Assembly: GCF_006716745.1 (NCBI RefSeq)
Contig: NZ_VFPP01000001.1
Span: 248,001-312,000 of the forward strand
Direction: 5' to 3'
Source of the DNA: Saccharothrix saharensis
GTDB taxonomy: Bacteria > Actinomycetota > Actinomycetes > Mycobacteriales > Pseudonocardiaceae
Length of the DNA stretch: 64,000 bases
The translations under genes were made by a program, and so were the position numbers. Shown here one piece after another: positions 1 to 64,000 of this stretch. A model generated the notes under the pieces. The model searched no databases. It saw only the letters and a program-made list of their open reading frames with translations, and was not told where the DNA came from. Every line of letters begins with the position of its first letter. Within the stretch, counting starts at the first letter, position 1.

Positions 1-372
1 GATGTTCAGGCCGCCGCCGACCAGCTTGGCGTCGGTCCCCAGGCCGATGATCGTCTTGTCGGACGCGACGGCGTGCATGCCGTCGCTGGTGCCGGTCGGC
101 AGCGTGATCGTGCCCTTGACCTGCACGACCAGCGGTTCCGGCCGGGAGATGTAGTCGAGGAACCGGGCGGTGGTGGTGGCGGTGACGACGGCGCCGCCCG
201 CGCCGCCGGTCGTGCCGTTCTGTCCCAATGCGTTCACCGAGGCGAACCCGTCCGCGGTGGTCGCCGCCGACGCCGGTGCGGCGCCGGGCAGGACGACCGT
301 GGTCGTGGCGAGCGCGGCGGCGGCCACGACGACCTTCAGCAGGGCGCGCCGGTTCCCGGAAGATGTGGGCAT
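1..372 (-). CDS. Secreted pectate lyase (PL1 type), N-terminal part
   Basis: Only the first 124 codons lie in the window; the gene runs off the left edge. The product starts MPTSSGNRRALLKVVVAAAA, with a twin-Arg-like/hydrophobic signal peptide ending near an A-S-A-A site, so it is predicted to be exported. The mature part (about residues 38-124) has the opening of actinobacterial polysaccharide lyase family 1 enzymes: GFASVNALGQNGTTGGAGG, then a stretch ending VVQVKGTITL and SDKTIIGLG, the first rungs of the parallel beta-helix. Family members cleave polygalacturonate by beta-elimination with Ca2+. The catalytic half is outside the window. The ATG at 372 is preceded by a GGGAGAGGAAA-type ribosome site. 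A promoter and operators are visible upstream (437-464, 417-430, 489-535), pointing to substrate-controlled expression. Confidence 0.82.
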   Translation of the reverse strand, partial: MPTSSGNRRALLKVVVAAAALATTTVVLPGAAPASAATTADGFASVNALGQNGTTGGAGGAVVTATTTARFLDYISRPEPLVVQVKGTITLPTGTSDGMHAVASDKTIIGLGTDAKLVGGGLNI

Positions 373-416
373 GGCGATTTCCTCTCCCGTATGAGGGGTG
401 AGTGCAGGGGTTATCG

Positions 417-430
417 GGAAAGCGCTCTCT
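417..430. promoter_or_regulatory. LacI-type operator in pectate lyase promoter
   Basis: The plus strand reads GGAAAGCGCTCTCT, one mismatch from the symmetric GGAAAGCGCTTTCC type seen for many actinobacterial LacI-family regulators. It sits about 50 nt upstream of the ATG at 372 and over the expected transcription start of the promoter at 437-464, where a repressor would block initiation. The regulator is not in the window. Confidence 0.6.
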
Positions 431-436
431 GATCGC

Positions 437-464
437 ACCGTAGCGCAAGTTTCGGGCGTGTCAA
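437..464 (-). promoter_or_regulatory. Promoter of the pectate lyase gene
   Basis: On the minus strand a TTGACA (-35, positions 464-459) is followed after 16 nt by TACGGT (-10, positions 442-437). Both match housekeeping sigma promoters, the -35 exactly. Transcription would start near 430, inside the operator at 417-430, leaving a leader of about 58 nt. Confidence 0.6.
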
Positions 465-488
465 CGGCTGTTGGCGTCCCGCAGGCGG

Positions 489-535
489 GGTTCACATATG
501 TGGCGTTCTATTCGACGGCGTGGTTCACATATGTG
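489..535. promoter_or_regulatory. Duplicated palindromic 14-mer upstream of pectate lyase promoter
   Basis: The 14-mer GGTTCACATATGTG occurs identically at 489-502 and 522-535. Each copy contains the perfect palindrome CACATATGTG. The copies are 33 bp apart, about three helical turns, so two dimers would bind the same DNA face. They lie upstream of the -35 element, as expected for an activator or a second regulator. The A/T-rich core stands out in this GC-rich DNA. Confidence 0.5.
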
Positions 536-681
536 TCACCGGACGCCCATTCCGGGTCGCCGGGAATGCTCCGCGCGGCCATTATCGCCCGCCGCGTCCG
601 AAGGCGGTGCTGGTCTGGAACCGCCGACCGCGCCCCGCCGGGCTCGTCCCGGAGAGTCGCGGTGGCACGGGGTTCCAGCGG

Positions 682-755
682 TGCCCCCACCAGGAGTCGA
701 ACCTGGGACCTCGCCGTTCGTAGCGGCGCGCTCTGTCCTGCTGAGCCATGGGGGC
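682..755 (-). tRNA. tRNA-Arg (anticodon ACG)
   Basis: The minus strand folds as a complete cloverleaf of 74 nt: acceptor arms GCCCCCA/TGGGGGC with discriminator A, D stem GCTC/GAGC, anticodon stem CGCCG/CGGCG around loop CTACGAA (anticodon ACG, reading CGN Arg codons after A34 modification), variable loop AGGTC, and T arm CCAGG-TTCGACT-CCTGG. The 3' CCA is not encoded. The gene stands alone. Confidence 0.95.
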
Positions 756-800
756 CTGGTATCACCGGGAGTTCGATTGTTTCCGCGGTCCGGTGGATTC

Positions 801-826
801 TCTTCTCCGGGTGTCCGGAAAAGAGA
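801..826. other. Hairpin upstream of the tRNA gene
   Basis: Arms CTCTTCTCCGG and CCGGAAAAGAG pair over 11 positions with one mismatch around a 4-nt loop. It lies between the tRNA 5' end and the HEAT-repeat gene; no T-tract follows. It could be a terminator or a binding site. The rest of 756-1057 shows no gene. Confidence 0.3.
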
Positions 827-1057
827 AAGCCGCCCTGGTCGGTTCCCCGACGGGCGACTCCCGGCACCGGACCTTTCAACAGGTCACGGCGGGGAGCACG
901 GGCCGCCCGATCGGCGTCGACGCGTGTTCGGCATGTCCGCTCCTCGGCTCGGTGTGCGCACATCGTGCCGACCGCGCCGCGGCACCGTCAAACTATTTCC
1001 GCGGGCATTGTCGCGAAACCGGTGGCGGGCGGCCCGCCGGGTGACCAGAATCCCGCC

Positions 1058-4000
1058 GTGACCACCGCGCGAAGCTTGCTCAAGGATTTGGACCCGCTGC
1101 CGCACGGCGCGCGTCAACGGCTCCTCGCCCGCACCGCCCGCGAGCTGACCGGCTCACCCGCGTTGGACGCGCTGCTGGGCGAGTTGGACCGGCACGGCGG
1201 GTTCGAGCGGCGGCTGGCGTTGCACCTCGCGCACGTGGCGGGCCACCGCGAGCACGTGACGCGCTGCCTGTCGGCCCGCGAGACGGCGGTGGTGCGCCAG
1301 GCCATCGGCGTGGCCATTCGGCTGGACCTGCCCTCCGGAGTGTTCCTGGACCGGCTGCCGCACCTGCCGTCCGCGCTGCGGCAGACCCTCTACACCACCG
1401 TGCGCCGCCACCGGCGTCGCGCGCTCGCTGAACAGTTGCTGCCGGTCGTGCGCGCCACGTTCGGCGACCACGAGGCCGTCGGCCTGCTGCCGGTGTGCTC
1501 CTCGGCCGTGGTCGCGGCGGCGTTGCGGGACCTGGAGCACGCGGTGACCAACTGGACCTCGCTGGGCCGTCGCCACCCGGCCGTGCTGCTCGACTTCGTG
1601 ACGGCCGAGCTGGACGCCACGGCGCCGGTGGCGTGGCCGACGGTGTGGCACCGGTTCGGCGCGGCCGTCGTCGGCGCCGCGCCGGCCGAACCGGACCGCG
1701 CGCTGGACCTGCTGGCCCGCGTGCTGCCGCACGCCCCGCTGCCGTGGCAGCTCGACGGGACGATCGGCGGCCTCGCCCGGCACGCGCCCACGCGCGTGGC
1801 CCGCCTGTTGGCCGACCCGCGCCGGACCGGCCGCCTGCCGCGACGGCGGTCCCTGTGGCGCGCGCTGGCCGGGACCGGTGACGAGGAGCTGACGGCCCTC
1901 GCCCGCCTGCTCGACGGCCCGGACCTGGCGCGGTTCCTGCACGCCGTCGCGCCGTCCCGGCGGGCGGCGGTGTTCACCGGCGCGTTCGGCGACCGCCCGG
2001 ACGCGCCCCTGGCCGCCGTGGACGAACTGCCCGCGTCGGCCCGGCCCGCGGTCGCCCGCCGGCTGTCGGCACTGCGCCGGGTCGCCGACGACCCGGCCCG
2101 CCGCCTGGCCGTCACCGCGCGCCTGGACTGGGCCGACGCCCGGGACGTGCTGCTCGCCGCGACCCGCCGCGCCACCGCCGCCGAGCGTGCCGAGGCCTAC
2201 CCGCTGTACCTGGCCGCGGCCGCCGCCACCCGCGACCCCGAGGTGGTCGGCGGCGTGGTCGCGGGCCTGACCAGGCTCGCCAACGAGCAGGACCCGGTGC
2301 GGTCGGTGGCGCTGGCCGCCCTCGCCGCGATCCCGGCGTGGTTGTTCCGCCCGACCGAGGCCGACGCGCTGACCAAGCTGATGACCGACGCCACCGAGGC
2401 ACGCGACTGCTCCTGGCAGACCAAGAACGCGGTGCGCGCCCTGGCCGACGCGCTGATCCGCGAAGGCGCGGTGTCCCGGCGCCCGGACCTGGTCGAGGCC
2501 GGTCTGGCCGGTCTGGGTCACCTGGGCGGCTCGGTGCCGTGGATCAACCTGCACGGCCTGGACCGCGCGCTGCCGCGGGGCGCCGAGCACCAGGTGGTGG
2601 AGGCGCTGGCACCCCGGCTGACCGCGGACGCCCGGCGCGGCCGGTTCGAGGTGTTGCTCGCGCTGGCCGCGGGACTGGGTCGGCGGGCGTGGCACGTGCC
2701 CGCCGTGCAGGACCTGCTGGACCAGGCGCGGTCGGCCAAGGACGACGGCGTGGTGCGGCGCGCGGTGGACCTGTGGCTCGCGCCGCCGCGCCACCGGGAC
2801 GAGCGGGTGGAGCGTGTGTTCCGCGACGACCCGTCCACCATCACGGTGCCCGCCGTGCTCCGGGCGATCGCGCTGCGCCGCACCGACCTGCTGGACCGGG
2901 TGATCGGCCGGCCGGTGCACGGCCGGTTCCTGCGGCGCGGCGTGCGGTACGTGCCGCCGTTCCGGCAGTGCTTCGACCGGTGGCTGCCGCGCCAGGTGGA
3001 GGCGCACGCCGCCGAACTGGTCGCGCTGGGCACGTCCCGCCGCGCCAACCCGTTCGAACGGGCGTCGGCCGTGCGGTCGCTCGGCCGGGTGCCGGGCACG
3101 GTCGACCGGGTGCGCGGGTTCCTCGCCGACGACGCGGTGCAGGTGGCGGAGGCGGCGCTGGCCGCGTCGGCGTGGACCGACGAGCCCGCCGACGTGGTGC
3201 CCGACCTGCTGGCCCACTTCGACACCGACCGGGCGCGGGTCGCCGTCTACGCGGTGACCCGGTGCGCCCGGTTCACCGCCCCGGACCGGCTCGGCGCGCT
3301 GCTCGCCCCCGCGCTGGCGGGGCCGAAGGTGACCGCCCGCAAGGAGGCGGCCCGGCTGATGGCGCAGCACCGCGTTCCGGGTGCGGCGGAGGCGTTGAGG
3401 CGGGCGTGGGAGGGCGCGCACCGCGACGTGCGCCGTGCCCTGGTGTCGGCGACGCGCTGGTTCCCGGACGACGAGGCCGCGTGGGAGCTGCTGTCCCGGG
3501 CCGTCGCCGACGAGCACGCGGTGGCGAGCGCGGTGGTCCAGTGGCCCGACGGGGTGCCTCGTCGGCACCGGGCCCGGTACGCCGAGCTGGTGCGCGTGCT
3601 CGCGGGCTCGACCGACCCGGACACCGCCCGGCTCGGGCTGGGCGCGTTGCCGCACTGGACGCGCTGGTCGCCGGGCGGCACGGACCTGCTGGTCGACCGG
3701 GTGACCGACCTCGGCGACACGGCGACCTGGCGGCCCGCGCTGACCGCGCTGGTGGAGCTGTCCGCCGCGACGGCGGACGTGACGCCCCTGCGTGCCGCGG
3801 TCGCGTCCCTGCTCGCCGCGGACGGCGGGCTCGACGCGGAGGAGGACCGCGACCTGCCGGCGCGGCAGCGGATCGCGGCGCTCGTGCGGCACCTGGCCGA
3901 CACGCGTGACGCCGACCGGTCGCGTGCGGCGGCACGAGCGCTGGTCGGGGCCTTGGTCGACGCCGGCTACCGCTCGTGGGCGGTGAAGCTGGCGGTGGTC

Positions 4001-4333
4001 GCCGTGCCGTGGGAGGAGCCGGGCGCGGAGCTCGACGGGTTGCGCGAGGTGGCACGGCTCGCGGCGGGCCCGGTCTGGACGTGGCGGGCCGCCGAGGAGG
4101 TGGCGGGCGTGCTCCCGGCCGTGGTGCGGCGCGTGTCCCCGGCACGGCTGCTCGACGTGGCCGGGGCCCTGGTGGCCGGGGGAGCGGCGGCGGTGGCGCT
4201 GGCGGTCGTGACCGCGGCCGGTCGGGACGCCGGGTGGCCCGCGCCGTGGCGCGAGCTGCTGCGCGGCCTGCGCCGGCACGGCGACCCGGACGTGCGCGAG
4301 GCGGCGTCGGACGTGTTCACCAGCCAGGAGTGA
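1058..4333 (+). CDS. Large HEAT-repeat-like cytoplasmic protein of unknown function
   Basis: A 1091-residue protein starting VTTARSLLKDLDPLPHG. The frame is open further upstream but there it crosses the tRNA and the lyase promoter, so the GTG at 1058 is chosen; no strong ribosome site is visible. There is no signal peptide or membrane segment. The sequence is a long run of 30-40-residue amphipathic helix pairs rich in Arg, Ala and Leu (for example SVALAALAAIPAWLF, ALVSATRWFPDDEAAWELL), typical of HEAT/Armadillo-type scaffolds that bind partners through a curved surface. I see no catalytic motif. Such giant HEAT proteins occur singly in actinomycetes without a known role. Codon use fits its neighbours. 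Function unknown. Confidence 0.72.
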   Translation: MTTARSLLKDLDPLPHGARQRLLARTARELTGSPALDALLGELDRHGGFERRLALHLAHVAGHREHVTRCLSARETAVVRQAIGVAIRLDLPSGVFLDRLPHLPSALRQTLYTTVRRHRRRALAEQLLPVVRATFGDHEAVGLLPVCSSAVVAAALRDLEHAVTNWTSLGRRHPAVLLDFVTAELDATAPVAWPTVWHRFGAAVVGAAPAEPDRALDLLARVLPHAPLPWQLDGTIGGLARHAPTRVARLLADPRRTGRLPRRRSLWRALAGTGDEELTALARLLDGPDLARFLHAVAPSRRAAVFTGAFGDRPDAPLAAVDELPASARPAVARRLSALRRVADDPARRLAVTARLDWADARDVLLAATRRATAAERAEAYPLYLAAAAATRDPEVVGGVVAGLTRLANEQDPVRSVALAALAAIPAWLFRPTEADALTKLMTDATEARDCSWQTKNAVRALADALIREGAVSRRPDLVEAGLAGLGHLGGSVPWINLHGLDRALPRGAEHQVVEALAPRLTADARRGRFEVLLALAAGLGRRAWHVPAVQDLLDQARSAKDDGVVRRAVDLWLAPPRHRDERVERVFRDDPSTITVPAVLRAIALRRTDLLDRVIGRPVHGRFLRRGVRYVPPFRQCFDRWLPRQVEAHAAELVALGTSRRANPFERASAVRSLGRVPGTVDRVRGFLADDAVQVAEAALAASAWTDEPADVVPDLLAHFDTDRARVAVYAVTRCARFTAPDRLGALLAPALAGPKVTARKEAARLMAQHRVPGAAEALRRAWEGAHRDVRRALVSATRWFPDDEAAWELLSRAVADEHAVASAVVQWPDGVPRRHRARYAELVRVLAGSTDPDTARLGLGALPHWTRWSPGGTDLLVDRVTDLGDTATWRPALTALVELSAATADVTPLRAAVASLLAADGGLDAEEDRDLPARQRIAALVRHLADTRDADRSRAAARALVGALVDAGYRSWAVKLAVVAVPWEEPGAELDGLREVARLAAGPVWTWRAAEEVAGVLPAVVRRVSPARLLDVAGALVAGGAAAVALAVVTAAGRDAGWPAPWRELLRGLRRHGDPDVREAASDVFTSQE

Positions 4334-4411
4334 ACCCGGACGTCGCATTGCGGGCGCGGGCGCGGGGTCGTTGAATCGGGTCCGCGACCCGCCGAACCCC
4401 AGGAGCCACCG

Positions 4412-5026
4412 ATGACCGAGCTGGTGCTGGACCCGAAGACGACCGCGCTGGTGCTGATCGAGTACCAGAACGACTTCACCAGCGAGGGCGGCGTGCTGCA
4501 CGGCGCGGTCAGCGAGGTGATGGGCACGACCGGCATGCTGCCCAAGACCGTGGCGCTGGTGGAGGCGGCACGGGCGGCCGGGGTGACGGTGATGCACGCG
4601 CCCATCACCTTCGTCGAGGGCTACCACGAGCTCTCGTCGCACCCCTACGGCATCCTCAAGGGCGTCGTGGACGGCAAGGCGTTCGTCAAGGGCAGCTGGG
4701 GCGCGGCGATCGTGGACGACCTCGCGCCCCGCGACGGGGACATCGTGGTCGAGGGCAAGCGGGGGCTGGACACGTTCGCCAGCACGAACCTCGACTTCAT
4801 CCTCCGCGGCAAGGGCATCACCACCATCGTGCTCGGCGGGTTCCTGACCAACTGCTGCGTCGAGTCCACCATGCGCACCGGTTACGAGAACGGCTACAAG
4901 GTCGTCACCCTGACCGACTGCGTGGCCGCCACGTCGCAGGAGGAGCACGACAACGCGTTGCGCTTCGACTTCCCGATGTTCTCGGTGCCGGTGACGGCCG
5001 ACGACGTGATCGCCGCCCTGTCCTGA
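4412..5026 (+). CDS. Isochorismatase-family cysteine hydrolase
   Basis: A 204-residue soluble protein with the isochorismatase/nicotinamidase fold. Conserved pieces are ALVLIEYQNDFTSEGG (residues 12-27), the lysine of VEGKRGLDTF (K116) and the nucleophile region LTNCCVESTMRTGYENGY (C149). The family hydrolyses amides, vinyl ethers or imides through a Cys-Asp-Lys triad. The first triad position, usually Asp in (V/I)D.QNDF, is Glu17 here; this IEYQNDF variant is common in one subfamily and probably marks different substrates. AGGAG lies 8 nt before the ATG. It stands alone, 54 nt before a phosphotransferase gene. The substrate is not predictable. Confidence 0.85.
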   Translation: MTELVLDPKTTALVLIEYQNDFTSEGGVLHGAVSEVMGTTGMLPKTVALVEAARAAGVTVMHAPITFVEGYHELSSHPYGILKGVVDGKAFVKGSWGAAIVDDLAPRDGDIVVEGKRGLDTFASTNLDFILRGKGITTIVLGGFLTNCCVESTMRTGYENGYKVVTLTDCVAATSQEEHDNALRFDFPMFSVPVTADDVIAALS

Positions 5027-5080
5027 CCGGCGCCGCGCCGACCGGATATTCCGGCGACAGCGTCGGCCGTCCCCGCCAGG

Positions 5081-5836
5081 ATGGCCGACGTGGAAGAGGT
5101 CGAGGTCGTCGTCGCCCACAGCCGGCGGGTGACGCTGCGCGTCGGTGACGTGTTCCTCAAGGTCGACGTCGACCCGGCGCACGCCGATGTCGAGGTGCGG
5201 GCGATGGCCCTGGCGCCGATCCCCACCCCGGCGGTGCTCTGGCGCGAGCCGCCCGCGCTGGCGATCGCCGCCGTGCCCGGCAAGGCGCTCGGCGTCCTCG
5301 GCGCGCCGTCGACCGCGTCACCGGCGGCGTGGGCCGCGGCGGGTGCGGCCATCCGGAAGCTGCACGACGCCCCGCTGCCGCCGTGGCCGGGACCGGTGCT
5401 CGAAGACCTGGCGGCGGAGCTCGACCGGGAGTGCGCGTGGTTGCTCGCCAACGGCGTCCTGCCCGCCGAGGTGGTGCGGCGCAACCGCGAGATCGCCGAG
5501 GCCGCGCTCCGGCCGTGGGAACCGGCGTTCATCCACGGCGACCTTCAGATCACGCACGTGTTCGTGGACGGCGACGAGGTCACCGGCGTCATCGACTGGT
5601 CGGAGGCCGCCCCCGGCGACGCCCTGTTCGACCTGGCGACCCTGACCCTCGGGCACGAGGAACGCCTGGACGACCTGCTGGTCGGCTACGGCGACGCCGT
5701 TGACCGGGACGTGATCCGCGGCTGGTGGTCGCTGCGCGGCCTGACGGCGTCGCGCTGGCTGATCGAGCACGGCTTCGACCCGGACGCGCCGGGGTGCGAG
5801 TTCGACGTGCTCAGGGCCCGGATGGGGGAGCCCTAG
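5081..5836 (+). CDS. Aminoglycoside phosphotransferase-fold kinase
   Basis: A 251-residue protein of the APH/choline kinase fold. The catalytic loop is FIHGDLQITHVFVDGDEVTG (about residues 149-168), with Asp of HGDLQ as base, followed by VIDWSEAAPGDALFDLATLTL, whose first Asp binds Mg2+. The N-terminal lobe is short, as in small homologues that act on metabolites rather than drugs. The ATG at 5081 has only a weak AGG in front, so a slightly later GTG is possible. The stop overlaps the stop of the convergent haloperoxidase gene by 4 nt. Substrate unknown; nothing nearby points to aminoglycoside resistance. Confidence 0.78.
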   Translation: MADVEEVEVVVAHSRRVTLRVGDVFLKVDVDPAHADVEVRAMALAPIPTPAVLWREPPALAIAAVPGKALGVLGAPSTASPAAWAAAGAAIRKLHDAPLPPWPGPVLEDLAAELDRECAWLLANGVLPAEVVRRNREIAEAALRPWEPAFIHGDLQITHVFVDGDEVTGVIDWSEAAPGDALFDLATLTLGHEERLDDLLVGYGDAVDRDVIRGWWSLRGLTASRWLIEHGFDPDAPGCEFDVLRARMGEP

Positions 5837-7089
5837 CGGCGTGGTCGGAAGTAGCGCTCCGCGATGTGCTCGCCCACCGCCCGGCCGAGCGCGGTGCCGT
5901 CCACGTCGGCGGAGCGGAAGTGGATCCCGGCCCAGATCCGCGCGCCGACCACCTCGGCGGTGGCGTCCGAGAAGCGGTCGAAGCGCCGGGTGGTGCCGCT
6001 GTCGACGCTGAAGGCGCTGAATGGGACGTCGTCGCGGCCGAAGAAGCGGGCGTAAGCGGTCATCTGCGCGGCCGTGCGGCAGGTGTGCCCGGAGGGGTGG
6101 TCCGGGTTCGGCGGCGTGATCACCAGCGGCGTCCAGTCGGGATCGGCGGCGGTGGCGGGGTTGCCGTCGGTGTCGGCGGACCGGATCGCCGTGATCGGCC
6201 GCCAGAAGTGCCAGAACTCCTTGTCGTTCGCGCAGGCGATCGCGCCGTCCGTGCCGGTGAAGTCGGCCAGCGCGTAGAACCGCGCCGTGTCCAGCACGTC
6301 GAGTCGCCGGCCGACGGCCAGGTCGCGCTTCATCCCCCAGCTGACGGACCGCCGGTCGTGCCACCACAGCGCCGCGTCCGTCTGGTCCGCGGTGCGCTCG
6401 GTGCTCGTCGCCGCACCGAGCCGCTTCACCTCGTCGAAATCGCGGGTGTAGGTGTCACTCGTGACCGCGGGCGGCCCGGGGGTGCGGAACATCGCCGCGT
6501 CCGGGATGGCGAACGGCGTGAGGAAGCCGACCCAGGCGCCGGTGTTGGCGAAGTCGGGCGGAGTGGGTCGGTACTCACCGGGCTCGACGCCGACCGTCCA
6601 GGGCCGGGGGTCGAACGCGCCGTCGTCCTGCCGTGCCGCGACCATCGCGGCCGCGGCCTCCGCTCCGACCCGCACCCCGCCACGCTTCGCCGGCCCGTCC
6701 GGGACGCGGGCCAGCCACTGCAGGTACTGCGCGCGCAGCCGGCCCCGCTGCGCCGGGAAGATCGCGTCGAGCACCCGGTAGGCGGCCGTGCCGACGGCGG
6801 CGTCGGTCGACTCGCGGCAATCGGCGCGCGGTGCCACGAGATAGGGCCGGTACGGCGTGCCCTCGATGGCGTTCACCGCGTCGTAGACCGCGCCGTTGAC
6901 CATCGCGAACCCCCGCCCGGCGACCTGCGGCGGCGACTGGTGGGCGACGTCCCAGATGGCGGTCTGCGCGTTGAGGTCCCACACGACGACCGCGTTGGGT
7001 GACGGAACTCCTGTTGCCTGTGGGGCGAAGGTGAGCGGCGCGCTCAGCGCGAGCACGGCGAGCACCACCGCGCGGCGTGTCCTGATCAT
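5833..7089 (-). CDS. Exported vanadium-dependent haloperoxidase-like / PAP2-fold protein
   Basis: A 418-residue protein starting MIRTRRAVVLAVLALSAPL, a signal peptide ending near FAPQATG. The body is all-helical with the vanadate/phosphate pocket pieces of the PAP2-haloperoxidase superfamily: NDKEFWHFWRPITAIR (Lys and Arg), PDHPSGHTCRTAAQM (the PSGH block) and ARIWAGIHFRSADVDG (Arg-His). These enzymes either oxidise halides with H2O2 or hydrolyse phosphate esters, and sequence does not separate the two here. The ATG at 7089 has GGGGG in front. A longer open frame upstream runs into the LuxR gene and is not used. It may be co-transcribed with the LuxR regulator 95 nt upstream. Confidence 0.82.
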   Translation of the reverse strand: MIRTRRAVVLAVLALSAPLTFAPQATGVPSPNAVVVWDLNAQTAIWDVAHQSPPQVAGRGFAMVNGAVYDAVNAIEGTPYRPYLVAPRADCRESTDAAVGTAAYRVLDAIFPAQRGRLRAQYLQWLARVPDGPAKRGGVRVGAEAAAAMVAARQDDGAFDPRPWTVGVEPGEYRPTPPDFANTGAWVGFLTPFAIPDAAMFRTPGPPAVTSDTYTRDFDEVKRLGAATSTERTADQTDAALWWHDRRSVSWGMKRDLAVGRRLDVLDTARFYALADFTGTDGAIACANDKEFWHFWRPITAIRSADTDGNPATAADPDWTPLVITPPNPDHPSGHTCRTAAQMTAYARFFGRDDVPFSAFSVDSGTTRRFDRFSDATAEVVGARIWAGIHFRSADVDGTALGRAVGEHIAERYFRPRR

Positions 7090-7184
7090 CGTCAACCCCC
7101 GGGGGTATCCGGACCGTGTCGACACCGCTACGCAGCGTATCGCCGTGCATTCCGCCCACGCAATAGCGCCCCGCCCGGCTGGGG

Positions 7185-8207
7185 TCAGCCCCAGTACGGG
7201 TCGGCTCCGCGGGTCAGGCGGGCCAGGTCGCCCGGGCCCGAGGGGGACGGGCGGATGAAGCCGGCTCGCGCGGCGACGCCGGCCGCCTCGCCGCGCGACT
7301 GGCAGTCGAGCTTGGTGAGCAGGCGTTCGACGTAGGTCTCCACCGTGCGGCGGCTGACCACCAGCGCCTCGGCGATCGCCTGGTTGCTCAGGCCCGCGAC
7401 CAGACCGGTGGCGATGTCCAGCTCGCGGGCGGTGAGGTTGGCGGTGTTCTCGAACGCCGTGCAGGCCGCGATCACGCCGCCGCCGCGCGGGCCGTCGGTG
7501 ACGCGCAGCAGGCGCACGCGGTGCCAGCCGTCCTCGGCCGGCCACAGGAACGGCACGGTGCGCACGCCCAGCGCGGCGAACCGCTCGGCCAGCGCGCGCA
7601 GCCCGGGGTCGTGCGTGAGCGGCGCGGGGGAGCGGCCCGTGACCGGCGCCTGGACCGGCAGCACCCAGCTCGCCGTCCACTCCGGACCGAACCACGCGTC
7701 GAGCCGGGGGTGGTGCAGCGGGTCGACTCGGCGGGCCAGGAAGGTGCCCACCTCGGCGACGAACCGGCGGGTCCGCTCGTCGAACGCCGAGCGCTCCGGC
7801 GCGTTCAGGTGCAGCACCCCGACCACCTGCCGGGGCCCCAGCTTGAGCGTCGCCGACAGGCCGTCCTCGAACCCGGCGGGCCGCAGCTGCTCCTGGTAGT
7901 GCGGCGAGTCGCGGAAGTTGTGCGGCATGTCGTCCATCAGCAGCGGCACGGGCGAGTCGAACAGCTGGCCGCCCCACTTCGTCCTGGGCAGCTCGTGCGC
8001 CAGCTCCCGGCTGATGGTCCGGTGGTAGCCGTGCTCGGCCATGACCACGAACCGCCGCGCCACCGGGTCCCACCCGGTCACCTGGACCGCGCACATCAGC
8101 GGCACGGCCTGGCGCAGGCCGGCGAACACCTCGTCCCACTCGACGTCCGCCGCGCTGCCGAGGGCGGCGCCGATGCGCAGCGCCGAGGCCACCCGGGTGG
8201 TGTCCAT
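7185..8207 (-). CDS. LuxR-family transcription regulator with GAF-like sensor
   Basis: A 340-residue regulator. Residues about 1-170 resemble a GAF-type ligand domain (AVQVTGWDPVARRFVVMAEHG; VGVLHLNAPERSAFDERTRRF). The C-terminal 65 residues are a LuxR helix-turn-helix: ANLTARELDIATGLVAGLSN followed by QAIAEALVVSRRTVETYVERL. There is no receiver domain, so it probably senses a small molecule directly. The ATG at 8207 has AGGAGG 6 nt upstream. It reads toward the haloperoxidase gene, the likeliest target, and is divergent from the flavin monooxygenase gene. Confidence 0.85.
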   Translation of the reverse strand: MDTTRVASALRIGAALGSAADVEWDEVFAGLRQAVPLMCAVQVTGWDPVARRFVVMAEHGYHRTISRELAHELPRTKWGGQLFDSPVPLLMDDMPHNFRDSPHYQEQLRPAGFEDGLSATLKLGPRQVVGVLHLNAPERSAFDERTRRFVAEVGTFLARRVDPLHHPRLDAWFGPEWTASWVLPVQAPVTGRSPAPLTHDPGLRALAERFAALGVRTVPFLWPAEDGWHRVRLLRVTDGPRGGGVIAACTAFENTANLTARELDIATGLVAGLSNQAIAEALVVSRRTVETYVERLLTKLDCQSRGEAAGVAARAGFIRPSPSGPGDLARLTRGADPYWG

Positions 8208-8422
8208 CGCGCCTCCTTGGTGAGCGGGGCAAACGGCGTAGGCGGACAACCTACGCGGACCGCGTGACCCGGACAACCACGCCGTTCGGCACCGCGCGCC
8301 GCAGGTCGACGGGGGTTCCCGGCTGTCGGCCGCGATCGGGGATGACAGCTCTGGCCACCGCGTCGGGCGGGCGGGACGATGGGTGTGCCGGACGGGTCGG
8401 ACCAGCGGGGAGGTGGCGGCCG

Positions 8423-9889
8423 GTGAGAGCGGGCGTGGTCGGGGCGGGACCCGCCGGGATCGTGGCCGCCAAGGTGCTGCGGGAGCACGGCTTCGACGTC
8501 ACGGTCTTCGACAAGTACCGGCGGGTCGGCGGGATCTGGTCGCCCGGGGGTTGTTACGACGGGTTGGCCAACCAGGCCGCGCGCCACCTCTTCGAGTTCG
8601 CCGACCTGCCCAACCGACTGCACTTCGCCGGCGCCGTCGACACCCAGCGGTACTTGGAGCGCTACGCCGAGACCTTCGGCGTGCTGGAGTGCGTGCGACC
8701 GGGCACCGAGGTGGTCGCCGTGCGACCGGTGGGGGGACCCGGCGCGGTGGGCGCGAACGGCTGGACGGTCGACTCCCGGCCCGCCGACGACGCGTCCGCG
8801 CCGGTCCGCCGCGACGCGTTCGACCACGTCGTCGTCGCCAGCGGAGCCCACCACCACGCGCGGGTGCCGGACCTGCCCGGTCGCGACTCGTTCGCCGGGA
8901 CCGTGCTGCACTCCAACGACGTGCGGTCCGGGACGTTCGCCGGCCGGCGCGTGGTCGTCGTGGGTGGTGGCAAGTCGGCGCTGGACCTGGCGACGCGCGC
9001 CGCGCACGAGGCCGCCTCGGCGACCTTGGTGCAGCGCAAGGTGAACTGGATGATCCCCGAGCGGTTCGTGCTCGGCACGGTCGGCTACAAGTGGATCCTG
9101 TTCACCCGGTTCGGCGAGGCGCTCCTGCCCCGCTACCACGACCCGGCGTGCGTCCGCCCGATCGACCGGATCGACGACCGGGTCAAGCGGGCGCTGTGGT
9201 GGCTCATCACCCGCGACGTGCTGTTCTCCGCCGGGTTCTACCGGCTGCCCAAGCGCCTGCGGCCCACCCGGCCCCTGCCGTTCCACCTGGCGCACGCCGG
9301 TGTGATGCCGCGCGGTTACGTGCGCGCGCTGCGCCGCGGTCTGCTCAAGGCCGAGGTGAGCACCGTCGAGGCGTTCACCGGGGATGGGCTGCGCCTGGCC
9401 GGCGGTCGGCGGGTGCCGGCGGACGTGGTCGTGTTCGCGACCGGCCACGACCGGGTCTTCCCGTTCCTGGACCTGCCGGTGCACGACCGGGCCGGACGGC
9501 TGCGGCTGTACCGGGGCATCGTGCCGCCCGGCGTCGACCGGCTGGGGTTCGTCGGCTTCCGCCAGGTCTTCAACAACCCCCTGGGCTCGGAGCTCACGGC
9601 GCACTGGCTGGTCCGCCACTTCCTGGGCACCCTGCGCGTCACCGCGGACGAGCCGGGGATGCGGCGGGCCGTCGACGCCCGCCTGGACTGGCAGGAACGC
9701 GCGCTGCCGGGGACCGGCGGCTACGACTTCGGCCCCTACGACCTCCACTGCGCCGACGAGTTGATGCACGACATGGGGCTGCCCTCCCTCCGGACCGGCA
9801 ACCCGCTCACCGAGTACCTGCTGCCCGGCGGTGTCGCCCACCGCTACCGGGACCTCTCGGCTCCGGCCACCCGCGACCCCGCCGGGTAG
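8423..9889 (+). CDS. Flavin-containing monooxygenase (class B)
   Basis: A 488-residue enzyme. FAD motif GVVGAGPAGIVAAKVLREHG is at residues 4-23; the second Rossmann motif VVVVGGGKSALDLATRAA is near residue 175. VFATGHDRVFPFLDL fits the late ATG motif of FMOs. The family uses NADPH and O2 to oxygenate N, S or carbonyl carbon. The GTG at 8423 is preceded by GGGGAGG with 9 nt spacing. The 3' end overlaps the convergent dimethylformamidase-like gene by 46 nt. Substrate unknown; the overlap does not imply a shared pathway. Confidence 0.85.
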   Translation: MRAGVVGAGPAGIVAAKVLREHGFDVTVFDKYRRVGGIWSPGGCYDGLANQAARHLFEFADLPNRLHFAGAVDTQRYLERYAETFGVLECVRPGTEVVAVRPVGGPGAVGANGWTVDSRPADDASAPVRRDAFDHVVVASGAHHHARVPDLPGRDSFAGTVLHSNDVRSGTFAGRRVVVVGGGKSALDLATRAAHEAASATLVQRKVNWMIPERFVLGTVGYKWILFTRFGEALLPRYHDPACVRPIDRIDDRVKRALWWLITRDVLFSAGFYRLPKRLRPTRPLPFHLAHAGVMPRGYVRALRRGLLKAEVSTVEAFTGDGLRLAGGRRVPADVVVFATGHDRVFPFLDLPVHDRAGRLRLYRGIVPPGVDRLGFVGFRQVFNNPLGSELTAHWLVRHFLGTLRVTADEPGMRRAVDARLDWQERALPGTGGYDFGPYDLHCADELMHDMGLPSLRTGNPLTEYLLPGGVAHRYRDLSAPATRDPAG

Positions 9890-11391
9890 GGCGTCGGCTC
9901 GCGGTCCGGTCCCGCGCCGAAGCGCCGCAGCACGGCGGTGACGAGGCGGGAGACGTCGTTGTCGCCCTCGTCGTGCGAGAGCGCCCCGCGCCGGCCGACG
10001 AACACCTCGCCACCCCCGGGCGTGCGGAGCGGCGTGAGGTCGACACGGCGGTCGACGCCGAACACCCCCGGCACCGCCCCGGCCCAGTGCTCCGGGTGGC
10101 TGCCGGTGACGACGGCCGCGTACCCCTCGAGCGCGGCCGCGCCCTCGGCGTGCAGGTCGTGGTCGGTCAGCACGTCGAACGCGAACCCCTGCCGCCGCAG
10201 CCAGCCGACCAGGTGCAGGTCCTCGCCGTACCGGTGCGGCGACCGGGTGTACCGGAACACGGGGTCGTCCCGCGTGCCCGGCAGGTGGTCCAGCGCGTCG
10301 GCGAGGTGGCGCGACGTCGGCACGAGGACCGCCAGCCGTGCCGTGCGCCGGGTCGGCCGGACGAAGAACGGCAGCCGGGCCACGCCCTCGGCGGTCGTCA
10401 GCTCGACCGCGTAGCAGCCGCCGGGCAGGTCGTCGGGCAGCCGCACCTCCAGCACCGGGGCGCAGTCGGCCAGGTCGTCGGAGTGGAAGAGCACCGCCGC
10501 GTACCCGCCGTCGGCCTGCCGCCAGTCCAGCACGCCACCCGCCCAGTCGTGCCCGGTCACGCCGCGCCGCGGGTGGTTGACCAGCGTGCCGTTCCGCCCG
10601 TCGACCACGTCGAGCACCCGGTCGCCGCCGAGGTCGCGCGACAGGTCCCAGTGCGCCCGCGCGCCGAGCTGCCAGGCCACCGACGACGTGAACACCTCGT
10701 CCACGTCCGGCGGCACGTCGGTGAACACGGTCGGACCGTCGAGCTTGCCGTCGAAGTGCCCGACCCGCTCGCCGTCCACCCGCCGTGCGGCGAACAGCAG
10801 CGGTGCGTCGCCGGCGACGAGCGGACCGGCCGACACGGTGGTCGCCACCGCCACCGCCACCGCGTCCTCGTCGGCGAGCCGGGCGCGCGGCCGCACCTCC
10901 AGCCGGGTGCCGGCCGGGCCGTACCCGCCGACGAGCAGGTACCAGCGACGCGGGCGCAGGGCCGGACCGGGCACGCGCACCACGCCGTTCACCGTCCGCA
11001 CGGCGAACTCCACCGTGCCGTCGGCGAGCAACGCCAGCTCCGCGTGCGGCCCGCGCCGGGCGTCGCCCTGGCTGAGCAGTCCCGCGCGGTCGGCCGGCAG
11101 GGCCGTCGGCCACACCCACACGGTGAACGTCACGGCCGTCCCCAGCGCGGGTGGACGCGGCACGACACCGTACGAGCCGTGGTCGAAGCGCTGGTGCGGC
11201 ACGGCGACCCGGTCCGGCACGGGCACGTCGACCGGTGTGCGGACGGGTGCGGCGCCATCGTGGTCGACCCGCAGCACGCGGACCCGTGCTTCGGGTGACG
11301 TCGCGCCGGCGTGCACGGTGAGCCGTTCGCCCGGCCGTGCGGACAACCGGTCGGTGTAGCCCACGACGGGGGCGCGGTCGACTGGCGCCAT
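9844..11391 (-). CDS. N,N-dimethylformamidase large-subunit-like protein, internally shortened
   Basis: A 515-residue protein. It opens APVVGYTDRLSARPGERL, as dimethylformamidase large subunits do, has a LamG/concanavalin-like central part (about residues 100-300: GHFDGKLDGPTVF; LGARAHWDLSRDLGG), and continues through VTGHDWAGGVLDWR and VTGSHPEHW. It then jumps to the usual family C-terminus, GGEVFVGRRGALSHDEGDND plus VSRLVTAVLRRFG. Full-length relatives are about 700-760 residues; the block after SHPEHW, with conserved glycine-rich sheet and metal-site residues, is absent. The activity may be lost. GGAGGGG precedes the ATG at 11391; a GTG at 11460 overlapping the upstream stop is an alternative. 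Third gene of a minus operon. Confidence 0.65.
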   Translation of the reverse strand: MAPVDRAPVVGYTDRLSARPGERLTVHAGATSPEARVRVLRVDHDGAAPVRTPVDVPVPDRVAVPHQRFDHGSYGVVPRPPALGTAVTFTVWVWPTALPADRAGLLSQGDARRGPHAELALLADGTVEFAVRTVNGVVRVPGPALRPRRWYLLVGGYGPAGTRLEVRPRARLADEDAVAVAVATTVSAGPLVAGDAPLLFAARRVDGERVGHFDGKLDGPTVFTDVPPDVDEVFTSSVAWQLGARAHWDLSRDLGGDRVLDVVDGRNGTLVNHPRRGVTGHDWAGGVLDWRQADGGYAAVLFHSDDLADCAPVLEVRLPDDLPGGCYAVELTTAEGVARLPFFVRPTRRTARLAVLVPTSRHLADALDHLPGTRDDPVFRYTRSPHRYGEDLHLVGWLRRQGFAFDVLTDHDLHAEGAAALEGYAAVVTGSHPEHWAGAVPGVFGVDRRVDLTPLRTPGGGEVFVGRRGALSHDEGDNDVSRLVTAVLRRFGAGPDREPTPYPAGSRVAGAERSR

Positions 11392-11456
11392 CCCGCCCCT
11401 CCAGCGATCGGCCGGGAGCACGGTCCCGGTGCCGGTCACCGGCGTGACCCCGCCAC

Positions 11457-12122
11457 TCACACGGCCTCCGCGATGACCACGCGCGGGCTGCCCGGCAGGG
11501 GACGGGTCTCCAGCACCTGCCAGCCGGTGTCGGCCAGCCACCCGTGCACCTCGTCCTCCGGGTAGACCACCGCCCCTCCGATCACCAGGTGCCCACCCGC
11601 CAGCACCGGGTCGAGCCGTCGCGCGTCCTCGGCCAGCAGCAGGAAGTCCAGCACCAGCAGCCGCCCGCCCGGGTCGACCACCTCCCGCGCCGCGCGCAGG
11701 ACCGCCTTGTTCCGGCCGGGGTCGAGCCGGTGGATCACGTGCTCCAGCAGCACCGCGTCGTAGTGGCCGGGCACCGGGTCGGCCAGCGGGTCGGCCTCGT
11801 GGAACGTGATGCGGTCGGCCACCTCCGGCGGGACCGACCACCTGACCGCGTCCAGGACCTCGCGGGTGCCGACGAACGCGCCGGTCAGCTTGGGGTGCCG
11901 GGCCGCGGCCTGCGCCAGGAACGCGGCGGACAGCCCGCCGAGGTCCAGCACGTGCCGGTGCGTGCGGAAGTCGTAGTGCTCGGCGAGCATCACCGCGTGC
12001 AGCGAGTCGGAGGTCCGCACGCCGTTCACGGACACCCCCGCACGGGCCCCGTCCGGCGCGGACGGCTGCTCGGCGGTCGTGGATCCGGTCGTGACCGCCA
12101 CCAGCGGCGTCGGGTCGGTCAT
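11457..12122 (-). CDS. SAM-dependent methyltransferase
   Basis: A 221-residue class I methyltransferase. The SAM motif is HVLDLGGLSAAFLAQAAARH (about residues 57-76), followed by ITFHEADPLADPVPGHYDAV and LLEHVIHRLDPGRNKAVLR and the post-core ARLLVLDF-like strand. It resembles the catalytic half of acetylserotonin-type O-methyltransferases, without their dimerisation domain. It starts 10 nt after the stop of the dienelactone hydrolase homologue and its end (GTGTGA) abuts the next gene, so the three genes form one transcript. Target unknown. Confidence 0.78.
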   Translation of the reverse strand: MTDPTPLVAVTTGSTTAEQPSAPDGARAGVSVNGVRTSDSLHAVMLAEHYDFRTHRHVLDLGGLSAAFLAQAAARHPKLTGAFVGTREVLDAVRWSVPPEVADRITFHEADPLADPVPGHYDAVLLEHVIHRLDPGRNKAVLRAAREVVDPGGRLLVLDFLLLAEDARRLDPVLAGGHLVIGGAVVYPEDEVHGWLADTGWQVLETRPLPGSPRVVIAEAV

Positions 12123-12132
12123 CGGGTGTCTC

Positions 12133-12894
12133 CTAGTCCAGTCCGGGGTCCCGCTCGGAGCGGTCGGCGATGAACGACAGGACCCGCCGCCACGCGTCGG
12201 CCGCGTTGTCGGCCTGGTCGGGCAGCGCGCCGTCGAAGAACGAGTGCGGCGCGTCCTCGTAGAGCCGGAACTCGTGCGGCACGCCCGCCTCCGCCAGCTC
12301 CCGGTCGAACGCGAGGGTGTCCTCGACCGGGGCGAGCGGGTCCGCGCCGGCCGCGAGCACCAGCACCGGCCGCGTCATCCTCCGCACCAGGTCCCGGCAC
12401 TCGGCGGGACGGCCGGAGCAGCCGATCGCGCCGGCCAGGCGCGGCTCGAGCGCGGCCTGACCCCACGAGATCGCGCCTCCCAGGCCGAACCCGACGGTGA
12501 ACGCGGCCGTGACGCCGAGGGTGGGCAGGTGGTCCACCGCCGCCCGGACGTCGAGCAGCACGAGGTCCCGGTCGAGCCGGGCCGCGTGCGCGAACCCGTC
12601 GAAGCCCGGCCCGCGGTCGTCGTCCGCGGCGACCCGGCCGTAGTAGTCGAGCACCACGGCCGCCACCCCGGCCTCGGCGAACCCGCGCGCGAGGTCGCGG
12701 TAGAACTCGTGCGCTCCCCGCACGTCCGGCAGCACCACGACCCCGGCCCCGGTCGGCTGGTCGGGCACCGCCCGGTAGGCGAGGAAGTCCGTGCCGTCGC
12801 CGGACGTGAGGCGCAGTTCCCCGGCCGAGGCGACCGCGCCGGGCGACGCGGTCGGCCGCGGGTGATCGGCGTGGCACACGGACAACGCACTCAC
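12133..12894 (-). CDS. Dienelactone hydrolase-like protein lacking the nucleophilic cysteine
   Basis: A 253-residue alpha/beta-hydrolase of the dienelactone hydrolase family: AYRAVPDQPTGAGVVVLPDV, RGAHEFYRDLARGFAEAG, LDYYGR, the acid region AGADPLAPVED and the histidine of YEDAPHSFFDG. The nucleophile elbow, usually GFC.GG, reads VGFGLGGAISWG here. The catalytic Cys is replaced by Gly and the codon GGC is unambiguous. Hydrolysis by the normal mechanism seems impossible, so the protein may bind ligand or use another chemistry. GTG 12894 has AGGA 9 nt before it. First gene of a three-gene operon. Confidence 0.78.
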   Translation of the reverse strand: MSALSVCHADHPRPTASPGAVASAGELRLTSGDGTDFLAYRAVPDQPTGAGVVVLPDVRGAHEFYRDLARGFAEAGVAAVVLDYYGRVAADDDRGPGFDGFAHAARLDRDLVLLDVRAAVDHLPTLGVTAAFTVGFGLGGAISWGQAALEPRLAGAIGCSGRPAECRDLVRRMTRPVLVLAAGADPLAPVEDTLAFDRELAEAGVPHEFRLYEDAPHSFFDGALPDQADNAADAWRRVLSFIADRSERDPGLD

Positions 12895-13105
12895 GATCGA
12901 CCGTCCTGTCAGCACTGGTGAAGTGGTCGGCACAGCGTGGCCCGGGAGAGGTGGTCGGCCGGTCCGTAGAAATACCGAATCGCCCGCCGGACCACCGACC
13001 CCGACGGGTCGGGCGTGGCGCACCGCCGGCGCGGCACCGGTGTCGGCGAGTGGATCATCCTTCCGATACCTCGACCGCGGTCGAGAGTCCGCCTACCTTC
13101 GTCGC

Positions 13106-13975
13106 ATGGCTCATGGCAAGGCACTGCGCGAGGCCTTCGCGGCTCCCGGGACGACACCGCTGATCGGCGTGTTCGACATGCTGTCCGCGTCGATCGCGGC
13201 CCGGCACTACGACGGGCTGTTCGTCTCCGGCTTCGGCTTCTCCGCCTCGCACTACGGCCTGCCCGACATCGGGTTCATCGCCTGGCCGGACGTGGTCGCG
13301 TTCGTGCAGCGGCTGCGGTTGGCGCTGCCCCGGCAGCACCTCCTGGTCGACATCGACGACGGCTACACCGACCCCGAGGTGGCCTGCCAGGTGGTCCGCG
13401 CCCTGGAGCAGGTCGGCGCGTCCGGCGTGGTGCTGGAGGACCAGCAGCGGCCCCGTCGCTGCGGGCACGTCGAGGGCAAGCGGGTGCTGCCGCTGGAGCA
13501 GTACCTGGAGAAGCTGGACCTCGTGCTCCGGACCAGGACCGACCTGGTCGTGGTGGCCCGCACGGACGCCACCGACGAGGACGAGATGCTGCGCCGGGCC
13601 GCCGCGTTCGCCGAGACCGACGCCGACGTGGTGCTGGTCGAGGGCATGCCGTCGGTCGACGTGATCCGGCGCGTCCGGCGGGTGGTGGGGAGCAAGGCGC
13701 TGCTGTTCAACCAGATCGCGGGCGGCAAGTCGCCGAAGCTGTCGCTGCGCGAGCTGACCGACCTGGGCGTCGACGTGGCCATCTACAGCACGCCGTGCCT
13801 GTTCGCGGCGCACGCGGCGATCGAGGACGCGATGGTCCGGCTCAAGGAGCGGGACGGCGTGCTGCCGGACGACTCGATCGACGTGGCCGAGTCGCAGGCA
13901 CTGCTGAAGGACAACATCAGCCGCCACCACGACGTGCCCGCGCCGCGTGCGTCCAAGCCCGTCGTGGCGCGCTGA
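13106..13975 (+). CDS. Isocitrate lyase / PEP mutase superfamily protein
   Basis: A 289-residue TIM-barrel enzyme. Visible pieces: GVFDMLSASIAARHYDGLFV (residues about 21-40), VDIDDGYTDPEVA (Mg-binding Asp pair), GVVLEDQQRPRRCGHVEGKR, and VVVARTDATDEDEML. The RRCGH loop corresponds to the KKCGH/KRCGH loop of isocitrate and methylisocitrate lyases, whose Cys is the catalytic acid, so a C-C lyase is more likely than a phosphomutase. No start-proximal Shine-Dalgarno is clear; the ATG at 13106 matches the family start. Divergent from the 9844-12894 operon across 211 bp, so the two units may be co-regulated. Confidence 0.8.
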   Translation: MAHGKALREAFAAPGTTPLIGVFDMLSASIAARHYDGLFVSGFGFSASHYGLPDIGFIAWPDVVAFVQRLRLALPRQHLLVDIDDGYTDPEVACQVVRALEQVGASGVVLEDQQRPRRCGHVEGKRVLPLEQYLEKLDLVLRTRTDLVVVARTDATDEDEMLRRAAAFAETDADVVLVEGMPSVDVIRRVRRVVGSKALLFNQIAGGKSPKLSLRELTDLGVDVAIYSTPCLFAAHAAIEDAMVRLKERDGVLPDDSIDVAESQALLKDNISRHHDVPAPRASKPVVAR

Positions 13976-13984
13976 GGTCCCCGG

Positions 13985-14221
13985 TCAGCCCGGATCGCCG
14001 CGGCGCTTGCGGTGCACCACCCAGGCGAAGTCGACGATCAGCGCGACCACGATCACGCCGAGCAGCACCGCGAGCCACGTCAACCCCGCCCGGACGCACA
14101 GCACGGCGGCCACACCGTTGAAGACGACGCCGAACCCGGCCAGCCACAGCCGCAACGTCAACGCGCTGCGCGGCGGGGCGGGTGGCGGCAGGCCGTCGTC
14201 CGGGTGGCCGGCACCGGTCAC
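13985..14221 (-). CDS. Small two-helix membrane protein
   Basis: A 78-residue protein, VTGAGHPDDGLPPPAPP..., with two hydrophobic segments (LRLWLAGFGVVFNGVAAVL and LTWLAVLLGVIVVALIVDFA) and a basic tail HRKRRGD. It resembles the uncharacterised DUF6343 proteins of actinomycetes. The GTG at 14221 overlaps the previous stop (GTGA), which decides the start and implies translational coupling. The stop lies 9 nt from the convergent lyase-family gene. Confidence 0.62.
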   Translation of the reverse strand: MTGAGHPDDGLPPPAPPRSALTLRLWLAGFGVVFNGVAAVLCVRAGLTWLAVLLGVIVVALIVDFAWVVHRKRRGDPG

Positions 14222-14559
14222 GTCCGCCACTCCTCCTGCCAACCGTGGTGGGTGTCGTAGGCGGAGGCGATCAGCTGGAGCACGGTCCGGTCGGCACCGC
14301 CCGCGACCTCCTTACGCAGCCACTCGGCCTTCTCCGCGAACGGCGCCGGCGCACGGGGGTCCTGGGCCTGCGTGTCGTGCGGCACGAGCAGCAGCTCGCG
14401 GCCGTCGTCGGACCGCAGGATGCGGAACCGCCCGCGGCGCTCGGCCTCGTCCAGCAGCGGCAGCTCCTCGCGGGCCAACCGCTCCTCGTCCTCGTCCAGC
14501 CGGTCCAGCACGAACCGGCGCAGGTCCTCATCGGTCAGTCGGGTCGGCTCGACGTCCAT
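14218..14559 (-). CDS. Small acidic actinobacterial protein (DUF6221-like)
   Basis: A 113-residue soluble protein rich in Glu, Asp and Arg: DLRRFVLDRLDEDEERLARE near the N-terminus and LQLIASAYDTHHGWQEEWRT at the C-terminus. This helix start and the aromatic WQEEW end match the DUF6221 pattern. Function unknown. It is coupled to the small membrane gene downstream by a 4-nt overlap and is divergent from the DHA2 exporter 78 bp away. Confidence 0.65.
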   Translation of the reverse strand: MDVEPTRLTDEDLRRFVLDRLDEDEERLAREELPLLDEAERRGRFRILRSDDGRELLLVPHDTQAQDPRAPAPFAEKAEWLRKEVAGGADRTVLQLIASAYDTHHGWQEEWRT

Positions 14560-14637
14560 GGCCAAGGGGTATCCACAACCGCCCCGGCCACACGTCGTGA
14601 GCGTGCGTGCTGTCGGGGCGGCGGGTAGGAATAGGTG

Positions 14638-16095
14638 ATGACCAGCGCGTACGAGCCGGACCCGAGGCGGTGGAAGGCGCTCACGGTCACGCTCGTCGCC
14701 GGCTTCATGAGCCTGCTCGACGTGAGCATCGTGTCCGTCGCCCTGCCGTCCATCCAGCACGGCCTGGGCACCACGCCCGCGGGCGTGCAGTGGGTCGTCT
14801 CGGGCTACGCGCTGGCATTCGGCCTGGCCCTGGTGCCCGCCGGGCGGCTGGGTGACGCGATCGGCCGGCGCACCATGTTCCTGGTGGCGCTGGGCGGGTT
14901 CGTGCTGTTCAGCGCGTTGGCTGGGCTCGCGCCGACGACCGAGGTGCTGATCGCGGCGCGCCTGGCCCAGGGCATCTCGGCGGGCGCGCTCGCGCCGCAG
15001 AACTCGGCGTTGATCCAGCAGCTGTTCCGCGGTGCGGAACGTGGCCGGGCGTTCGGGTTCTTCGGCTCCACGGTCGGGATCTCCACGGCCGTCGGACCGG
15101 TGGTCGGCGGCGTCATCCTGGCCGTCGCCGGCGAGGACGAGGGGTGGCGCTGGATCTTCTACGTCAACGTGCCGATCGGCGCGGTCGCCCTGGTGCTGGC
15201 CGCCCGGCTGCTGCCCCGCGCCCGCGGCGGTCCGCGCGGCCACCTGGACCTGGTCGGCGCGGCCCTGCTCGGCACCGGCGTGCTGGCCGTGATGCTGCCG
15301 CTGGTGCTGGCCGAGGCGGGCGGGCTGACGCGGCTGTGGTGGCTGTTCGTGCTCGGCGCGGTGCTGCTGGTGCTGTTCGTGCGGTGGGAACGGCGGGTCG
15401 CCGCCCGAGGCCGCAGCCCGTTGCTGGCCATAGCCCTGTTCACCGGCACGCCCGGGTACGGCACGGGCGCGTTGCTCGGGACGGTCTACTTCGTCGGGTT
15501 CGCCGGCATCTGGCTGGTGCTTGCGCTGTACTTCCAGACCGGGCTCGGCTACACGCCGTTGCAGTCGGGGCTGGCCGTGACGCCGTTCGCGGTCGGGTCG
15601 GCGGCGTCCGCGGTGATCGGCGGGCGGCTGGTGGAGAAGTGGGGCCGCAAGCTGACCGTGACCGGGTTGACGCTGGTGCTGGTCGGTCTCGCGGTGACGG
15701 CGGCGGTGCTGAGGTTCGCGCCGCCGCACGTGGCCGGGTGGGCGGTCGCGCCCGCCTTGCTGGTGGCGGGCGTCGGCGGCGGGTGGGTGATCTCGCCGAA
15801 CACCACGTTGACGCTGCGGCACGTGCCGGTGGCGATGGCCGGTGCGGCCGGTGGGGCGTTGCAGACGGGGCAGCGCATCGGCTCGGCGATCGGCACGGCG
15901 GCGTTGACCGGCGTGTTCTACCTGGTGCTGACCGCGACCGGGCGGGACTTCCCGGTGGCGGTGTCGGTCGCGGTGGCCGGCGCGGTGGTGGCCGTGGCGC
16001 TGGCGCTGGTGGTGGCGGTCGTGGAGCTGCGCGCCCGGCCGCGCTGCCCGGCCGCCGTGGAGGGGGTGGAGCAGGCGGTCCCGGACGCGCCGTGA
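14638..16095 (+). CDS. MFS drug exporter, DHA2 (EmrB/QacA) family
   Basis: A 485-residue membrane protein with about 14 predicted helices. Motif C/D1 region: FMSLLDVSIVSVALPSIQHG; motif A: GRLGDAIGRRTMFL; later GSTVGISTAVGPVVGGVIL. The family expels drugs or toxic metabolites by proton antiport. The ATG at 14638 (a GTG directly before it is possible) is preceded by TAGGAA. A gap of 27 nt to the M20 peptidase gene suggests co-transcription. No TetR-type regulator is adjacent. Confidence 0.88.
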   Translation: MTSAYEPDPRRWKALTVTLVAGFMSLLDVSIVSVALPSIQHGLGTTPAGVQWVVSGYALAFGLALVPAGRLGDAIGRRTMFLVALGGFVLFSALAGLAPTTEVLIAARLAQGISAGALAPQNSALIQQLFRGAERGRAFGFFGSTVGISTAVGPVVGGVILAVAGEDEGWRWIFYVNVPIGAVALVLAARLLPRARGGPRGHLDLVGAALLGTGVLAVMLPLVLAEAGGLTRLWWLFVLGAVLLVLFVRWERRVAARGRSPLLAIALFTGTPGYGTGALLGTVYFVGFAGIWLVLALYFQTGLGYTPLQSGLAVTPFAVGSAASAVIGGRLVEKWGRKLTVTGLTLVLVGLAVTAAVLRFAPPHVAGWAVAPALLVAGVGGGWVISPNTTLTLRHVPVAMAGAAGGALQTGQRIGSAIGTAALTGVFYLVLTATGRDFPVAVSVAVAGAVVAVALALVVAVVELRARPRCPAAVEGVEQAVPDAP

Positions 16096-16122
16096 GCCGC
16101 GCCGGGTGGGCACGATGGCGGG

Positions 16123-17244
16123 ATGGAGCTGTCACCGGAGATGGATTTGGTGGGGAGCATGGACCTGCTGCCGCCGGCCGAGGAGCTGCTCGGCATCCGC
16201 TCGACCGCCGACCGGCCGCACGACCTGCACCGGGCGTTGGAGTTCGTGCTCGACCTCGTCGGGCCGGGGTTCACCGTGGAGCGGTTCGAGTCGGGTGGCA
16301 AACCGAGCGCCCTCGTCTACTACAGCACGGACCGGCCGCACTTCCGGGTGCTCTTCAACGCCCATCTGGACGTGGTGCCGGGCGCCGACTCGCAGTTCCG
16401 GCCACGGCGTGAGGGCGACCGGCTCATCGCGCGCGGCGCGCAGGACATGAAGCTGTCCGCAGTGGTGCTGGCCTCGGTCTTCCGGGAGACGGCCGCGCAG
16501 TTGCCGTACCCGATCGGGCTGCAACTGGTCACCGACGAAGAGGTGGGCGGGCGCGACGGCACGTCGCACCAGGTGGAGCAGGGTGTGACGGCGTCGTTCG
16601 TGGTGATCGGGGAGCACAGCGCGTTGCGGGTGGTGGCGGAGTCGAAGGGGCTGATCACCGTTCGGCTGAACGCGGTGGGGCGGGCCGCGCACAGCGCGTA
16701 CCAGTGGCTCGGCGACAACGCGGTGCTGAAGGTGATGCGCGCGGTGGACGGCGTGCTGACCGCGTACCCGGTGGCGGTGGGCGAGGAGTGGCGCACGACG
16801 GTGAACGTCGCCCGCGTCTCGTCCGGGAACCAGGCGCTCAACCAGGTGCCCGCGGACGCGACCGCGTGGCTGGACGTCCGGTTCCCGCCCGAGGACGCCG
16901 ACTTCACCGGCCGCACGCGGGAGGAGGTCGCCGCGCACTTCACCGCGCTGTGCCCACCCGGCGTCACGGCCGTCGTCGACCACTTCGAGCCACCCCACCG
17001 GGCCGACCCAAACGGCCCCGACCTGGCGGCGTTGCAGCGTGCCGCCCGTGCGCAGGGGTACTCGGGGGACCTGCTGCGCAAGCACGGCGCGGCCGACTCG
17101 CGGTTCTACTTCCAGCGCGGCATCGACGCGGTGATCTTCGGCGTGGGCGGCGACGGGCAGCACGGGCCGGACGAGTACGCCGACCTGACCACGGTCGAGC
17201 CGTACCGGCGGGCGTTGATCGCATTCCTGGAGGGCATTGCGTAA
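16123..17244 (+). CDS. M20-family metallopeptidase/deacylase
   Basis: A 373-residue cytoplasmic enzyme of the ArgE/DapE/CPG2 group. Metal ligands: His and Asp of NAHLDVVPG, Asp of RGAQDMKLS, the Glu pair of VTDEEVGGRD (first Glu is the general base), Glu of VIGEHS, and the C-terminal His in GGDGQHGPDEYADL. The dimerisation lid lies about residues 175-290. It removes an acyl or aminoacyl group from a small amide; the substrate is unknown. The TAA stop is part of the palindromic operator of the following ArsR gene. Confidence 0.86.
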   Translation: MELSPEMDLVGSMDLLPPAEELLGIRSTADRPHDLHRALEFVLDLVGPGFTVERFESGGKPSALVYYSTDRPHFRVLFNAHLDVVPGADSQFRPRREGDRLIARGAQDMKLSAVVLASVFRETAAQLPYPIGLQLVTDEEVGGRDGTSHQVEQGVTASFVVIGEHSALRVVAESKGLITVRLNAVGRAAHSAYQWLGDNAVLKVMRAVDGVLTAYPVAVGEEWRTTVNVARVSSGNQALNQVPADATAWLDVRFPPEDADFTGRTREEVAAHFTALCPPGVTAVVDHFEPPHRADPNGPDLAALQRAARAQGYSGDLLRKHGAADSRFYFQRGIDAVIFGVGGDGQHGPDEYADLTTVEPYRRALIAFLEGIA

Positions 17245-17267
17245 CGCGTAACCTACTGGTTACGCGT
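17244..17267. promoter_or_regulatory. Perfect palindromic operator of the ArsR gene
   Basis: Arms ACGCGTAACC and GGTTACGCGT pair exactly around the 4-nt spacer TACT, only 5 nt before the GTG at 17273. Position and symmetry fit autoregulation by the ArsR-family protein encoded next. Confidence 0.7.
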
Positions 17268-17272
17268 TCGGG

Positions 17273-17695
17273 GTGGACGAGGTGGCGGGGGCAGTCGCCG
17301 ACCCCGTGCGGCGGGAGATCCTGGAGATGCTGCGGGCCGACGCGCGGCTGTCGGCCGGGCAGATCGCCGAGCGGTTCGCGATCAGCCGCCCCGCGGTGAG
17401 CCGGCACCTGCGGGTGCTGCGGGAGAGCGGGCTGGTCCGTGACGAACTCGTGGGCCGGCAGCGGTTCTACGTGCTCGACGCCTCCAGGCTGACGCCGCTC
17501 GCGCGGTGGCTGGCGTCGTTCGGGGCACCGGCCGCGCCGGACCTGGTGTCCGGCTTGGCGCACCGCCTCGACGCGCTGGAGACCGAGGTGTACCGCACCC
17601 GGCGGGAACGCCGCTCGGACGCCCCGGCCGACGCGCCCCCCGACCTCCGTCCCGACTCCCTCTCCCACCCCGACGTCAAGGAGAACACCGCATGA
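17273..17695 (+). CDS. ArsR-family winged-helix repressor
   Basis: A 140-residue regulator. The winged helix is VADPVRREILEMLRADARLS, then SAGQIAERFAISRPAVSRHLRV, then RESGLVRDELVGRQRFYVLD. There are no metal-binding cysteines, so it is of the ArsR subgroup paired with SRPBCC genes rather than a metal sensor. The acidic, Pro-rich tail (residues about 108-140) looks unstructured. Starts at GTG right after the palindrome at 17244-17267. Its TGA overlaps the ATG of the SRPBCC gene (ATGA). Confidence 0.86.
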   Translation: MDEVAGAVADPVRREILEMLRADARLSAGQIAERFAISRPAVSRHLRVLRESGLVRDELVGRQRFYVLDASRLTPLARWLASFGAPAAPDLVSGLAHRLDALETEVYRTRRERRSDAPADAPPDLRPDSLSHPDVKENTA

Positions 17696-18192
17696 CCCCG
17701 ACCCCCGCCGGTCGCCTGTTCCGCACCGACAAGGGAAGCGACCTGGTGCTCACCCGGACGTTCCGCGCGCTCGCCGACGACGTGTGGGCGAGCCTGACCG
17801 AGCCGGAGCGCACCGCCCGGTGGTTCGGCCCGTGGGAGGGCGAGGCCGGGCCGGGGCGCACGGTGAAGGTGCAGATGGTGTTCGAGGAGCAGGGGCCGTG
17901 GATGGAGGTCCGCATCGACGCCTGCGACCCGCCCCGCCGGCTGGCGCTGTCGATGGTGGACGAGGCGGGTACGTGGCGGATGGAGCTGCTGCTGTCCGAA
18001 GTGGATGGTGAGACCGAGCTGCGCCTGGTGCACCACCTGTCGACCGAGGAGGGCATCGGCGAGGTCGGGCCCGGGTGGGAGTACTACCTCGACATGCTGG
18101 TGGCCTCCCGGTCGGGTGCGGCGCTGCCCGCCTTCGACGACTACTACCCCTCCCAGAAGGCGTACTTCGAGGCTCTGACGACCGGCGAGTGA
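17692..18192 (+). CDS. SRPBCC (AHSA1-like) ligand-binding protein
   Basis: A 166-residue protein with the Aha1/START-like helix-grip fold: LVLTRTFRALADDVWASLTE, PERTARWFGPWEGEAGPG, WRMELLLSEVDGETELRLVH, PGWEYYLDMLVA. Such proteins bind hydrophobic small molecules and are typically encoded behind an ArsR repressor, as here, with a 4-nt overlap and AAGGAG before the ATG. The pair probably responds to the bound ligand or to stress; the ligand is unknown. A MerR reading frame extends antisense across this gene. Confidence 0.84.
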   Translation: MTPTPAGRLFRTDKGSDLVLTRTFRALADDVWASLTEPERTARWFGPWEGEAGPGRTVKVQMVFEEQGPWMEVRIDACDPPRRLALSMVDEAGTWRMELLLSEVDGETELRLVHHLSTEEGIGEVGPGWEYYLDMLVASRSGAALPAFDDYYPSQKAYFEALTTGE

Positions 18193-18673
18193 CGGGTACC
18201 CGGGTCGACTCGCCGGGCTCGCGGCCGTCGGGGATGCGACCGGTCGGGGATGCGGCCGGTCGGGGATGCGGGCGGTCGGGAATGCGGGCGGCGACCTTCG
18301 CCTGGAAGTCCGGGCACGCGGTGATGTCCTCGGCTTCGCGCCCCGTCGCGTGCTCCAGGACCGCCGGCGACGCCTGGGGCGAGGCGATCCGCTCGGCCGG
18401 CCGCTCGTGGTGCTCGCGGTAGAGGGCGCGTCGGGCCGGGCGGTCGGCGGTGGCGGCGAACAGCGACCGGATCCGGTCGAGGCCGAGCCCGGCGTCCTCG
18501 GCGAGCAGGATCATCGCGATCCGCGCCTCGTCCGCCGGCTCGTACCGCCGCCGGCCGTTCGCCCGGCGGTCCGGGTCGAGCAGGCCCGCGTCCTCCCAGT
18601 GTTGCAACACGTGCGTGGCCAACCCGAACCGTTCGGCGACCGCGCCGATCGACGTCTCCTCGCTTGAGTTCAT
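17750..18673 (-). CDS. MerR-family regulator with repeat-disturbed C-terminus
   Basis: Residues 1-70 are a MerR winged helix: SIGAVAERFGLATHVLQHWE, DAGLLDPDRRANGRRRYEPA, followed by the coiled-coil region and ITACPDFQAKVAARIP, where close relatives end (about 125 residues). The natural stop is missing. A 16-bp repeat in four copies (18227-18290) follows, and the frame then runs to 17750, antisense through the SRPBCC gene, giving a 307-codon frame with a Pro/Arg/Ser-rich tail that is surely not selected coding sequence. The functional part is about 18285-18673. The start ATG 18673 has no clear ribosome site. Divergent from the methyltransferase gene by 55 bp; an imperfect GTTG...CAAC dyad (18685-18710) may be its operator. 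Confidence 0.6.
   Translation of the reverse strand: MNSSEETSIGAVAERFGLATHVLQHWEDAGLLDPDRRANGRRRYEPADEARIAMILLAEDAGLGLDRIRSLFAATADRPARRALYREHHERPAERIASPQASPAVLEHATGREAEDITACPDFQAKVAARIPDRPHPRPAASPTGRIPDGREPGESTRVPVTRRSSEPRSTPSGRGSSRRRRAAPHPTGRPPACRGSTPTRARPRRCPPRSTGGAPGAARSHHPLRTAAAPSATYPPRPPSTAPAGGAGRRRRCGPPSTAPAPRTPSAPSPCAPARPRPPTGRTTGRCAPARSGSPTRRRRARGTSG
18227..18290. repeat. 16-bp tandem repeat, four copies
   Basis: Four direct units GTCGGGGATGCGRSCG occupy 18227-18242, 18243-18258, 18259-18274 and 18275-18290 and differ at only 1-3 positions. Sixteen is not a multiple of three, so each copy moves the MerR frame. The array lies where that gene should stop. Confidence 0.85.
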
Positions 18674-18728
18674 GTCGGCATGAAGTTGCACAGTCGGCGG
18701 TGTCGTCAACCACCACCGAGGAGCCGAC

Positions 18729-19295
18729 GTGTCCACCACCTACTTCGACCGCGAGCGCGGCGCGTCCTACGACCGCCGTGCCACACGCCTGCTGGGCGGC
18801 CTGTACCGGCGGGTGGCCGCCGACGTCGCGGCGGTCGCCGGTCCCGGCGCGGTCGTGCTCGAGTTCGCCCCGGGTCCCGGGCGGTTGTTGCACGAGCCGG
18901 CGGCCCGTCGGACGGACCTGGTGCTCGGCGGTGTCGACGTGTCCACCGACATGGTGGCCCTCGCTCGCGCCGCCCGCCGCCCGCCGCCCGCCGCCCGTCG
19001 GGCGTCACGGATCACGTTCGAGGTCGGGGACGTCACGGCGTTGCCGCGGCCGGACGACGGTGTGGATGTCGTCGTGTCGACGTTGAGCTTGCGCGAGTGG
19101 CCGGACCGGCGTCGGGCGGTGGTCGAGCTGGGACGCGTGCTGCGGCCCGGCGGCGTGCCGCTGGTGTACGACTTCCGCTTCGCGCGGGTCGAACCCGAGC
19201 TGTTCTCGGACTTCGTCGACGTCCGGCGGGTGCCCGTGCGGCCGGAGTGGTGGCCGGTGGCGGTGTTCGTGGGCGTACGCGCCTCCGCGGTTTGA
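18729..19295 (+). CDS. Class I SAM-dependent methyltransferase
   Basis: A 188-residue methyltransferase of the UbiE/Methyltransf_11 type. Motif I is VVLEFAPGPGRLLHEPA (Pro in place of the usual Cys-Gly), motif II VLGGVDVSTDMVALARAA, then ITFEVGDVTALPRPDDGVDV and VVSTLSLREWPDRRRAVVEL. GAGGAG lies 6 nt before the GTG at 18729. It is divergent from the MerR gene and is the obvious candidate target of that regulator. Substrate unknown. Confidence 0.8.
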   Translation: MSTTYFDRERGASYDRRATRLLGGLYRRVAADVAAVAGPGAVVLEFAPGPGRLLHEPAARRTDLVLGGVDVSTDMVALARAARRPPPAARRASRITFEVGDVTALPRPDDGVDVVVSTLSLREWPDRRRAVVELGRVLRPGGVPLVYDFRFARVEPELFSDFVDVRRVPVRPEWWPVAVFVGVRASAV

Positions 19296-19410
19296 TCACA
19301 GGGCTGTGAGCTGCGAATTTCGGCGTTCGGGAGTACGGTCGGGGGACGACGCAGCGGGTTGAGCCAGCAGCCACTGCCCTTCTTCGACCCTGAGGAGGCT
19401 GCGGACCGTG

Positions 19411-19812
19411 ATGACGGAACCGTTCGGTCACCCGTTCAGGGTGGATCGGCAAGTGCACGGCTATGCGGTCGTGGTGCGTGTCGCCGGCGAAGTGGACGCG
19501 ATGACCGTCCGCGAACTGCGACACGAGATCGCGATCGGCCTGGCCCTTGCCACCCCACCGTCCCCGGTCGTGGTGGATCTCAGCGACGTCGACTTCCTCG
19601 CCGCCGCCGGCCTGAACGAACTCCACCGCGGCCACCGCGCGGCCCGCGCGGCCGGCGTGCCGCTGCGCGTGGTCGCCCACCACCGCCACGTCCTCCGGCC
19701 GTTCGAGATCAGCGGCCTGGCCCAGGAGATCACCCCCTGCGCCACCCTGGCCGAAGCCCTGGCCCCCCGAACCCGAACACCCCACCGCCGCTTCGCCCTC
19801 CCCGTTCTCTGA
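19411..19812 (+). CDS. STAS-domain protein, anti-sigma factor antagonist type
   Basis: A 133-residue single STAS domain: VVVRVAGEVDAMTVRELRHE, VVVDLSDVDFLAAAGLNELH, RAAGVPLRVVAHHRHVLRPF, EISGLAQEI. Family members bind anti-sigma kinases and are switched off by phosphorylation of the Ser in (D/S)S.GL. Here that position is Ala (LAAAGL), so phospho-control appears lost and the protein may be constitutively active or work by another route. GAGGAGG lies ahead of the ATG; a GTG directly before is possible. No anti-sigma or sigma gene is adjacent. Confidence 0.82.
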   Translation: MTEPFGHPFRVDRQVHGYAVVVRVAGEVDAMTVRELRHEIAIGLALATPPSPVVVDLSDVDFLAAAGLNELHRGHRAARAAGVPLRVVAHHRHVLRPFEISGLAQEITPCATLAEALAPRTRTPHRRFALPVL

Positions 19813-21135
19813 TCGCTGTCGGTGCGCTCATGCGTCGACCTCGTCGCCGCCGACGCCCGCGAGGAAGCTCGTCCGATCCACGCAGAGAACCGTTGCGCCG
19901 TGCCGCTTCCCGGTGCTCAGCCGACCGGCCGCGCCATCGAACTCGGCTGCGGTCCGGGCGCCCACGCACCTCGGGCTCCGGTGGACAGGCTGCGCTCGAC
20001 CCGGTTCGGTAGACAGGGAGCGGTTCCAGGCGTCATCGTCCTCGCGCGAAACGTTGGGCGGATGACGCTCAGCGGACCGGGTGCGGCTCGCGTCGGTGAA
20101 GTCGCCGGCCGGTGAACCCCACGTCCGCCATGATCCAGGCTTCCGACGACTCCGCGCCCGCGAAGAACGCCGAGCCGACATCCACCAGGCGATGCCCGGC
20201 CTGGCCTGTTCCGTCATCTGGCCTGCGAAACCTCCTTCCGGACTGATCACCTGCAGGACACCGGCTGGTCCTGGCGTCGCGCCCCATCCGGATCCGGGCG
20301 TTCGGGGCGAGGGCTGCGCCGGAAGGACGCGAACCGGATCGCCTCGGTGACAACGCCGTGGGCGAACCAGGTGCTGGGTCCGCCCACTTCACGAGTACGA
20401 CCGCGAGCTGGGCGGCTGCTCGGGTCCGTCGGCGCGCAGGTCGCGGCGGACCAGTTCGGCGACGCCCCGTGGCTCGTCATCGGCGTGGAGGGAGCGGCCG
20501 GTGGGTCGACTTGATCGCCACGTCCGCGCCCCTATGGGCGGCGTAGGCCCGGCGGGTAGGCGGGTGCGCCGGTGGCCGGATCGAGCCGCGCGCTGACGTT
20601 GACGAGCCGGTGGCGGCCTTCGGTTCGGTCGGTGGTCTGGTCAAGTCTTCCGGTGTGCGTCCGGCACCTGTAGCGCTTCTCGTCGGTGGGTAGGGCGGCG
20701 ACCTCCGGCCGGGGCAGCGGATCGGGCTGGACTGTTCGCGGTGCGCCCGACGCCCGCGCATCCACCTCGTCGGTAGGGTCGAGTCCCGGTCGCCGACGTG
20801 GGTGAGGCGGGTGGGGCCCTCGGTTCGGTCGCTGGGTTGGTCGGAAGTTCTCGCCGTGCGTCCGACACCCGTACGCACACCTCGCCGGCGAGGCCGGGGG
20901 CCGGGGGCCGGGGGCCGGGCCACGTTCACCGGGGCCGGCGACCCCGCCGGCATCCTCACGGTCCGGCACGGTAACCAAGCCGGTCATCGTCGAGTGGGTG
21001 CTGACCGAGGGTGAGCTTGCCGAGGCGTGACCCCGGATGGCTGTTACCCGACCGGAGGCGGGTGCGCCGGCGAGGGGCGGGCTGGTGAGGTCTGCCGGAT
21101 GGTGCTCGGCGGGCAGCGTGCGGCCTGGGGCCGGG
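19813..21135. other. 1.3-kb stretch with decayed coding remnants, no intact gene
   Basis: No frame here is long and coherent. Fragments look like former genes: a methyltransferase motif I (GRAIELGCGPGAHA) near 19935 on plus; GHRLVDVGSAFFAGAESSEA and WIMADVGFTG near 20100-20200 on minus; and near 20390-20515 on plus HEYDRELGG continued one frame over by LLGSVGAQVAADQFGDAPWL and VIGVEGAAGGST-stop. These suggest frameshifted remains. None can be assigned a function. Confidence 0.45.
20580..20910. repeat. Degenerate direct repeats in decayed region
   Basis: Blocks beginning TTCGGTTCGGTCGGTGGT (about 20619) and CTCGGTTCGGTCGCTGGG (about 20819) are about 200 bp apart and stay similar for roughly 100 bp, including GTGCGTCCGRCACC and a TCGTCGG/TCGCCGG end. 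A third partial copy of the latter part lies near 20731-20770. On the minus strand the copies share a C(R/G)THT-like coding pattern, so they may come from a duplicated gene segment. Confidence 0.4.
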
Positions 21136-21837
21136 TCAGCCCAGGGTGCTGGCGTAGGCGAGTGCGCCTAATGCCGGCGCGATGGTCAGAGTGAGGATCA
21201 CCGACTTCCGGGTTGGCTTCGGGCAGGTCTGCAGGTGCTGGACGCCGGTGGGGAGGAAGGCGGCGCACAGGCCCACGACCGCGATGACGGAAGTGGGCTC
21301 GGTGCCCTTCAAGACGCCCAACGGGAGCAGGCACGTGGTGGCGAGGGCGAGGGCGCGGAACGGGCCCAGGGTTCCGCTTCGGTAGGCCGCGAAGGCCAGG
21401 GTCGGCCAGCCGAGGAGGATGGTGAAGGACAGGAAGCTGAACAGGTGCAGGTCCTGGTAGGACTGGGCGATCAGGTCAGTCGCGGTCGTCGGGCCCTCGT
21501 GGCGCACCAGGTTGTGGGCGGACTGGTCGATGCCCGCGTGGAACGTCCGTTCGAACAAGCCCACCAGGACCAGTGACGCGCCCCAGGTCGCCAGGGCGGG
21601 CCGGGTCTGTCCGATGTGGTGGGCCATGCCGATGACGGCCGGTGCCAACAGGACGGTGCCGGCGATCGTCAACGCGTGTGCGGTGCTCATCAAGCCGGGG
21701 TGCTCGGCCACGGCCGCCAACTGCCGGGGGAAGAAGTAGGGGAACGGCCAGCGCAGCAGGATGCCCGCGAGCAGCAGGAGCGGAGCGAGGATCAGGGTGC
21801 CGGCGCCGATCCACCGGCCGGGGAAGGTGTAGGTCAC
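21136..21837 (-). CDS. Conserved multi-pass membrane protein
   Basis: A 233-residue integral membrane protein with about six helices (GAGTLILAPLLLLAGILL; HALTIAGTVLLAPAVIGMAH; TWGASLVLVGLFERTFHAG; LFSFLSFTILLGWPTLAFAA; VIAVVGLCAAFLPTGV; ILTLTIAPALGALAYAS). Histidines at AEHPG, GMAHH and FHAGID could bind metal or haem but the pattern is not diagnostic. Start GTG 21837 has no visible ribosome site, so the mRNA may be leaderless. Function unknown; it lies between decayed regions but its codon use is normal. Confidence 0.6.
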   Translation of the reverse strand: MTYTFPGRWIGAGTLILAPLLLLAGILLRWPFPYFFPRQLAAVAEHPGLMSTAHALTIAGTVLLAPAVIGMAHHIGQTRPALATWGASLVLVGLFERTFHAGIDQSAHNLVRHEGPTTATDLIAQSYQDLHLFSFLSFTILLGWPTLAFAAYRSGTLGPFRALALATTCLLPLGVLKGTEPTSVIAVVGLCAAFLPTGVQHLQTCPKPTRKSVILTLTIAPALGALAYASTLG

Positions 21838-21898
21838 GGGGGAGACGATGCCGGAGGGGATGGGGGCTGCGGATCGGCTCAGGGGCTGGAGTTCTGCG

Positions 21899-22336
21899 TC
21901 AGACCAAGGTCCGATGGGGCCGCACGAACGGTCGATCCGCAGGAAGAACCGCGCTCAGCACCGCGTCGAGCGCCCGCGCCCGATCGGACGTGCGGATCCG
22001 GCTGAAACGAGCCATCACCGGCACCGCCGTCCCGTCCGCCAGGTCGACGGCAGCTCACCGCCGTGCGCGTACACCCGGGCCGGGAAGCCCTTGTCGGCGC
22101 CGGGCGCGCGCCCGGCGACCGACCGGCTCCGCAGGCAACCCGGGCGACCAGTCGTCCGCCGGTTCGAGCAACCCCGGCCCCGGGCCGGCGGCCACGCGAT
22201 CGGCGAACAACGGCCCGCCGCGGTAGCGCACCGCCCCCGCCGGAACGGCCGACCCCACGGCCAAGCCCCGCTCGACCGCCGCACGCGCCGGCGGATCGAT
22301 GGTCGGCGGCAGGAGGCACGACCGGGAACGGGTCAT
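21899..22336 (-). pseudogene. Frameshifted gene of unknown family
   Basis: Three coding-like pieces in different minus-strand frames follow each other: MTRSRSCLLPPTIDPPARAA... RYRGGPLFADRVAAG... LLEPADDWSPGLPAEP (22336 to about 22115), then GADKGFPARVYAHGGEL (about 22110-22055), then AAVDLADGTAVPVMARFSRI and RTSDRARALDAVLSAVLPAD ending in TGA at 21899. All have G/C at most third positions, as real genes here do. At least two frame changes and a stop break the frame. The family is not recognised. Confidence 0.5.
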
Positions 22337-22404
22337 GGTCCCCACGTGGCGCGATCCGCCGCGCGCCGCGGTCGAGTGAATGCCCGACGCCTACGCTGCA
22401 CCGG

Positions 22405-22821
22405 GTGATCAGCTACGAGTGGCGCGGCCACTTCGAGAACCCCGAGGTCAACGCCCTGCACGCGGAAGGCTTCGACCACGCGCCCCTGGCCGACGACTGG
22501 TGGGGGCAGGTCACCCGGCACAGCCTCGGCTGGGTGACCGCACGCCGCGACGACACCCTCATCGGGTTCGTCAACGTCGCCTGGGACGGCGCGATCCACG
22601 CCTTCGTCCTCGACACCCTCGTCACCACCGCCGAACGCAGCCGAGGTGTCGGACGTCACCTCGTCGCCACGGCCGTGGACGCCGCACGTGCCGCCGGGTG
22701 CGAGTGGCTGCACGTCGACTTCGACGACCACCTCGAGCCGTTCTACTTCGACAACTGCGGTTTCCAGCCCACCAACGCGGGTCTCATCGCCCTCGGAACG
22801 AGTGCGCCTCGGCACGTGTAG
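22405..22821 (+). CDS. GNAT-family N-acetyltransferase
   Basis: A 138-residue GNAT. The acetyl-CoA loop is LVTTAERSRGVGRHLVATAV (R-G-V-G-R-H, about residues 74-93), followed by CEWLHVDFDDHLEPFYFDNC and GFQPTNAGLIAL, the usual beta6-beta7 end. GTG at 22405 fits the family start. The substrate (amine or protein) cannot be told. It precedes the catalase gene by 50 nt, with GAGGAGG for the latter. Confidence 0.83.
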   Translation: MISYEWRGHFENPEVNALHAEGFDHAPLADDWWGQVTRHSLGWVTARRDDTLIGFVNVAWDGAIHAFVLDTLVTTAERSRGVGRHLVATAVDAARAAGCEWLHVDFDDHLEPFYFDNCGFQPTNAGLIALGTSAPRHV

Positions 22822-22871
22822 GTCGCTCCGCGGCGGGTAGTCGGCTGGAGACTGCCGACGAGGAGGAGCAC

Positions 22872-25142
22872 GTGGACGCGTTCAAACCGGCCAAGGTCGT
22901 GAAGGAAGCACTGGACAAGGCCGTGGAGAAGGTGGCCGACCTGGTCACGCCGCCGGTGCCGGGCACGCCGGGCAGCGCGCCGGCCCCGCTGGACGCGCCG
23001 AGCGAGCCGCAGGGGCCGCTGCCGCGCAAGCCGGACCAGGCGTCCCCCCAGACGCGGACGGCGACCGGCGCGGAGACCGGCGCCGCGGCCGACGTGCGGG
23101 AGCAGCAGGGCGAGTACCTGACCACGTCGACCGGCGTGCGCCTGTACGACACCGACCACTCCCTCAAGGCGGGGGCGCGCGGTCCGACACTGCTGCAGGA
23201 CCACCACCTGCGCGAGAAGATCACCCACTTCGACCACGAACGCATCCCCGAACGAGTGGTGCACGCCCGAGGCGCGGGCGTGCACGGCGTTTTCGTGGGC
23301 TACGGGAATGCCACGAACGTGTGCAAAGCCGGGTTCCTGGCCGAAGGCGTGAGCACCCCGGTGTTCACCCGGTTCTCCACGGTCGTGGGATCACGCGGCT
23401 CCGCCGACACCGTCCGCGACACCCGCGGGTTCTCGACGAAGTTCTACACGTCCGAGGGCACGTTCGACCTGGTGGCCAACAACATCCCGGTGTTCTTCAT
23501 CCAGGACGGCATCAAGTTCCCGGACATCATCCACGCCGCCAAACCGCACCCGGACCGGGAGATCCCGCAGGCCCAGAGCGCGCACGACACGTTCTGGGAC
23601 TTCGTCTCCACGCACACCGAGGCCACCCACCACGTCATGTGGCAGATGTCCGACCGGGCCGTGCCGCGTTCCTACCGGATGATGGAGGGCTTCGGCGTCC
23701 ACACGTTCCGGCTGGTCAACGCCGAGGGGCAGACGTCGCTGGTGAAGTTCCACTGGAAGCCCAAGCTGGGCGTGCACTCCCTGCTGTGGGAGGAGGCGCA
23801 GCTGATCGCGGGCGTCGACCCCGACTTCCACCGGCGCGACCTGTTCGACGCGATCGAGTCCGGCGCGTACCCGCAGTGGGAGCTGGGCATCCAGGTCTTC
23901 CCGGACACCCCGGAGCAGACGTTCGAGGGCATCGACCTGCTCGACTCGACCAAGATCGTGCCGGAGGAGCTGGCCCCGGTCCAGCCGATCGGCATGCTCA
24001 CGCTCAACCGCAACACCACCAACTTCTTCGCCGAGACCGAGCAGATCGCCTTCCACGTCGGCCACCTGCCGCCGGGCATCGACGTGACCGACGACCCGCT
24101 GCTGCACGCCCGCCTGTTCTCCTACATCGACACGCAGCTGAGCAGGCTCGGCGGCCCGAACTTCAACCAGATCCCGATCAACCGGCCGCACGCGCCGGTC
24201 AACGACATGCTGCGCGACGGCTTCCACCAGCACGCCGTGCACAGCGGCGTGGCGCCGTACAAGCCGAACACCCTGGACGGCGGCTGCCCGTTCATGGCGG
24301 GGCTGCAGACCGGGGCGTACGTGGAGTTCCCGGCACCGGTCGCGGAAGGCGTCAAGGAACGCCGCGCGCCCGCGTCGTTCGCCGACCACTACAGCCAGCC
24401 GCGGATGTTCTACCGCAGCCTCACCCCGGTGGAGAAGGAGCACCTGGTCCGGGCGTTCACGTTCGAGCTGGGCAAGTGCTACGAGCAGGCCGTCAAGGAA
24501 CGCGAGCTGCGCGTGCTGGCCAACGTGGACGCCGAGCTGTGCGCCCTGGTGGCCGCCGGTCTCGGGCTGCCCGCGCCGGAGGCCACCGAGCCGGCCGCCG
24601 AGGTCGCGCCCAGCCCGGCGGTGTCGCAGATCGGCCAGGTGTGGCCGCCGGACGGCAGGCTGATCGGCATCGTGGTGGACGCCGACGACCCGGCGAGCCT
24701 GGACGGCCTGCACACCCTGCGCCAGACGATCACCGCCGGCGGCATGGTGCCGTTGATCATCGCCGCGCGCGGCGGTCAGCTGGACGAGGGGCTGGTGGCG
24801 CAGAGGACGTTCCTCACCGCCCGCTCGATCGAGTTCGACGCGGTGCTGCTGGCCGCCGCACCGCCGCCCGCCCCGGACGCCATCCCGGCCCGGGACGACA
24901 AGGCCGGCGCGCCCGCCTCGGCCGTCGACCCGCGCGTGGTCCTGATGGTCCAGGAGTGCTACCGGCACGCCAAGGTGATCGGCGTGTGGGGCACCGGCGA
25001 GGCCGCCCTGGTCGAGGCCGGGTGCTCGGCCGGCGACCTGGGCATCGTGGTCGGCGAGACCCCGGCGGACGTGTTCACCGAGGTGCAGACGCTGCTCGGC
25101 GCCCACCGGGTGTGGGACAGGTTCCCCGCGACCATCGCGTGA
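22872..25142 (+). CDS. katE: Large-subunit monofunctional catalase (HPII type)
   Basis: A 756-residue clade 2 catalase that converts H2O2 to water and O2 with haem. The N-terminal extension (1-75) is Lys/Pro/Ala-rich. Core: distal His in RVVHARGAGVHGVFVGYGN, distal Asn in GTFDLVANNIPVFFIQD, proximal haem-Tyr near RLFSYIDTQLSRLGGPNF. The C-terminal flavodoxin/class I glutamine-amidotransferase-like domain (about 590-756: DGRLIGIVVDADDPASLDGL, HAKVIGVWGTGEAALVEAG) is typical of the large form. GTG 22872 follows AGGAGGAGC. A strong bidirectional terminator follows. Confidence 0.95.
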   Translation: MDAFKPAKVVKEALDKAVEKVADLVTPPVPGTPGSAPAPLDAPSEPQGPLPRKPDQASPQTRTATGAETGAAADVREQQGEYLTTSTGVRLYDTDHSLKAGARGPTLLQDHHLREKITHFDHERIPERVVHARGAGVHGVFVGYGNATNVCKAGFLAEGVSTPVFTRFSTVVGSRGSADTVRDTRGFSTKFYTSEGTFDLVANNIPVFFIQDGIKFPDIIHAAKPHPDREIPQAQSAHDTFWDFVSTHTEATHHVMWQMSDRAVPRSYRMMEGFGVHTFRLVNAEGQTSLVKFHWKPKLGVHSLLWEEAQLIAGVDPDFHRRDLFDAIESGAYPQWELGIQVFPDTPEQTFEGIDLLDSTKIVPEELAPVQPIGMLTLNRNTTNFFAETEQIAFHVGHLPPGIDVTDDPLLHARLFSYIDTQLSRLGGPNFNQIPINRPHAPVNDMLRDGFHQHAVHSGVAPYKPNTLDGGCPFMAGLQTGAYVEFPAPVAEGVKERRAPASFADHYSQPRMFYRSLTPVEKEHLVRAFTFELGKCYEQAVKERELRVLANVDAELCALVAAGLGLPAPEATEPAAEVAPSPAVSQIGQVWPPDGRLIGIVVDADDPASLDGLHTLRQTITAGGMVPLIIAARGGQLDEGLVAQRTFLTARSIEFDAVLLAAAPPPAPDAIPARDDKAGAPASAVDPRVVLMVQECYRHAKVIGVWGTGEAALVEAGCSAGDLGIVVGETPADVFTEVQTLLGAHRVWDRFPATIA

Positions 25143-25150
25143 CCTGACGA

Positions 25151-25184
25151 CGACCGGCCGCGGACGGGTGTCCGCGGCCGGTCG
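25151..25184. terminator. Bidirectional terminator between catalase and sugar dehydrogenase genes
   Basis: Arms CGACCGGCCGCGGAC and GTCCGCGGCCGGTCG pair perfectly over 15 bp around the loop GGGT. It sits between two convergent genes, 8 nt after one stop and 6 nt before the other. Confidence 0.85.
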
Positions 25185-25190
25185 GTCACG

Positions 25191-27476
25191 TCAGCACAGG
25201 CACAGCGTGTAGTTCGCCTGGTAGGTCGTGGCGGTCGCGGGCGCGGTGACGTTGTGCGTCTGCGCCCCGCCGTCGGACCAACTGCTGTACCGGTAGCGGA
25301 ACACCAGCGCGCCGCCTTGCGGGCTCGGCGCGCTGATCGAGTTGTTCGACCCCACGATCACCGTTCGGGTGAACGGCGTGGTCTGCGCCGTGCCGCCGAC
25401 GCTGAGCTGGAGCCCGCTCGGGTTCGACGTGAACGTCAGCGCGACCGTCCGCGGGTCGAGCTTCGTCGTGGTGCTCCTGACCCGGCCCGACGAGTCGGTC
25501 GCGGTCAACGTCAGGTCCAGGTAGGACGGGTACTCGTGGTCCGGCGCGATGAACGAGCCGGACGCCACGCCGGACCACGTCTGCACCACGTGCTCGTGGC
25601 ACGAGCCGGTGGTCGCGCAGTGCTGGATGCTCAGCTTCCAGCTCAACGCGGACGCGGGCAGCGCGCCGTCCTGCGGGTCGGTGGCGTGCCCGGAGAACGG
25701 CACGTTCTGGCCCACCTCCCAGTTGAGCGGCGCGGTCGGCGCGTCGATCACCGGCACGGGGTCCTCGGCGACCGGTGTGCCGACCGTGACGGTGATCGAG
25801 GTCGTGCCGGTCGCGCCCGCCTGGTCGGTCACCCTGAGCCGGACCGTCACCGCGCCTTGCGCGGTGTAGGTGCGGGTGGGCGTGGCGGAGGTGGAGTCGT
25901 CGTACTGGCCGTCGCCGTCGAGGTCCCACGCGTAGCTCAACGTGTCGCCGGGGTCGGGGTCGGTCGACCCCGTGCCGCTGAACTGCACGGCCAGCGGCGC
26001 GGGCCCGGACTGCGGCGTGGCGGTGGCGACGGCGGTCGGCGCCTGGTTGCCGGTCGGGTAGCTGACCCGGCGCAGCTGGCCCGCGCCGAGCGCGATGTAG
26101 AACAGGTCGCCGCCGGGACCGGTGGTGATCTGCACCGGGACGTTCACGCCGGTCACGAACGGCACGAGCTTGGCCGGGTCGGGCTGACCCGCGGTGGTCT
26201 GCATGGCCCAGATGCAGCCGCGCGAGCTGTCGGCGAAGAACAACGCGCCGTCGTAGGCGGGCGGGTAGTTGCTCGTCGACTCGAACGCGATGCCGGACAC
26301 CGACGAACCGCCGGTCGGGCACGGGTCCGTGGCCACGACCTTCGCCGAGTGGTTGTAGGCGTAGTACGGGGTGGTCTGGCCCGCGCCGGTGTAGAGCGAC
26401 TCGCACAGGGTCAGGTTCGCGCCGTCGTAGCCGCCCTGGCGCGCGGAGCCCTCGTAGCAGGGCCAGCCGAAGTTCTCCGCCGTCGCGTCGTTCACGTCGG
26501 CGATCCGGTTGATCTCCTCCCACGTGTTCCAGCCGACATCGCCCGCCCACAGCTCCTCGGTGCCGGGCCGGAAGGCGAAGCGGAACTGGTTGCGCAGGCC
26601 GTGGGCGATGACGCGCCGGGCGTTGGCGTCGGCGTGGCCCGCGAACGGGTTGCCGGGCAGGCCCGCGCCTGTGTCGGGGTCGATGCGCACGATCGAGCCG
26701 TCGAGGCTGACCGGCTCGCCCGCCGGGCGGCGGACCGACTGGGAGCGCAGCGCGCCGCCGCGGGCGGTGGGCGCGGTGAGGTTCGTCCCGGCGGGTGACG
26801 GCGGGTCGGCGCACGGGTTGCCGACCTGGCCGTAGTCGGTGAAGTTGAAGCTCGCGCCGTCACCGCCGCCGACGTACAGGCCCCCGTCGGGGCCGAAGAC
26901 GACCGTGCCGATGGAGTGGCTCGGGTACTGCTGGCACCAGTCGGTGACCAGCGGCTGCTCGGCGGTCATGGTGCCGCCGGCGCCCATGGTGAGCTTGGAG
27001 ACCCGGCCGGTGACGACGCAGCCCTGGTCGGTGGCCCCGGGCGGGGTCGGGCACTGGTCGCCCCAGCGCGGGTGCGTGCCGCCGGGCACGGCGTCGTAGG
27101 TGTAGGCGACGTAGACGTACGGGCGGGTCGGGAACTGCGGGTCCACGGCCAGGCCGAGCAGGCCGCGGTCCCAGAAGTCCTGCGTCTGCGGGCGCAGGTC
27201 GGCGAACACGGTGGCGGTGGTGTCGGCCGGCGAGTCGAAGACCTTGACCAGACCGCTCTTCTCGGCGATGAACACCCGGCCGTCCGGCGCGAACGAGACG
27301 GCGGTGGGCGAGGTGAGGCCACCGATGGCGAGGGTGTCGGCGAAGCCGGCGGGCACGGCGGCGGCAGCCGTCGGCGGGAGAGCCACCGCGGTGGCGGCGA
27401 CCACGAGTGCCGCGGCGGCCACGGCGGTCGCGCGTCTCGATCGCGGGGAAAATGGTGCGCGGCGGAGTAATCGCAT
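25191..27476 (-). CDS. Secreted PQQ-type sugar (sorbosone) dehydrogenase with PKD domain
   Basis: A 761-residue exported protein. The signal peptide MRLLRRAPFSP...ALPPTAAAA is followed by a six-bladed glucose/sorbosone dehydrogenase propeller (about 45-480: TSPTAVSFAPDGRVFIAEKS, PSHSIGTVVFGPDGGLYVGG, VIAHGLRNQFRFAFRPGTEE, GDVGWNTWEEINRIAD). A PKD domain follows (about 490-575: SYAWDLDGDGQYDDS), then beta-rich modules to the end. These enzymes oxidise sugars or aldoses with PQQ; secreted actinobacterial forms often act with plant polysaccharide breakdown. An even number of Cys suggests disulfides. ATG 27476 is chosen for the signal peptide. Confidence 0.85.
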   Translation of the reverse strand: MRLLRRAPFSPRSRRATAVAAAALVVAATAVALPPTAAAAVPAGFADTLAIGGLTSPTAVSFAPDGRVFIAEKSGLVKVFDSPADTTATVFADLRPQTQDFWDRGLLGLAVDPQFPTRPYVYVAYTYDAVPGGTHPRWGDQCPTPPGATDQGCVVTGRVSKLTMGAGGTMTAEQPLVTDWCQQYPSHSIGTVVFGPDGGLYVGGGDGASFNFTDYGQVGNPCADPPSPAGTNLTAPTARGGALRSQSVRRPAGEPVSLDGSIVRIDPDTGAGLPGNPFAGHADANARRVIAHGLRNQFRFAFRPGTEELWAGDVGWNTWEEINRIADVNDATAENFGWPCYEGSARQGGYDGANLTLCESLYTGAGQTTPYYAYNHSAKVVATDPCPTGGSSVSGIAFESTSNYPPAYDGALFFADSSRGCIWAMQTTAGQPDPAKLVPFVTGVNVPVQITTGPGGDLFYIALGAGQLRRVSYPTGNQAPTAVATATPQSGPAPLAVQFSGTGSTDPDPGDTLSYAWDLDGDGQYDDSTSATPTRTYTAQGAVTVRLRVTDQAGATGTTSITVTVGTPVAEDPVPVIDAPTAPLNWEVGQNVPFSGHATDPQDGALPASALSWKLSIQHCATTGSCHEHVVQTWSGVASGSFIAPDHEYPSYLDLTLTATDSSGRVRSTTTKLDPRTVALTFTSNPSGLQLSVGGTAQTTPFTRTVIVGSNNSISAPSPQGGALVFRYRYSSWSDGGAQTHNVTAPATATTYQANYTLCLC

Positions 27477-27672
27477 GGCCCGTTTCGTTCCCTTCGTGAC
27501 ACTTCTGGGTGAGCACGGAAGGGTGACACGTGGGATGTCCGTCACGCATTGCTTTGTCCGTCTGGGATAGGGCTACCGAGCGGTCTCATCCGGGCGGCCT
27601 ATCGGTCACCCCGAAAAATCGGCCCCGGCGTACTCCGTCCGCCGTAGGCCGGTTCGGCGTTCGGGCCGGCGG

Positions 27673-28551
27673 TCAGTCCGGCACGGTGTCGCGCGCGACC
27701 CGCGCGCGGGACAGCAGGAACCCGGCCGCGGCGGCGAGCGGGAACATCACCACCCCGTAGACGGCGGCCGGCACGGCCAGCCGTTCGCTGCCGAGCACGG
27801 TCACCGCGACGGTGATCGCCAGCGTGCTGTTGTGCACCCCGACCTCGAACGCCGACGCGATGGCCTGCCGCTCGCCGACCTTCGCCAGCCGGGGGACCAG
27901 GTAGCCCGCGGCCAGGCTGCACGCGCAGAACAGCACGGCCGCCAGGCCGATGTCGGCCAGGTACGCGCCGACGTTGTCCCGCTCGGCGATGATCGTGCCC
28001 GCGATCACCGCCACCAGCACCACCGCCGAGAAGATCCGCACCGGCTTGTCGGCGCGCTCGGCGAAGGCCGCCGACCAGCTGCGCACCAGCATGCCCAGCA
28101 CGACCGGCACCAGCACGATCGCGAACACCTGCGCGACCTTGCCGAACTCCAGCCCGACCGCGCCCTCGGCCGCCGGCGCGAAGTGGTCGAGGGCGAGGTT
28201 CACCACCACCGGCAGGGTGATCACCGCGACCACGGAGTTCACCGCGGTCAGCGTGATGTTGAGCGCGACGTCGCCGCGGAACAGGTGGCTGAACAGGTTC
28301 GCCGTGGTGCCGCCGGGTGACGCGGCGAGCAGCATCATGCCGACCGCGAGCACCGGGTCCAGGCCCAGCGCGACCACCAGCCCGAAGCACACCACCGGCA
28401 GCAGGACCAGCTGGGTGGCCAGCGCGACCGCCACCGCCCGCGGTTCGCGCGCGATCCGGGCGAAGTCGGCGACCGTCAACGACAGCCCGAGCCCGAACAT
28501 CACCACGGCCAGCGCGATCGGGAGGCCGACGCTCGTCAGGGCGGAATCCAC
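27673..28551 (-). CDS. Bile acid:Na+ symporter (BASS) family transporter
   Basis: A 292-residue membrane protein with about nine helices. Family blocks: LALVVMFGLGLSLT-type start (IALAVVMFGLGLSLTVADFA), LLAASPGGTTANLFSHLFRG, VALNITLTAVNSVVAVITLP, AFEVGVHNSTLAITVAVTVL. Relatives take up organic anions (bile acids, keto acids, pantoate) with Na+. Start GTG 28551 is favoured by AGG 8 nt upstream; GTG 28560 is possible. Divergent from the zinc-finger protein gene. Substrate unknown. Confidence 0.86.
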   Translation of the reverse strand: MDSALTSVGLPIALAVVMFGLGLSLTVADFARIAREPRAVAVALATQLVLLPVVCFGLVVALGLDPVLAVGMMLLAASPGGTTANLFSHLFRGDVALNITLTAVNSVVAVITLPVVVNLALDHFAPAAEGAVGLEFGKVAQVFAIVLVPVVLGMLVRSWSAAFAERADKPVRIFSAVVLVAVIAGTIIAERDNVGAYLADIGLAAVLFCACSLAAGYLVPRLAKVGERQAIASAFEVGVHNSTLAITVAVTVLGSERLAVPAAVYGVVMFPLAAAAGFLLSRARVARDTVPD

Positions 28552-28682
28552 GGCGATCACCTGCGTTTCTGCGTCCGCGTCCGGCGTCGGACCCGCATCG
28601 GGAGGAGCGCATCCTCCCCCAGAACGGGACGGATCGGGAGGTTCGAGGCCGGTTCGATGGCATTCGGTGATCACCGCTACGC

Positions 28683-28703
28683 TTGTCAGGCAGTGCCTGA
28701 CAA
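28683..28703. promoter_or_regulatory. Perfect 21-bp palindromic operator
   Basis: Arms TTGTCAGGCA and TGCCTGACAA flank a single G. It lies 12 nt before the ATG at 28716 and in the divergent region with the BASS gene. A TetR-type or similar dimer would cover it; the HTH at the C-terminus of the adjacent protein makes autoregulation possible. Confidence 0.65.
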
Positions 28704-28715
28704 ATGGGAGGGCTG

Positions 28716-29057
28716 ATGACGTACCCGCCGGGTTGCTCGTTCTGCGGCAGGGCCGCCGCCGACGTGCGCAAGATCATCAGCGGGCCGGGCATCTACATCT
28801 GCGACGGGTGCGTGTCCGCGTGCGTGGCGATCCTGGAAGCCGACGACGGGCAGTCCGACGTGACCGTCCCGGAGTGGTCGGTGATGTCGGACGACGAGCT
28901 GCTGGCCCACCTGCCGCGCATCGCGGCCACCGCGAGCCAGGTCGAGACCGGGCTCAAGGAGCGGGTCGCCGAACTGCGCGCCCGCGGCGTCACCTGGGCG
29001 CGGATCGGCACCGCGCTGGGCATGAGCAGGCAGTCGGCGTGGGAGCGGTTCTCGTGA
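28716..29057 (+). CDS. ClpX-type C4 zinc finger protein with C-terminal HTH-like segment
   Basis: A 113-residue protein. Residues 1-45 copy the ClpX N-terminal zinc-binding domain: CSFCGRAAADVRKIISGPGI then YICDGCVSAC (four Cys), which in ClpX dimerises and binds substrates. No AAA+ part follows. Instead, after a linker, there is SQVETGLKERVAELRARGVT then WARIGTALGMSRQSAWERFS, a helix-turn-helix-like end. It may be a small DNA-binding regulator using the zinc finger for dimerisation. ATG 28716 has GGGAGGG ahead. Its stop overlaps the MFS start (GTGA). Confidence 0.78.
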   Translation: MTYPPGCSFCGRAAADVRKIISGPGIYICDGCVSACVAILEADDGQSDVTVPEWSVMSDDELLAHLPRIAATASQVETGLKERVAELRARGVTWARIGTALGMSRQSAWERFS

Positions 29058-30271
29058 GGAGCGTGTGGCGGGTCCGCGACTACCGGCTGGTGTGGGCGGC
29101 CCAGACGCTGTCCTCGTTCGGCAACGGGGTCTCGCAGCTCGCGTACCCGTTGCTGATGCTGGCGCTGACCGGCTCCGCGACCGCGGCGGGGGCGTTGGCG
29201 GCCGTGCGCGCGGTGCCGTACCTGGTGCTGGGCCTGCCCGCCGGCGCGCTGGTGGACCGCTGGGACCGCAGGCGCACGATGGTGCTGTGCGACCTCGGTC
29301 GTGCGGTCAACATGGCGACCGTGCCGGTGGCGTTGGTGTTCTCCGCGCTGACGCCCGCCCACCTGTTCGTCACCGGGTTCCTCGGCGGCGTGCTGTACGT
29401 GTTCTTCTCCGCCGCCGAGAACGCCGTGCTGCCCAACGTGGTGGGCAAGGACCGGCTGACCGACGCGGTGTCGGGCGTGGAGACCGCGCAGGCGGCCACG
29501 GGGGTGCTCGCCGGGCCGGTCGGCGGCGCGTTGCTCCAGGTCGGTCGCGGGGTGCCGTTCCTGGTGGACGCGGTGTCGTTCCTGGCGTCGGCGCTGTGCC
29601 TGGCGTTGGTGCGCGCCGACTTCCGGGCCGGGCCCGTGCGGGCGCGCGGCGGTCTGCGCACGGAGGTCGTCGAGGGTGTGCGGTGGTTGTGGGGCCACCG
29701 GCCGTTGCGGCTGATCGCGCTGACCGCGGCCGGGTTGCAGGTGGCGATCTCCGGTGTCGCGCTGGTGGCGATCGTCGCCGCGCGGGACGCGTCACCGGCC
29801 GCGATCGGCGGGTTGTTCGCCGCTCTGGGGATCGGCGGTGTCGTCGGCGCGGTGGTCGCGCCGAAGCTCGAGGCACGCCTCGGGTTGACCGGGTTGCTGC
29901 TGTCCGTGCTGTGGCTGCAGGGCGTGCTGTGGGTCGTGCTGGCCTTCTCCGGTGGTCTGATCGCGGTGGGTGTCGTGCTGGCCCTGTTCACGGTGTCGAT
30001 GCCGTGCTTCGGGGTGGCCGCGCTGAGCTACCAGCTGGAAGTCACGCCCGACCACCTCCTCGGCCGCGTCGGCACCGCGTTCAGCCTGCTGATCTGGGCG
30101 GCGACACCGGTGGGCGCCGCCGCCGCGGGCGTCCTGCTCGACGTGGCCACCCCGGGCACGACGTCCCTGCTGTTCGCCGGGTGGGTGGTCGTGCTCGGGG
30201 CGGTGGCCACACCGACCCTCCGCCGCGCCGTCCGGGTGCGACCGGGCGGTCGACCCTGTCCTGAGCGTTGA
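29054..30271 (+). CDS. MFS exporter (EntS-like)
   Basis: A 405-residue, 12-helix transporter: VWRVRDYRLVWAAQTLSSFG, LPAGALVDRWDRRRTMVLCD (motif A), NAVLPNVVGKDRLTDAVSGV, then GPVGGALLQVGRGVPFLVDA. This is the EntS/MefA-type group that exports siderophores or macrolides. The GTG at 29054 overlaps the zinc-finger gene stop by 4 nt, so the two are translationally coupled and presumably share the palindrome-controlled promoter. It converges on the NRPS operon and may or may not serve its product. Its 3' end lies in the 22-bp repeat. Confidence 0.83.
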   Translation: MRSVWRVRDYRLVWAAQTLSSFGNGVSQLAYPLLMLALTGSATAAGALAAVRAVPYLVLGLPAGALVDRWDRRRTMVLCDLGRAVNMATVPVALVFSALTPAHLFVTGFLGGVLYVFFSAAENAVLPNVVGKDRLTDAVSGVETAQAATGVLAGPVGGALLQVGRGVPFLVDAVSFLASALCLALVRADFRAGPVRARGGLRTEVVEGVRWLWGHRPLRLIALTAAGLQVAISGVALVAIVAARDASPAAIGGLFAALGIGGVVGAVVAPKLEARLGLTGLLLSVLWLQGVLWVVLAFSGGLIAVGVVLALFTVSMPCFGVAALSYQLEVTPDHLLGRVGTAFSLLIWAATPVGAAAAGVLLDVATPGTTSLLFAGWVVVLGAVATPTLRRAVRVRPGGRPCPER

Positions 30272-30324
30272 ATTCAGGGGTCCTGAACGTTCGACTCACG
30301 GGACCTGGGGGTTCGACTCACGCG
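30259..30324. repeat. 22-bp tandem repeat, three units, between convergent genes
   Basis: Units of exactly 22 bp at 30259-30280 (TCCTGAGCGTTGAATTCAGG+GG), 30281-30302 (TCCTGAACGTTCGACTCACG+GG) and 30303-30324 (ACCTGGGGGTTCGACTCACG+CG). The first supplies the stop codon of the MFS gene, the last that of the O-methyltransferase on the other strand. I see no second copy elsewhere in the window. Confidence 0.8.
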
Positions 30325-31325
30325 GGTTGGGGTTTGTGGGAGACGAGGAGGGATTGGCCGGGGGAGGTGGTCAGGGGGTGGGTGGTCGGTGGGGTCAGGC
30401 CGGCGGCGGTGAGCCAGGTGGTGATCTCGGCCGCGCCGTAGACCTGGCCGCCCTGGCCGTGGAACAGGTTGAGGCTGAAGACGCGGGCGAAGGCGTCGGA
30501 CGCGCGGTCGGGGGAGTGCTCGTCGTGTTCCAGCAGGACGACCGCGCCGCCCGGGCGCAGCGCCGCGGCGACCCGGTCCAGCAGCGACCGGTTGGCCGCG
30601 GCCGTCCGGCCGTGCACGACGTTGAACAGCAGCACGGTGTCGTAGTCCGAGCCCAGGTCGAGCGTGTCGTAGTCGCCCGCGCGCAACGTGATCCGCCGGC
30701 ACAGGCCCGCGTCGGTCACCGCCGCCGCACCCACCGCCAACGCGTCCGGCAGGTCGATCACGGTCGCCTCCAACGACGGGTGCGCCGTGCACAGCCGGAT
30801 GGCGTGCTTGGCGTGCCCACCGCCGACGTCCAGCACCGTCGACCCGACCGGCACGATCGACGCCACCTCCGGCGCGATCGCGTCGGCGTGCCCGGCCAGC
30901 ATGCCCTGGAACCGGCGCAGCACCTCCGGCCGTTCGGCCAGCCACCCGTAGAAGTCGAGGGCCGGCTTGCCGGTGCGCACCGACTCCGCCAGCCCTTCCC
31001 ACGACTCGAACAGCACCACCGACCAGAACCTGTCCACCTCCGAGTACCCGCCGCCCGCCAACCACCTGGTGGTCCCGTCGGTGTTGGCGTACCCGTCCGG
31101 CCCGCCGGTCAGGTACCCGAACGACACCAGCGCGTCGGCCAGCAGCCCGGTGCCGCGCGGGTCCGCGCCGAGTTCGGCGGCCAGCGACGCCACCGGCCGC
31201 GGGCCGTCGGCCAGCGCGTCGAACACGCCCAGCCGCAGGCCCGCGGCGACGGCGCGGTAGCCCGCGGTGGCGAGCAGGTCGTGGAACGACGGCGGGCCGT
31301 CGTCCGGTCCCAGGTGCAGTGGCAT
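30318..31325 (-). CDS. O-methyltransferase (acetylserotonin/carminomycin type), last gene of NRPS operon
   Basis: A 335-residue two-domain enzyme. Residues about 10-100 form the helical dimerisation domain (FHDLLATAGYRAVAAGLRLG, LGVFDALADGP); the SAM domain has TVLDVGGGHAKHAIRLCTAH, ATVIDLPDALAVGAAAVTDA, RAGDYDTLDLG, and AAALRPGGAVVLLEHDE. Relatives methylate phenolic or enolic hydroxyls on aromatic natural products using a His/Glu base; VVHGRTAAANRSLL occupies the catalytic His region. ATG 31325 lies 2 nt after the NRPS stop with AAGGGG ahead. I infer it methylates a hydroxyl introduced by the flavin hydroxylase of the same operon. Confidence 0.85.
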   Translation of the reverse strand: MPLHLGPDDGPPSFHDLLATAGYRAVAAGLRLGVFDALADGPRPVASLAAELGADPRGTGLLADALVSFGYLTGGPDGYANTDGTTRWLAGGGYSEVDRFWSVVLFESWEGLAESVRTGKPALDFYGWLAERPEVLRRFQGMLAGHADAIAPEVASIVPVGSTVLDVGGGHAKHAIRLCTAHPSLEATVIDLPDALAVGAAAVTDAGLCRRITLRAGDYDTLDLGSDYDTVLLFNVVHGRTAAANRSLLDRVAAALRPGGAVVLLEHDEHSPDRASDAFARVFSLNLFHGQGGQVYGAAEITTWLTAAGLTPPTTHPLTTSPGQSLLVSHKPQPA

Positions 31326-31327
31326 GG

Positions 31328-34300
31328 TCAGCCCCTTTCCGGCAGCACGCCCGCGGCGGCGAGGAAGTCGACGTGGCGGGCGATCATCTCCGCGTCGGCG
31401 GGCGGGAACTCCACCCCGCACGACGCCGCCGCGGCCCACGTGGCCGAGCAGTCGAACACCGGGTGCGCCCGGTGGGTGGTGGTCAGGCCGAACGCCAGCG
31501 GGCCGAACGCGCTGTCCGGGCTCTCCAGCATCAACGACCGCCAGTCGGCGTACTCCAGCAGCCGGGTCGGGTAGCCCTTCGCGGTGAGCACCTCGCCCAG
31601 GTCGGCGTAGCTGAACCCGTCCGCCCGGTAGTAGTGGAAGTCCCGGCCCAGCGTCGACGGCTGCGTGGAGATGCCCGCGATGGCGCCCGCCAACCGGTCC
31701 ACCGGCAGCATGTCGATGACGTCCGGTGTGCGCGGCACCGCGCCCGCGTGCGCGCAGGTCGCGATCTGCCGGCTCAGGTACGACTCGGTCTTCGCCGTCC
31801 CGGTGCGCACGTCGCCGACGATCGCGGCGATCCGGTGGATCGACACCGGCACGCCCCGGTCCCGCGCGAGCACGCCCATCATGTCGGCCACCCACTTGGT
31901 GGTGTGGTAGCCGGTGTCCAGGCCGGTCGGGTCCTCGGGCCGGTCGGTCTCGGTGACGAGCCGCTTGTCGTAGTTCGCGCCGAGGAACACGCCCAGCGTC
32001 GACATCAGGTGCAGCGGCTTGGTCGAGTACCGGGTGGCCAGCCGCAGCACGTCCACCGTGCTGCCGACGTGCGGCGGCATCATCCACTGGTAGGTGAGGA
32101 CGAAGTTCATCACCGCGCCGTTGTGGTAGATCGCGTCCATGCCCTCGGCCAGCGCGTCGAAGTCCTTCTCCGCCAGGCCGAGCAGCGGCTGGGACATGTC
32201 GCCGACCACCGGCACCACCCGCGCGAACCGCTCCTCGGGCACGTCCAGGCGCGCGCGCCGCAGGTTGGCCCGGACGCGGGCCAGCGCCACGGCCGGCGTC
32301 TCGGCCCGGACCAGGCAGTGCACCTCGGCGTCCGTGCGGGACAGCAGCTCGGCCAGCAGGTGCGCGCCGAGGAACCCGGTCGCGCCGGTCAGCAGCACCC
32401 GTTCGGCCGGCCCGGTCCGCACGGGGTGCCGCGGCTGGACGTCCTCCGGCGGCACCGCGTCCGCCCGCATCTCCGGCACGGACGGCAGCCCGGACTTGTA
32501 CCGCTTGGCGAACGTGTGGTCCGACGCGGCGGCCTGCTCGACCACCCCGGCCAGCTCGGCGAGGTCGGCGGTGGCGAACAGGGCGCGCAGCGGCACCGTG
32601 ACGCCGAGCAGCGACCGCACCCTGGCCAGCACCGCCGCCGCGATCAGGGAGTGCCCGCCCAGGCCGAAGAAGCTGTCCCGGCGACCGACCAGCGGCACGT
32701 CCAGCACCTCGGACCACACCTCGGCCAACGTCCGCTCGACCGGCGTGCGCGGCGGCTCGTACGGGGTCAGCCGGGCCGTCGGGTCCGGGTCGGGCAGCGC
32801 CGCGACGTCGACCTTGCCGTGCCGGGTGAGCGGCAGCTCGTCCAGCACCACGACCGCGCCGGGCAGCATCGCGTCCGGCAGCCGCCCCGCGCAGAACGCC
32901 CGCAGCTCGTCCAGCTCGGGGGCCTGCGCGCGCGGCACCACGTAGGCCACCAGCACGTCACCGCGCACCGCCACCGCGGCCTCGGCGACCGCCGGGTGCG
33001 CCACCAGCGCCGAGCGCACCTCGCCCGGCTCGATCCGGTGGCCGCGCAGCTTGACCTGGTCGTCGACCCTGCCCAGGAACTCCAGCGTGCCGTCGGGCAG
33101 CAACCGGACCAGGTCGCCGGTGGCGTACATCCGGCCGCCCAGGACCGTCGGGTCCGCGAGGTACACCGACGCCGTGCGCTCCGGGTCGTCGCGGTAGCCC
33201 CGCGCGGGAGCGAGACCGCCGATGTGCAACTGGCCGGGCACGCCCACGGGTGTCGTGCGCAAGTGGGCGTCCAGCACGTACGCCCGCACGCCGGGCAGCG
33301 GCCGCCCGATCGGCAGCGTCACCGCGCGCGGGTCGACCTCGGACGCGTCGACCGTGCGGTACGCCGTGGCGCAGACCGTGGTCTCGGTCGGCCCGTAGTG
33401 GTTGACCACGGCCACCCGCCCGCCGGTCGACGCCGCCCACTCGGCGACCGCGGCCGTCGGCACGGCCTCGCCACCGATCATCATCACGGTCAGCGGACCG
33501 GGGTCGACCGCGAGCCCGGCCAGGTCCGCCACCCAGCGCTTGAACAGCGCGGCGGGGGAGTCGACGGCGGTGATCGCGTGGTCGGCGCAGAGCTTGAGCA
33601 GGTCCGCGCCGCCGATCGAGGCCGGTTCGGGGTGCACGACGACCGCCGCGCCCGCGCACCACGCCGGGAACACGTCGCCCACCGACGCGTCGAAGCTCAG
33701 CGGCGGGACCATCAGGATCCGCCGGCCCGGCCCGAACCCGTGCAGGTCGATGAACGCCCCGGTCAGGTTGGCCAGCGTGTCGTGCTGCACCTGCACGCCC
33801 TTGGGCACGCCGGTCGACCCGGACGTGTAGACGACGTAGGCCAACCCGTCCTCGGGCACGTCCGCGGCGGGCGGCGCGTCGGCTTCGCCGGTGAACGCGT
33901 CGTCACCGGTGTCCAGCAGCACGCCGTGGAACCCGCCGAACCGGTCGCGGTCGGCCGGCGTGGTGATCACCACGGGCGCGCCGCAGTCGGCGAGCAGCCC
34001 GGCGAGCCGGGCCGGCGGGTGCGCCGGGTCGAGCGGCACGTACGCGCCGCCGGCCTTGAGCACGGCCAGCAGCGCCACCAACGCCTCCGGCCCGGCCTTC
34101 ACCGCCAGCCCGACCGGTGTCTCCGGGCCCACGCCCCACCCGGCCAGCACGTGCGCGACCCGGTTGGCCCGCCGGTCCAGTTGCGCGAACGTCACCTCCC
34201 GCCCGTCGGCCAGGTCCAGCACCGCCGTGGTGCCGGGGTGGGCGGCGACCTGCTCGGCGATCCGGTCCAGCACACCGGGGTGGCGCAGCGACAGCGCCGG

Positions 34301-35740
34301 GTCCAGGGCGTCCTGCGGCTCGCCGTTCAGCCGGCCCGCGGCCAGGCGGTCGGCCGGCGTCGTCGTGTCCACCGCGGACAGCCGGGCGGACGGGTCGGCC
34401 ACGAGCGCGGCGAGCACGGTGAGCAGGTGGTCGGCCAGCCGCGCCACGGTGTCGGCGTCGAAGAGGTCGGTGCTGTAGTCGAGGTTGGCGGGCCAGTCGC
34501 CGTCGGTCTCGCGCACGTGCAGCGTGAGGTCGAACCGGCTCGTCCCGCGGTCGACGGGCAGCTCGGCGGCGTCCATGCCCGCCCACGACCCGGTGGCACC
34601 GCCCCGGTTCAGCACCAGCATCACCTGGAACACCGGGTGGTGGGCGAGGTCGCGGCGGGGCGCGACCCGGGCGGCGACCTCGTCGAAGCTCACCTCGGCG
34701 TGGTCCAGCGCGTCGATCGCGGTGCCCCGCGCCCGGCCGAGCAGGTCGGCCACGGTCGGGTCACCGGACAGGTCGAGCCGCAGCGCGGTCGTGGTGACGA
34801 ACATGCCGACCGAGCGCTCCAGCTCGGGGAACGGCCGGTGCGTGGTCGGCGAGCCGATCACCAGGTCGTCCGCGCCCGACCGGCGCGAGAGCAGCACGCC
34901 GAACGCGGCCAGCAGACCGGCGAACGTCGTGCACCCGTGCGCACGGGTCACCTCGGCGAGCTTCCCGGTCAGTGCGGCGGGCACGGTGAACCGGTGGCTG
35001 CCGCCCGCGGTGGTGCGGTGGGGGGTGCGGGGCCGGTCCGAGGCCAGGTCCAGCACGTCCGGCGCGCCGGCCAGCCGGTCGTGCCAGTGGTCGAGCTGCC
35101 GCTGCCGCTCGCCGTCGGCGAGCCGGTCGGCCTGCCAGTGCACGTAGTCGGGGAACTGCGCTCCGACGGGCTCCGGCGTCGAGCCCGCGTAGACGTCACC
35201 GACCTCGCCCGCCACCACGCCGAGCGACAGGTCGTCGCACACGATGTGGTGCGCGCTGAACACGACCGCCGTGTCACCGGGACCGACCCGCACCACCCGC
35301 ACGCGCAACAACGGCGCCACGGCCAGGTCGAACGGCGTGTCCACTTCGGACACCAGGAACGCGTCGAGCTCGGCCTGGCCCGACACCGACGAGAACACCA
35401 CGTCGGCGGGCACGTCGTCGACCACCTGCTGCTCGGGCACGCCGTCGACGTCCACGATCCGCGTGCGCAACGCCTCGTGCCGCCCCATCACGGTCCGCAC
35501 GGCCGCGCGCAGCCGGTCCTCGTCGACCTCGCCCGCGACCCGCAGCGCGGCGAACATGACGTACGCGCCCGCGTCGAGGCCGAGCCGCCCGGTCAGCCAC
35601 AGGCCGCGCTGGTTGCCCGACAGCGGCACGACCGCGCCCTCGGGCCGACGCGGCACGGCTTGGCGCGGCGCGGCGGCCAGGCCGCGTTCGGCCAGCAGCT
35701 TGGCCAGGAGTCGTTCGCGGTGGTCGGAGAGCTCGGTCAT
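31328..35740 (-). CDS. NRPS, module C-A-PCP with terminal thioester reductase
   Basis: 1470 residues. Condensation domain about 35-440 with HHIVCDDLS (about 164; the Gly of HHxxxDG is Asp). Adenylation domain about 480-970: VVYTSGSTGVPKG (A3), LSFDASVGDVF (A4), [12 protein letters not shown] (A5), [28 protein letters not shown]; the A10 motif is TRHGKVD. By alignment to the PheA pocket I read D-A-G-D-M-G-H-V-C, which I cannot match to a known substrate. Carrier Ser in FFGLGGHSLIAA (about 1031). Reductase domain about 1105-1470: VLLTGATGFLGAHLLAEL (NADPH) and GYHTTKW (Tyr/Lys). It would release the chain as an aldehyde or alcohol. ATG 35740 overlaps the MFS stop. Confidence 0.92.
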   Translation of the reverse strand: MTELSDHRERLLAKLLAERGLAAAPRQAVPRRPEGAVVPLSGNQRGLWLTGRLGLDAGAYVMFAALRVAGEVDEDRLRAAVRTVMGRHEALRTRIVDVDGVPEQQVVDDVPADVVFSSVSGQAELDAFLVSEVDTPFDLAVAPLLRVRVVRVGPGDTAVVFSAHHIVCDDLSLGVVAGEVGDVYAGSTPEPVGAQFPDYVHWQADRLADGERQRQLDHWHDRLAGAPDVLDLASDRPRTPHRTTAGGSHRFTVPAALTGKLAEVTRAHGCTTFAGLLAAFGVLLSRRSGADDLVIGSPTTHRPFPELERSVGMFVTTTALRLDLSGDPTVADLLGRARGTAIDALDHAEVSFDEVAARVAPRRDLAHHPVFQVMLVLNRGGATGSWAGMDAAELPVDRGTSRFDLTLHVRETDGDWPANLDYSTDLFDADTVARLADHLLTVLAALVADPSARLSAVDTTTPADRLAAGRLNGEPQDALDPALSLRHPGVLDRIAEQVAAHPGTTAVLDLADGREVTFAQLDRRANRVAHVLAGWGVGPETPVGLAVKAGPEALVALLAVLKAGGAYVPLDPAHPPARLAGLLADCGAPVVITTPADRDRFGGFHGVLLDTGDDAFTGEADAPPAADVPEDGLAYVVYTSGSTGVPKGVQVQHDTLANLTGAFIDLHGFGPGRRILMVPPLSFDASVGDVFPAWCAGAAVVVHPEPASIGGADLLKLCADHAITAVDSPAALFKRWVADLAGLAVDPGPLTVMMIGGEAVPTAAVAEWAASTGGRVAVVNHYGPTETTVCATAYRTVDASEVDPRAVTLPIGRPLPGVRAYVLDAHLRTTPVGVPGQLHIGGLAPARGYRDDPERTASVYLADPTVLGGRMYATGDLVRLLPDGTLEFLGRVDDQVKLRGHRIEPGEVRSALVAHPAVAEAAVAVRGDVLVAYVVPRAQAPELDELRAFCAGRLPDAMLPGAVVVLDELPLTRHGKVDVAALPDPDPTARLTPYEPPRTPVERTLAEVWSEVLDVPLVGRRDSFFGLGGHSLIAAAVLARVRSLLGVTVPLRALFATADLAELAGVVEQAAASDHTFAKRYKSGLPSVPEMRADAVPPEDVQPRHPVRTGPAERVLLTGATGFLGAHLLAELLSRTDAEVHCLVRAETPAVALARVRANLRRARLDVPEERFARVVPVVGDMSQPLLGLAEKDFDALAEGMDAIYHNGAVMNFVLTYQWMMPPHVGSTVDVLRLATRYSTKPLHLMSTLGVFLGANYDKRLVTETDRPEDPTGLDTGYHTTKWVADMMGVLARDRGVPVSIHRIAAIVGDVRTGTAKTESYLSRQIATCAHAGAVPRTPDVIDMLPVDRLAGAIAGISTQPSTLGRDFHYYRADGFSYADLGEVLTAKGYPTRLLEYADWRSLMLESPDSAFGPLAFGLTTTHRAHPVFDCSATWAAAASCGVEFPPADAEMIARHVDFLAAAGVLPERG

Positions 35741-37053
35741 CCCCGGGTCCTTTCAGGTGACGGCGTCTCGTCGGGCACCGCGTCGGGCAGGTCGTCCACG
35801 GTCCGCAGGCGCGGCCGCGACCAGGCGTAGGCCGCCAGCGCGAGCATCAGCGCGCCGACGACGAGGAAGATCAGGGCGATGCCGCGGCCCTCACCGGTGC
35901 CGATCAGCGCGCCGACGCCACCGGCCAGCGGGCCGTCGGCGGCCATCAGGGGCTCGGCCACCCGGTCGGTCAGCGGACCGATCAGGAGGAACGCGACCGG
36001 CATCGCGGCGGTGCTCAGCATCCGCACCACGGCCAGCACCCGGCCCAGCACGGCCGGGTCGACCTTGGTCTGCAGCAACGTCACGCAACACGTGTTGATC
36101 AACGGCAGGGTGAACAGGAACGCGGGTGCGGCCACGCCGATCAGCCACGGCGACGGCGCGAGCGAGTGCAGCACCAGGAACACCCCGCCCAGGGCCAACC
36201 CCAGGTAGATGCCGTGCACCCGGCGTCGCGGCCCGCCCCACACGCCCATCACCAGGCCGCCGACGAACAGCCCGCTGCCGCCCGCCGCCATGAGCACGCC
36301 CAGCGTGGCCGGGCTGGAGAACGACAGGATCAGCGGCTGCACCAGCCCGCCCGCGATGGCGAACAGGAAGTTCCAGACCCCGAACACCGCGCACAGCGCG
36401 AACAACCCGGGCGCGCCGCGCAGCCAGCGCAACCCGGCGCCGATGCCCTCGCGCCCGGCGTCCGAGGCACCCGCGGGCCGCACGGCGTCGTCGGGCAGCC
36501 GGGCCAGCAGCAGCGCGCCGACCGCGAACACCATCGACACGAGGTCGACCAGCAGCACGCCCCGCAGCCCCACCCAGGCCAGCAACGCCCCCGCCACCAG
36601 CGGCGCGGCGATCTGGACGCCCTGCGTGACCTGCATCAGCCCGTTGATCCGGCCCAGGTGCTCCTTGGGCACCAGCGCGGGCACCAGGGCCGTGTAGGCG
36701 ATGATGTGGAACGAGTTCAGCGTCGCGGTCAGCGCGGTGGCGACGTAGACCTGCCACACCGCCAGCGAGTCCGTCGACACGGCCACCAGCAGCAGCGCCG
36801 TGACCACGCCCGCGCCGGAGTCCGCGAGGAGCATGATCCGCCGGCGGTCGTAGCGGTCGGCCACCGCGCCCGCGTACGGCGCGAGCAGGATGCCCGGCAC
36901 CACCGCGCAGAACTGGATCAGCACGAACGTCGTCACCGACCCCGTGCCCAGGTACACCCACACGCCCAGCACGAACGCGGTCAGCGCGGAGCCGATCACC
37001 GACACCAGCTGACCGGCCCACACCACGGCGAACCGGCGCAAACCCGCGCTCAT
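35737..37053 (-). CDS. MFS exporter of the NRPS operon
   Basis: A 438-residue 12-helix MFS protein: [40 protein letters not shown] (motif A), [40 protein letters not shown]. It belongs to the group often placed inside NRPS/PKS operons for product export. Both ends overlap NRPS genes by 4 nt (ATGA), so it is made together with the assembly line; export and self-resistance for the product is the likely job. The C-terminal 35 residues are cytoplasmic and Asp/Pro-rich. Confidence 0.88.
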
Positions 37054-40000
37054 CGCTCACCACCGAGCATGGACTCGACCTCCTCGGCCGACATCCCGGC
37101 CAGCTCCAGGCGCAGCTCGGCCACGGCGGCCACCCGCGCCGGGTCGTCCAGGGCGGAGAGCGCGGCGGCGACCCCGGCGACGGTCGGCGCGGCGAACAGC
37201 CGGCCGATCGGCACCGACACCCCGAACGCGGCCCGCACCCTGGCCAGCGCCTTCGCCGCGAGCAGCGAGTGGCCGCCGAGCGCGAAGAAGTCGTCGTGCA
37301 CGCCGACCTCCGGCACGCCCAGCACCTCCGCCCAGATGCCCGCCAGCACCTCTTCCACCGCGTCCCGCGGCGGCACCCGGTCGCCTCCGACGTCCCACAC
37401 CGGCGGCGGCAGCGCCTTGCGGTCGGTCTTGCCGTTGGGCGTCAACGGGAACGCGTCCAGCACCACCGCCGCGGCGGGCAGCATGTAGTCCGGCAACCGT
37501 TCCGCGAGTCGTGCCCGCACGCGGGTCCACAGCCCGTCCCGCGGCACGTCCTCGGGCACCACGTACGCGACCAGCCGTTCGTCGGCGGCCAGCACGACCG
37601 CCTCGCGCACCTCGCCGGAGTCCAGCAGCGCGGCCTCGACCTCGCCGAGCTCGATCCGGAACCCGCGCACCTTCACCTGGTGGTCGGCCCGGCCGAGGAA
37701 CTCCAGCGTGCCGTCGGCCCGGTACCGCACCAGGTCGCCCGTCGCGTACAGCCGCCGTCCGGGCGCCGCGGCGAACGGGTCCGGCACGAACCGGCTCGCG
37801 GTCAGCCCCGGCCGGCCGCGGTAGCCGCGGGCCACGCCCGCGCCACCGATGTGCAGCTCGCCGACCACGCCCGGCGGCACCGGCTCCAGCCCCGGGCCCA
37901 GCACGTACAGCCGGGTGTTGCCGATCGGCGGCCCGAGCACCACCGGTGCCGGGGAGGGCTCGACCAGGCCGGCGGACGACCAGACCGTGGTCTCGGTGGG
38001 ACCGTAGGCGTTCCACAGCACCGCGTCGTCGGTCAGCAGGTCGTCGGCCAGGTCGCGGGGCAGCGCCTCGCCGCCGCAGATCCGGGTCGCGACCCCGGCG
38101 GGCACGCCGCCCGCCGCGTGCAGCAGCCGCCACGTCGCCGGGGTCGCCTGGAGCGCGGTCACGCGGCGTTCGACCAGCAGGTCCCGCAGCGCGCCACCGT
38201 CGGCGCTCACCTCCGACGGCACCACCAGCACCTCCGCGCCCGCGGTCAGCGGCAGCAGCAGTTCCAGCACGGAGATGTCGAACGACAGCGTGGTCACGGC
38301 GGCCAGCCGGTCGGTGTCGCCGAGCGCGAGCAGCCGCTGGAACGACACCAGCAGGTTCACCACGGCCCGGTGCGGCACCTCCACGCCCTTGGGCGTGCCC
38401 GTCGAGCCGGACGTGTAGATGACGTACGCCAAGTCCTCGCCGGACGCGGGGCACGGTTGCGGGGACGGCTCGAAGCGGTCGGCGTCGGCGAGACCCAGCA
38501 CCGTGCCGCCGAACGGCAACGCCCGGTCCGTGACCAGCACGGTCGCGCCGGAGTCGGCCAGCATCGCGGTCACCCGGTCCGCGGGCCAGGTCGGGTCCAG
38601 CGGCACGTACGCCGCGCCCGCCCGCCACACGCCCAGCACGGCGGCCACCAGGTCCGGGGTGCGCGGCAGGCACAACGCCACCGCCGACCCCGAACCCGCG
38701 CCGTGCGCCCGCAGGAGCGCGGCGACCCGAGCGGCCCGGGTGTCCAGCTCCGCGTACGACAGCGCGGAGCCCACACCGGACACCGCGGTGCCGCTCCCGG
38801 CGATCAGGTCCAGCGCGGTGCGCGCGGGCGGCAGGTCCAGGTCGGTGGCGTTGAAGCCCTCCAGCACCTCCCACCGCCGCACGCCGGTCAGCCCGTCCAG
38901 CTCGCTGATCCGCCGTTCCGGGTGCTCGGCGGCGGCGAGGAGCAGCGCGATCAGCCGGTCGGTGAACTCGGCGATGGTCGGTTCGTCGAACAGGTCGGTG
39001 TTGTACTCCACGCCGAGGGCGAGCATGTCGCCCTGCGGGTCGGCGGCCACCGTCAGGTCGAACTTCGCCACCTTCGGGTCGGGCACCAGCGGCGTCACGT
39101 CCAGCCCCGCCAGGGCGATGTCCATCGGCGGGGTGTTGGTGAAGATCAACTGCGCCTGGTAGATCGGCGCGTGCCCGGTGCTGCGCCGCGGGCTCAGGTG
39201 CTCCACCAGCCGCTCGAACGGCAGGTCGGCGTGCGCGAGGCCGGCCGCGGCGACCTCCCGGGTCCGGGCCAGCAGCTCGGTGAACGTCGGGTCGCCGCCC
39301 ACCGGCGTGCGCAGCGCGAGGGTGTTGACGAAGAACCCGACCAGGCCTTCCAGGTCCGCGTGGGACCGCCCGGCGACCGGCGTGCCGACCACCACGTCGT
39401 CCTGCCCGGCCAACCGGCCGAGCCGGGCCGCGAACCCGGCCAGCAGCACCATGAACACGGTGACGCCGTGCGTGCGGGCCAGGTCCTCCAGCGGCCGCAG
39501 CGGCACGTGGCCGTACCGCAGCGCGCCCCGGTGGGTGACCACCGGCGGGCGGGGCCGGTCGGTGGGCAGGGTCAGCAGCTCCGGTGCGTCGGCGAGGTGC
39601 CGCGTCCAGTGGTCGAGGTGCCCGGCGGCCAGGTCGGCCATCCGGTCGCGCTGCCACACCGCGAAGTCCGGGTACTGCAACGACAACGCGGGCAGGTCCG
39701 GGTCACGGCCCTCCAGGGCGGCGTCGTAGGCCCGTCCCAGCTCACCGAGCAGCACCGACAGCGACCAGGCGTCGGCGACGATGTGGTGCAGGTTGAGCAC
39801 CAGCACGTGGTCGTCGTCGGTGAACCGGCCCAGGCTCGCGGTGAACAGCGGCCCCCGGTGCAGGTCGAACCCGACGCCGCCGCGGTCGTCGGCGAACCGC
39901 TGCGCCTCGCCGTCGCGGTCGCCCTCGGGCAGGTCGTGCGCGGTGAGCGTGGCGGTCCCCGTAGGCGCGACCACCTGCACCGGTTCGCCGCCCGAGTCCG

Positions 40001-40271
40001 GGAACGTGGTGCGCAGCGACGCGTGCCGGTTCACCAGGACGTCCAGCGCGCGCTGCAACGCGGCCCGGTCGAGTGGTCCGCGCAGGCGCAACGCGACGGG
40101 CACGTTGTAGACCGCGCTGCCGGGGGAGAACCTGTCCAGGAACCACAGCCGTTGCTGCCCGAACGACAGCGGGTACGCGGTGGGCGCGGCGGCACGGGCC
40201 CGCAGCCGTTGCGCCAGCAGCTCCCGCTTGCGCGCCGACGCCGCCGCGCCGGAGTCCCTCAACTCGGTCAT
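37050..40271 (-). CDS. NRPS, one C-A-PCP module
   Basis: 1073 residues. Condensation domain about 33-450: [20 protein letters not shown] (LCL-type start) and HHIVADAWS (about 163; Ala for the Gly of HHxxxDG). Adenylation domain about 475-960: [101 protein letters not shown]. Pocket residues read D-I-L-A-I-G-A-V-W; no confident substrate. Carrier Ser in [15 protein letters not shown] (about 1002). The acidic tail ends [14 protein letters not shown], a possible docking helix. No epimerase or methylation domain. Overlaps both neighbours by 4 nt. Confidence 0.93.
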
Positions 40272-40945
40272 GACGCGCTCCCGGACCTGGTCAGCCGGTC
40301 GGCCGCCGCGCGCACGTGCTCACGCAGGTGCGTCGGCACGCGGTCGCCGAAGCGCTGGAGGTAGGCGGCCACGGTGGTGTCGTCGTCCCGCAGGAACGGG
40401 AAGTCGGTGGGCACCATGTGCCGGATCGCCAGCAGCGGCACGGGGCTGTGCAGCGGGCGGAAGCCCGGGTTCCACAGGCCGGCCTTCTGCGGCGGACCGG
40501 GGTGGAACTCGCCCAGCATCAGCCCGTCGCGGGTGTACTGCGGCTTGAGCAGCTCCTGGGCCCGGTCGACCACGCCGAACTCGGTCAGGTCCGGGAACAG
40601 GATCACGATGGTCTTGAACTGCGCGCCCGGACCCCGCTTCGGCTCCAGCTCGGCGAACCAGTCGCGGTAGTGCAGCAGCAGCGCGGCGAGCTCGTCCGGC
40701 TCCTCGGGCGTGCCGGCGTGCACGGACAGGTAGAACAGCCCCCGTTGCAGGGACGTGTCGGTGAACGGGCACACCGCGCCCCGGCGACCCAGGTCGGGGT
40801 GCGGTCCGCACAGGTACTCACCGGCCCACGCGAACACGGTCCGCAGCGGCGGTTCGTGCGCCGCGACCGCGTCGGGCAGCCGAGGCGCGGCGAAGTCCGC
40901 CGGCTCGACCAGGGGGTGGGCCCGGTGGGTCGGATGGATCAGCAT
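40268..40945 (-). CDS. Conserved NRPS-cluster protein of unknown function (CPF motif)
   Basis: A 225-residue soluble protein. Conserved-looking pieces are [20 protein letters not shown] directly followed by [20 protein letters not shown] (two Cys), then [15 protein letters not shown] and a C-terminal [19 protein letters not shown] believe it belongs to the uncharacterised DUF6875 family, but that recall is not firm. Cys-His spacing could bind haem or metal. Start: ATG 40945 overlaps the TGA of the flavin hydroxylase by one base (TGATG) with GGTGGAG ahead. Its stop overlaps the next NRPS start by 4 nt. Its fixed place next to the hydroxylase suggests a partner or tailoring role. Confidence 0.7.
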
Positions 40946-42282
40946 CAACTCCACCTGCCTTTGTTCCGGGACCGGCGGGCCAGGCCCGCCAGCGCCGCAC
41001 CGGCCACCGCGGCCGTGACGCCGCCCAGCACGCGGTCCTGCCGCCGTGCCCGGGTCAACGCCTCGCCGTAGGGGACCGTGGTGTGCGAGATCAGGGTGTA
41101 GAGCGGCACCCACGTGTTGGGGAACAGCCGGTGCAGCGCCAGGTCGACCTTCCTGCGGGCGGTGAACAGCGGCGAGCGCACCTTGTCGCGCAGCTCCACG
41201 AAGTTCCGCTTGGACAGGTCCGCCAGCACGTCGGTGTGCGGCCGGCGGGTGGTCTCGAACCGCGCCAACGCGGCCGGCAGGTCGTCCGGGTGCGCGGCCA
41301 GGCACCGGTCCAGCACCGAGCAGTCCTCGAACGCGGCGTTCATGCCCTGCCCGAAGAACGGGTACACGGCGTGCGCCGCGTCGCCGACGAGCACGATGCC
41401 CCGGCCCTCGTCCGCGGTGACGTGCCACGGCGCGGTGCGCACGGTGACCAGGCTCGCGGGCGGGTGCGCCAGGAACTGCTCCACCAGGTCGGGGATCAGG
41501 GTGAGCGTGTCCGGGAACCGGCGGTCGAAGAACGACCGCACCCGCTCGGCCCCGGTCAGCCCCGCGAACCCGTGCGGGCCGTCGAACGGCAGGAACACGG
41601 TCGCGGTGAGCGAGCCGTCCACGTTCGGGTGCGCCACGATCAGGCCCTCGTCGCCCGGCCACACGTGCAGCGCCCGCAGCTCGGTGCGCGGCCGGCCGTC
41701 GTCGCCGACGCCGATCAGCAGCTCCTTGTAGCCCCACTCCAGGAACTCCTGGTGCAGGTCCATCCGCCGACCGCGGCCCAGGTGGGTGCGCACGGCGGAG
41801 AACGCGCCGTCCGCGCCGACGACCAGGTCCGCCGTGTGCGCGGTCCCGTCGTCGGTGGTGACGGCGGGCTCGGCCCGGTCGACGGCGGTCACCCGGCGGC
41901 CCCAGGAGAACCCGACGCCGAGCCGGTCGGCCTCGTCCACCAGCGCCACGTTCAGGTCGTGCCGCAGCACGGAGTGCAGGATCTGGTCCTCGGCCACGCC
42001 GTAGGGCTGGAACCGCAGCGTGCCGTCCGGCAGGTGCACGACCCGGCCGCGCATCGGCACGGTCAGCGGCGCGAGCCGCTCCAGCAGGCCGATCTCGCGC
42101 AATGCCACGATGCCCCGCTGGGACAGGCCGAGGTTGATCGACCTGCCCTCCTCGCGCGCGCCCGGCGCCCGCGGGTCGCCCCGCCGTTCGAGCACCCGCA
42201 CGTGGAACCCCCGGCGGGCCAGGTAGACGGCGGTGAGCGAGCCGGCCAGCCCCGCGCCGACGACCAGCGCTTCCCGGGTCAT
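40945..42282 (-). CDS. Kynurenine 3-monooxygenase-like FAD hydroxylase
   Basis: A 445-residue class A flavin hydroxylase. FAD motif ALVVGAGLAGSLTAVYLARR (5-24); kynurenine-monooxygenase signature EEGRSINLGLSQRGIVALRE (about 45-64), PMRGRVVHLPDG, VLRHDLNVALVDEAD, DLVVGADGAFSAVR, and IVLVGDAAHAVYPFFGQGMN then AAFEDCSVLDRCL. A C-terminal hydrophobic helix (GGVTAAVAGAALAGLA) mirrors the membrane anchor of true enzymes. Relatives hydroxylate kynurenine ortho to the amine with NADPH and O2. No tryptophan dioxygenase or kynureninase gene is in the window, so the substrate may be kynurenine supplied by metabolism or a carrier-bound aromatic residue. 4-nt overlap with the upstream NRPS. Confidence 0.88.
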   Translation of the reverse strand: MTREALVVGAGLAGSLTAVYLARRGFHVRVLERRGDPRAPGAREEGRSINLGLSQRGIVALREIGLLERLAPLTVPMRGRVVHLPDGTLRFQPYGVAEDQILHSVLRHDLNVALVDEADRLGVGFSWGRRVTAVDRAEPAVTTDDGTAHTADLVVGADGAFSAVRTHLGRGRRMDLHQEFLEWGYKELLIGVGDDGRPRTELRALHVWPGDEGLIVAHPNVDGSLTATVFLPFDGPHGFAGLTGAERVRSFFDRRFPDTLTLIPDLVEQFLAHPPASLVTVRTAPWHVTADEGRGIVLVGDAAHAVYPFFGQGMNAAFEDCSVLDRCLAAHPDDLPAALARFETTRRPHTDVLADLSKRNFVELRDKVRSPLFTARRKVDLALHRLFPNTWVPLYTLISHTTVPYGEALTRARRQDRVLGGVTAAVAGAALAGLARRSRNKGRWS

Positions 42283-45200
42283 GCCTCGTCCTCGTCGACC
42301 AGGGCGCCGAGCAGGCGGTCGATCTCCTCGTCGGACAGCTCGTCGAGCTGGTCCAGCAACGGCACCGGTCCCCGCGCGGCCGCGCCCGTGCCGCGACCGA
42401 GGTTCGCGGACAGCTCGGCGATGGTGGGCGCGGCGAACAGCGTCGCCAGCGGCAGGTCGACGTCCAGCGCGACCCGGACCCGGGCCAGCATCTGGGTCGC
42501 GGTCAGCGAGTGGCCGCCCAGGGCGAAGAAGTTGTCGTGCACGCCCAGCGGCGCGTCCGCGGGCATGCTCAGCACCTCGCGCCAGATCTGCGCCAGCCGC
42601 CGCTCGTCGTCGTCCCGCGGCTCGACCAGCTCGACGTCGTCGGTCGTCCACACGGGATCGGGCAGCGCCTCGCGGTCGATCTTGCCGGTGCCGGTGCGCG
42701 GCAGCGCGGGCAGCACGACGACCGCCGCCGGGAGCATGTAGTCGGGCAGGCTCGCGGCCAGGTGCGGGCGCACCCGGCGGCGCAGCTCGTCGTCGCCCAG
42801 GCCGGCGTCGGCGGGCACCGCGTACGCGACCAGCCGCACGTCGGCGGCGTGCGCCGACCAGGCGACCACGACGGCCTGCGCCACGTCCGGGTGGGCGCGC
42901 AGCACGGCTTCGACCTCACCCGGCTCGATCCGGTAGCCGCGCACCTTGAGCTGCCGGTCGGCGCGGCCCAGGAACTCCAGCCTGCCGTCGGCGTGCCGGC
43001 GGACCAGGTCACCCGAGGCGTAGAGGCGCCCGCCGGGCGGCCCGAACGGGTCCGGCCGGAACCGCTCGGCGGTCAGGCCGGGCTGCCCGTGGTAGCCGCG
43101 GGCCACGCCCGCGCCGCCGATGTGCAGTTCGCCGATCACCCCCGGCGGCACCGGGCGCATCACCGGGTCGAGCACGTGCAGCGACGTGCCCTTGACCGCG
43201 GGGCCGAGCCGGACGGGGTCCGGCGCGGGCGACACGACCCCCGCCGCCGAGTAGACCGTGGTCTCGGTCGGCCCGTAGCCGTCGACGAGGGTCGCGCCGT
43301 CGGTCTGGAGGTCGTCGGCCAGGTCGCGGGTCATCGCCTCGCCGCCGCTGATCCGCAGCCGCACGCGCGCGGGCACGCCTCCGGCCGCGACGACCATCCG
43401 CCAGCTCGCCGGACCGCCCTGCACGACCGTCGCCCCGGTCTCCTCGACGCGGGCCCGCAGCAGCGCGCCGTCGGCCACGTCGTCCGCCGGGACGACCACG
43501 AGCGTGGCGCCGCTGACCAGCGGGGCCAGCATCTCCACCGTGGACACGTCGAACGCGGGCGTGGTGATGGACGCGAGCCGGTCGTCCGGCGTCAGCTCCA
43601 TCAGCTCGCCCATCGCGCGCAGCAACGCGGCCAGCCCGCCCTGGGTGCACCGCACGCCCTTCGGCCTGCCGGTGGACCCGGACGTGTGGATGACGTAGGC
43701 GAGCATGCCGGGGTGCCGCGGGGTGGCCGGCGGTGGCGTGTCCGGGTGCGCGTCGAGGTCGGCGGTGTCCAGGTCCACCTCGGTCCACGGCCCGGTCAAC
43801 GGTCCGGTGACCGCGCGCGACGCGCCGTCCGTGACGAGCACCGGCACGTCGGACCCCTCGGCCATGGCGGTGAGCCGGGCCGGTGGCCACGACGGGTCCA
43901 GCGGCAGGTAGCCCGCGCCCGCCCGCCACGCGGCCAGGATGCCGACCACCATCGGCGCGCCCCGGTCCAGGCACAGCGCCACCGGCTGGTCCGGCCGCGC
44001 GCCGGCGGCCAGCAGCACGTGCGCCAGGCGGTTCGCCGCCCGGTCCAGCTCGCCGCACGTCAGCGCGCCCTCGACCGCGACCGCGTCCGGGTGCTCGGCC
44101 AACCCGGCGAACACCAGGTCGGCGGCGGTTTCGGCGGGCACCTCGACGGCGTCCTCCTGCGGCGCGTGGTCCCCGAGCCACAGCTCGGCGACCCGGTCGG
44201 CGGGGGAGGCGTGCACGGCGGCGGCGAACACCGCGTGCAGCGCGGCGACCGTCTCCGGCGTGAACAGCTCCGAGTCGTACTGCCACCGGGCGAACCACCG
44301 CTCACCGGCCCGTTCGACGGTCAGCGACAGGTCGAACTTCGCCCCGCCGTTGGCGACGGGCTCGGGCCGGAGCGTGACCGGACCGGCGGCCCGCGCGGGC
44401 GGCACCGGCTCGACCGCGAACAGCACCTGCACCAGCGGCGCGTGCGCGAGCGTCCGCTGCGGCGCGACCAGGTCCACCACCTGCTCGAACGGCAGGTCCT
44501 GGTGGGCGAGCGCGGCCACGGTCGCCTCCTCGGCCGCCGCGACCACCTCGCCGAACGTCGTCCCCGGCTCGAACGTCGCCCGCAGCGGCAGCGTGTTGGC
44601 CACGAAGCCGACCAGGCCCTCGGTCTCCGGCCGGGTGCGGGCCGCGACCGGCGTGGCCACCAGGAAGTCCGCCTGCCCGGTCACCCGGTGCAGCACGCAC
44701 TGGAAGACCGCCAGCAGCCGCGCGAACGAGCCGTCCGGCACGTCCAGCCCGGCCCGCAGCTCCGCGCCGCGCCCGGTCGGCGTCACCGGTCGCGTCCGGT
44801 CGGTCGGCAGCGACAGCACGGTCGGCACGCCGTGCAGCGCCTCGCGCCAGTACTCCGCGTCGGCGGCGAACGCGCCACCCTCGACCTGCTCCCGCTGCCA
44901 CACCGCGTAGTCCGGGTACTGCACCGGCAGGTCCGGCAGCCCGTGCGGCTCACCGGCGACCTCGGCCTCGTACAGCCGGGCCAGCTCGTCGAACAGCACC
45001 GCGCACGACCAGCCGTCCGCGATGGTGTGGTGCAGCACCAGGACCAGCACGTGCCGCTCGGGCCCGGCCTCGACCAGGCCGGCGCGCAGCAGCGGCCCGC
45101 CGTGCAGCTCGAACGGGCGGCCGACCTCCTCGCGCACCACCGCGTCCACGTCGCCGGACAGCCGCGCCAGCGGCACGGTCAACGCCGCCGACACCACCTG

Positions 45201-45434
45201 CACCGGCACGCCGTCCTCGGCCGCGAACCGCGTCCGCAGCGCCTCGTGCCGCGCGACCAGCGCGTTCAGCGCCACCCGCAACGCCTCGGCGTCCAGCGGG
45301 CCGTCGACACCGATCCGCCAGCCGATGTTGTAGACCGGGCTCGCGGGCAGCAGCTGGTCGACCAACCACAACCTGCGCTGCCCGGACGAGGCCGGGAACC
45401 GGAACACCTCGTCCTGACTCGTCACCGCGCTCAC
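42279..45434 (-). CDS. NRPS, one C-A-PCP module
   Basis: 1051 residues. Condensation domain about 10-420: FPASSGQRRLWLVDQLLPAS and canonical HHTIADGWS (about 135). Adenylation domain about 445-940: [104 protein letters not shown]. Pocket residues read D-V-V-G-I-G-G-V-Y; not matched. Carrier Ser in [15 protein letters not shown] (about 976). The acidic tail DELSDEEIDRLLGALVDEDE may be a docking helix. GTG 45434 overlaps the stop of the fusion gene (GTGA), with GGAGGG ahead. Confidence 0.93.
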   Translation of the reverse strand: MSAVTSQDEVFRFPASSGQRRLWLVDQLLPASPVYNIGWRIGVDGPLDAEALRVALNALVARHEALRTRFAAEDGVPVQVVSAALTVPLARLSGDVDAVVREEVGRPFELHGGPLLRAGLVEAGPERHVLVLVLHHTIADGWSCAVLFDELARLYEAEVAGEPHGLPDLPVQYPDYAVWQREQVEGGAFAADAEYWREALHGVPTVLSLPTDRTRPVTPTGRGAELRAGLDVPDGSFARLLAVFQCVLHRVTGQADFLVATPVAARTRPETEGLVGFVANTLPLRATFEPGTTFGEVVAAAEEATVAALAHQDLPFEQVVDLVAPQRTLAHAPLVQVLFAVEPVPPARAAGPVTLRPEPVANGGAKFDLSLTVERAGERWFARWQYDSELFTPETVAALHAVFAAAVHASPADRVAELWLGDHAPQEDAVEVPAETAADLVFAGLAEHPDAVAVEGALTCGELDRAANRLAHVLLAAGARPDQPVALCLDRGAPMVVGILAAWRAGAGYLPLDPSWPPARLTAMAEGSDVPVLVTDGASRAVTGPLTGPWTEVDLDTADLDAHPDTPPPATPRHPGMLAYVIHTSGSTGRPKGVRCTQGGLAALLRAMGELMELTPDDRLASITTPAFDVSTVEMLAPLVSGATLVVVPADDVADGALLRARVEETGATVVQGGPASWRMVVAAGGVPARVRLRISGGEAMTRDLADDLQTDGATLVDGYGPTETTVYSAAGVVSPAPDPVRLGPAVKGTSLHVLDPVMRPVPPGVIGELHIGGAGVARGYHGQPGLTAERFRPDPFGPPGGRLYASGDLVRRHADGRLEFLGRADRQLKVRGYRIEPGEVEAVLRAHPDVAQAVVVAWSAHAADVRLVAYAVPADAGLGDDELRRRVRPHLAASLPDYMLPAAVVVLPALPRTGTGKIDREALPDPVWTTDDVELVEPRDDDERRLAQIWREVLSMPADAPLGVHDNFFALGGHSLTATQMLARVRVALDVDLPLATLFAAPTIAELSANLGRGTGAAARGPVPLLDQLDELSDEEIDRLLGALVDEDEA

Positions 45435-48400
45435 CGCGGTCCCTCCCCCCTCAGACCGACACGCTCCGGCCAACCCCTCCGGTCGACCGCCACCACCCGG
45501 AACTCCGCCGTGTGCCGAGCGCCCGCGGCGTCGGTCAACCACAGCCGGTCCGGACCGGGCAGCATCTCGCCCACGCCCATCGGGGCGTCCGGCTTCCCGC
45601 GGTCCAGGGCCCGCACCGCGTGCGCGAACAGCTCGACCGACGGCTGGCTCTCCAGGTCCACGTAGAACGGTTTGTGCTCCACCGGGCTCTTCACGAACAC
45701 GAACCTCGGCATGCCGTGCTCGCGTCGCCACGCCTGCGCCCGCAGGAAGCGGGTCGCCTCGTCCGGGGCGAACGCGAACGCCGACCTCGCGGCGGGTAAT
45801 CGCCAGCCCTCCCGGGCGACCACCAGCCGGTCCAGGCTGACCCGCGGCGTGTGCTCGCCCGCGGGCAGCAGCCGGAAGTGCTGCACCAACTGCGCCATGA
45901 CCTGCTCGTTCAGCAGCTCGACCAGGTCGACGTCCACCCGGCCGTCCCGGCTGCGGGCCACCAGCCGCCCGCCGCTCTCGGTCACCTCGCACGCGCCGAC
46001 CGGCACCGCGTCGCGCAACCCCGGCCCGCACGCGTCGTGCCCGGACACGATCTTCAGGTCGTCCGGCGAGACGAGCGCGTCGGCGAGCCGCTGCGGCGTG
46101 CCGCCCTCCTCGCGCGTGGTGGCCAGCACGATCCGCGGCCCGGCCATGTCGTGCCGCATCGCGGCCCGCAACTGGGCCGGGTCCGGGTGCTGGGACACGA
46201 ACAACGCCGACCGCATGGTGTTCACGCCGGGGTGCACCTCACCCAGCACCCACCGGTAGTCGCCCGCCCGGATGGCGTCCTCGTCCCGTGCCGCGATGAG
46301 GACGTCCGGGCTGTGCTGGACCGCGCCGCGCCAGCCGGGCCGGGGCACGGCGAACGCCTTGAGCACGGCGTCGCGCACGTCGTCCACCCGGTAGTGGGCC
46401 TCGCGGCCGTCCGGGGCGTGCCCGAGCGCCTTGGCCCAGCGGTCCTGCAGGGTCCGGACGAGCCTGCCGATGAGCCGCTCGTCGAGGCGGAAGATCGTGT
46501 CGTTGGCCCACAGCCAGAAGTCGGCCAGGCGGACCCGGTCCGAGCCGGTCGCCGCCACCCGCTCCCGGTACACCTCGCGCAACGCCCGCCCGTACAGGGC
46601 CGAGCCCGCGGAGGTGAACCACCGTGCGGCTTCCAGGACGAGGGACAGCGGCGTCCACAGCGTTTCCGCCAACGCGGGGGAGAGGGTGACGTCCAGGTCG
46701 CGCCGGCACTCCTCGTGCACCAGCGTGCGGCCGGCGTAGAACAGGCCGGGTCGGCGCACGGCCGCCGTGCCGGTGATGGCGGTGAACTTCTCGTGCAGCT
46801 CGCCGATCGCGCCCACCAGCCGGTCCGGGTCGCCCACGGCGGCGGCGACCGCGTCCCGTCCCCGCTCGATCTCGTGCAGCGCCCGTTCGGCCCCGGCGCG
46901 GGCTTCGGGGTCGCCGATGGCCGAGATCTGCTCGCGCAGCGCCGTTTCCGGCACCAACGCCTCCGGCGGCACCTCCAGGGTCCACGCGATCCGCTTGGCC
47001 TGCCGCAGCCGTTCGAGGGTGGCCAGCACGTCGTCCACGGACCGGTCGAGGTCCCGCGCGATCTCGGCGGCGCGGCGCAGGCCGTCGCAGGCGGCGAGCA
47101 CGGCCGCGTCCGGTGCGGGCAGCCGCACCGGGTCGGTCATCGGCACGTGCAGGGTGTCGCCCACGACGTCGAGGAACGGCATCCGCCGGGGCACCGCCCA
47201 CGGCCGCACGGCGTCGGTGGTCAACGCTTCGGCCAGTTGCTGGACGGCCCAGTTCTCCAGGTAGGTGGTGCGCCTGTCGACCAGGTCCGGCCCCGGTCGC
47301 GCGGTGATGGCGGCGGGGGCGTCGTCGGTGATCCGGGCCCAGCCGACCGGGCCGAAGAAGCCGATGGTGTCGTTCTTCGCGCAGTACCGCTGCAGGTAGC
47401 TGACGACCGTGTGCTCCCACCGGCGGTAGTCGACGTTGCGGGAGGCGGGCCGGTCGCCGGACAGCGCCTGGTGCAGCGCGTCCACGGCGGTCTGGAGGGC
47501 GCGCGGGTTCTGCCACGCCACGGCTTCGCGGAACTTGGCGTCGCCGCTGACGACCCGCAGCACCTCGGCGGCGGCCTGCCGCCCGGCCTCGAACCGGGTC
47601 CCGTACTCCGCGACCGCGGCCTCGTACCGTGCCGCGGCCTCGGCCGCCGCCGCCAGCGCCGCGTCGACCTCCGCGTCGGACGCCGCTCCCGCGCCGACGA
47701 CCAGCAGCGCGGCCGGTCCGGTGTCGGGTCCGGTCCTCGCCGGCGGCACGGCTTCCGCCGCCGGGTCGGGCGGGAGCCCGGTGGTCACCGCGGCGTCGGC
47801 CACCAGCGTGGTCGGAGCTGCCGGGTCGGGGTCCACCACCGGCGCTGCCGGTTCCACCGCGGCGGCCTCCGCACCCGGCGGCACGGAGCCCGGGTCGGGG
47901 ATCGGCAGCGCGACCGTCACCGGGTCGGTCGGCGGCACCGCGGCCAGCGCCGACCGCGCCTCGGCGAACCGCCCCTTGCGCACCAGCCGCCCGATCCGCC
48001 GCAACACCGACCGCCGCTCACCGCGCGCCGCGTCCTCCACCTCCCGCAGCACCCGGAAGGCCGCCCACCGCGCCTCGGCCACCGCGTCCTCGGCCGCGAG
48101 CACCGCCTCCGCCGCCCGCGCGGCCTCCGGGCTCGCCACGGCCAGCAGCGGCTCGACGCCGAAGCCCGTCGCGCGCAGCTCGACCCACCGCCACGCCGCC
48201 CAGTGACCGTCACGCGGCAGCACCAGGTGATCGGCGACGGGCCGGGCCGACGTGCGCTGCGCGGGCACCAGGTACGCCGACCGGTCCCGGCGCGTGATCG
48301 GGGCACGGCTCGGCGGCGTCCCGGCCTTCGCGTCCGATCCCGCCGCGTCCAGCACCGCGGCGTCCAGCACCGCCGCGCACGCCGCCAGCGTCCGCGCCCG

Positions 48401-51400
48401 GTGCAGGTCGGCGACCGGCACCTCGACCCCGAACTCCTCGCGCACCCGGAACGCCAGCCGCACGGCGAGCAGCGAGTTGCCTCCCACCGCGAAGAAGTCG
48501 TCCTCCGCGAACACCTCCGGTGTGCCCAGCAGGTGCTGCCACAACGCCGCCAGCCGCCGCTGCGCGGCGGTCGACGGCAGGGTCCGGTCCGTGCCCCGCG
48601 CGCCCGGGGCACGGACCGACCGCAGCGCCGCCCGGTCCACCTTGCCGCTGCGGTTCAGCGGCAGCTCCGGCAGCGGCACGTACCGCGCCGGGCAGAGGTA
48701 GGCGGGCAGCCGTTCCGCGACGTGCGCGCGCACGTCGTCGATCTCCCACGAGGCGGTCGGCACGACGTAGGCCACCAGGTGCCGGGCGTCGTCCTCGCCG
48801 AACGGCAGCACGGCCGCCGCGGTGACCGCCGGGTGCGCCCGCAGCACGGCCTCGACCTCGGCGGGCTCCACCAGGAACCCGCGCACCTTCACCTGCCGGT
48901 CCGCGCGACCCAGGAACTCCAGCACGCCGTCCGGTCGCCACCGGGCCAGGTCGCCCGTCCGGTACAGCCGCCCACCCGGCACGTCGCCGAACGGGTCCGG
49001 CACGAACTTCGACGCCGTCATGCCCGGCGCCCCCACGTATCCCCGCGCCAGCCCGTCACCGCCGGTGTAGAGCTCGCCGGGCACGCCCACGGCCACCGGC
49101 CGCATCGCCTCGTCCAGCACGTACACCGACGTCCGCTGGATCGGCGTCCCGATCGGCACGGTCGCGCCCACGTCGGCGGCCGACCGCACGACGTGGCACG
49201 TGGTGAAAGTCGTGTTCTCCGTCGGCCCGTACCCGTTGACCACGGGTTTCCCGCCGCGCGCCGCCAACGCCGCGCGCACCGCGTCCGGCGCGAGCACGTC
49301 ACCGCCGGCCAGCAGCTGGTCCACGTCGGCCAGGACCGCCGGGTCGAGCTGGTGGAACAGCCCGGCGGTCAGCCACAGCACGCTCACCCGGTGCACGCGC
49401 AGCAGCTCGGCCAGGACGGCCGGGTCGAGCGGACCGGGCGGCGCGGCCACCACGCGCCCGCCGGTCAGCAGCGCGCCCCACACCTCCAGCGTGGTGAGGT
49501 CGAACGCGGTCGCGGACAGGTGCAGGAACGTCTGCCCCGGCTCGAACCGGCCGAACGAGGGACGCGTGACCAGCCGGACCACACCCCGGTGCGGCACCGC
49601 CACGCCTTTGGGCGTGCCGGTCGACCCGGACGTGTAATTGACATAGGCCACGCTTGATGGATGCGCCCGGACCGCGGGGGATACCGGCGACTGCTCCGAA
49701 AGGTCCAACCCCGGCAGCACGACGGACACCACACCGTCCGGCACGGCACGCGGCCGTTCGGACACCACCAGGGGTGTGCCGGACTCGCGCAACACGACCG
49801 CCTCACGTGCCGGCGGGTTCGCCGGGTCCAGCGGCAGGTAGGCCGCGCCGGTCTTCAGCACGGCGAGCACCGCGGTCACGAAGTCCGCGCCGCGCGGCAG
49901 TGCCAGCGCCACCGGCCGGTCCACCCGCGCGCCGCGTGCCGCCAGCACGTGCGCCAACCGGTTCGACCGCTCGTCCAGCTCGCGGTAGGACAGCCACCGC
50001 ACGCCGTCGAACACCGCGTCCGCGTCCGGCCGCAGCCGCACCTGCTCGGCGAACAGCTCCGGCACGGTCGCGTCCGCCGGGAAGTCGACGGCGGTGTCGT
50101 TCCACGCCCGCAGCACCCGCGCGCGGTCCCGCGGCCCGCCCAGTTCCCGCACCGGCCGGTCCGGCGCCTCCGCCATGCCCGCCAGCACGTCGCGGACCTG
50201 GGCCAGCAGCGCGTCCGGCGCCCAGGCCGGGAACCGGCCGGTGTCGTGGATGAGCCGGAAGCTCAGGTGCGGCTCGGCGAACGCGTACAGCGTCAGCGCG
50301 TAGCCGGGGGTGCGCAGGATGCGGACCCGCCTGCCGGGCGGGGCGGACGGCCGGGCGGCCAGCACCGTGCCCAGCTCGCGGTGCTCGAACAGCACCAGGC
50401 TGCGCATCAGCGGCACGTCGTGCCCGGACGCCCGCTGGATGACCGGCAACGGGCACAACTGGTGGTCGCGCGCCCGCACGGACCGCTCGCGCACCGAGCG
50501 CAGCCAGTCGACCACCGCCGCGTCCCGGTCCACCGGCACGCGCAGCGGCACGGTCGCCAGCAGCAGGCCGAGCATGTCCTGCGCGCCCTCGACGGTGCCG
50601 TGCCGCGCCGCCCTGGTCACCCCGAACACGGCTTCGTCGGCGTGCGCGTGCGTGGTCGACAGCAAGCCCCACGCGGCCAGCACCACCGTGTTCACCGTGA
50701 CGCCCGCCTGAGCGGCCAACGCCCGCACCGCCTCGGTCTCGGCCGCGGACAGGTCGAGCGCGGCCGTGGCCATGACGGGCGTGTCCGGCCCGGCGTGCTC
50801 CAGCGGCAGGGGACCGGGTTCGGCCGAGCCCGCCAGTTCCGCCGCCCAGAACCGTTCGTCGGCCCGCAGTTCCGGGTGGTCGGGCGCGACCCGTGCGCCG
50901 TGCCACCGGGCGTAGTCGGCGAAGTCCGGCCGGGGTGGGAACTCCAGCGCGCCGCCCGTGCGCCGGGCCGCGTAGTCGTCGTCGACCTCGGCCAGCAGCA
51001 TCGCCAGCGACCGGCCGTCGAGGATCGCGTGGTGGAACGTCGCCACCACCACGTCACCGGGCAGGGCGACGACCCGCAGCGGCGGCCCGGCCACCGGGTC
51101 CACCCCGGCCCGCCGGTCGGCCGCCAGGAACGCGTCCAGGTCCGCGACCGAGTCGTCCACCAGCACCGGGACGTCCTCGGCCGGTCCCGGCCACTGCTCC
51201 ATCCCGCCGTCGGCGCGCCAGGCGAAGCGGGTCCGCAGCACGGGGTGCCGCGCGACCGCCGCCCGCCACGCCGCCAGGTACGCGGCGGTGTCCAGGCCGT
51301 GCGGCCAGTGCTGCACGCACTGGATGACGTCCGTCCCGGCCGACGGGTCGCGCAAGCCGGCCGCGATCATTCCGCTCTGCAACGGCAGAGCCGGCGCGAG

Positions 51401-51424
51401 CCGCGGCGCAGAATCCGTGTGCAC
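45431..51424 (-). CDS. NRPS-LanB fusion: C-A-PCP followed by lantibiotic dehydratase-like region
   Basis: 1997 residues. Condensation about 10-420, with PALPLQSGMIAAGLRDPS (PLQ-GM start, as in DCL/dual types) and HHAILDGRS (about 130). Adenylation about 450-940: [18 protein letters not shown] (about 595), TAFDLTTLEVW, LAGGDVLAP, NGYGPTENTTFTTC, RADRQVKVRGFLVEPAEVE; pocket D-L-L-L-L-G-G-T-F suggests an aliphatic residue. Carrier Ser in FFAVGGNSLLAVRLA (about 984). From about 1040: HWAAWRWVELRATGFGVEPL, a Pro/Ala linker, then the LanB N-domain signature SYLQRYCAKNDTIGFFGPVG (about 1345) and RFVFVKSPVEHKPFYVDLES near the end. The separate elimination domain of class I dehydratases is not seen, as in aminoacyl-tRNA-using PEARL-type proteins. 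GTG 51424 follows GGGGAGG. Confidence 0.88.
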   Translation of the reverse strand: MHTDSAPRLAPALPLQSGMIAAGLRDPSAGTDVIQCVQHWPHGLDTAAYLAAWRAAVARHPVLRTRFAWRADGGMEQWPGPAEDVPVLVDDSVADLDAFLAADRRAGVDPVAGPPLRVVALPGDVVVATFHHAILDGRSLAMLLAEVDDDYAARRTGGALEFPPRPDFADYARWHGARVAPDHPELRADERFWAAELAGSAEPGPLPLEHAGPDTPVMATAALDLSAAETEAVRALAAQAGVTVNTVVLAAWGLLSTTHAHADEAVFGVTRAARHGTVEGAQDMLGLLLATVPLRVPVDRDAAVVDWLRSVRERSVRARDHQLCPLPVIQRASGHDVPLMRSLVLFEHRELGTVLAARPSAPPGRRVRILRTPGYALTLYAFAEPHLSFRLIHDTGRFPAWAPDALLAQVRDVLAGMAEAPDRPVRELGGPRDRARVLRAWNDTAVDFPADATVPELFAEQVRLRPDADAVFDGVRWLSYRELDERSNRLAHVLAARGARVDRPVALALPRGADFVTAVLAVLKTGAAYLPLDPANPPAREAVVLRESGTPLVVSERPRAVPDGVVSVVLPGLDLSEQSPVSPAVRAHPSSVAYVNYTSGSTGTPKGVAVPHRGVVRLVTRPSFGRFEPGQTFLHLSATAFDLTTLEVWGALLTGGRVVAAPPGPLDPAVLAELLRVHRVSVLWLTAGLFHQLDPAVLADVDQLLAGGDVLAPDAVRAALAARGGKPVVNGYGPTENTTFTTCHVVRSAADVGATVPIGTPIQRTSVYVLDEAMRPVAVGVPGELYTGGDGLARGYVGAPGMTASKFVPDPFGDVPGGRLYRTGDLARWRPDGVLEFLGRADRQVKVRGFLVEPAEVEAVLRAHPAVTAAAVLPFGEDDARHLVAYVVPTASWEIDDVRAHVAERLPAYLCPARYVPLPELPLNRSGKVDRAALRSVRAPGARGTDRTLPSTAAQRRLAALWQHLLGTPEVFAEDDFFAVGGNSLLAVRLAFRVREEFGVEVPVADLHRARTLAACAAVLDAAVLDAAGSDAKAGTPPSRAPITRRDRSAYLVPAQRTSARPVADHLVLPRDGHWAAWRWVELRATGFGVEPLLAVASPEAARAAEAVLAAEDAVAEARWAAFRVLREVEDAARGERRSVLRRIGRLVRKGRFAEARSALAAVPPTDPVTVALPIPDPGSVPPGAEAAAVEPAAPVVDPDPAAPTTLVADAAVTTGLPPDPAAEAVPPARTGPDTGPAALLVVGAGAASDAEVDAALAAAAEAAARYEAAVAEYGTRFEAGRQAAAEVLRVVSGDAKFREAVAWQNPRALQTAVDALHQALSGDRPASRNVDYRRWEHTVVSYLQRYCAKNDTIGFFGPVGWARITDDAPAAITARPGPDLVDRRTTYLENWAVQQLAEALTTDAVRPWAVPRRMPFLDVVGDTLHVPMTDPVRLPAPDAAVLAACDGLRRAAEIARDLDRSVDDVLATLERLRQAKRIAWTLEVPPEALVPETALREQISAIGDPEARAGAERALHEIERGRDAVAAAVGDPDRLVGAIGELHEKFTAITGTAAVRRPGLFYAGRTLVHEECRRDLDVTLSPALAETLWTPLSLVLEAARWFTSAGSALYGRALREVYRERVAATGSDRVRLADFWLWANDTIFRLDERLIGRLVRTLQDRWAKALGHAPDGREAHYRVDDVRDAVLKAFAVPRPGWRGAVQHSPDVLIAARDEDAIRAGDYRWVLGEVHPGVNTMRSALFVSQHPDPAQLRAAMRHDMAGPRIVLATTREEGGTPQRLADALVSPDDLKIVSGHDACGPGLRDAVPVGACEVTESGGRLVARSRDGRVDVDLVELLNEQVMAQLVQHFRLLPAGEHTPRVSLDRLVVAREGWRLPAARSAFAFAPDEATRFLRAQAWRREHGMPRFVFVKSPVEHKPFYVDLESQPSVELFAHAVRALDRGKPDAPMGVGEMLPGPDRLWLTDAAGARHTAEFRVVAVDRRGWPERVGLRGEGPR

Positions 51425-51566
51425 AAAACCTCCCCGACGAACGTGTTTTCGGCGCGCACGACCGAACCGGCCACCGGGAACAATTCCCGGCGACCATTTC
51501 AGGGCAGGGTCGACCGCTTTTGGTGCGGACGTGCGGTAAAACGCGAGGGCGAGTTCGGGCGGAGCG

Positions 51567-51782
51567 TCAGCCGCGGTGGGCGGCGAGGTGCTCGCGGACG
51601 CTGCGAGGCCGCATGTCCGTCCACGTCCGTTCGATGTGGGCCAGGCAGTCTTCCCTGGTGCCACGCGTTCCCTCGGCCCGCCATCCCGGCGGGAGGTCCC
51701 GGTCGGCGAACCAGACCGAGTACTGCTCCTCGTCGTTCAGCACGACCAGGAATTCGTGGTGATCGGTGTTCTCGTCAGTCAT
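51567..51782 (-). CDS. mbtH: MbtH-like protein
   Basis: A 71-residue MbtH-like chaperone of adenylation domains: LVVLNDEEQYSVWFADRDLP, PPGWRAEGTRGTREDCLAHI, ERTWTDMRPRSVREHL, with the conserved Asn, Ser-Val-Trp, Gly-Trp and Trp-Thr-Asp-Met-Arg-Pro. It binds and activates the A domains of its cluster. ATG 51782 has CAGGAGAG ahead. First gene of the operon; 142 nt separate it from the fusion gene. Its upstream region must carry the operon promoter. Confidence 0.95.
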   Translation of the reverse strand: MTDENTDHHEFLVVLNDEEQYSVWFADRDLPPGWRAEGTRGTREDCLAHIERTWTDMRPRSVREHLAAHRG

Positions 51783-52013
51783 GCAGTGCTCTCCTGCCCT
51801 AGGCGGATGCGGGCGGGTTGCCGGTTCGCGCAACGTTACGCGGCGCGTCTCGGAATGTGGAATCCACTGAACGGTCGAACCGGTCATTCGTTATGCGGTG
51901 CGCGCACTATTCGCCCTTCCTATGGAACGTCGCGCGCCGTGTCCGACTGGTTACCGCAGGCATTCTTGACGCGGTCCGCAGCCAATTTCGAGCAGGGTTG
52001 GAATCGGCAAGGT

Positions 52014-52027
52014 TGTTATCGCTAACA
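52014..52027. promoter_or_regulatory. LacI-type operator, distal copy
   Basis: TGTTATCGCTAACA is one mismatch from the symmetric TGTTAGCGCTAACA. It lies 120 bp upstream of a second such site, a spacing that would allow DNA looping. Confidence 0.6.
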
Positions 52028-52112
52028 GATGGTGGTGACACCGCTGAACGGTCCAGCGTGTCGAACCCCTTCGACCACACAGCGTTGCGGTGAGGTCGCG
52101 ACGGCTCGGCTA

Positions 52113-52147
52113 TTGAACCTCCCGCGATCGTGCTGTTAGCGTTAACA
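52113..52147 (+). promoter_or_regulatory. Promoter with overlapping LacI-type operator for the GH43 genes
   Basis: TTGAAC at 52113-52118 and TAGCGT at 52137-52142 are 18 nt apart, a fair -35/-10 pair. The -10 lies inside TGTTAGCGTTAACA (52134-52147), a near-perfect palindrome flanked by C and G that extend it. A bound repressor would block the promoter. Transcription would start about 135 nt upstream of the ATG at 52283. Confidence 0.6.
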
Positions 52148-52282
52148 GGCGCGCTGCGGTGGCCGGTGATCCCGTCCGTCCGTACCCGCGATCCGCCGCC
52201 ACGTTCGTCCCACCGGCCCGCACCGGCTTCCACGCCCAGGGCCGACCGTGTTCGTCCATGCAGCGTCGCAGGGAGAGCAACC

Positions 52283-53764
52283 ATGAGATCGACTTATCGG
52301 GGCGCGCGCCGCAGCGGCGTCGTCCTCGCCACCGTCACCACGCTGCTGGGCGGGGTGACCGCGGCCCTGCCGCCGACGGCATCGGCGGCGGTGGTCGACA
52401 CCGCCGCCTCGTACGTGCTGGTGAACCGCAACAGCGGCAAGGCGTTGGACGTGTACGACCTGGCGACCGCCGACGGCGCGCGGATCTCCCAGTACACCCG
52501 CAACGACGGCGCCTGGCAGCAGTGGCAGTTCGTGGACTCCGGCGGCGGGTACTACCGGCTGAAGTCACGCCACAGCGGCAAGGTGCTGGACTTCGCGAAC
52601 ACCGCCGACCGCACCGGGTTGACGCAGTGGACCGACCACAACGGCACGAACCAGCAGTTCCGGCTGGCCGACTCGTCCGGCGGGTACGTGCGGCTGGTCA
52701 ACCGCGCCAGCAACAAGGCCGTCGACGTGCTGGACTTCTCCACCGCCGACGGCGCGCAGCTCATCCAGTGGCCCGACACCGGCGGCACCAACCAGCAGTG
52801 GCAGCTGGTCAAGCTGGGTGCCCCGTCGCCGGGCACGTTCACGAACCCGATCAAGCGCAACGGCCCGGACCCGTGGATGCAGTACCACAACGGGTACTAC
52901 TACCTGGCCACGACGACCTGGAACTCCACGATCACCATGCGCCGGTCCCGGACGCTGGCCGGGCTGTCGACCGCGGCCGATCAGGTGATCTTCAACCTGA
53001 CCCGCCCGAACGGGTGCTGCAACATGTGGGCGCCGGAGTTCCACCTGCTGGGCGGCCGTTGGTACCTGTACTACGTGGCCGGGCAGAACGTCCAGGACTT
53101 CAACCCGACGCAGCGGCTGCACGTGCTGGAGTCCTCCGGCTCCGACCCGATGGGCCCGTACTCGTTCAAGGCCGACCTGGGCAGCACGTGGGAGCTGGAC
53201 CCGAGCATCCTGCAGCACAACGGGAGGCTGTACCTGCTGGGCAGCGCGACCGACGGCAGCCAGTCGCTGACCATCACCCCGCTGTCCAACCCGTACACGA
53301 TCAGCGGCGCCCGCCGCACCATCTCCCAGCCGACGTTGTCCTGGGAACGGCAGACCCACCCGGTCAACGAAGGCGGTGAGCCGCTCTACCGCAACGGCCG
53401 CACGATGATCGTGTACTCGGCCAGCGCCTGCTGGGGCCCGGACTACAAGCTCGGCCTGCTCACCCTGACCGGCACCGACCCGCTCAACCGGGCGCACTGG
53501 ACGAAGTCGCCCAACCCGGTGTTCCAGCGCAACGACGCCAACGGCGTCTTCGCGCCCGGCCACAACGGGTTCTTCAAGTCGCCCGACGGCACCGAGGACT
53601 GGATCGTCTACCACGCCAACGACTCCGCCTCCGGCGGCTGCGACATGAACCGCTCGACCCGCGCGCAGAAGTTCACCTGGAACTCCGACGGCACGCCGAA
53701 CTTCGGCACCCCGGTCCGGCTCGGCACGACGCTGCCCGCGCCGTCCGGTGAGCCCGCGTCCTGA
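52283..53764 (+). CDS. Secreted RICIN-GH43 glycosidase (arabinan-degrading type)
   Basis: A 493-residue exported enzyme. Signal peptide to about residue 35 (LPPTASAA). A ricin-type beta-trefoil lectin domain (about 42-178) shows three QxW-like repeats: WQQWQFVDSG, TNQQFRLADSS, TNQQWQLVKLG. A GH43 five-bladed propeller (about 187-485) follows: NPIKRNGPDPWMQYHNGYYY (base Asp), GSTWELDPSILQHNGRLYLL (pKa Asp), HPVNEGGEPLYRNGRTMIVY (acid Glu). GH43 enzymes of this type remove arabinose or xylose from plant polysaccharides. GGGAGAG lies 6 nt before the ATG. Upstream LacI-type operators indicate sugar induction. Confidence 0.9.
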   Translation: MRSTYRGARRSGVVLATVTTLLGGVTAALPPTASAAVVDTAASYVLVNRNSGKALDVYDLATADGARISQYTRNDGAWQQWQFVDSGGGYYRLKSRHSGKVLDFANTADRTGLTQWTDHNGTNQQFRLADSSGGYVRLVNRASNKAVDVLDFSTADGAQLIQWPDTGGTNQQWQLVKLGAPSPGTFTNPIKRNGPDPWMQYHNGYYYLATTTWNSTITMRRSRTLAGLSTAADQVIFNLTRPNGCCNMWAPEFHLLGGRWYLYYVAGQNVQDFNPTQRLHVLESSGSDPMGPYSFKADLGSTWELDPSILQHNGRLYLLGSATDGSQSLTITPLSNPYTISGARRTISQPTLSWERQTHPVNEGGEPLYRNGRTMIVYSASACWGPDYKLGLLTLTGTDPLNRAHWTKSPNPVFQRNDANGVFAPGHNGFFKSPDGTEDWIVYHANDSASGGCDMNRSTRAQKFTWNSDGTPNFGTPVRLGTTLPAPSGEPAS

Positions 53765-53779
53765 CCGTCCTCCCTGCCC

Positions 53780-53814
53780 GGTGGCCGGCGGCCCGTCTCC
53801 CGCCGCCGGCCACC
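53780..53814. terminator. Hairpin terminator after the RICIN-GH43 gene
   Basis: Arms GGTGGCCGGCGGC and GCCGCCGGCCACC pair perfectly over 13 bp around a 9-nt loop, 16 nt after the stop codon. It probably reduces readthrough into the following gene. Confidence 0.65.
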
Positions 53815-53839
53815 CCTCCCCGTGAACAGAGGTCGCACC

Positions 53840-54963
53840 ATGCTGCAACGACGCACATTGCTGGCCGGAGGACTGGCCTTGCTGGCGCCGGCCCGGGCCG
53901 GGACCGCCGCGGCCGCGCCGGGTGACTCGGCCTACGTGATGGGCTACTTCACCGAGTCGCCGAACAAGGTCGCCGACCGGTATTCCCTGCACCTGGCGGT
54001 CAGCACCGACGGCCTCACCTGGACCCCGCTCAACCAGGGCAAGCCGGTCGCCACCCCGACCGCGGGCACCGGCGGCCTGCGCGACCCGTTCATCATGCGC
54101 AAGCGGAACGGCGGGTTCGTGGTGCTGGCCACCGACCTCACCGGCACCGACTTCACCCGGCAGAACCAGTACATCCACGCCTGGGACTCGACCGACCTGC
54201 GCTCGTTCACCGGGTACCGGCGGCTGAAGATGCACTCGATGCCGACCCACACGTGGGCGCCGGAAGCGTTCTGGGATGCCTCGCGCGGCCAGTACGGCAT
54301 CCTCTACTCGGCCAACAGCGGCGGCCGTGACGCCTTCTACGTCAACTACACCACCGACTTCGTCACCGTCAGCGCGCCGCAGCTGTTCTTCGACCCCGGC
54401 TTCGACGTGCTGGACGCGACGATGCACGTCGGCAGCGGGATGAACTACCTGTACTACAAGAGCTTCGCCGACGGCCGCCTCTACGGTGCCCGGTCCACCA
54501 CCCTCACCCCGCGCGGCTTCGACCGCGGCACGTACACCAGTGGCGTGGTCAGCGGCGGCATCGAAGCACCCATCGTGGTGAAGGCGCACAACCGCGACGA
54601 GTGGTGGCTGTGGGGTGACTCGTTCTCCCCGGTGAACGGCGAGCTGTACGCGTGGCGCAGCGGTGACATCGACAGCAACTCGTGGACGCCGCTGACCAAG
54701 GCGCACTACACCCAGCCGCTCAACGCCAAGCACCCCACGATCTGCGGCATCACCGCGACCGAGCGGCCGATGACGGCAGCCCCACCTTCGCCGCGGACGC
54801 CACGTTCCACCGCGTCGCGGGCCTGGCCGACAGCTCGTGGACGTCGTTCCGGTCGCACAACTTCGCCGACCGGTACATCAGGCACGCCGATTACGTCCTG
54901 CGCATCGACCCGATCAGCACCACGGCGGATCGCGCGGACGCCACGTTCCAGGTCGGCTACTGA
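53840..54963 (+). pseudogene. GH43-like enzyme with C-terminal CBM42 (AbfB), frameshifted
   Basis: ATG 53840 (AGAGG ahead) opens a signal peptide (MLQRRTLLAGGLALLAPARA) and a GH43-like propeller of about 270 residues: SLHLAVSTDGLTWTPLNQGK, GGLRDPFIMRKRNGGFVVLA, PTHTWAPEAFWDASRGQYGI. After GITATE, at about 54760-54770, the frame breaks. One frame back the sequence continues SPTFAADATFHRVAGLADSS, WTSFRSHNFADRYIRHADYV, LRIDPISTTADRADATFQVG and stops at 54963, a clear arabinose-binding AbfB/CBM42 domain. A one-base deletion explains the shift; unrepaired, the frame runs to 55054 with a nonsense tail. It could be a sequencing error. The catalytic domain itself is complete. Confidence 0.75.
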
Positions 54964-55387
54964 CCCCACAGGTCGGACCGGCCGGGCGGTGGGCGCGACA
55001 CCTCGGCGGCGTGCCGCGCCCACCGCAGCCCTACCAGGGCGGTTATACCCCTGAGCTGCGACAACCCGTCGCATGGCGGGTCGGCACAGGGGAAGCACCC
55101 GATACGGGGGCACGGCCCCGCGAACGGCCGAAACTCGGGCGGTCGCCTGGCCTGGCCGGCTGCTCGCAGGACGAGTCGTTCACCCGTACCCGCGCGGTCG
55201 CAGTCACGCTGTTCAGCGCTTGGTCGCGACGGATGACGAAGGTCGCGTGCCGGGTGCGAACGGCCGTTCGGGCATGCCGTCCACCGGCGAGGCGACCTAC
55301 CGGTCCGAACCGCGGTTGACCGCCGGCGCCCCGACGTTGTCGCGCTCGGCGTGGCGGGATCGATGCTCCTGGCCGGGTGAACAGGGG
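54964..55387. other. Intergenic region without a recognised gene
   Basis: 424 bp between the GH43-CBM42 locus and the convergent NACHT gene. Six-frame reading gives only short, non-conserved frames. No strong terminator hairpin, tRNA or repeat is visible. Confidence 0.5.
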
Positions 55388-58300
55388 TCAGCGGTCGGTC
55401 GCGAGGACTTCGGCGCCTTGTACGAAAACCGTCCGTGCCGGGTTGTCCTCGTGCAGGATCGATCGCACGGTCTCGGAGGTCGCCTCGGCAGGCCGTTCCG
55501 TGCCGATCTCCCGGATGAGGTTCACGTGGACCTGGACGTGCTTCGGGAGCATGCGTGAAGTGGTGGCGAAGGACGCAGCGACCGGCTGGTACGGGTAGAT
55601 TCCTCCCTTGGAGGACAGGGCCGCATTCCGCATCCGGTCATCGAAGATCGCGACGTGCAACTGCTTCAGCGCGGCCATCCCGGTGAGCGTCCGGAGTTCG
55701 TCTTCCGAGGGCCACCCGAGCAGGGTGACGCGTTCCACGCTCGACTCCGGTGAGAATTCCGCCAGATTCGATCGATGCCACAGTCGGCCCTGTCGGGTGG
55801 ACATGCCGAGATCCGGTATGACCAACATCTCGGCAGTCCTGGCTTCATTGTCCAGGGCGAGTGAGCGAAGTTTCGGTGGTCGTGACAGGCGGGAAATGGG
55901 GATGTCGCCGTAAAACGACAGAACCTCCAGATTCTCCATTGTATGGGTGCCGACGGGGTGCACTCCGAATACCCGGAGGGTGTGCACCTCCAAGGTTTCG
56001 AGCTCGGCGAAGAGTCGTTTTTTGCTGACGGCTCTCAGGGTCAAAGAGTCCAATTGGTCCAACGAGGACAGGATTCCCTTGTCGAGGTCACGGTCGATGC
56101 GCAGGTCAAGGCTGCGCACGCGGAGGCGTCGACTGGTGATGGCGTCGAGTTGGCCCATCGTGTAGGCGTACACCGTGAGGTCGTCCAGCGACATCGACTC
56201 GAGCACGTGTCGCACGTAGTCGATCGGGTGGCAGTCGGGCCACTGCGAGCCGAGATCCTGTCGGATCGACCGGGCCTGGAGCTTGGCGAACCTGGCGAGC
56301 ACGAGCAGTGAGCCGTCTCCGCCGATGTCCCGCACGGTGCGGAGGAGGAGTTCGGCGCTCCGGGGCTTCAGCGACTGCGGGTCGGGGATCAGGTCCAGCA
56401 CCAGGTCGCCGGCCTTGGCGAGGTCGCGGGCGCGCTCCGCGGTGGTAGGGGGGAACAACCGCGCCGTCCGCTCCTTCACGTCGGCGATGACCGCGGGCGA
56501 GAGGTAGGAAACCGTGTCGAGGCACAGCGTTGCGAGCAAGTGCAGGGTGTGACGGTTCTTCCGCTCGCGATCACCTCGTTCGACCAGGCCCTTCACCACC
56601 TGCTCGCTGTCACGTCGGTTCGCGAGCTTCACGACCAGTGGCACGACTTCGCGCCACTGGTCGAGGTGCGCGTTCTGCACCAGGAAATCCAGGTCACCGT
56701 GGTCGAGGACGGCTTGCGCCGCCAGGTACTCCTGGAAGGTGCGATGCAGGAAGTCGGCCCGGTCCGCCGTGACGAACTGGAGGACCCCGGACCGGAGCAC
56801 CAGATAGGACGCGAGGTCCGGGGTGTCCACCGAGAGGTGTGGCATGCCCCTGCGTTCGTGGGTGATCCGCTCTTCGATTTCCGCGTGGGTCACGTTGAGG
56901 CGGTTGTTGCGGATCATCCAGTACGCGAGGTGGGCGAGCAGGGTCTCCTGCGTGTCCCGTGATATCGCGTCGATGAAGGTCGGCACCCGGCGCTGTCGAT
57001 CGCGCTCCGACAGCAGCATCTCCAGGGCGGCCTGGTAGAGCTTGACACGGTCTCGCGGCAGCTCGCGGAGCCGGTCGAGGTGCAACGCGCAGATCAGCGC
57101 GCACATCAACGGGTTGGTCGCGAGCTTGCGCAGGTCGCGCCGCGTGCTCAAGGTCTTCTCGAGGTCGGACTGGAACCGGCTGATCTCCGCCTTGTCCTGG
57201 TCCGACCTCGCCTGGTCGCGCATGGCGTTGTGCCAGTGCGCGATGAAGTCGGCGATGTCGGTCATGTCCATCGGGAGGATGCGGAACGTGGTGAAGTCCG
57301 GCGCTTCCAGCCAGTCGGCGGACGCCGCCGCCGGACGGGAGGTCACCACGAAGTGGTTGGCGGCGTACTGGGTCGTGAGGTCGTCCAACCAGTCGCGAAC
57401 GGCGTCGCGCCGGTCCTCGGGCAGTTCGTCGATGCCGTCCACCAGCACCAGGCCGCGCCCTTCGAGCAACACCGAGCGGGCCCAGCCGTCCCGGTCGGCG
57501 AGCTCGGGGCTGATCTGCGCGGTGAAGTCGGACGAAGCGGGCAGGGCTCGGTCCGCGAAGTCACGCAGGCGGATCAGGAACGGCACCTTGCCCGCGAGGT
57601 CCGGTACTTCGTCCGATCCCGTCGCGGCGGCCGTCGCCAGCCACTGGAGCAGGGTCGTCTTACCGGACCCGGCCTCACCGCGGATCAGCAGGCGACGTCG
57701 CGCGGAGGTCAGGTGCGACAGCCGCACCCTGCTGTTGCGGGCGACCGGATCGGCCAGGGCCAGGTCGTCGATGGCCGCGCGGCGCCCCTCCGGCGCGGCG
57801 CTGAGGCTGATGTACGCCGTCGTGAGCGGGTAGTCGGCTCGGACGTGACCGAGGTGCAGGCCGAACAGGCGCAGATTGCGCAGTTTCCGCCGCAACGCCT
57901 CGCGGTACCGCAGCTCGAACTCCGAGGACTCGGTCAGCCGTTCCCTCAGCAGCGCGCCGGTCCGGCGGATGAGTTCGACATCGACCCGGGCGGCGAAGTG
58001 CGGACGGGAGCTCGCGAACTCGATGAGGTGGGCGGCACAAGCGACGAGGATCAGTCCGTACGCGTCACGCGCGCCCCCGGCCAACTGGGCGATGCGCGGA
58101 CGTTCGGAATCGTTGTCGACGAGGCGTTCGACCAATCTCCGGGCGTCGAGATCGGCATCGAGGGCGAGGGTGACGTCCAGCGGCGCGCTGCGGTTCAAAG
58201 TGGCCTGGGCCGCCTCGATCGCGGCGTTCCAGTCGTGGTCGGGAAGACCGCGCAGTTCGGTGGCGCGGAACTCGGCCAGTTGGCCGATGACCTTGGCCGC

Positions 58301-58477
58301 GAACTCCTCGACGCGCTTTCCTTCTATGCGCGTCAAAGGCGGCAGGCCCGGCAGTGTGATCCTCGGGTCCATCCGGACCGGCTCGGACACGGTCTCGGCG
58401 CCTTTGAGCTGCCGCATGGCCTTGACCAGGAAGTTGACGGCCGGTCCGGCCGGACGTAAGAAGTCCCCCGGGTTCAT
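55388..58477 (-). CDS. NACHT NTPase, bacterial NLR-like (possible anti-phage protein)
   Basis: A 1029-residue protein. Residues about 40-195 form an all-helical N-terminal effector-type domain. NACHT follows about 260-420: Walker A RGEAGSGKTTLLQWLATAAA (267-274 core), Walker B GLVLVDGIDELPEDRRDAV (Asp-Glu pair typical of NACHT), sensor region FVVTSRP. A helical module has LATNPLMCALICALH and DFLHRTFQEYLAAQAV (the FLHRTFQEYLAA hallmark). The last 300 residues hold leucine-rich-repeat-like strands (LRVRSLDLRIDRDLDKGILS; LEVLSFYGDIPISRLSRPPK). Bacterial NACHT proteins of this plan sense phage components and trigger abortive defence. ATG 58477 has AGGGAG ahead. Monocistronic. Confidence 0.87.
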   Translation of the reverse strand: MNPGDFLRPAGPAVNFLVKAMRQLKGAETVSEPVRMDPRITLPGLPPLTRIEGKRVEEFAAKVIGQLAEFRATELRGLPDHDWNAAIEAAQATLNRSAPLDVTLALDADLDARRLVERLVDNDSERPRIAQLAGGARDAYGLILVACAAHLIEFASSRPHFAARVDVELIRRTGALLRERLTESSEFELRYREALRRKLRNLRLFGLHLGHVRADYPLTTAYISLSAAPEGRRAAIDDLALADPVARNSRVRLSHLTSARRRLLIRGEAGSGKTTLLQWLATAAATGSDEVPDLAGKVPFLIRLRDFADRALPASSDFTAQISPELADRDGWARSVLLEGRGLVLVDGIDELPEDRRDAVRDWLDDLTTQYAANHFVVTSRPAAASADWLEAPDFTTFRILPMDMTDIADFIAHWHNAMRDQARSDQDKAEISRFQSDLEKTLSTRRDLRKLATNPLMCALICALHLDRLRELPRDRVKLYQAALEMLLSERDRQRRVPTFIDAISRDTQETLLAHLAYWMIRNNRLNVTHAEIEERITHERRGMPHLSVDTPDLASYLVLRSGVLQFVTADRADFLHRTFQEYLAAQAVLDHGDLDFLVQNAHLDQWREVVPLVVKLANRRDSEQVVKGLVERGDRERKNRHTLHLLATLCLDTVSYLSPAVIADVKERTARLFPPTTAERARDLAKAGDLVLDLIPDPQSLKPRSAELLLRTVRDIGGDGSLLVLARFAKLQARSIRQDLGSQWPDCHPIDYVRHVLESMSLDDLTVYAYTMGQLDAITSRRLRVRSLDLRIDRDLDKGILSSLDQLDSLTLRAVSKKRLFAELETLEVHTLRVFGVHPVGTHTMENLEVLSFYGDIPISRLSRPPKLRSLALDNEARTAEMLVIPDLGMSTRQGRLWHRSNLAEFSPESSVERVTLLGWPSEDELRTLTGMAALKQLHVAIFDDRMRNAALSSKGGIYPYQPVAASFATTSRMLPKHVQVHVNLIREIGTERPAEATSETVRSILHEDNPARTVFVQGAEVLATDR

Positions 58478-58652
58478 TCGGTTTCTCCCTGCGGTCGAAC
58501 GTGCTTCCGCCGTTCCGCTCACCGATTGCGGAGCGTGACCGTAGCACGCCGGACCGCAGCGCGGCGCGCCGATCGGCGATCGGCGATCCACCGAGGAACA
58601 TCACCCTTTCGACGGCGTGTCGATCAGGATCGTGCACGGCGAATCGCACGGG

Positions 58653-59447
58653 TCACGGCAGGATCGAGTCGACGTAGCCGCCGTCCACCCGCACCGCCGC
58701 GCCGGTCGTCGCCGAGGCCTGCGGTGAGGCCAGGTAGACCACCAGGTTGCCGATCTCCTCCGGTTCGATCAGCCGGCCCAGCAGGGACTGCGGCCGGTGC
58801 ACGCGCATGAACTCCCGCTGCGCCTCCTCCCACGGCAGCGACCGGTCCACCAGTTGGTAGACGAAGTCCTCCACGCCGCCGGTGTGGGTGGGGCCCGCGA
58901 TCACGCAGTTCACCGTGACGCCGCTGCCCGCCGCCTCCTTGGCGAACCCCCGCGACACGCCCAGCAGCGCCGTCTTGGACACGCCGTAGTGGATCATCTC
59001 CGCGGGGATCACCACGGCCGAGTCGCTGGCGATGTACTGCACCCGGCCCCATCCCCGGTCCCGCATCCCCGGCAGGTAGGCGCGGGTCAGCCGGACGGCC
59101 GCGAGCACGTTCACCTCGAAGTACCGCCGCCACTCGTCGTCGCTGATCTCCAACGCGGGCCGGGCGCCGAAGACGCCGACGTTGTTCACCAGCACATCCA
59201 CCCGGGGCAGGGCGGAGACCAGTGACGCCGCACCCTCCGCGGTCGAGACGTCGGCCGCCGCGCCGACCACGTCGGCGCCCGGCACGACCGCCCGCAGCCG
59301 CGCCACCGCCTCGTCGACCGCGTCGGCCCTGCGCCCGTTCACCGCGACCCGCGCTCCCGCCCGCGCCAACGCCGCCGCGATGGCCTCGCCGATGCCCTGC
59401 GTGGAACCGGTGACCAACGCCGTCTTCCCGCTCAGATCCAGCTGCAT
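58653..59447 (-). CDS. Short-chain dehydrogenase/reductase
   Basis: A 264-residue classical SDR. NAD(P) motif TGSTQGIGEAIAAALARAGA (residues 14-33) with NGRR after the second strand, favouring NADP; NNVGVFGARP; catalytic Ser in YIASDSAVV and Tyr/Lys in HYGVSKTALLGVSRGFAKE. The C-terminus GAAVRVDGGYVDSILP is typical of FabG-like oxidoreductases. It starts 37 nt after the PLP enzyme gene and is probably the third gene of an operon with it and the GPH transporter. Confidence 0.88.
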   Translation of the reverse strand: MQLDLSGKTALVTGSTQGIGEAIAAALARAGARVAVNGRRADAVDEAVARLRAVVPGADVVGAAADVSTAEGAASLVSALPRVDVLVNNVGVFGARPALEISDDEWRRYFEVNVLAAVRLTRAYLPGMRDRGWGRVQYIASDSAVVIPAEMIHYGVSKTALLGVSRGFAKEAAGSGVTVNCVIAGPTHTGGVEDFVYQLVDRSLPWEEAQREFMRVHRPQSLLGRLIEPEEIGNLVVYLASPQASATTGAAVRVDGGYVDSILP

Positions 59448-59484
59448 GCCGACGATGATCGCGCAACCGGCCCGATGCCGCCGG

Positions 59485-60888
59485 TCACGAGTACAGCGCG
59501 CCCAGGAACTCGATCAGCAGCCGTTCCCGCAGCGCGGGCGTGGCCGCGGCGAGCAGCGTGTTCACCGTCGCCATCCGCTCGGGCAGCACACCGCCGCCAC
59601 CGCCGCCCATGCCCGCCGCCGCGAGCAGCCCGGCGAACTCCGCCGGCGTGAGCGAGTCGGGATCGAGCCCTCCGACGAACGCCACCACCTCCGGGTCGAC
59701 CCGCACCGGCCCGGCCTCGACGGCGGCTTCGACGGACGCCCGCAGGTCGGCCAGCAGCTCCGATTCGTGCCCCGCGTTCGCGGCCGTGACGGTGAGGTGC
59801 AGGTTGGCGGGGGAGGAGCGGTGGGCGAACTGCGGCTGCACGTACCAGTTCCGCGCCTTCATCTCGTCGGCGACGGTGAACACGTCGAAGTCGTCCCGGG
59901 CCGCGGTCACGGCCAGCAGCGTCGAGGCCGGTGTGCCCAGCACCCGCAGCCCGTCGATCTTGCCGATGCCCTCGCGCAACACCCGCGTGCTCTCCAACGC
60001 CCGGAGCGCGAGCGTGCGGTAGCCGTCGTCACCGATGTGCCGCAGCACGGCCCACGCGGCGGCCAGCGGTCCACCCGATCGGGTCGACTGGGTGGTGGAG
60101 TTGAGCATCGTGTAGCCCGGCCAGGCGGCCGACGCGAAGTACTGGGCCCGGCGCAGGTCGGCCGACGCGTGCAGCAGCACGGACGTCCCCTTGGGACAGT
60201 ACGCGTACTTGTGCAGGTCCACCGAGATGCTGGTGACGCCGGGCACGGAGAAGTCGAACGGCGGCACGTCCCGGGCGTGCGGCAGCACCCACCCGCCGAT
60301 GCACGCGTCCACGTGGCAGCGCACACCGCGAGCGAGGGCGGCGGCGGCGATCTCGGTGACCGGGTCGACCACGCCGTGCGCGTACGACGGCGCGCTCGCC
60401 ACCACCAGCACGGTGGAGTCGTCGATCGCCGCCGCCATCGCCGCCGGGTCGGCCCGGAACGTGTCCGGGTCGACCGGCACGGCGACCACCCGCACGCCGA
60501 AGTAGTGCGCGGCCTTGTGGAACGCCGCGTGCGCGGTCTCGGGCAACACCATCGAGGGCCGCTCGACGTCCGGCCGCGAGTCCCGGGCGGCGACCACCGC
60601 CAGCAGGCACGACTCGGTGCCGCCGGACGTCACCGTGCCGACCGCCGCATCACCGCCGCCCAGCAGCCGTGCGGCGGTCCGGACCACACCGTTCTCCAGC
60701 TCCAGCAGGCTCGGGAACGCCGTCGGGTCGAGCCCGTTGACCGACGACGCCAGCGCGTGCGCGGACGCGGCCAGCTCGTCCAGCCCCGGCAGCGCGCTGT
60801 CGTACACGTACGCCAAGGTCCGCCCGCCGTGGGTGGGCAGGTCGCGGGCACGCAACGCGCGCAGCTCGGCCAGGACGTCCTCGGTCAC
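59485..60888 (-). CDS. PLP enzyme, sphingosine-1-phosphate lyase / group II decarboxylase type
   Basis: A 467-residue fold-type I PLP protein. It opens HGGRTLAYVYDSALPGLDEL; has TVTSGGTESCLLAVVAARDS (PLP phosphate), HVDACIGGWVLPH (Asp binding the PLP nitrogen; sphingosine phosphate lyases share HVDACLGGF), SVDLHKYAYCPKGTSVLLH (Schiff-base Lys), and NSTTQSTRSGG. The closest pattern I know is sphingosine-1-phosphate lyase, which cleaves phosphorylated sphingoid bases; a decarboxylase is the alternative. The soluble form lacks the membrane anchor. Residues about 400-440 contain a Gly run. GTG 60888 overlaps the transporter stop (GTGA). Confidence 0.8.
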   Translation of the reverse strand: MTEDVLAELRALRARDLPTHGGRTLAYVYDSALPGLDELAASAHALASSVNGLDPTAFPSLLELENGVVRTAARLLGGGDAAVGTVTSGGTESCLLAVVAARDSRPDVERPSMVLPETAHAAFHKAAHYFGVRVVAVPVDPDTFRADPAAMAAAIDDSTVLVVASAPSYAHGVVDPVTEIAAAALARGVRCHVDACIGGWVLPHARDVPPFDFSVPGVTSISVDLHKYAYCPKGTSVLLHASADLRRAQYFASAAWPGYTMLNSTTQSTRSGGPLAAAWAVLRHIGDDGYRTLALRALESTRVLREGIGKIDGLRVLGTPASTLLAVTAARDDFDVFTVADEMKARNWYVQPQFAHRSSPANLHLTVTAANAGHESELLADLRASVEAAVEAGPVRVDPEVVAFVGGLDPDSLTPAEFAGLLAAAGMGGGGGGVLPERMATVNTLLAAATPALRERLLIEFLGALYS

Positions 60889-62147
60889 GCGGTCTCCTCA
60901 CGCAGCAGGGGCAGGGCCGCCAACGCCAGCACGGCCGGGATGACGGTGAAACCGAGCAGCGCGGCGGTCACCGCGCCGGGGGACTGCACGGCCGAGCCGT
61001 CGGTGCTCGCGACGTAGCCGCCCACGGCCAGGACGAGGCCGTACACGCCGGGGCCGAGCGCCAGCCCCAGCGTCTCGCCGGCCGTCCACACGCCGGAGAA
61101 CAGGCCGGCCCGGGTCGTGCCGGTCCGCCGTTCCGCCGCGGTGATCACGTCCGGCAGCATGGCCAGCGGGAACACCTGCATCCCCGCGTAGCCCACGCCG
61201 ATCACGGCCATCAGCCCGAGCACCACCGCCACCGGCAGCACCCGGGCCGCGGTCAACCCGGCCACCGCGGCCGCGAACAGCACCGACGCCGCGACCAGCC
61301 CGACGCGCTTGCCGTGCCGCCGCCCGACGCGCTGCCACAGCGGCATCACCAGCAGTGCGGGCCCGACGAACCCGGCGAACAACGCCGGCTGCAGACCCTG
61401 CTCGCCCAGCACCAGCCGGGCGAAGTAGTCGACGCCGGCCAGCATCGTGCCCAGGCCCACGGCCTGCACCACGAACACGGTCAGCAGCAACCGGAACGGC
61501 CGCGACTCGCGCACGGCCGCCACCAGCTCGCCGATGCCGGCCGCCGCGGGGACCCGGCGGGACGCGGGCGCGCCGCGCGTGCCGACGACCGTGGCCACCG
61601 CGCCGACCGCCATCAGCGCCGCGACCGCGACGCCCATCCCGGGGTAACCGACCGCGTCCCGCACCGCGGGCGCGCCCGCGCCGCTGACCAGGATCGCCAA
61701 CGCCAGGAACGCCATGCGCCACGCCATGAGCCGGGTGCGCTCGTCGTAGTCCTCGGTGATCTCGGCGGCCATCGCCACGTAGGGGACCTGGAAGAACGCG
61801 TACGCCATCGCGCACGCCAAGAACACCAGCGCCACGTACACCGCCGCGCCGGCACCGGTGGACGGCCCGGCGAACAGCAGCGCGAACAGCACGGCGGTGA
61901 CGAGGCCGCCGCGCAGCAGGAACGGCCGCCGCACGCCGGCCCGGTCGCTGATCCGGCCTGCCACGGGGTTGAACACCACGTCCCAGGCCTTCGGCACGAG
62001 CACCAGCGTTCCGGCGACCGCGGCGGGCACGGCCAGCTCGTCGGTCAGGTAGGGGAGCAGGAGCAGTCCGGGCACGGTGCCGAACGCGCCGGTGACGAAC
62101 GACCCGGTCGCGTACCCGACCCGGACCTGGCCCGTGATCTTCCGCAT
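60885..62147 (-). CDS. GPH/MFS-type cation symporter
   Basis: A 420-residue 12-helix transporter of the glycoside-pentoside-hexuronide:cation symporter group (MFS_2): PGLLLLPYLTDELAVPAAVA, LVPKAWDVVFNPVAGRISDR (the D...D/NP..G..SDR hallmark), FFQVPYVAMAAEITEDYDER, RTGTTRAGLFSGVWTAGETL. Relatives carry sugars, nucleosides or lysophospholipids. Translational coupling to the lyase-like gene suggests it imports that enzyme's substrate. First gene of the operon, ATG 62147. Confidence 0.83.
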   Translation of the reverse strand: MRKITGQVRVGYATGSFVTGAFGTVPGLLLLPYLTDELAVPAAVAGTLVLVPKAWDVVFNPVAGRISDRAGVRRPFLLRGGLVTAVLFALLFAGPSTGAGAAVYVALVFLACAMAYAFFQVPYVAMAAEITEDYDERTRLMAWRMAFLALAILVSGAGAPAVRDAVGYPGMGVAVAALMAVGAVATVVGTRGAPASRRVPAAAGIGELVAAVRESRPFRLLLTVFVVQAVGLGTMLAGVDYFARLVLGEQGLQPALFAGFVGPALLVMPLWQRVGRRHGKRVGLVAASVLFAAAVAGLTAARVLPVAVVLGLMAVIGVGYAGMQVFPLAMLPDVITAAERRTGTTRAGLFSGVWTAGETLGLALGPGVYGLVLAVGGYVASTDGSAVQSPGAVTAALLGFTVIPAVLALAALPLLREETA

Positions 62148-62392
62148 AGGCGGAAGAGTTTCGCATTCCGTGCGCTACCTGCGCGAGAGCGACTTCGGCG
62201 AGCCCGCCATCCGGCGACCGACCACGCCGCTCATCGACAGTGCTCGCAGTGTTCTTGATAACTTCAGTGCACACCAAAGAGTGACAGGGTTGACCACAAG
62301 CCAACCATCGCAGGGGCCGACGCGACCGCGTTCACCTCCGGAGTGGACCGCGCTCGCATACATCCTTCGATGGTGTTACGAGCCGGCGCGGA

Positions 62393-62420
62393 GGTGCCGG
62401 GCGGGTCGTCGCCCGGCACC
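62393..62420. terminator. Terminator after the CBM3-GH16 gene
   Basis: Arms GGTGCCGGGCG and CGCCCGGCACC pair perfectly over 11 bp around a 6-nt loop, starting 10 nt beyond the GH16 stop at 62431 (minus strand). The remaining 62148-62392 shows no gene. Confidence 0.75.
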
Positions 62421-62430
62421 CCCGGCCCGA

Positions 62431-63813
62431 CTAGCTCGCGGGGACGGTGTCGACGTGGTCGACGCCGGAGGAGCGGTAGCCCGTCACGCGGGACTGCACC
62501 TGCGCGGGGCTGAGGACCTGGTCCTTGGCGAAGTAGACGTAGTCCACGTGCTGCTGGTAGGCGCGGTCACCGGGGGTGCCGACGAGGCCGCCGGAGATGA
62601 ACCAGAGGTTGAAGTTGATCGACATCGGGGTCTCGGGGTAGTACTTGTCGCCGTGGTCGGCGACCTGGGCGCCGTCGACGAAGTACTTGACCCGGCCGCC
62701 GGAGACCTGGATGACGAGGTCGTGCCAGCCGGCGTGGCTCTTCCGCTGCTCGGTGTGGATGTTGTCGGCGATCCAGGGCTCGTTCTGGTAGGTCTCCCAG
62801 GTGGTCTCGTAGAGGATGTTCGCGGGTTCGCCCCAGCCGCCGTTGGGCAGGTACTCGAAGTCGAGTTCGCCGTAGTTCGGGTCCATGTTGCTGTTGAGGG
62901 GCGTGATGGTGAAGAACGTCTGCACCACGTGGTCGCCGTCGGGGCCGGAGACGGGGGCGTCGGAGAACTTGACGCGGGCCGCGTAGGTGCCCTCGAAGAA
63001 CTTGCGCTGGTGGTAGAGCTCGGTCTGGCGTGCGCTGGAGCCGTTGTTGCTCGATTCGAGGCGCAGGGACTTCTGGCCGTCGACGGTGGGGAAGGTGACG
63101 AGGGCGGGGTCCCACACCGCGCCGGGGACGCCGGGCCCGCCGCCGCCGGAGCGGACGGTCCAGCCGCGTTGGGTGATGCGGGTGTCGGCGGAGTTGCTGT
63201 AGTTGAAGTCGTCGAACAGCGCGGGGCCGTTGGGGTTGGGCGGTGTGGTGGTCGTGGTGGTGGTCGTGGGGCCCGTGCCGCCGGGCGGTGTGCCCCACAG
63301 GAGGGTGGCGCCGCGGTGGACGGTGACGCGGGACCAGGCGGAGTAGGTGGTCGCGGCGCGGAAGGAGTAGTCGTCGGTCTGGGTGATCTGGCCCCAGTTG
63401 GCGCGGTAGAAGCGGAGTTGGAGGTCACCGGTGTCGGCGCCGGGGCCGAGGGAGCCCGCGCCGGTGGTGAACCCGACTTCGAGGTAGCGGTCGGCGGGGC
63501 CGCCGGTGAGGGTGCCGAACGTGCCGGTGACGTTGCCGCAGCCGCGCACGGCCCAGGAGCAGGCGTAGCGGTAGCCGACGTCGGGTGTTTCGCTCTTGAA
63601 GTAGTAGCGGACCTTGAGTTCGTTGAGGGGCACGGTGGTGCCGCCGGTGTTGACGAGCTTGAGCCAGGGTTCGACCTGGTCGGTGGTGGCGCCGGAGGCG
63701 CTGGTGCGGTATTGGGCGGTGACCGCGTCGGCGGCCAGGGCGATCGGTGCGGCCACCAGGGCGGCGACGGACACCGCGGCGGCGCCGATCGCGGCGATCA
63801 TGCGTGCGTGCAC
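62431..63813 (-). CDS. Secreted CBM3-GH16 beta-glucanase-like enzyme
   Basis: A 460-residue exported protein. Signal peptide to about residue 28 (LVAAPIALAA). A CBM3-type cellulose-binding domain (about 30-172): VEPWLKLVNTGGTTVPLNEL, KVRYYFKSE. A Thr/Pro linker (GPTTTTTTTTPPNPNG) follows, then a GH16 jelly roll (about 195-460): DFNYSNSADTRITQRGWTVR, ELYHQRKFFEGTYAARVKFS, catalytic YGELDFEYLPNGGWGEP (E-L-D-F-E), FYVDGAQ-like VKYFVDGAQVADHGDKYYPE. GH16 enzymes cut beta-1,3/1,4 glucans. GTG 63813 is favoured by AGGAGAG with good spacing; ATG 63801 is possible. Its ribosome site overlaps the stop of the upstream gene. Confidence 0.88.
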   Translation of the reverse strand: MHARMIAAIGAAAVSVAALVAAPIALAADAVTAQYRTSASGATTDQVEPWLKLVNTGGTTVPLNELKVRYYFKSETPDVGYRYACSWAVRGCGNVTGTFGTLTGGPADRYLEVGFTTGAGSLGPGADTGDLQLRFYRANWGQITQTDDYSFRAATTYSAWSRVTVHRGATLLWGTPPGGTGPTTTTTTTTPPNPNGPALFDDFNYSNSADTRITQRGWTVRSGGGGPGVPGAVWDPALVTFPTVDGQKSLRLESSNNGSSARQTELYHQRKFFEGTYAARVKFSDAPVSGPDGDHVVQTFFTITPLNSNMDPNYGELDFEYLPNGGWGEPANILYETTWETYQNEPWIADNIHTEQRKSHAGWHDLVIQVSGGRVKYFVDGAQVADHGDKYYPETPMSINFNLWFISGGLVGTPGDRAYQQHVDYVYFAKDQVLSPAQVQSRVTGYRSSGVDHVDTVPAS

Positions 63814-63825
63814 TTGTTCTCTCCT

Positions 63826-64000
63826 CTAGTCGGCAGGGTGGGACAGGGGAGTGGGCGTGTTCTCCTTTCCGTTGAGGGGTACGGACAGCGCGCTCAGGCG
63901 GCCGGTGTGCGCGTGCATCCGTCGGGTGAAGTCGGTCCAGTCGGGGTGGCGGGTCCAGAGGGTGTCGGCGAGTGCGGCGAGTCGTGGGTAGGCGAGGCGT
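63826..64000 (-). CDS. C-terminal fragment, probable GH20 beta-N-acetylhexosaminidase
   Basis: The last 57 codons of a gene entering from the right edge. The frame reads RLAYPRLAALADTLWTRHPD then WTDFTRRMHAHTGRLSALSV, PLNGKENTPTPLSHPAD, stop at 63826. The PRLAALA(E/D)..W and DW..F..R...H..RL pattern is that of the C-terminal end of GH20 hexosaminidases, which remove terminal GlcNAc. The catalytic Asp-Glu pair is outside the window. The stop overlaps the ribosome site of the GH16 gene, so both are probably co-transcribed. Confidence 0.6.
   Translation of the reverse strand, partial: RLAYPRLAALADTLWTRHPDWTDFTRRMHAHTGRLSALSVPLNGKENTPTPLSHPAD

Follow-up and report, generated by a model that had tools for sequence, protein, structure and literature searches.

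A gene of Saccharothrix saharensis encodes, in one chain, a condensation-adenylation-thiolation (C-A-T) module of a nonribosomal peptide synthetase (NRPS) and a LanB-like part that, judged by its residues, resembles a PEARL-type amide ligase dependent on ATP and aminoacyl-tRNA rather than a dehydratase. In the trees built here, the LanB domain belongs to a single lineage linked with the first NRPS module (module 1), and the fusion has a single origin.

One reading frame joins an NRPS module to a LanB-like part

The window, which is the whole 64,000-nucleotide stretch of DNA that was analysed, contains a frame of 1,997 codons on the minus strand at 45431..51424, with a GTG start and a TGA stop. 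The coordinates given for it in an initial annotation were exact; the frame has no inner stop, and stops are present on the plus strand there. It extends mechanically upstream to a GTG at 51664 (2,077 aa). The true start is most likely GTG 51424 rather than GTG 51664, because of a ribosome-binding site (GGGGAGG, 51435-51429), the separate MbtH-like gene at 51567-51782, and a drop in third-position GC at about 51.3-51.4 kb.

Pfam matches, each above its cut-off, were found in the order Condensation, AMP-binding, AMP-binding_C, PP-binding and Lant_dehydr_N, bearing out the condensation, adenylation, carrier and LanB parts proposed initially. All lie on the minus strand. The condensation domain, C1 (50135..51394), has the motif FHHAILDG at 51014-51037. 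The adenylation domain with its C-terminal subdomain, A1 (48641..50053), has linear gramicidin synthase A as its nearest solved structure, and its pocket letters, read by motif, gave no confident substrate. In the carrier domain, T1 (48371..48556), the phosphopantetheine serine is residue 984 (48473-48475), exactly where it had been placed approximately. The LanB/PEARL-like part comprises 924 aa (45434..48205); HWAAWRWVELR starts at fusion residue 1074 and SYLQRYCAKNDTIGFFGPVG at residue 1342.

The elimination domain of class I dehydratases, PF14028, is absent from the Pfam families of the fusion at E values up to 0.001, in agreement with what had been noted by eye of the letters. Four PF14028 matches occur elsewhere in the genome, at 1264860-1288401 of contig C1, about 970 kb from the LanB part of the window (about 293-295 kb of the same contig). 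That second locus also has a separate PF04738 gene at 1280241, and is perhaps an ordinary lanthipeptide- or thiopeptide-type cluster. The LanB part itself matches PF04738 with a LanB fold, and Pfam gives no other domain there, an L/F-transferase domain included. NCBIfam was uninformative on this part, because the best 25 of 97 families matching the fusion are all NRPS or acyl-ligase models.

The LanB part has PEARL-type residues

The LanB part was compared with BhaBC-Trp, a PEARL whose ATP, ligation and CCA-end sites are described in the available text of two reports (PMC11962472, PMC12945691). Published numbers, motifs and spacing, rather than aligned sequences of BhaBC-Trp, TglB and SnaE, served for this matching. 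By this matching, fusion residues R1084, Y1343, R1346, D1707, E1729 and H1731 correspond to BhaBC-Trp R34, Y205, R208, D558, E575 and H577, and R1871, F1910, K1918, E1974 and R1976 correspond to R715, F755, K763, E813 and R815. The ATP-binding and phosphorylation set of BhaBC-Trp (D558, E575, K763, E813, R815) has as its counterparts D634, E656, K845, E901 and R903 in LanB-part numbering. Of these, K845 is found in 36 of 40 aligned sequences, with arginine in the other four, and the remaining columns are kept in 40/40.

The ligation arginine R11 (R34 of BhaBC-Trp) and the CCA-end contacts Y270 (Y205) and R273 (R208) are likewise present in all 40 sequences. The BhaBC-Trp helix 193-211 resembles helix 258-276 of the model in length and place. 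Equating R208 with K277, which would have meant a lost tRNA contact, was considered and dropped, since the helix lengths in the model point to the invariant R273. Two further CCA contacts are not kept: the column of Q201, position 266, has L in 26 sequences, T in 7, V in 3, M in 3 and F in 1, and that of R197, position 262, has Q in 25 and R in 9 (n = 40 for both). The initial annotation had raised the loss of all tRNA-binding residues as a possible outcome; the main CCA-end residues are retained.

Eight classical LanBs were used as a control. All eight have Y270 and R273 and an acidic residue at 634, and six have Glu at 901; because they are common to classical LanBs, these columns alone cannot separate PEARLs from LanBs. 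The fusion has the GExH motif, K845 and the last R of ExR, all of which are missing from 8/8 classical LanBs.

A fold comparison of the LanB-part model returned glutamylation domains or dehydratases as the closest solved structures, which together with the Lant_dehydr_N match above its cut-off answers the check for a LanB relative proposed at the outset. A phmmer search of the LanB part against PDB sequences gave no relative, so that relatives came from the fold comparison alone. A winged-helix region at model residues 337-410 matches leader-binding domains (RREs) such as TbiB1. Model residues 97-171 form a variable Ala/Pro-rich insert with pLDDT under 50 and dN/dS up to about 1 where comparable. 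By a simple Nei-Gojobori method, dN/dS against the five closest of ten relatives was 0.14-0.27 for the LanB core versus 0.20-0.32 for C and A, and against the other five 0.30-0.66 versus 0.29-0.74.

The LanB part could in principle be a relic or a structural docking element lacking catalysis, as the variable insert might suggest; we regard this as the least probable of the explanations weighed, given that dN/dS in the LanB core roughly matches the low values of C and A and that the catalytic columns show little or no variation in rows spanning five phyla.

The fusion gene lies in an NRPS operon

Third-position GC is that of a minus-strand operon running from the fusion through an O-methyltransferase, and all genes listed here are on that strand. 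A gene for an MbtH-like protein of 71 aa (51567..51782; PF03621), unmentioned in the initial annotation, lies 142 bp before the fusion. The fusion stop overlaps by 4 bases the GTG start of a C-A-T module gene (42279..45434), whose C domain has Txo1 as its nearest solved structure. This is followed by a FAD monooxygenase (40945..42282; PF01494), whose best NCBIfam match, VioC, falls below its cut-off, a DUF6875 protein (40268..40945), a further C-A-T module (37050..40271), an MFS transporter that is a probable exporter (35737..37053), a terminal C-A-T-R module with a thioester reductase, TIGR01746 (31328..35740), and the O-methyltransferase, PF00891 with a dimerisation domain (30318..31325). 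Between 51424 and 30318, five junctions are 4-base start/stop overlaps, that of the FAD monooxygenase and DUF6875 genes is a 1-base overlap, and the O-methyltransferase starts two bases past the reductase gene.

No upstream module for C1 was found, no acyl-CoA ligase that could feed a starter C domain was seen among the operon genes, and no polyketide synthase (PKS) was found in the operon. None of the four operon C domains has the urea signature EHHxxHDG, and a chain reversal by a urea-forming C domain in the style of threopeptin therefore finds no support. No assigned product was found for the cluster. According to the available text of one report, DUF6875 proteins are heme proteins able to oxidise tryptophan, and ZigI, a member with a partner methyltransferase, has the heme motif of Trp C-7 hydroxylases (PMC13307353). 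A hydroxylated or methoxylated indole in the product is accordingly a fair guess; the reductase, by comparison with pathways to peptide aldehydes, suggests an aldehyde or imine. A few kb upstream of the cluster lies a gene for an NNH1-NACHT STAND-type protein (55388-58591, minus strand; PF22733 and PF05729), possibly a defence or signalling ATPase.

The fusion is conserved and arose once in the tree

An in-frame, fusion-sized ORF with a LanB match (1,889-2,142 aa) is present in 16 of 25 genomes of the genus, that of the window counted. In a seventeenth, Saccharothrix luteola (G010, loci L038/L069), overlapping C-A and T-LanB frames represent a true split or a sequencing error, and the remaining eight gave no fusion-sized ORF with a LanB match. 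Assembly error or a sequencing frameshift is ruled out as the cause of the fusion by the 16 in-frame cases. These, with the third-position GC signature and the low LanB-core dN/dS, show that the fusion is more than chance. All eight operon genes, the fusion being scored via its LanB part, occur in kept order in 16 other Saccharothrix genomes, the best tblastn pieces being 69-96% identical. The MbtH-like gene was found in 16/16 same-genus regions searched. In one genome (G005, loci L034/L052), the FAD monooxygenase and DUF6875 genes are about 1.4 kb further apart than in the other genomes.

When 40 LanB parts were placed in a tree, the 11 rows from fusions fell into a single clade (100/99), to which separate LanB genes at locus L094 and then at L079 are nearest. 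A tree of 66 C domains, made by a quick method and omitting the C1 of L078 as too short, groups the C1 of seven fusions with the C domains of L079_12550, L094_12126 and L096_12092, genes that adjoin separate LanB genes. This group stands apart from the other 56 C domains, among them the upstream C domain of L079, and C1 is likewise apart from the other C domains of its operon; its distinctness is relative to the sampled C domains, among which reference starter or DCL domains are scarce or absent. At L079 the C1-type gene lies directly 3' of the LanB gene on the same strand, and the upstream C-A-T of that locus falls outside the C1 clade. At L094 (Micromonosporaceae KJ-029) and L096 (Salinispora pacifica CNR114) the C1-type gene is convergent to the separate LanB gene. 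Since C1-type C domains thus sit beside separate LanB genes, the C1-type module and LanB probably adjoined each other before fusing. The free LanB of L079 gave no NCBIfam family. In the C-A-T gene of both L094 and L096, the A domain is matched by Pfam in its first third alone, as if divergent or interrupted.

The nearest solved structures to the C1 of the fusion are the C domains of McyB and PvdL. The first C domains of PvdL and CDA are starters, and those of McyB, SrfA-C and TycB are DCL domains.

Proposed activity of the fused LanB part

By a narrow balance, we favour an in-cis PEARL-type ligase that would attach a residue carried by tRNA to a carboxylate of the intermediate bound on T1. PEARL-type catalysis as such is quite likely, and more so than the tether; we infer that the LanB part acts in cis on a group held by the carrier. 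Two routes to peptide bonds, one of NRPS and one of tRNA type, are probably wired in one chain. The initial proposal that tRNA chemistry enters an NRPS line is thus upheld as to aminoacyl-tRNA-type chemistry, by the residues and by precedent, and not supported as to glutamyl activation, which is disfavoured because PEARL-type ATP residues are present and the elimination domain is absent.

A1 would load an amino acid on T1, and C1 would acylate it in a starter- or DCL-like manner. Using ATP, the LanB part would then phosphorylate a free carboxylate, located on the acyl cap or on a side chain of the intermediate that T1 carries, and this carboxylate would be joined to the amine of an aminoacyl-tRNA, from which the tRNA would be hydrolysed. 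Growth would thereby occur at the end opposite the NRPS thioester. Modules 2-4 would lengthen the molecule at its other end, and an aldehyde or derived product would be released by the R domain. An indole is probably decorated by the VioC-like flavoenzyme, the DUF6875 protein and the O-methyltransferase.

The strongest alternative, less probable but credible, is a PEARL-type ligase whose substrate is the released peptide or an intermediate held by a later module, the fusion to module 1 serving co-expression or proximity only. The ATP and CCA-end residues back the chemistry and not the tether, and whether SnaE acts on carrier-bound or free molecules is left open in the available text of its description (PMC11212132). 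Set against it, the LanB part comes after the module's own T domain in the fused genes seen, and the C1-type module and LanB probably adjoined each other before fusing.

It is unlikely that the PEARL fold and ATP site are kept with the T1 aminoacyl group or a free amine as donor, which would turn the LanB part into an amide ligase coupled to the carrier and similar to ATP-grasp enzymes. Y270 and R273, the CCA-contact pair, do not vary, and R208 of BhaBC-Trp and its TglB equivalent are required for activity (available text of PMC11962472). In the SnaE pathway, moreover, both A domains of SnaA load Arg, so that the Thr added by SnaE comes without an A domain (available text of PMC11212132).

Rather improbably, the NRPS could be primed from tRNA: the fused PEARL-type domain would join an acyl acid to an aminoacyl-tRNA, and the ester would be passed in cis to the T1 thiol or C1 instead of being hydrolysed. 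This would explain a C domain in module 1 where no upstream module was found, and also why the C1 clade and the LanB gene adjoined before fusion. If it were true, C1 would use a tRNA-borne acyl-aminoacyl group as donor (by the C1 route), and the translation machinery, not an A domain, would supply one of the chain's residues.

A true LanB reaction, in which Glu-tRNA would glutamylate a Ser or Thr side chain on T1 for later elimination, is very unlikely, although PF04738, the closest solved structures and the pair Y270/R273 (8/8 classical LanBs) are consistent with it. At the adenine, TbtB resembles BhaBC-Trp in having an Arg and a Phe (available text of PMC11962472); the R798 and F837 columns are matched in 0/8 classical LanBs. 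PF14028 is missing within about 970 kb and PEARL-type residues are present, which ruled out glutamylation followed by elimination as the main reading, and TbtB is described in the same available text as working without ATP.

Comparison with known systems

In the literature available without subscription, the relevant reports on LanB-NRPS fusions were PMC11212132 and the preprint PMC10769383, as far as their available text goes. The initial annotation knew of no characterised enzyme of this kind; a precedent in trans is SnaE of the threopeptin pathway of Stackebrandtia nassauensis, a free-standing PEARL that extends a nonribosomal peptide in an NRPS-PKS pathway, and its discoverers mention PEARL fusions to thiolation domains (available text of PMC11212132). 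The finding is in these respects partly known. What is new is the C-A-T-PEARL module, the fact that it is conserved and arose once, its association with a distinct clade of C domains, and the absence of a urea-forming C domain.

Like SnaE, the present system has a LanB-like protein without an elimination domain in an NRPS cluster with an MbtH-like partner, and a C-terminal ending of electrophile type (an enone in threopeptin, reductase release here). It is set apart from SnaE, as described, by fusion of the ligase as C-A-T-LanB. SnaE also acts after a urea-forming C domain (signature EHHxxHDG) that supplies its carboxylate (available text of PMC11212132), whereas here no urea-type C domain and no PKS were found with the ligase in its operon. 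With this supply of a free carboxylate absent and no substitute identified, the carboxylate would have to come from elsewhere.

With the PEARLs BhaBC-Trp/BhaB7, TglB and AmmB2 the LanB part shares, by position and spacing, ATP, ligation and main CCA-end residues, as well as a LanB-type fold and the lack of an elimination domain. Unlike RiPP-like PEARLs, which extend the C-terminus of a ribosomal scaffold, it is partnered with an NRPS carrier, and no precursor gene was noticed. PF04738, the overall fold and the winged-helix region recall the class I dehydratases NisB, MibB, TbtB and GodF, from which it differs in the missing elimination domain, the PEARL-type ATP residues and the NRPS context. 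Clusters of livipeptin type combine an L/F transferase with a C-minus NRPS, with potential fusions (available text of PMC10548850). There too an enzyme that depends on tRNA would share a chain with an NRPS-like protein, and release is by a reductase; their L/F transferase, however, is of an unrelated family and replaces the C domain, whereas here the C domain is kept and a LanB-like part added.

The record of PEARLs has so far been one of ribosomal scaffold extension and, since 2024, one free-standing case on a urea-linked nonribosomal peptide. Here a ligase of PEARL type appears to be built in directly after a single NRPS carrier, in most species of one genus, within a natural-product locus with likely indole-oxidising enzymes and reductive release. 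Because the fusion fixes stoichiometry and proximity, it allows a direct test of whether PEARLs act on carrier-bound substrates.

Related LanB loci in other genomes

A LanB of the clade of the fusion (E up to 1e-100) was found in 52 of 297 genomes of the family. In-frame fusions with a full-length match among these 297 are those of 16 Saccharothrix genomes and of G054, a count that leaves aside three further frames of more than 1,800 aa, of which G121 has two and G151 one. Wider relatives were surveyed as the best 76 loci of 235 found. Three of these have a fusion flanked by the same genes: L082 of Actinophytocola gossypii, L077 of Salinispora pacifica and L078 of Micromonospora echinofusca. 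Another type of C-A-T-LanB cluster is present in Micromonospora (L081, L087 and L089, the start of the last being cut off). No acyl-supplying enzyme was found upstream of, or otherwise neighbouring, the L079, L081 and L087 clusters.

Any C-domain motif is seen in 46 of the best 76 loci, many of which are clipped by contig ends or the 10-kb flank, and a urea-type C domain in one. This one (EHHAIHDG) is at L107, from Parvularcula, where it adjoins a LanB of the clade of the fusion, and a SnaE-like system outside Actinomycetota is possible there.

In a recurring cluster, two LanB genes of the clade flank a free A and a free T frame. It occurs in Streptomyces, Actinosynnema, Saccharothrix carnea, Amycolatopsis and Crossiella (L110, L111, L112, L116, L120-L123, L125, L128, L130, L134, L136, L138, L140 and L141), with an MbtH-like gene in 15 of the 16 loci. 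On a plasmid of Kitasatospora sp. NBC_00039 (L143), three annotated lantibiotic dehydratase genes cluster with at least one LanB-like gene annotated as hypothetical; the record gave six tblastn places and has PEARL-type ExR residues, and no NRPS is annotated in the stretch shown.
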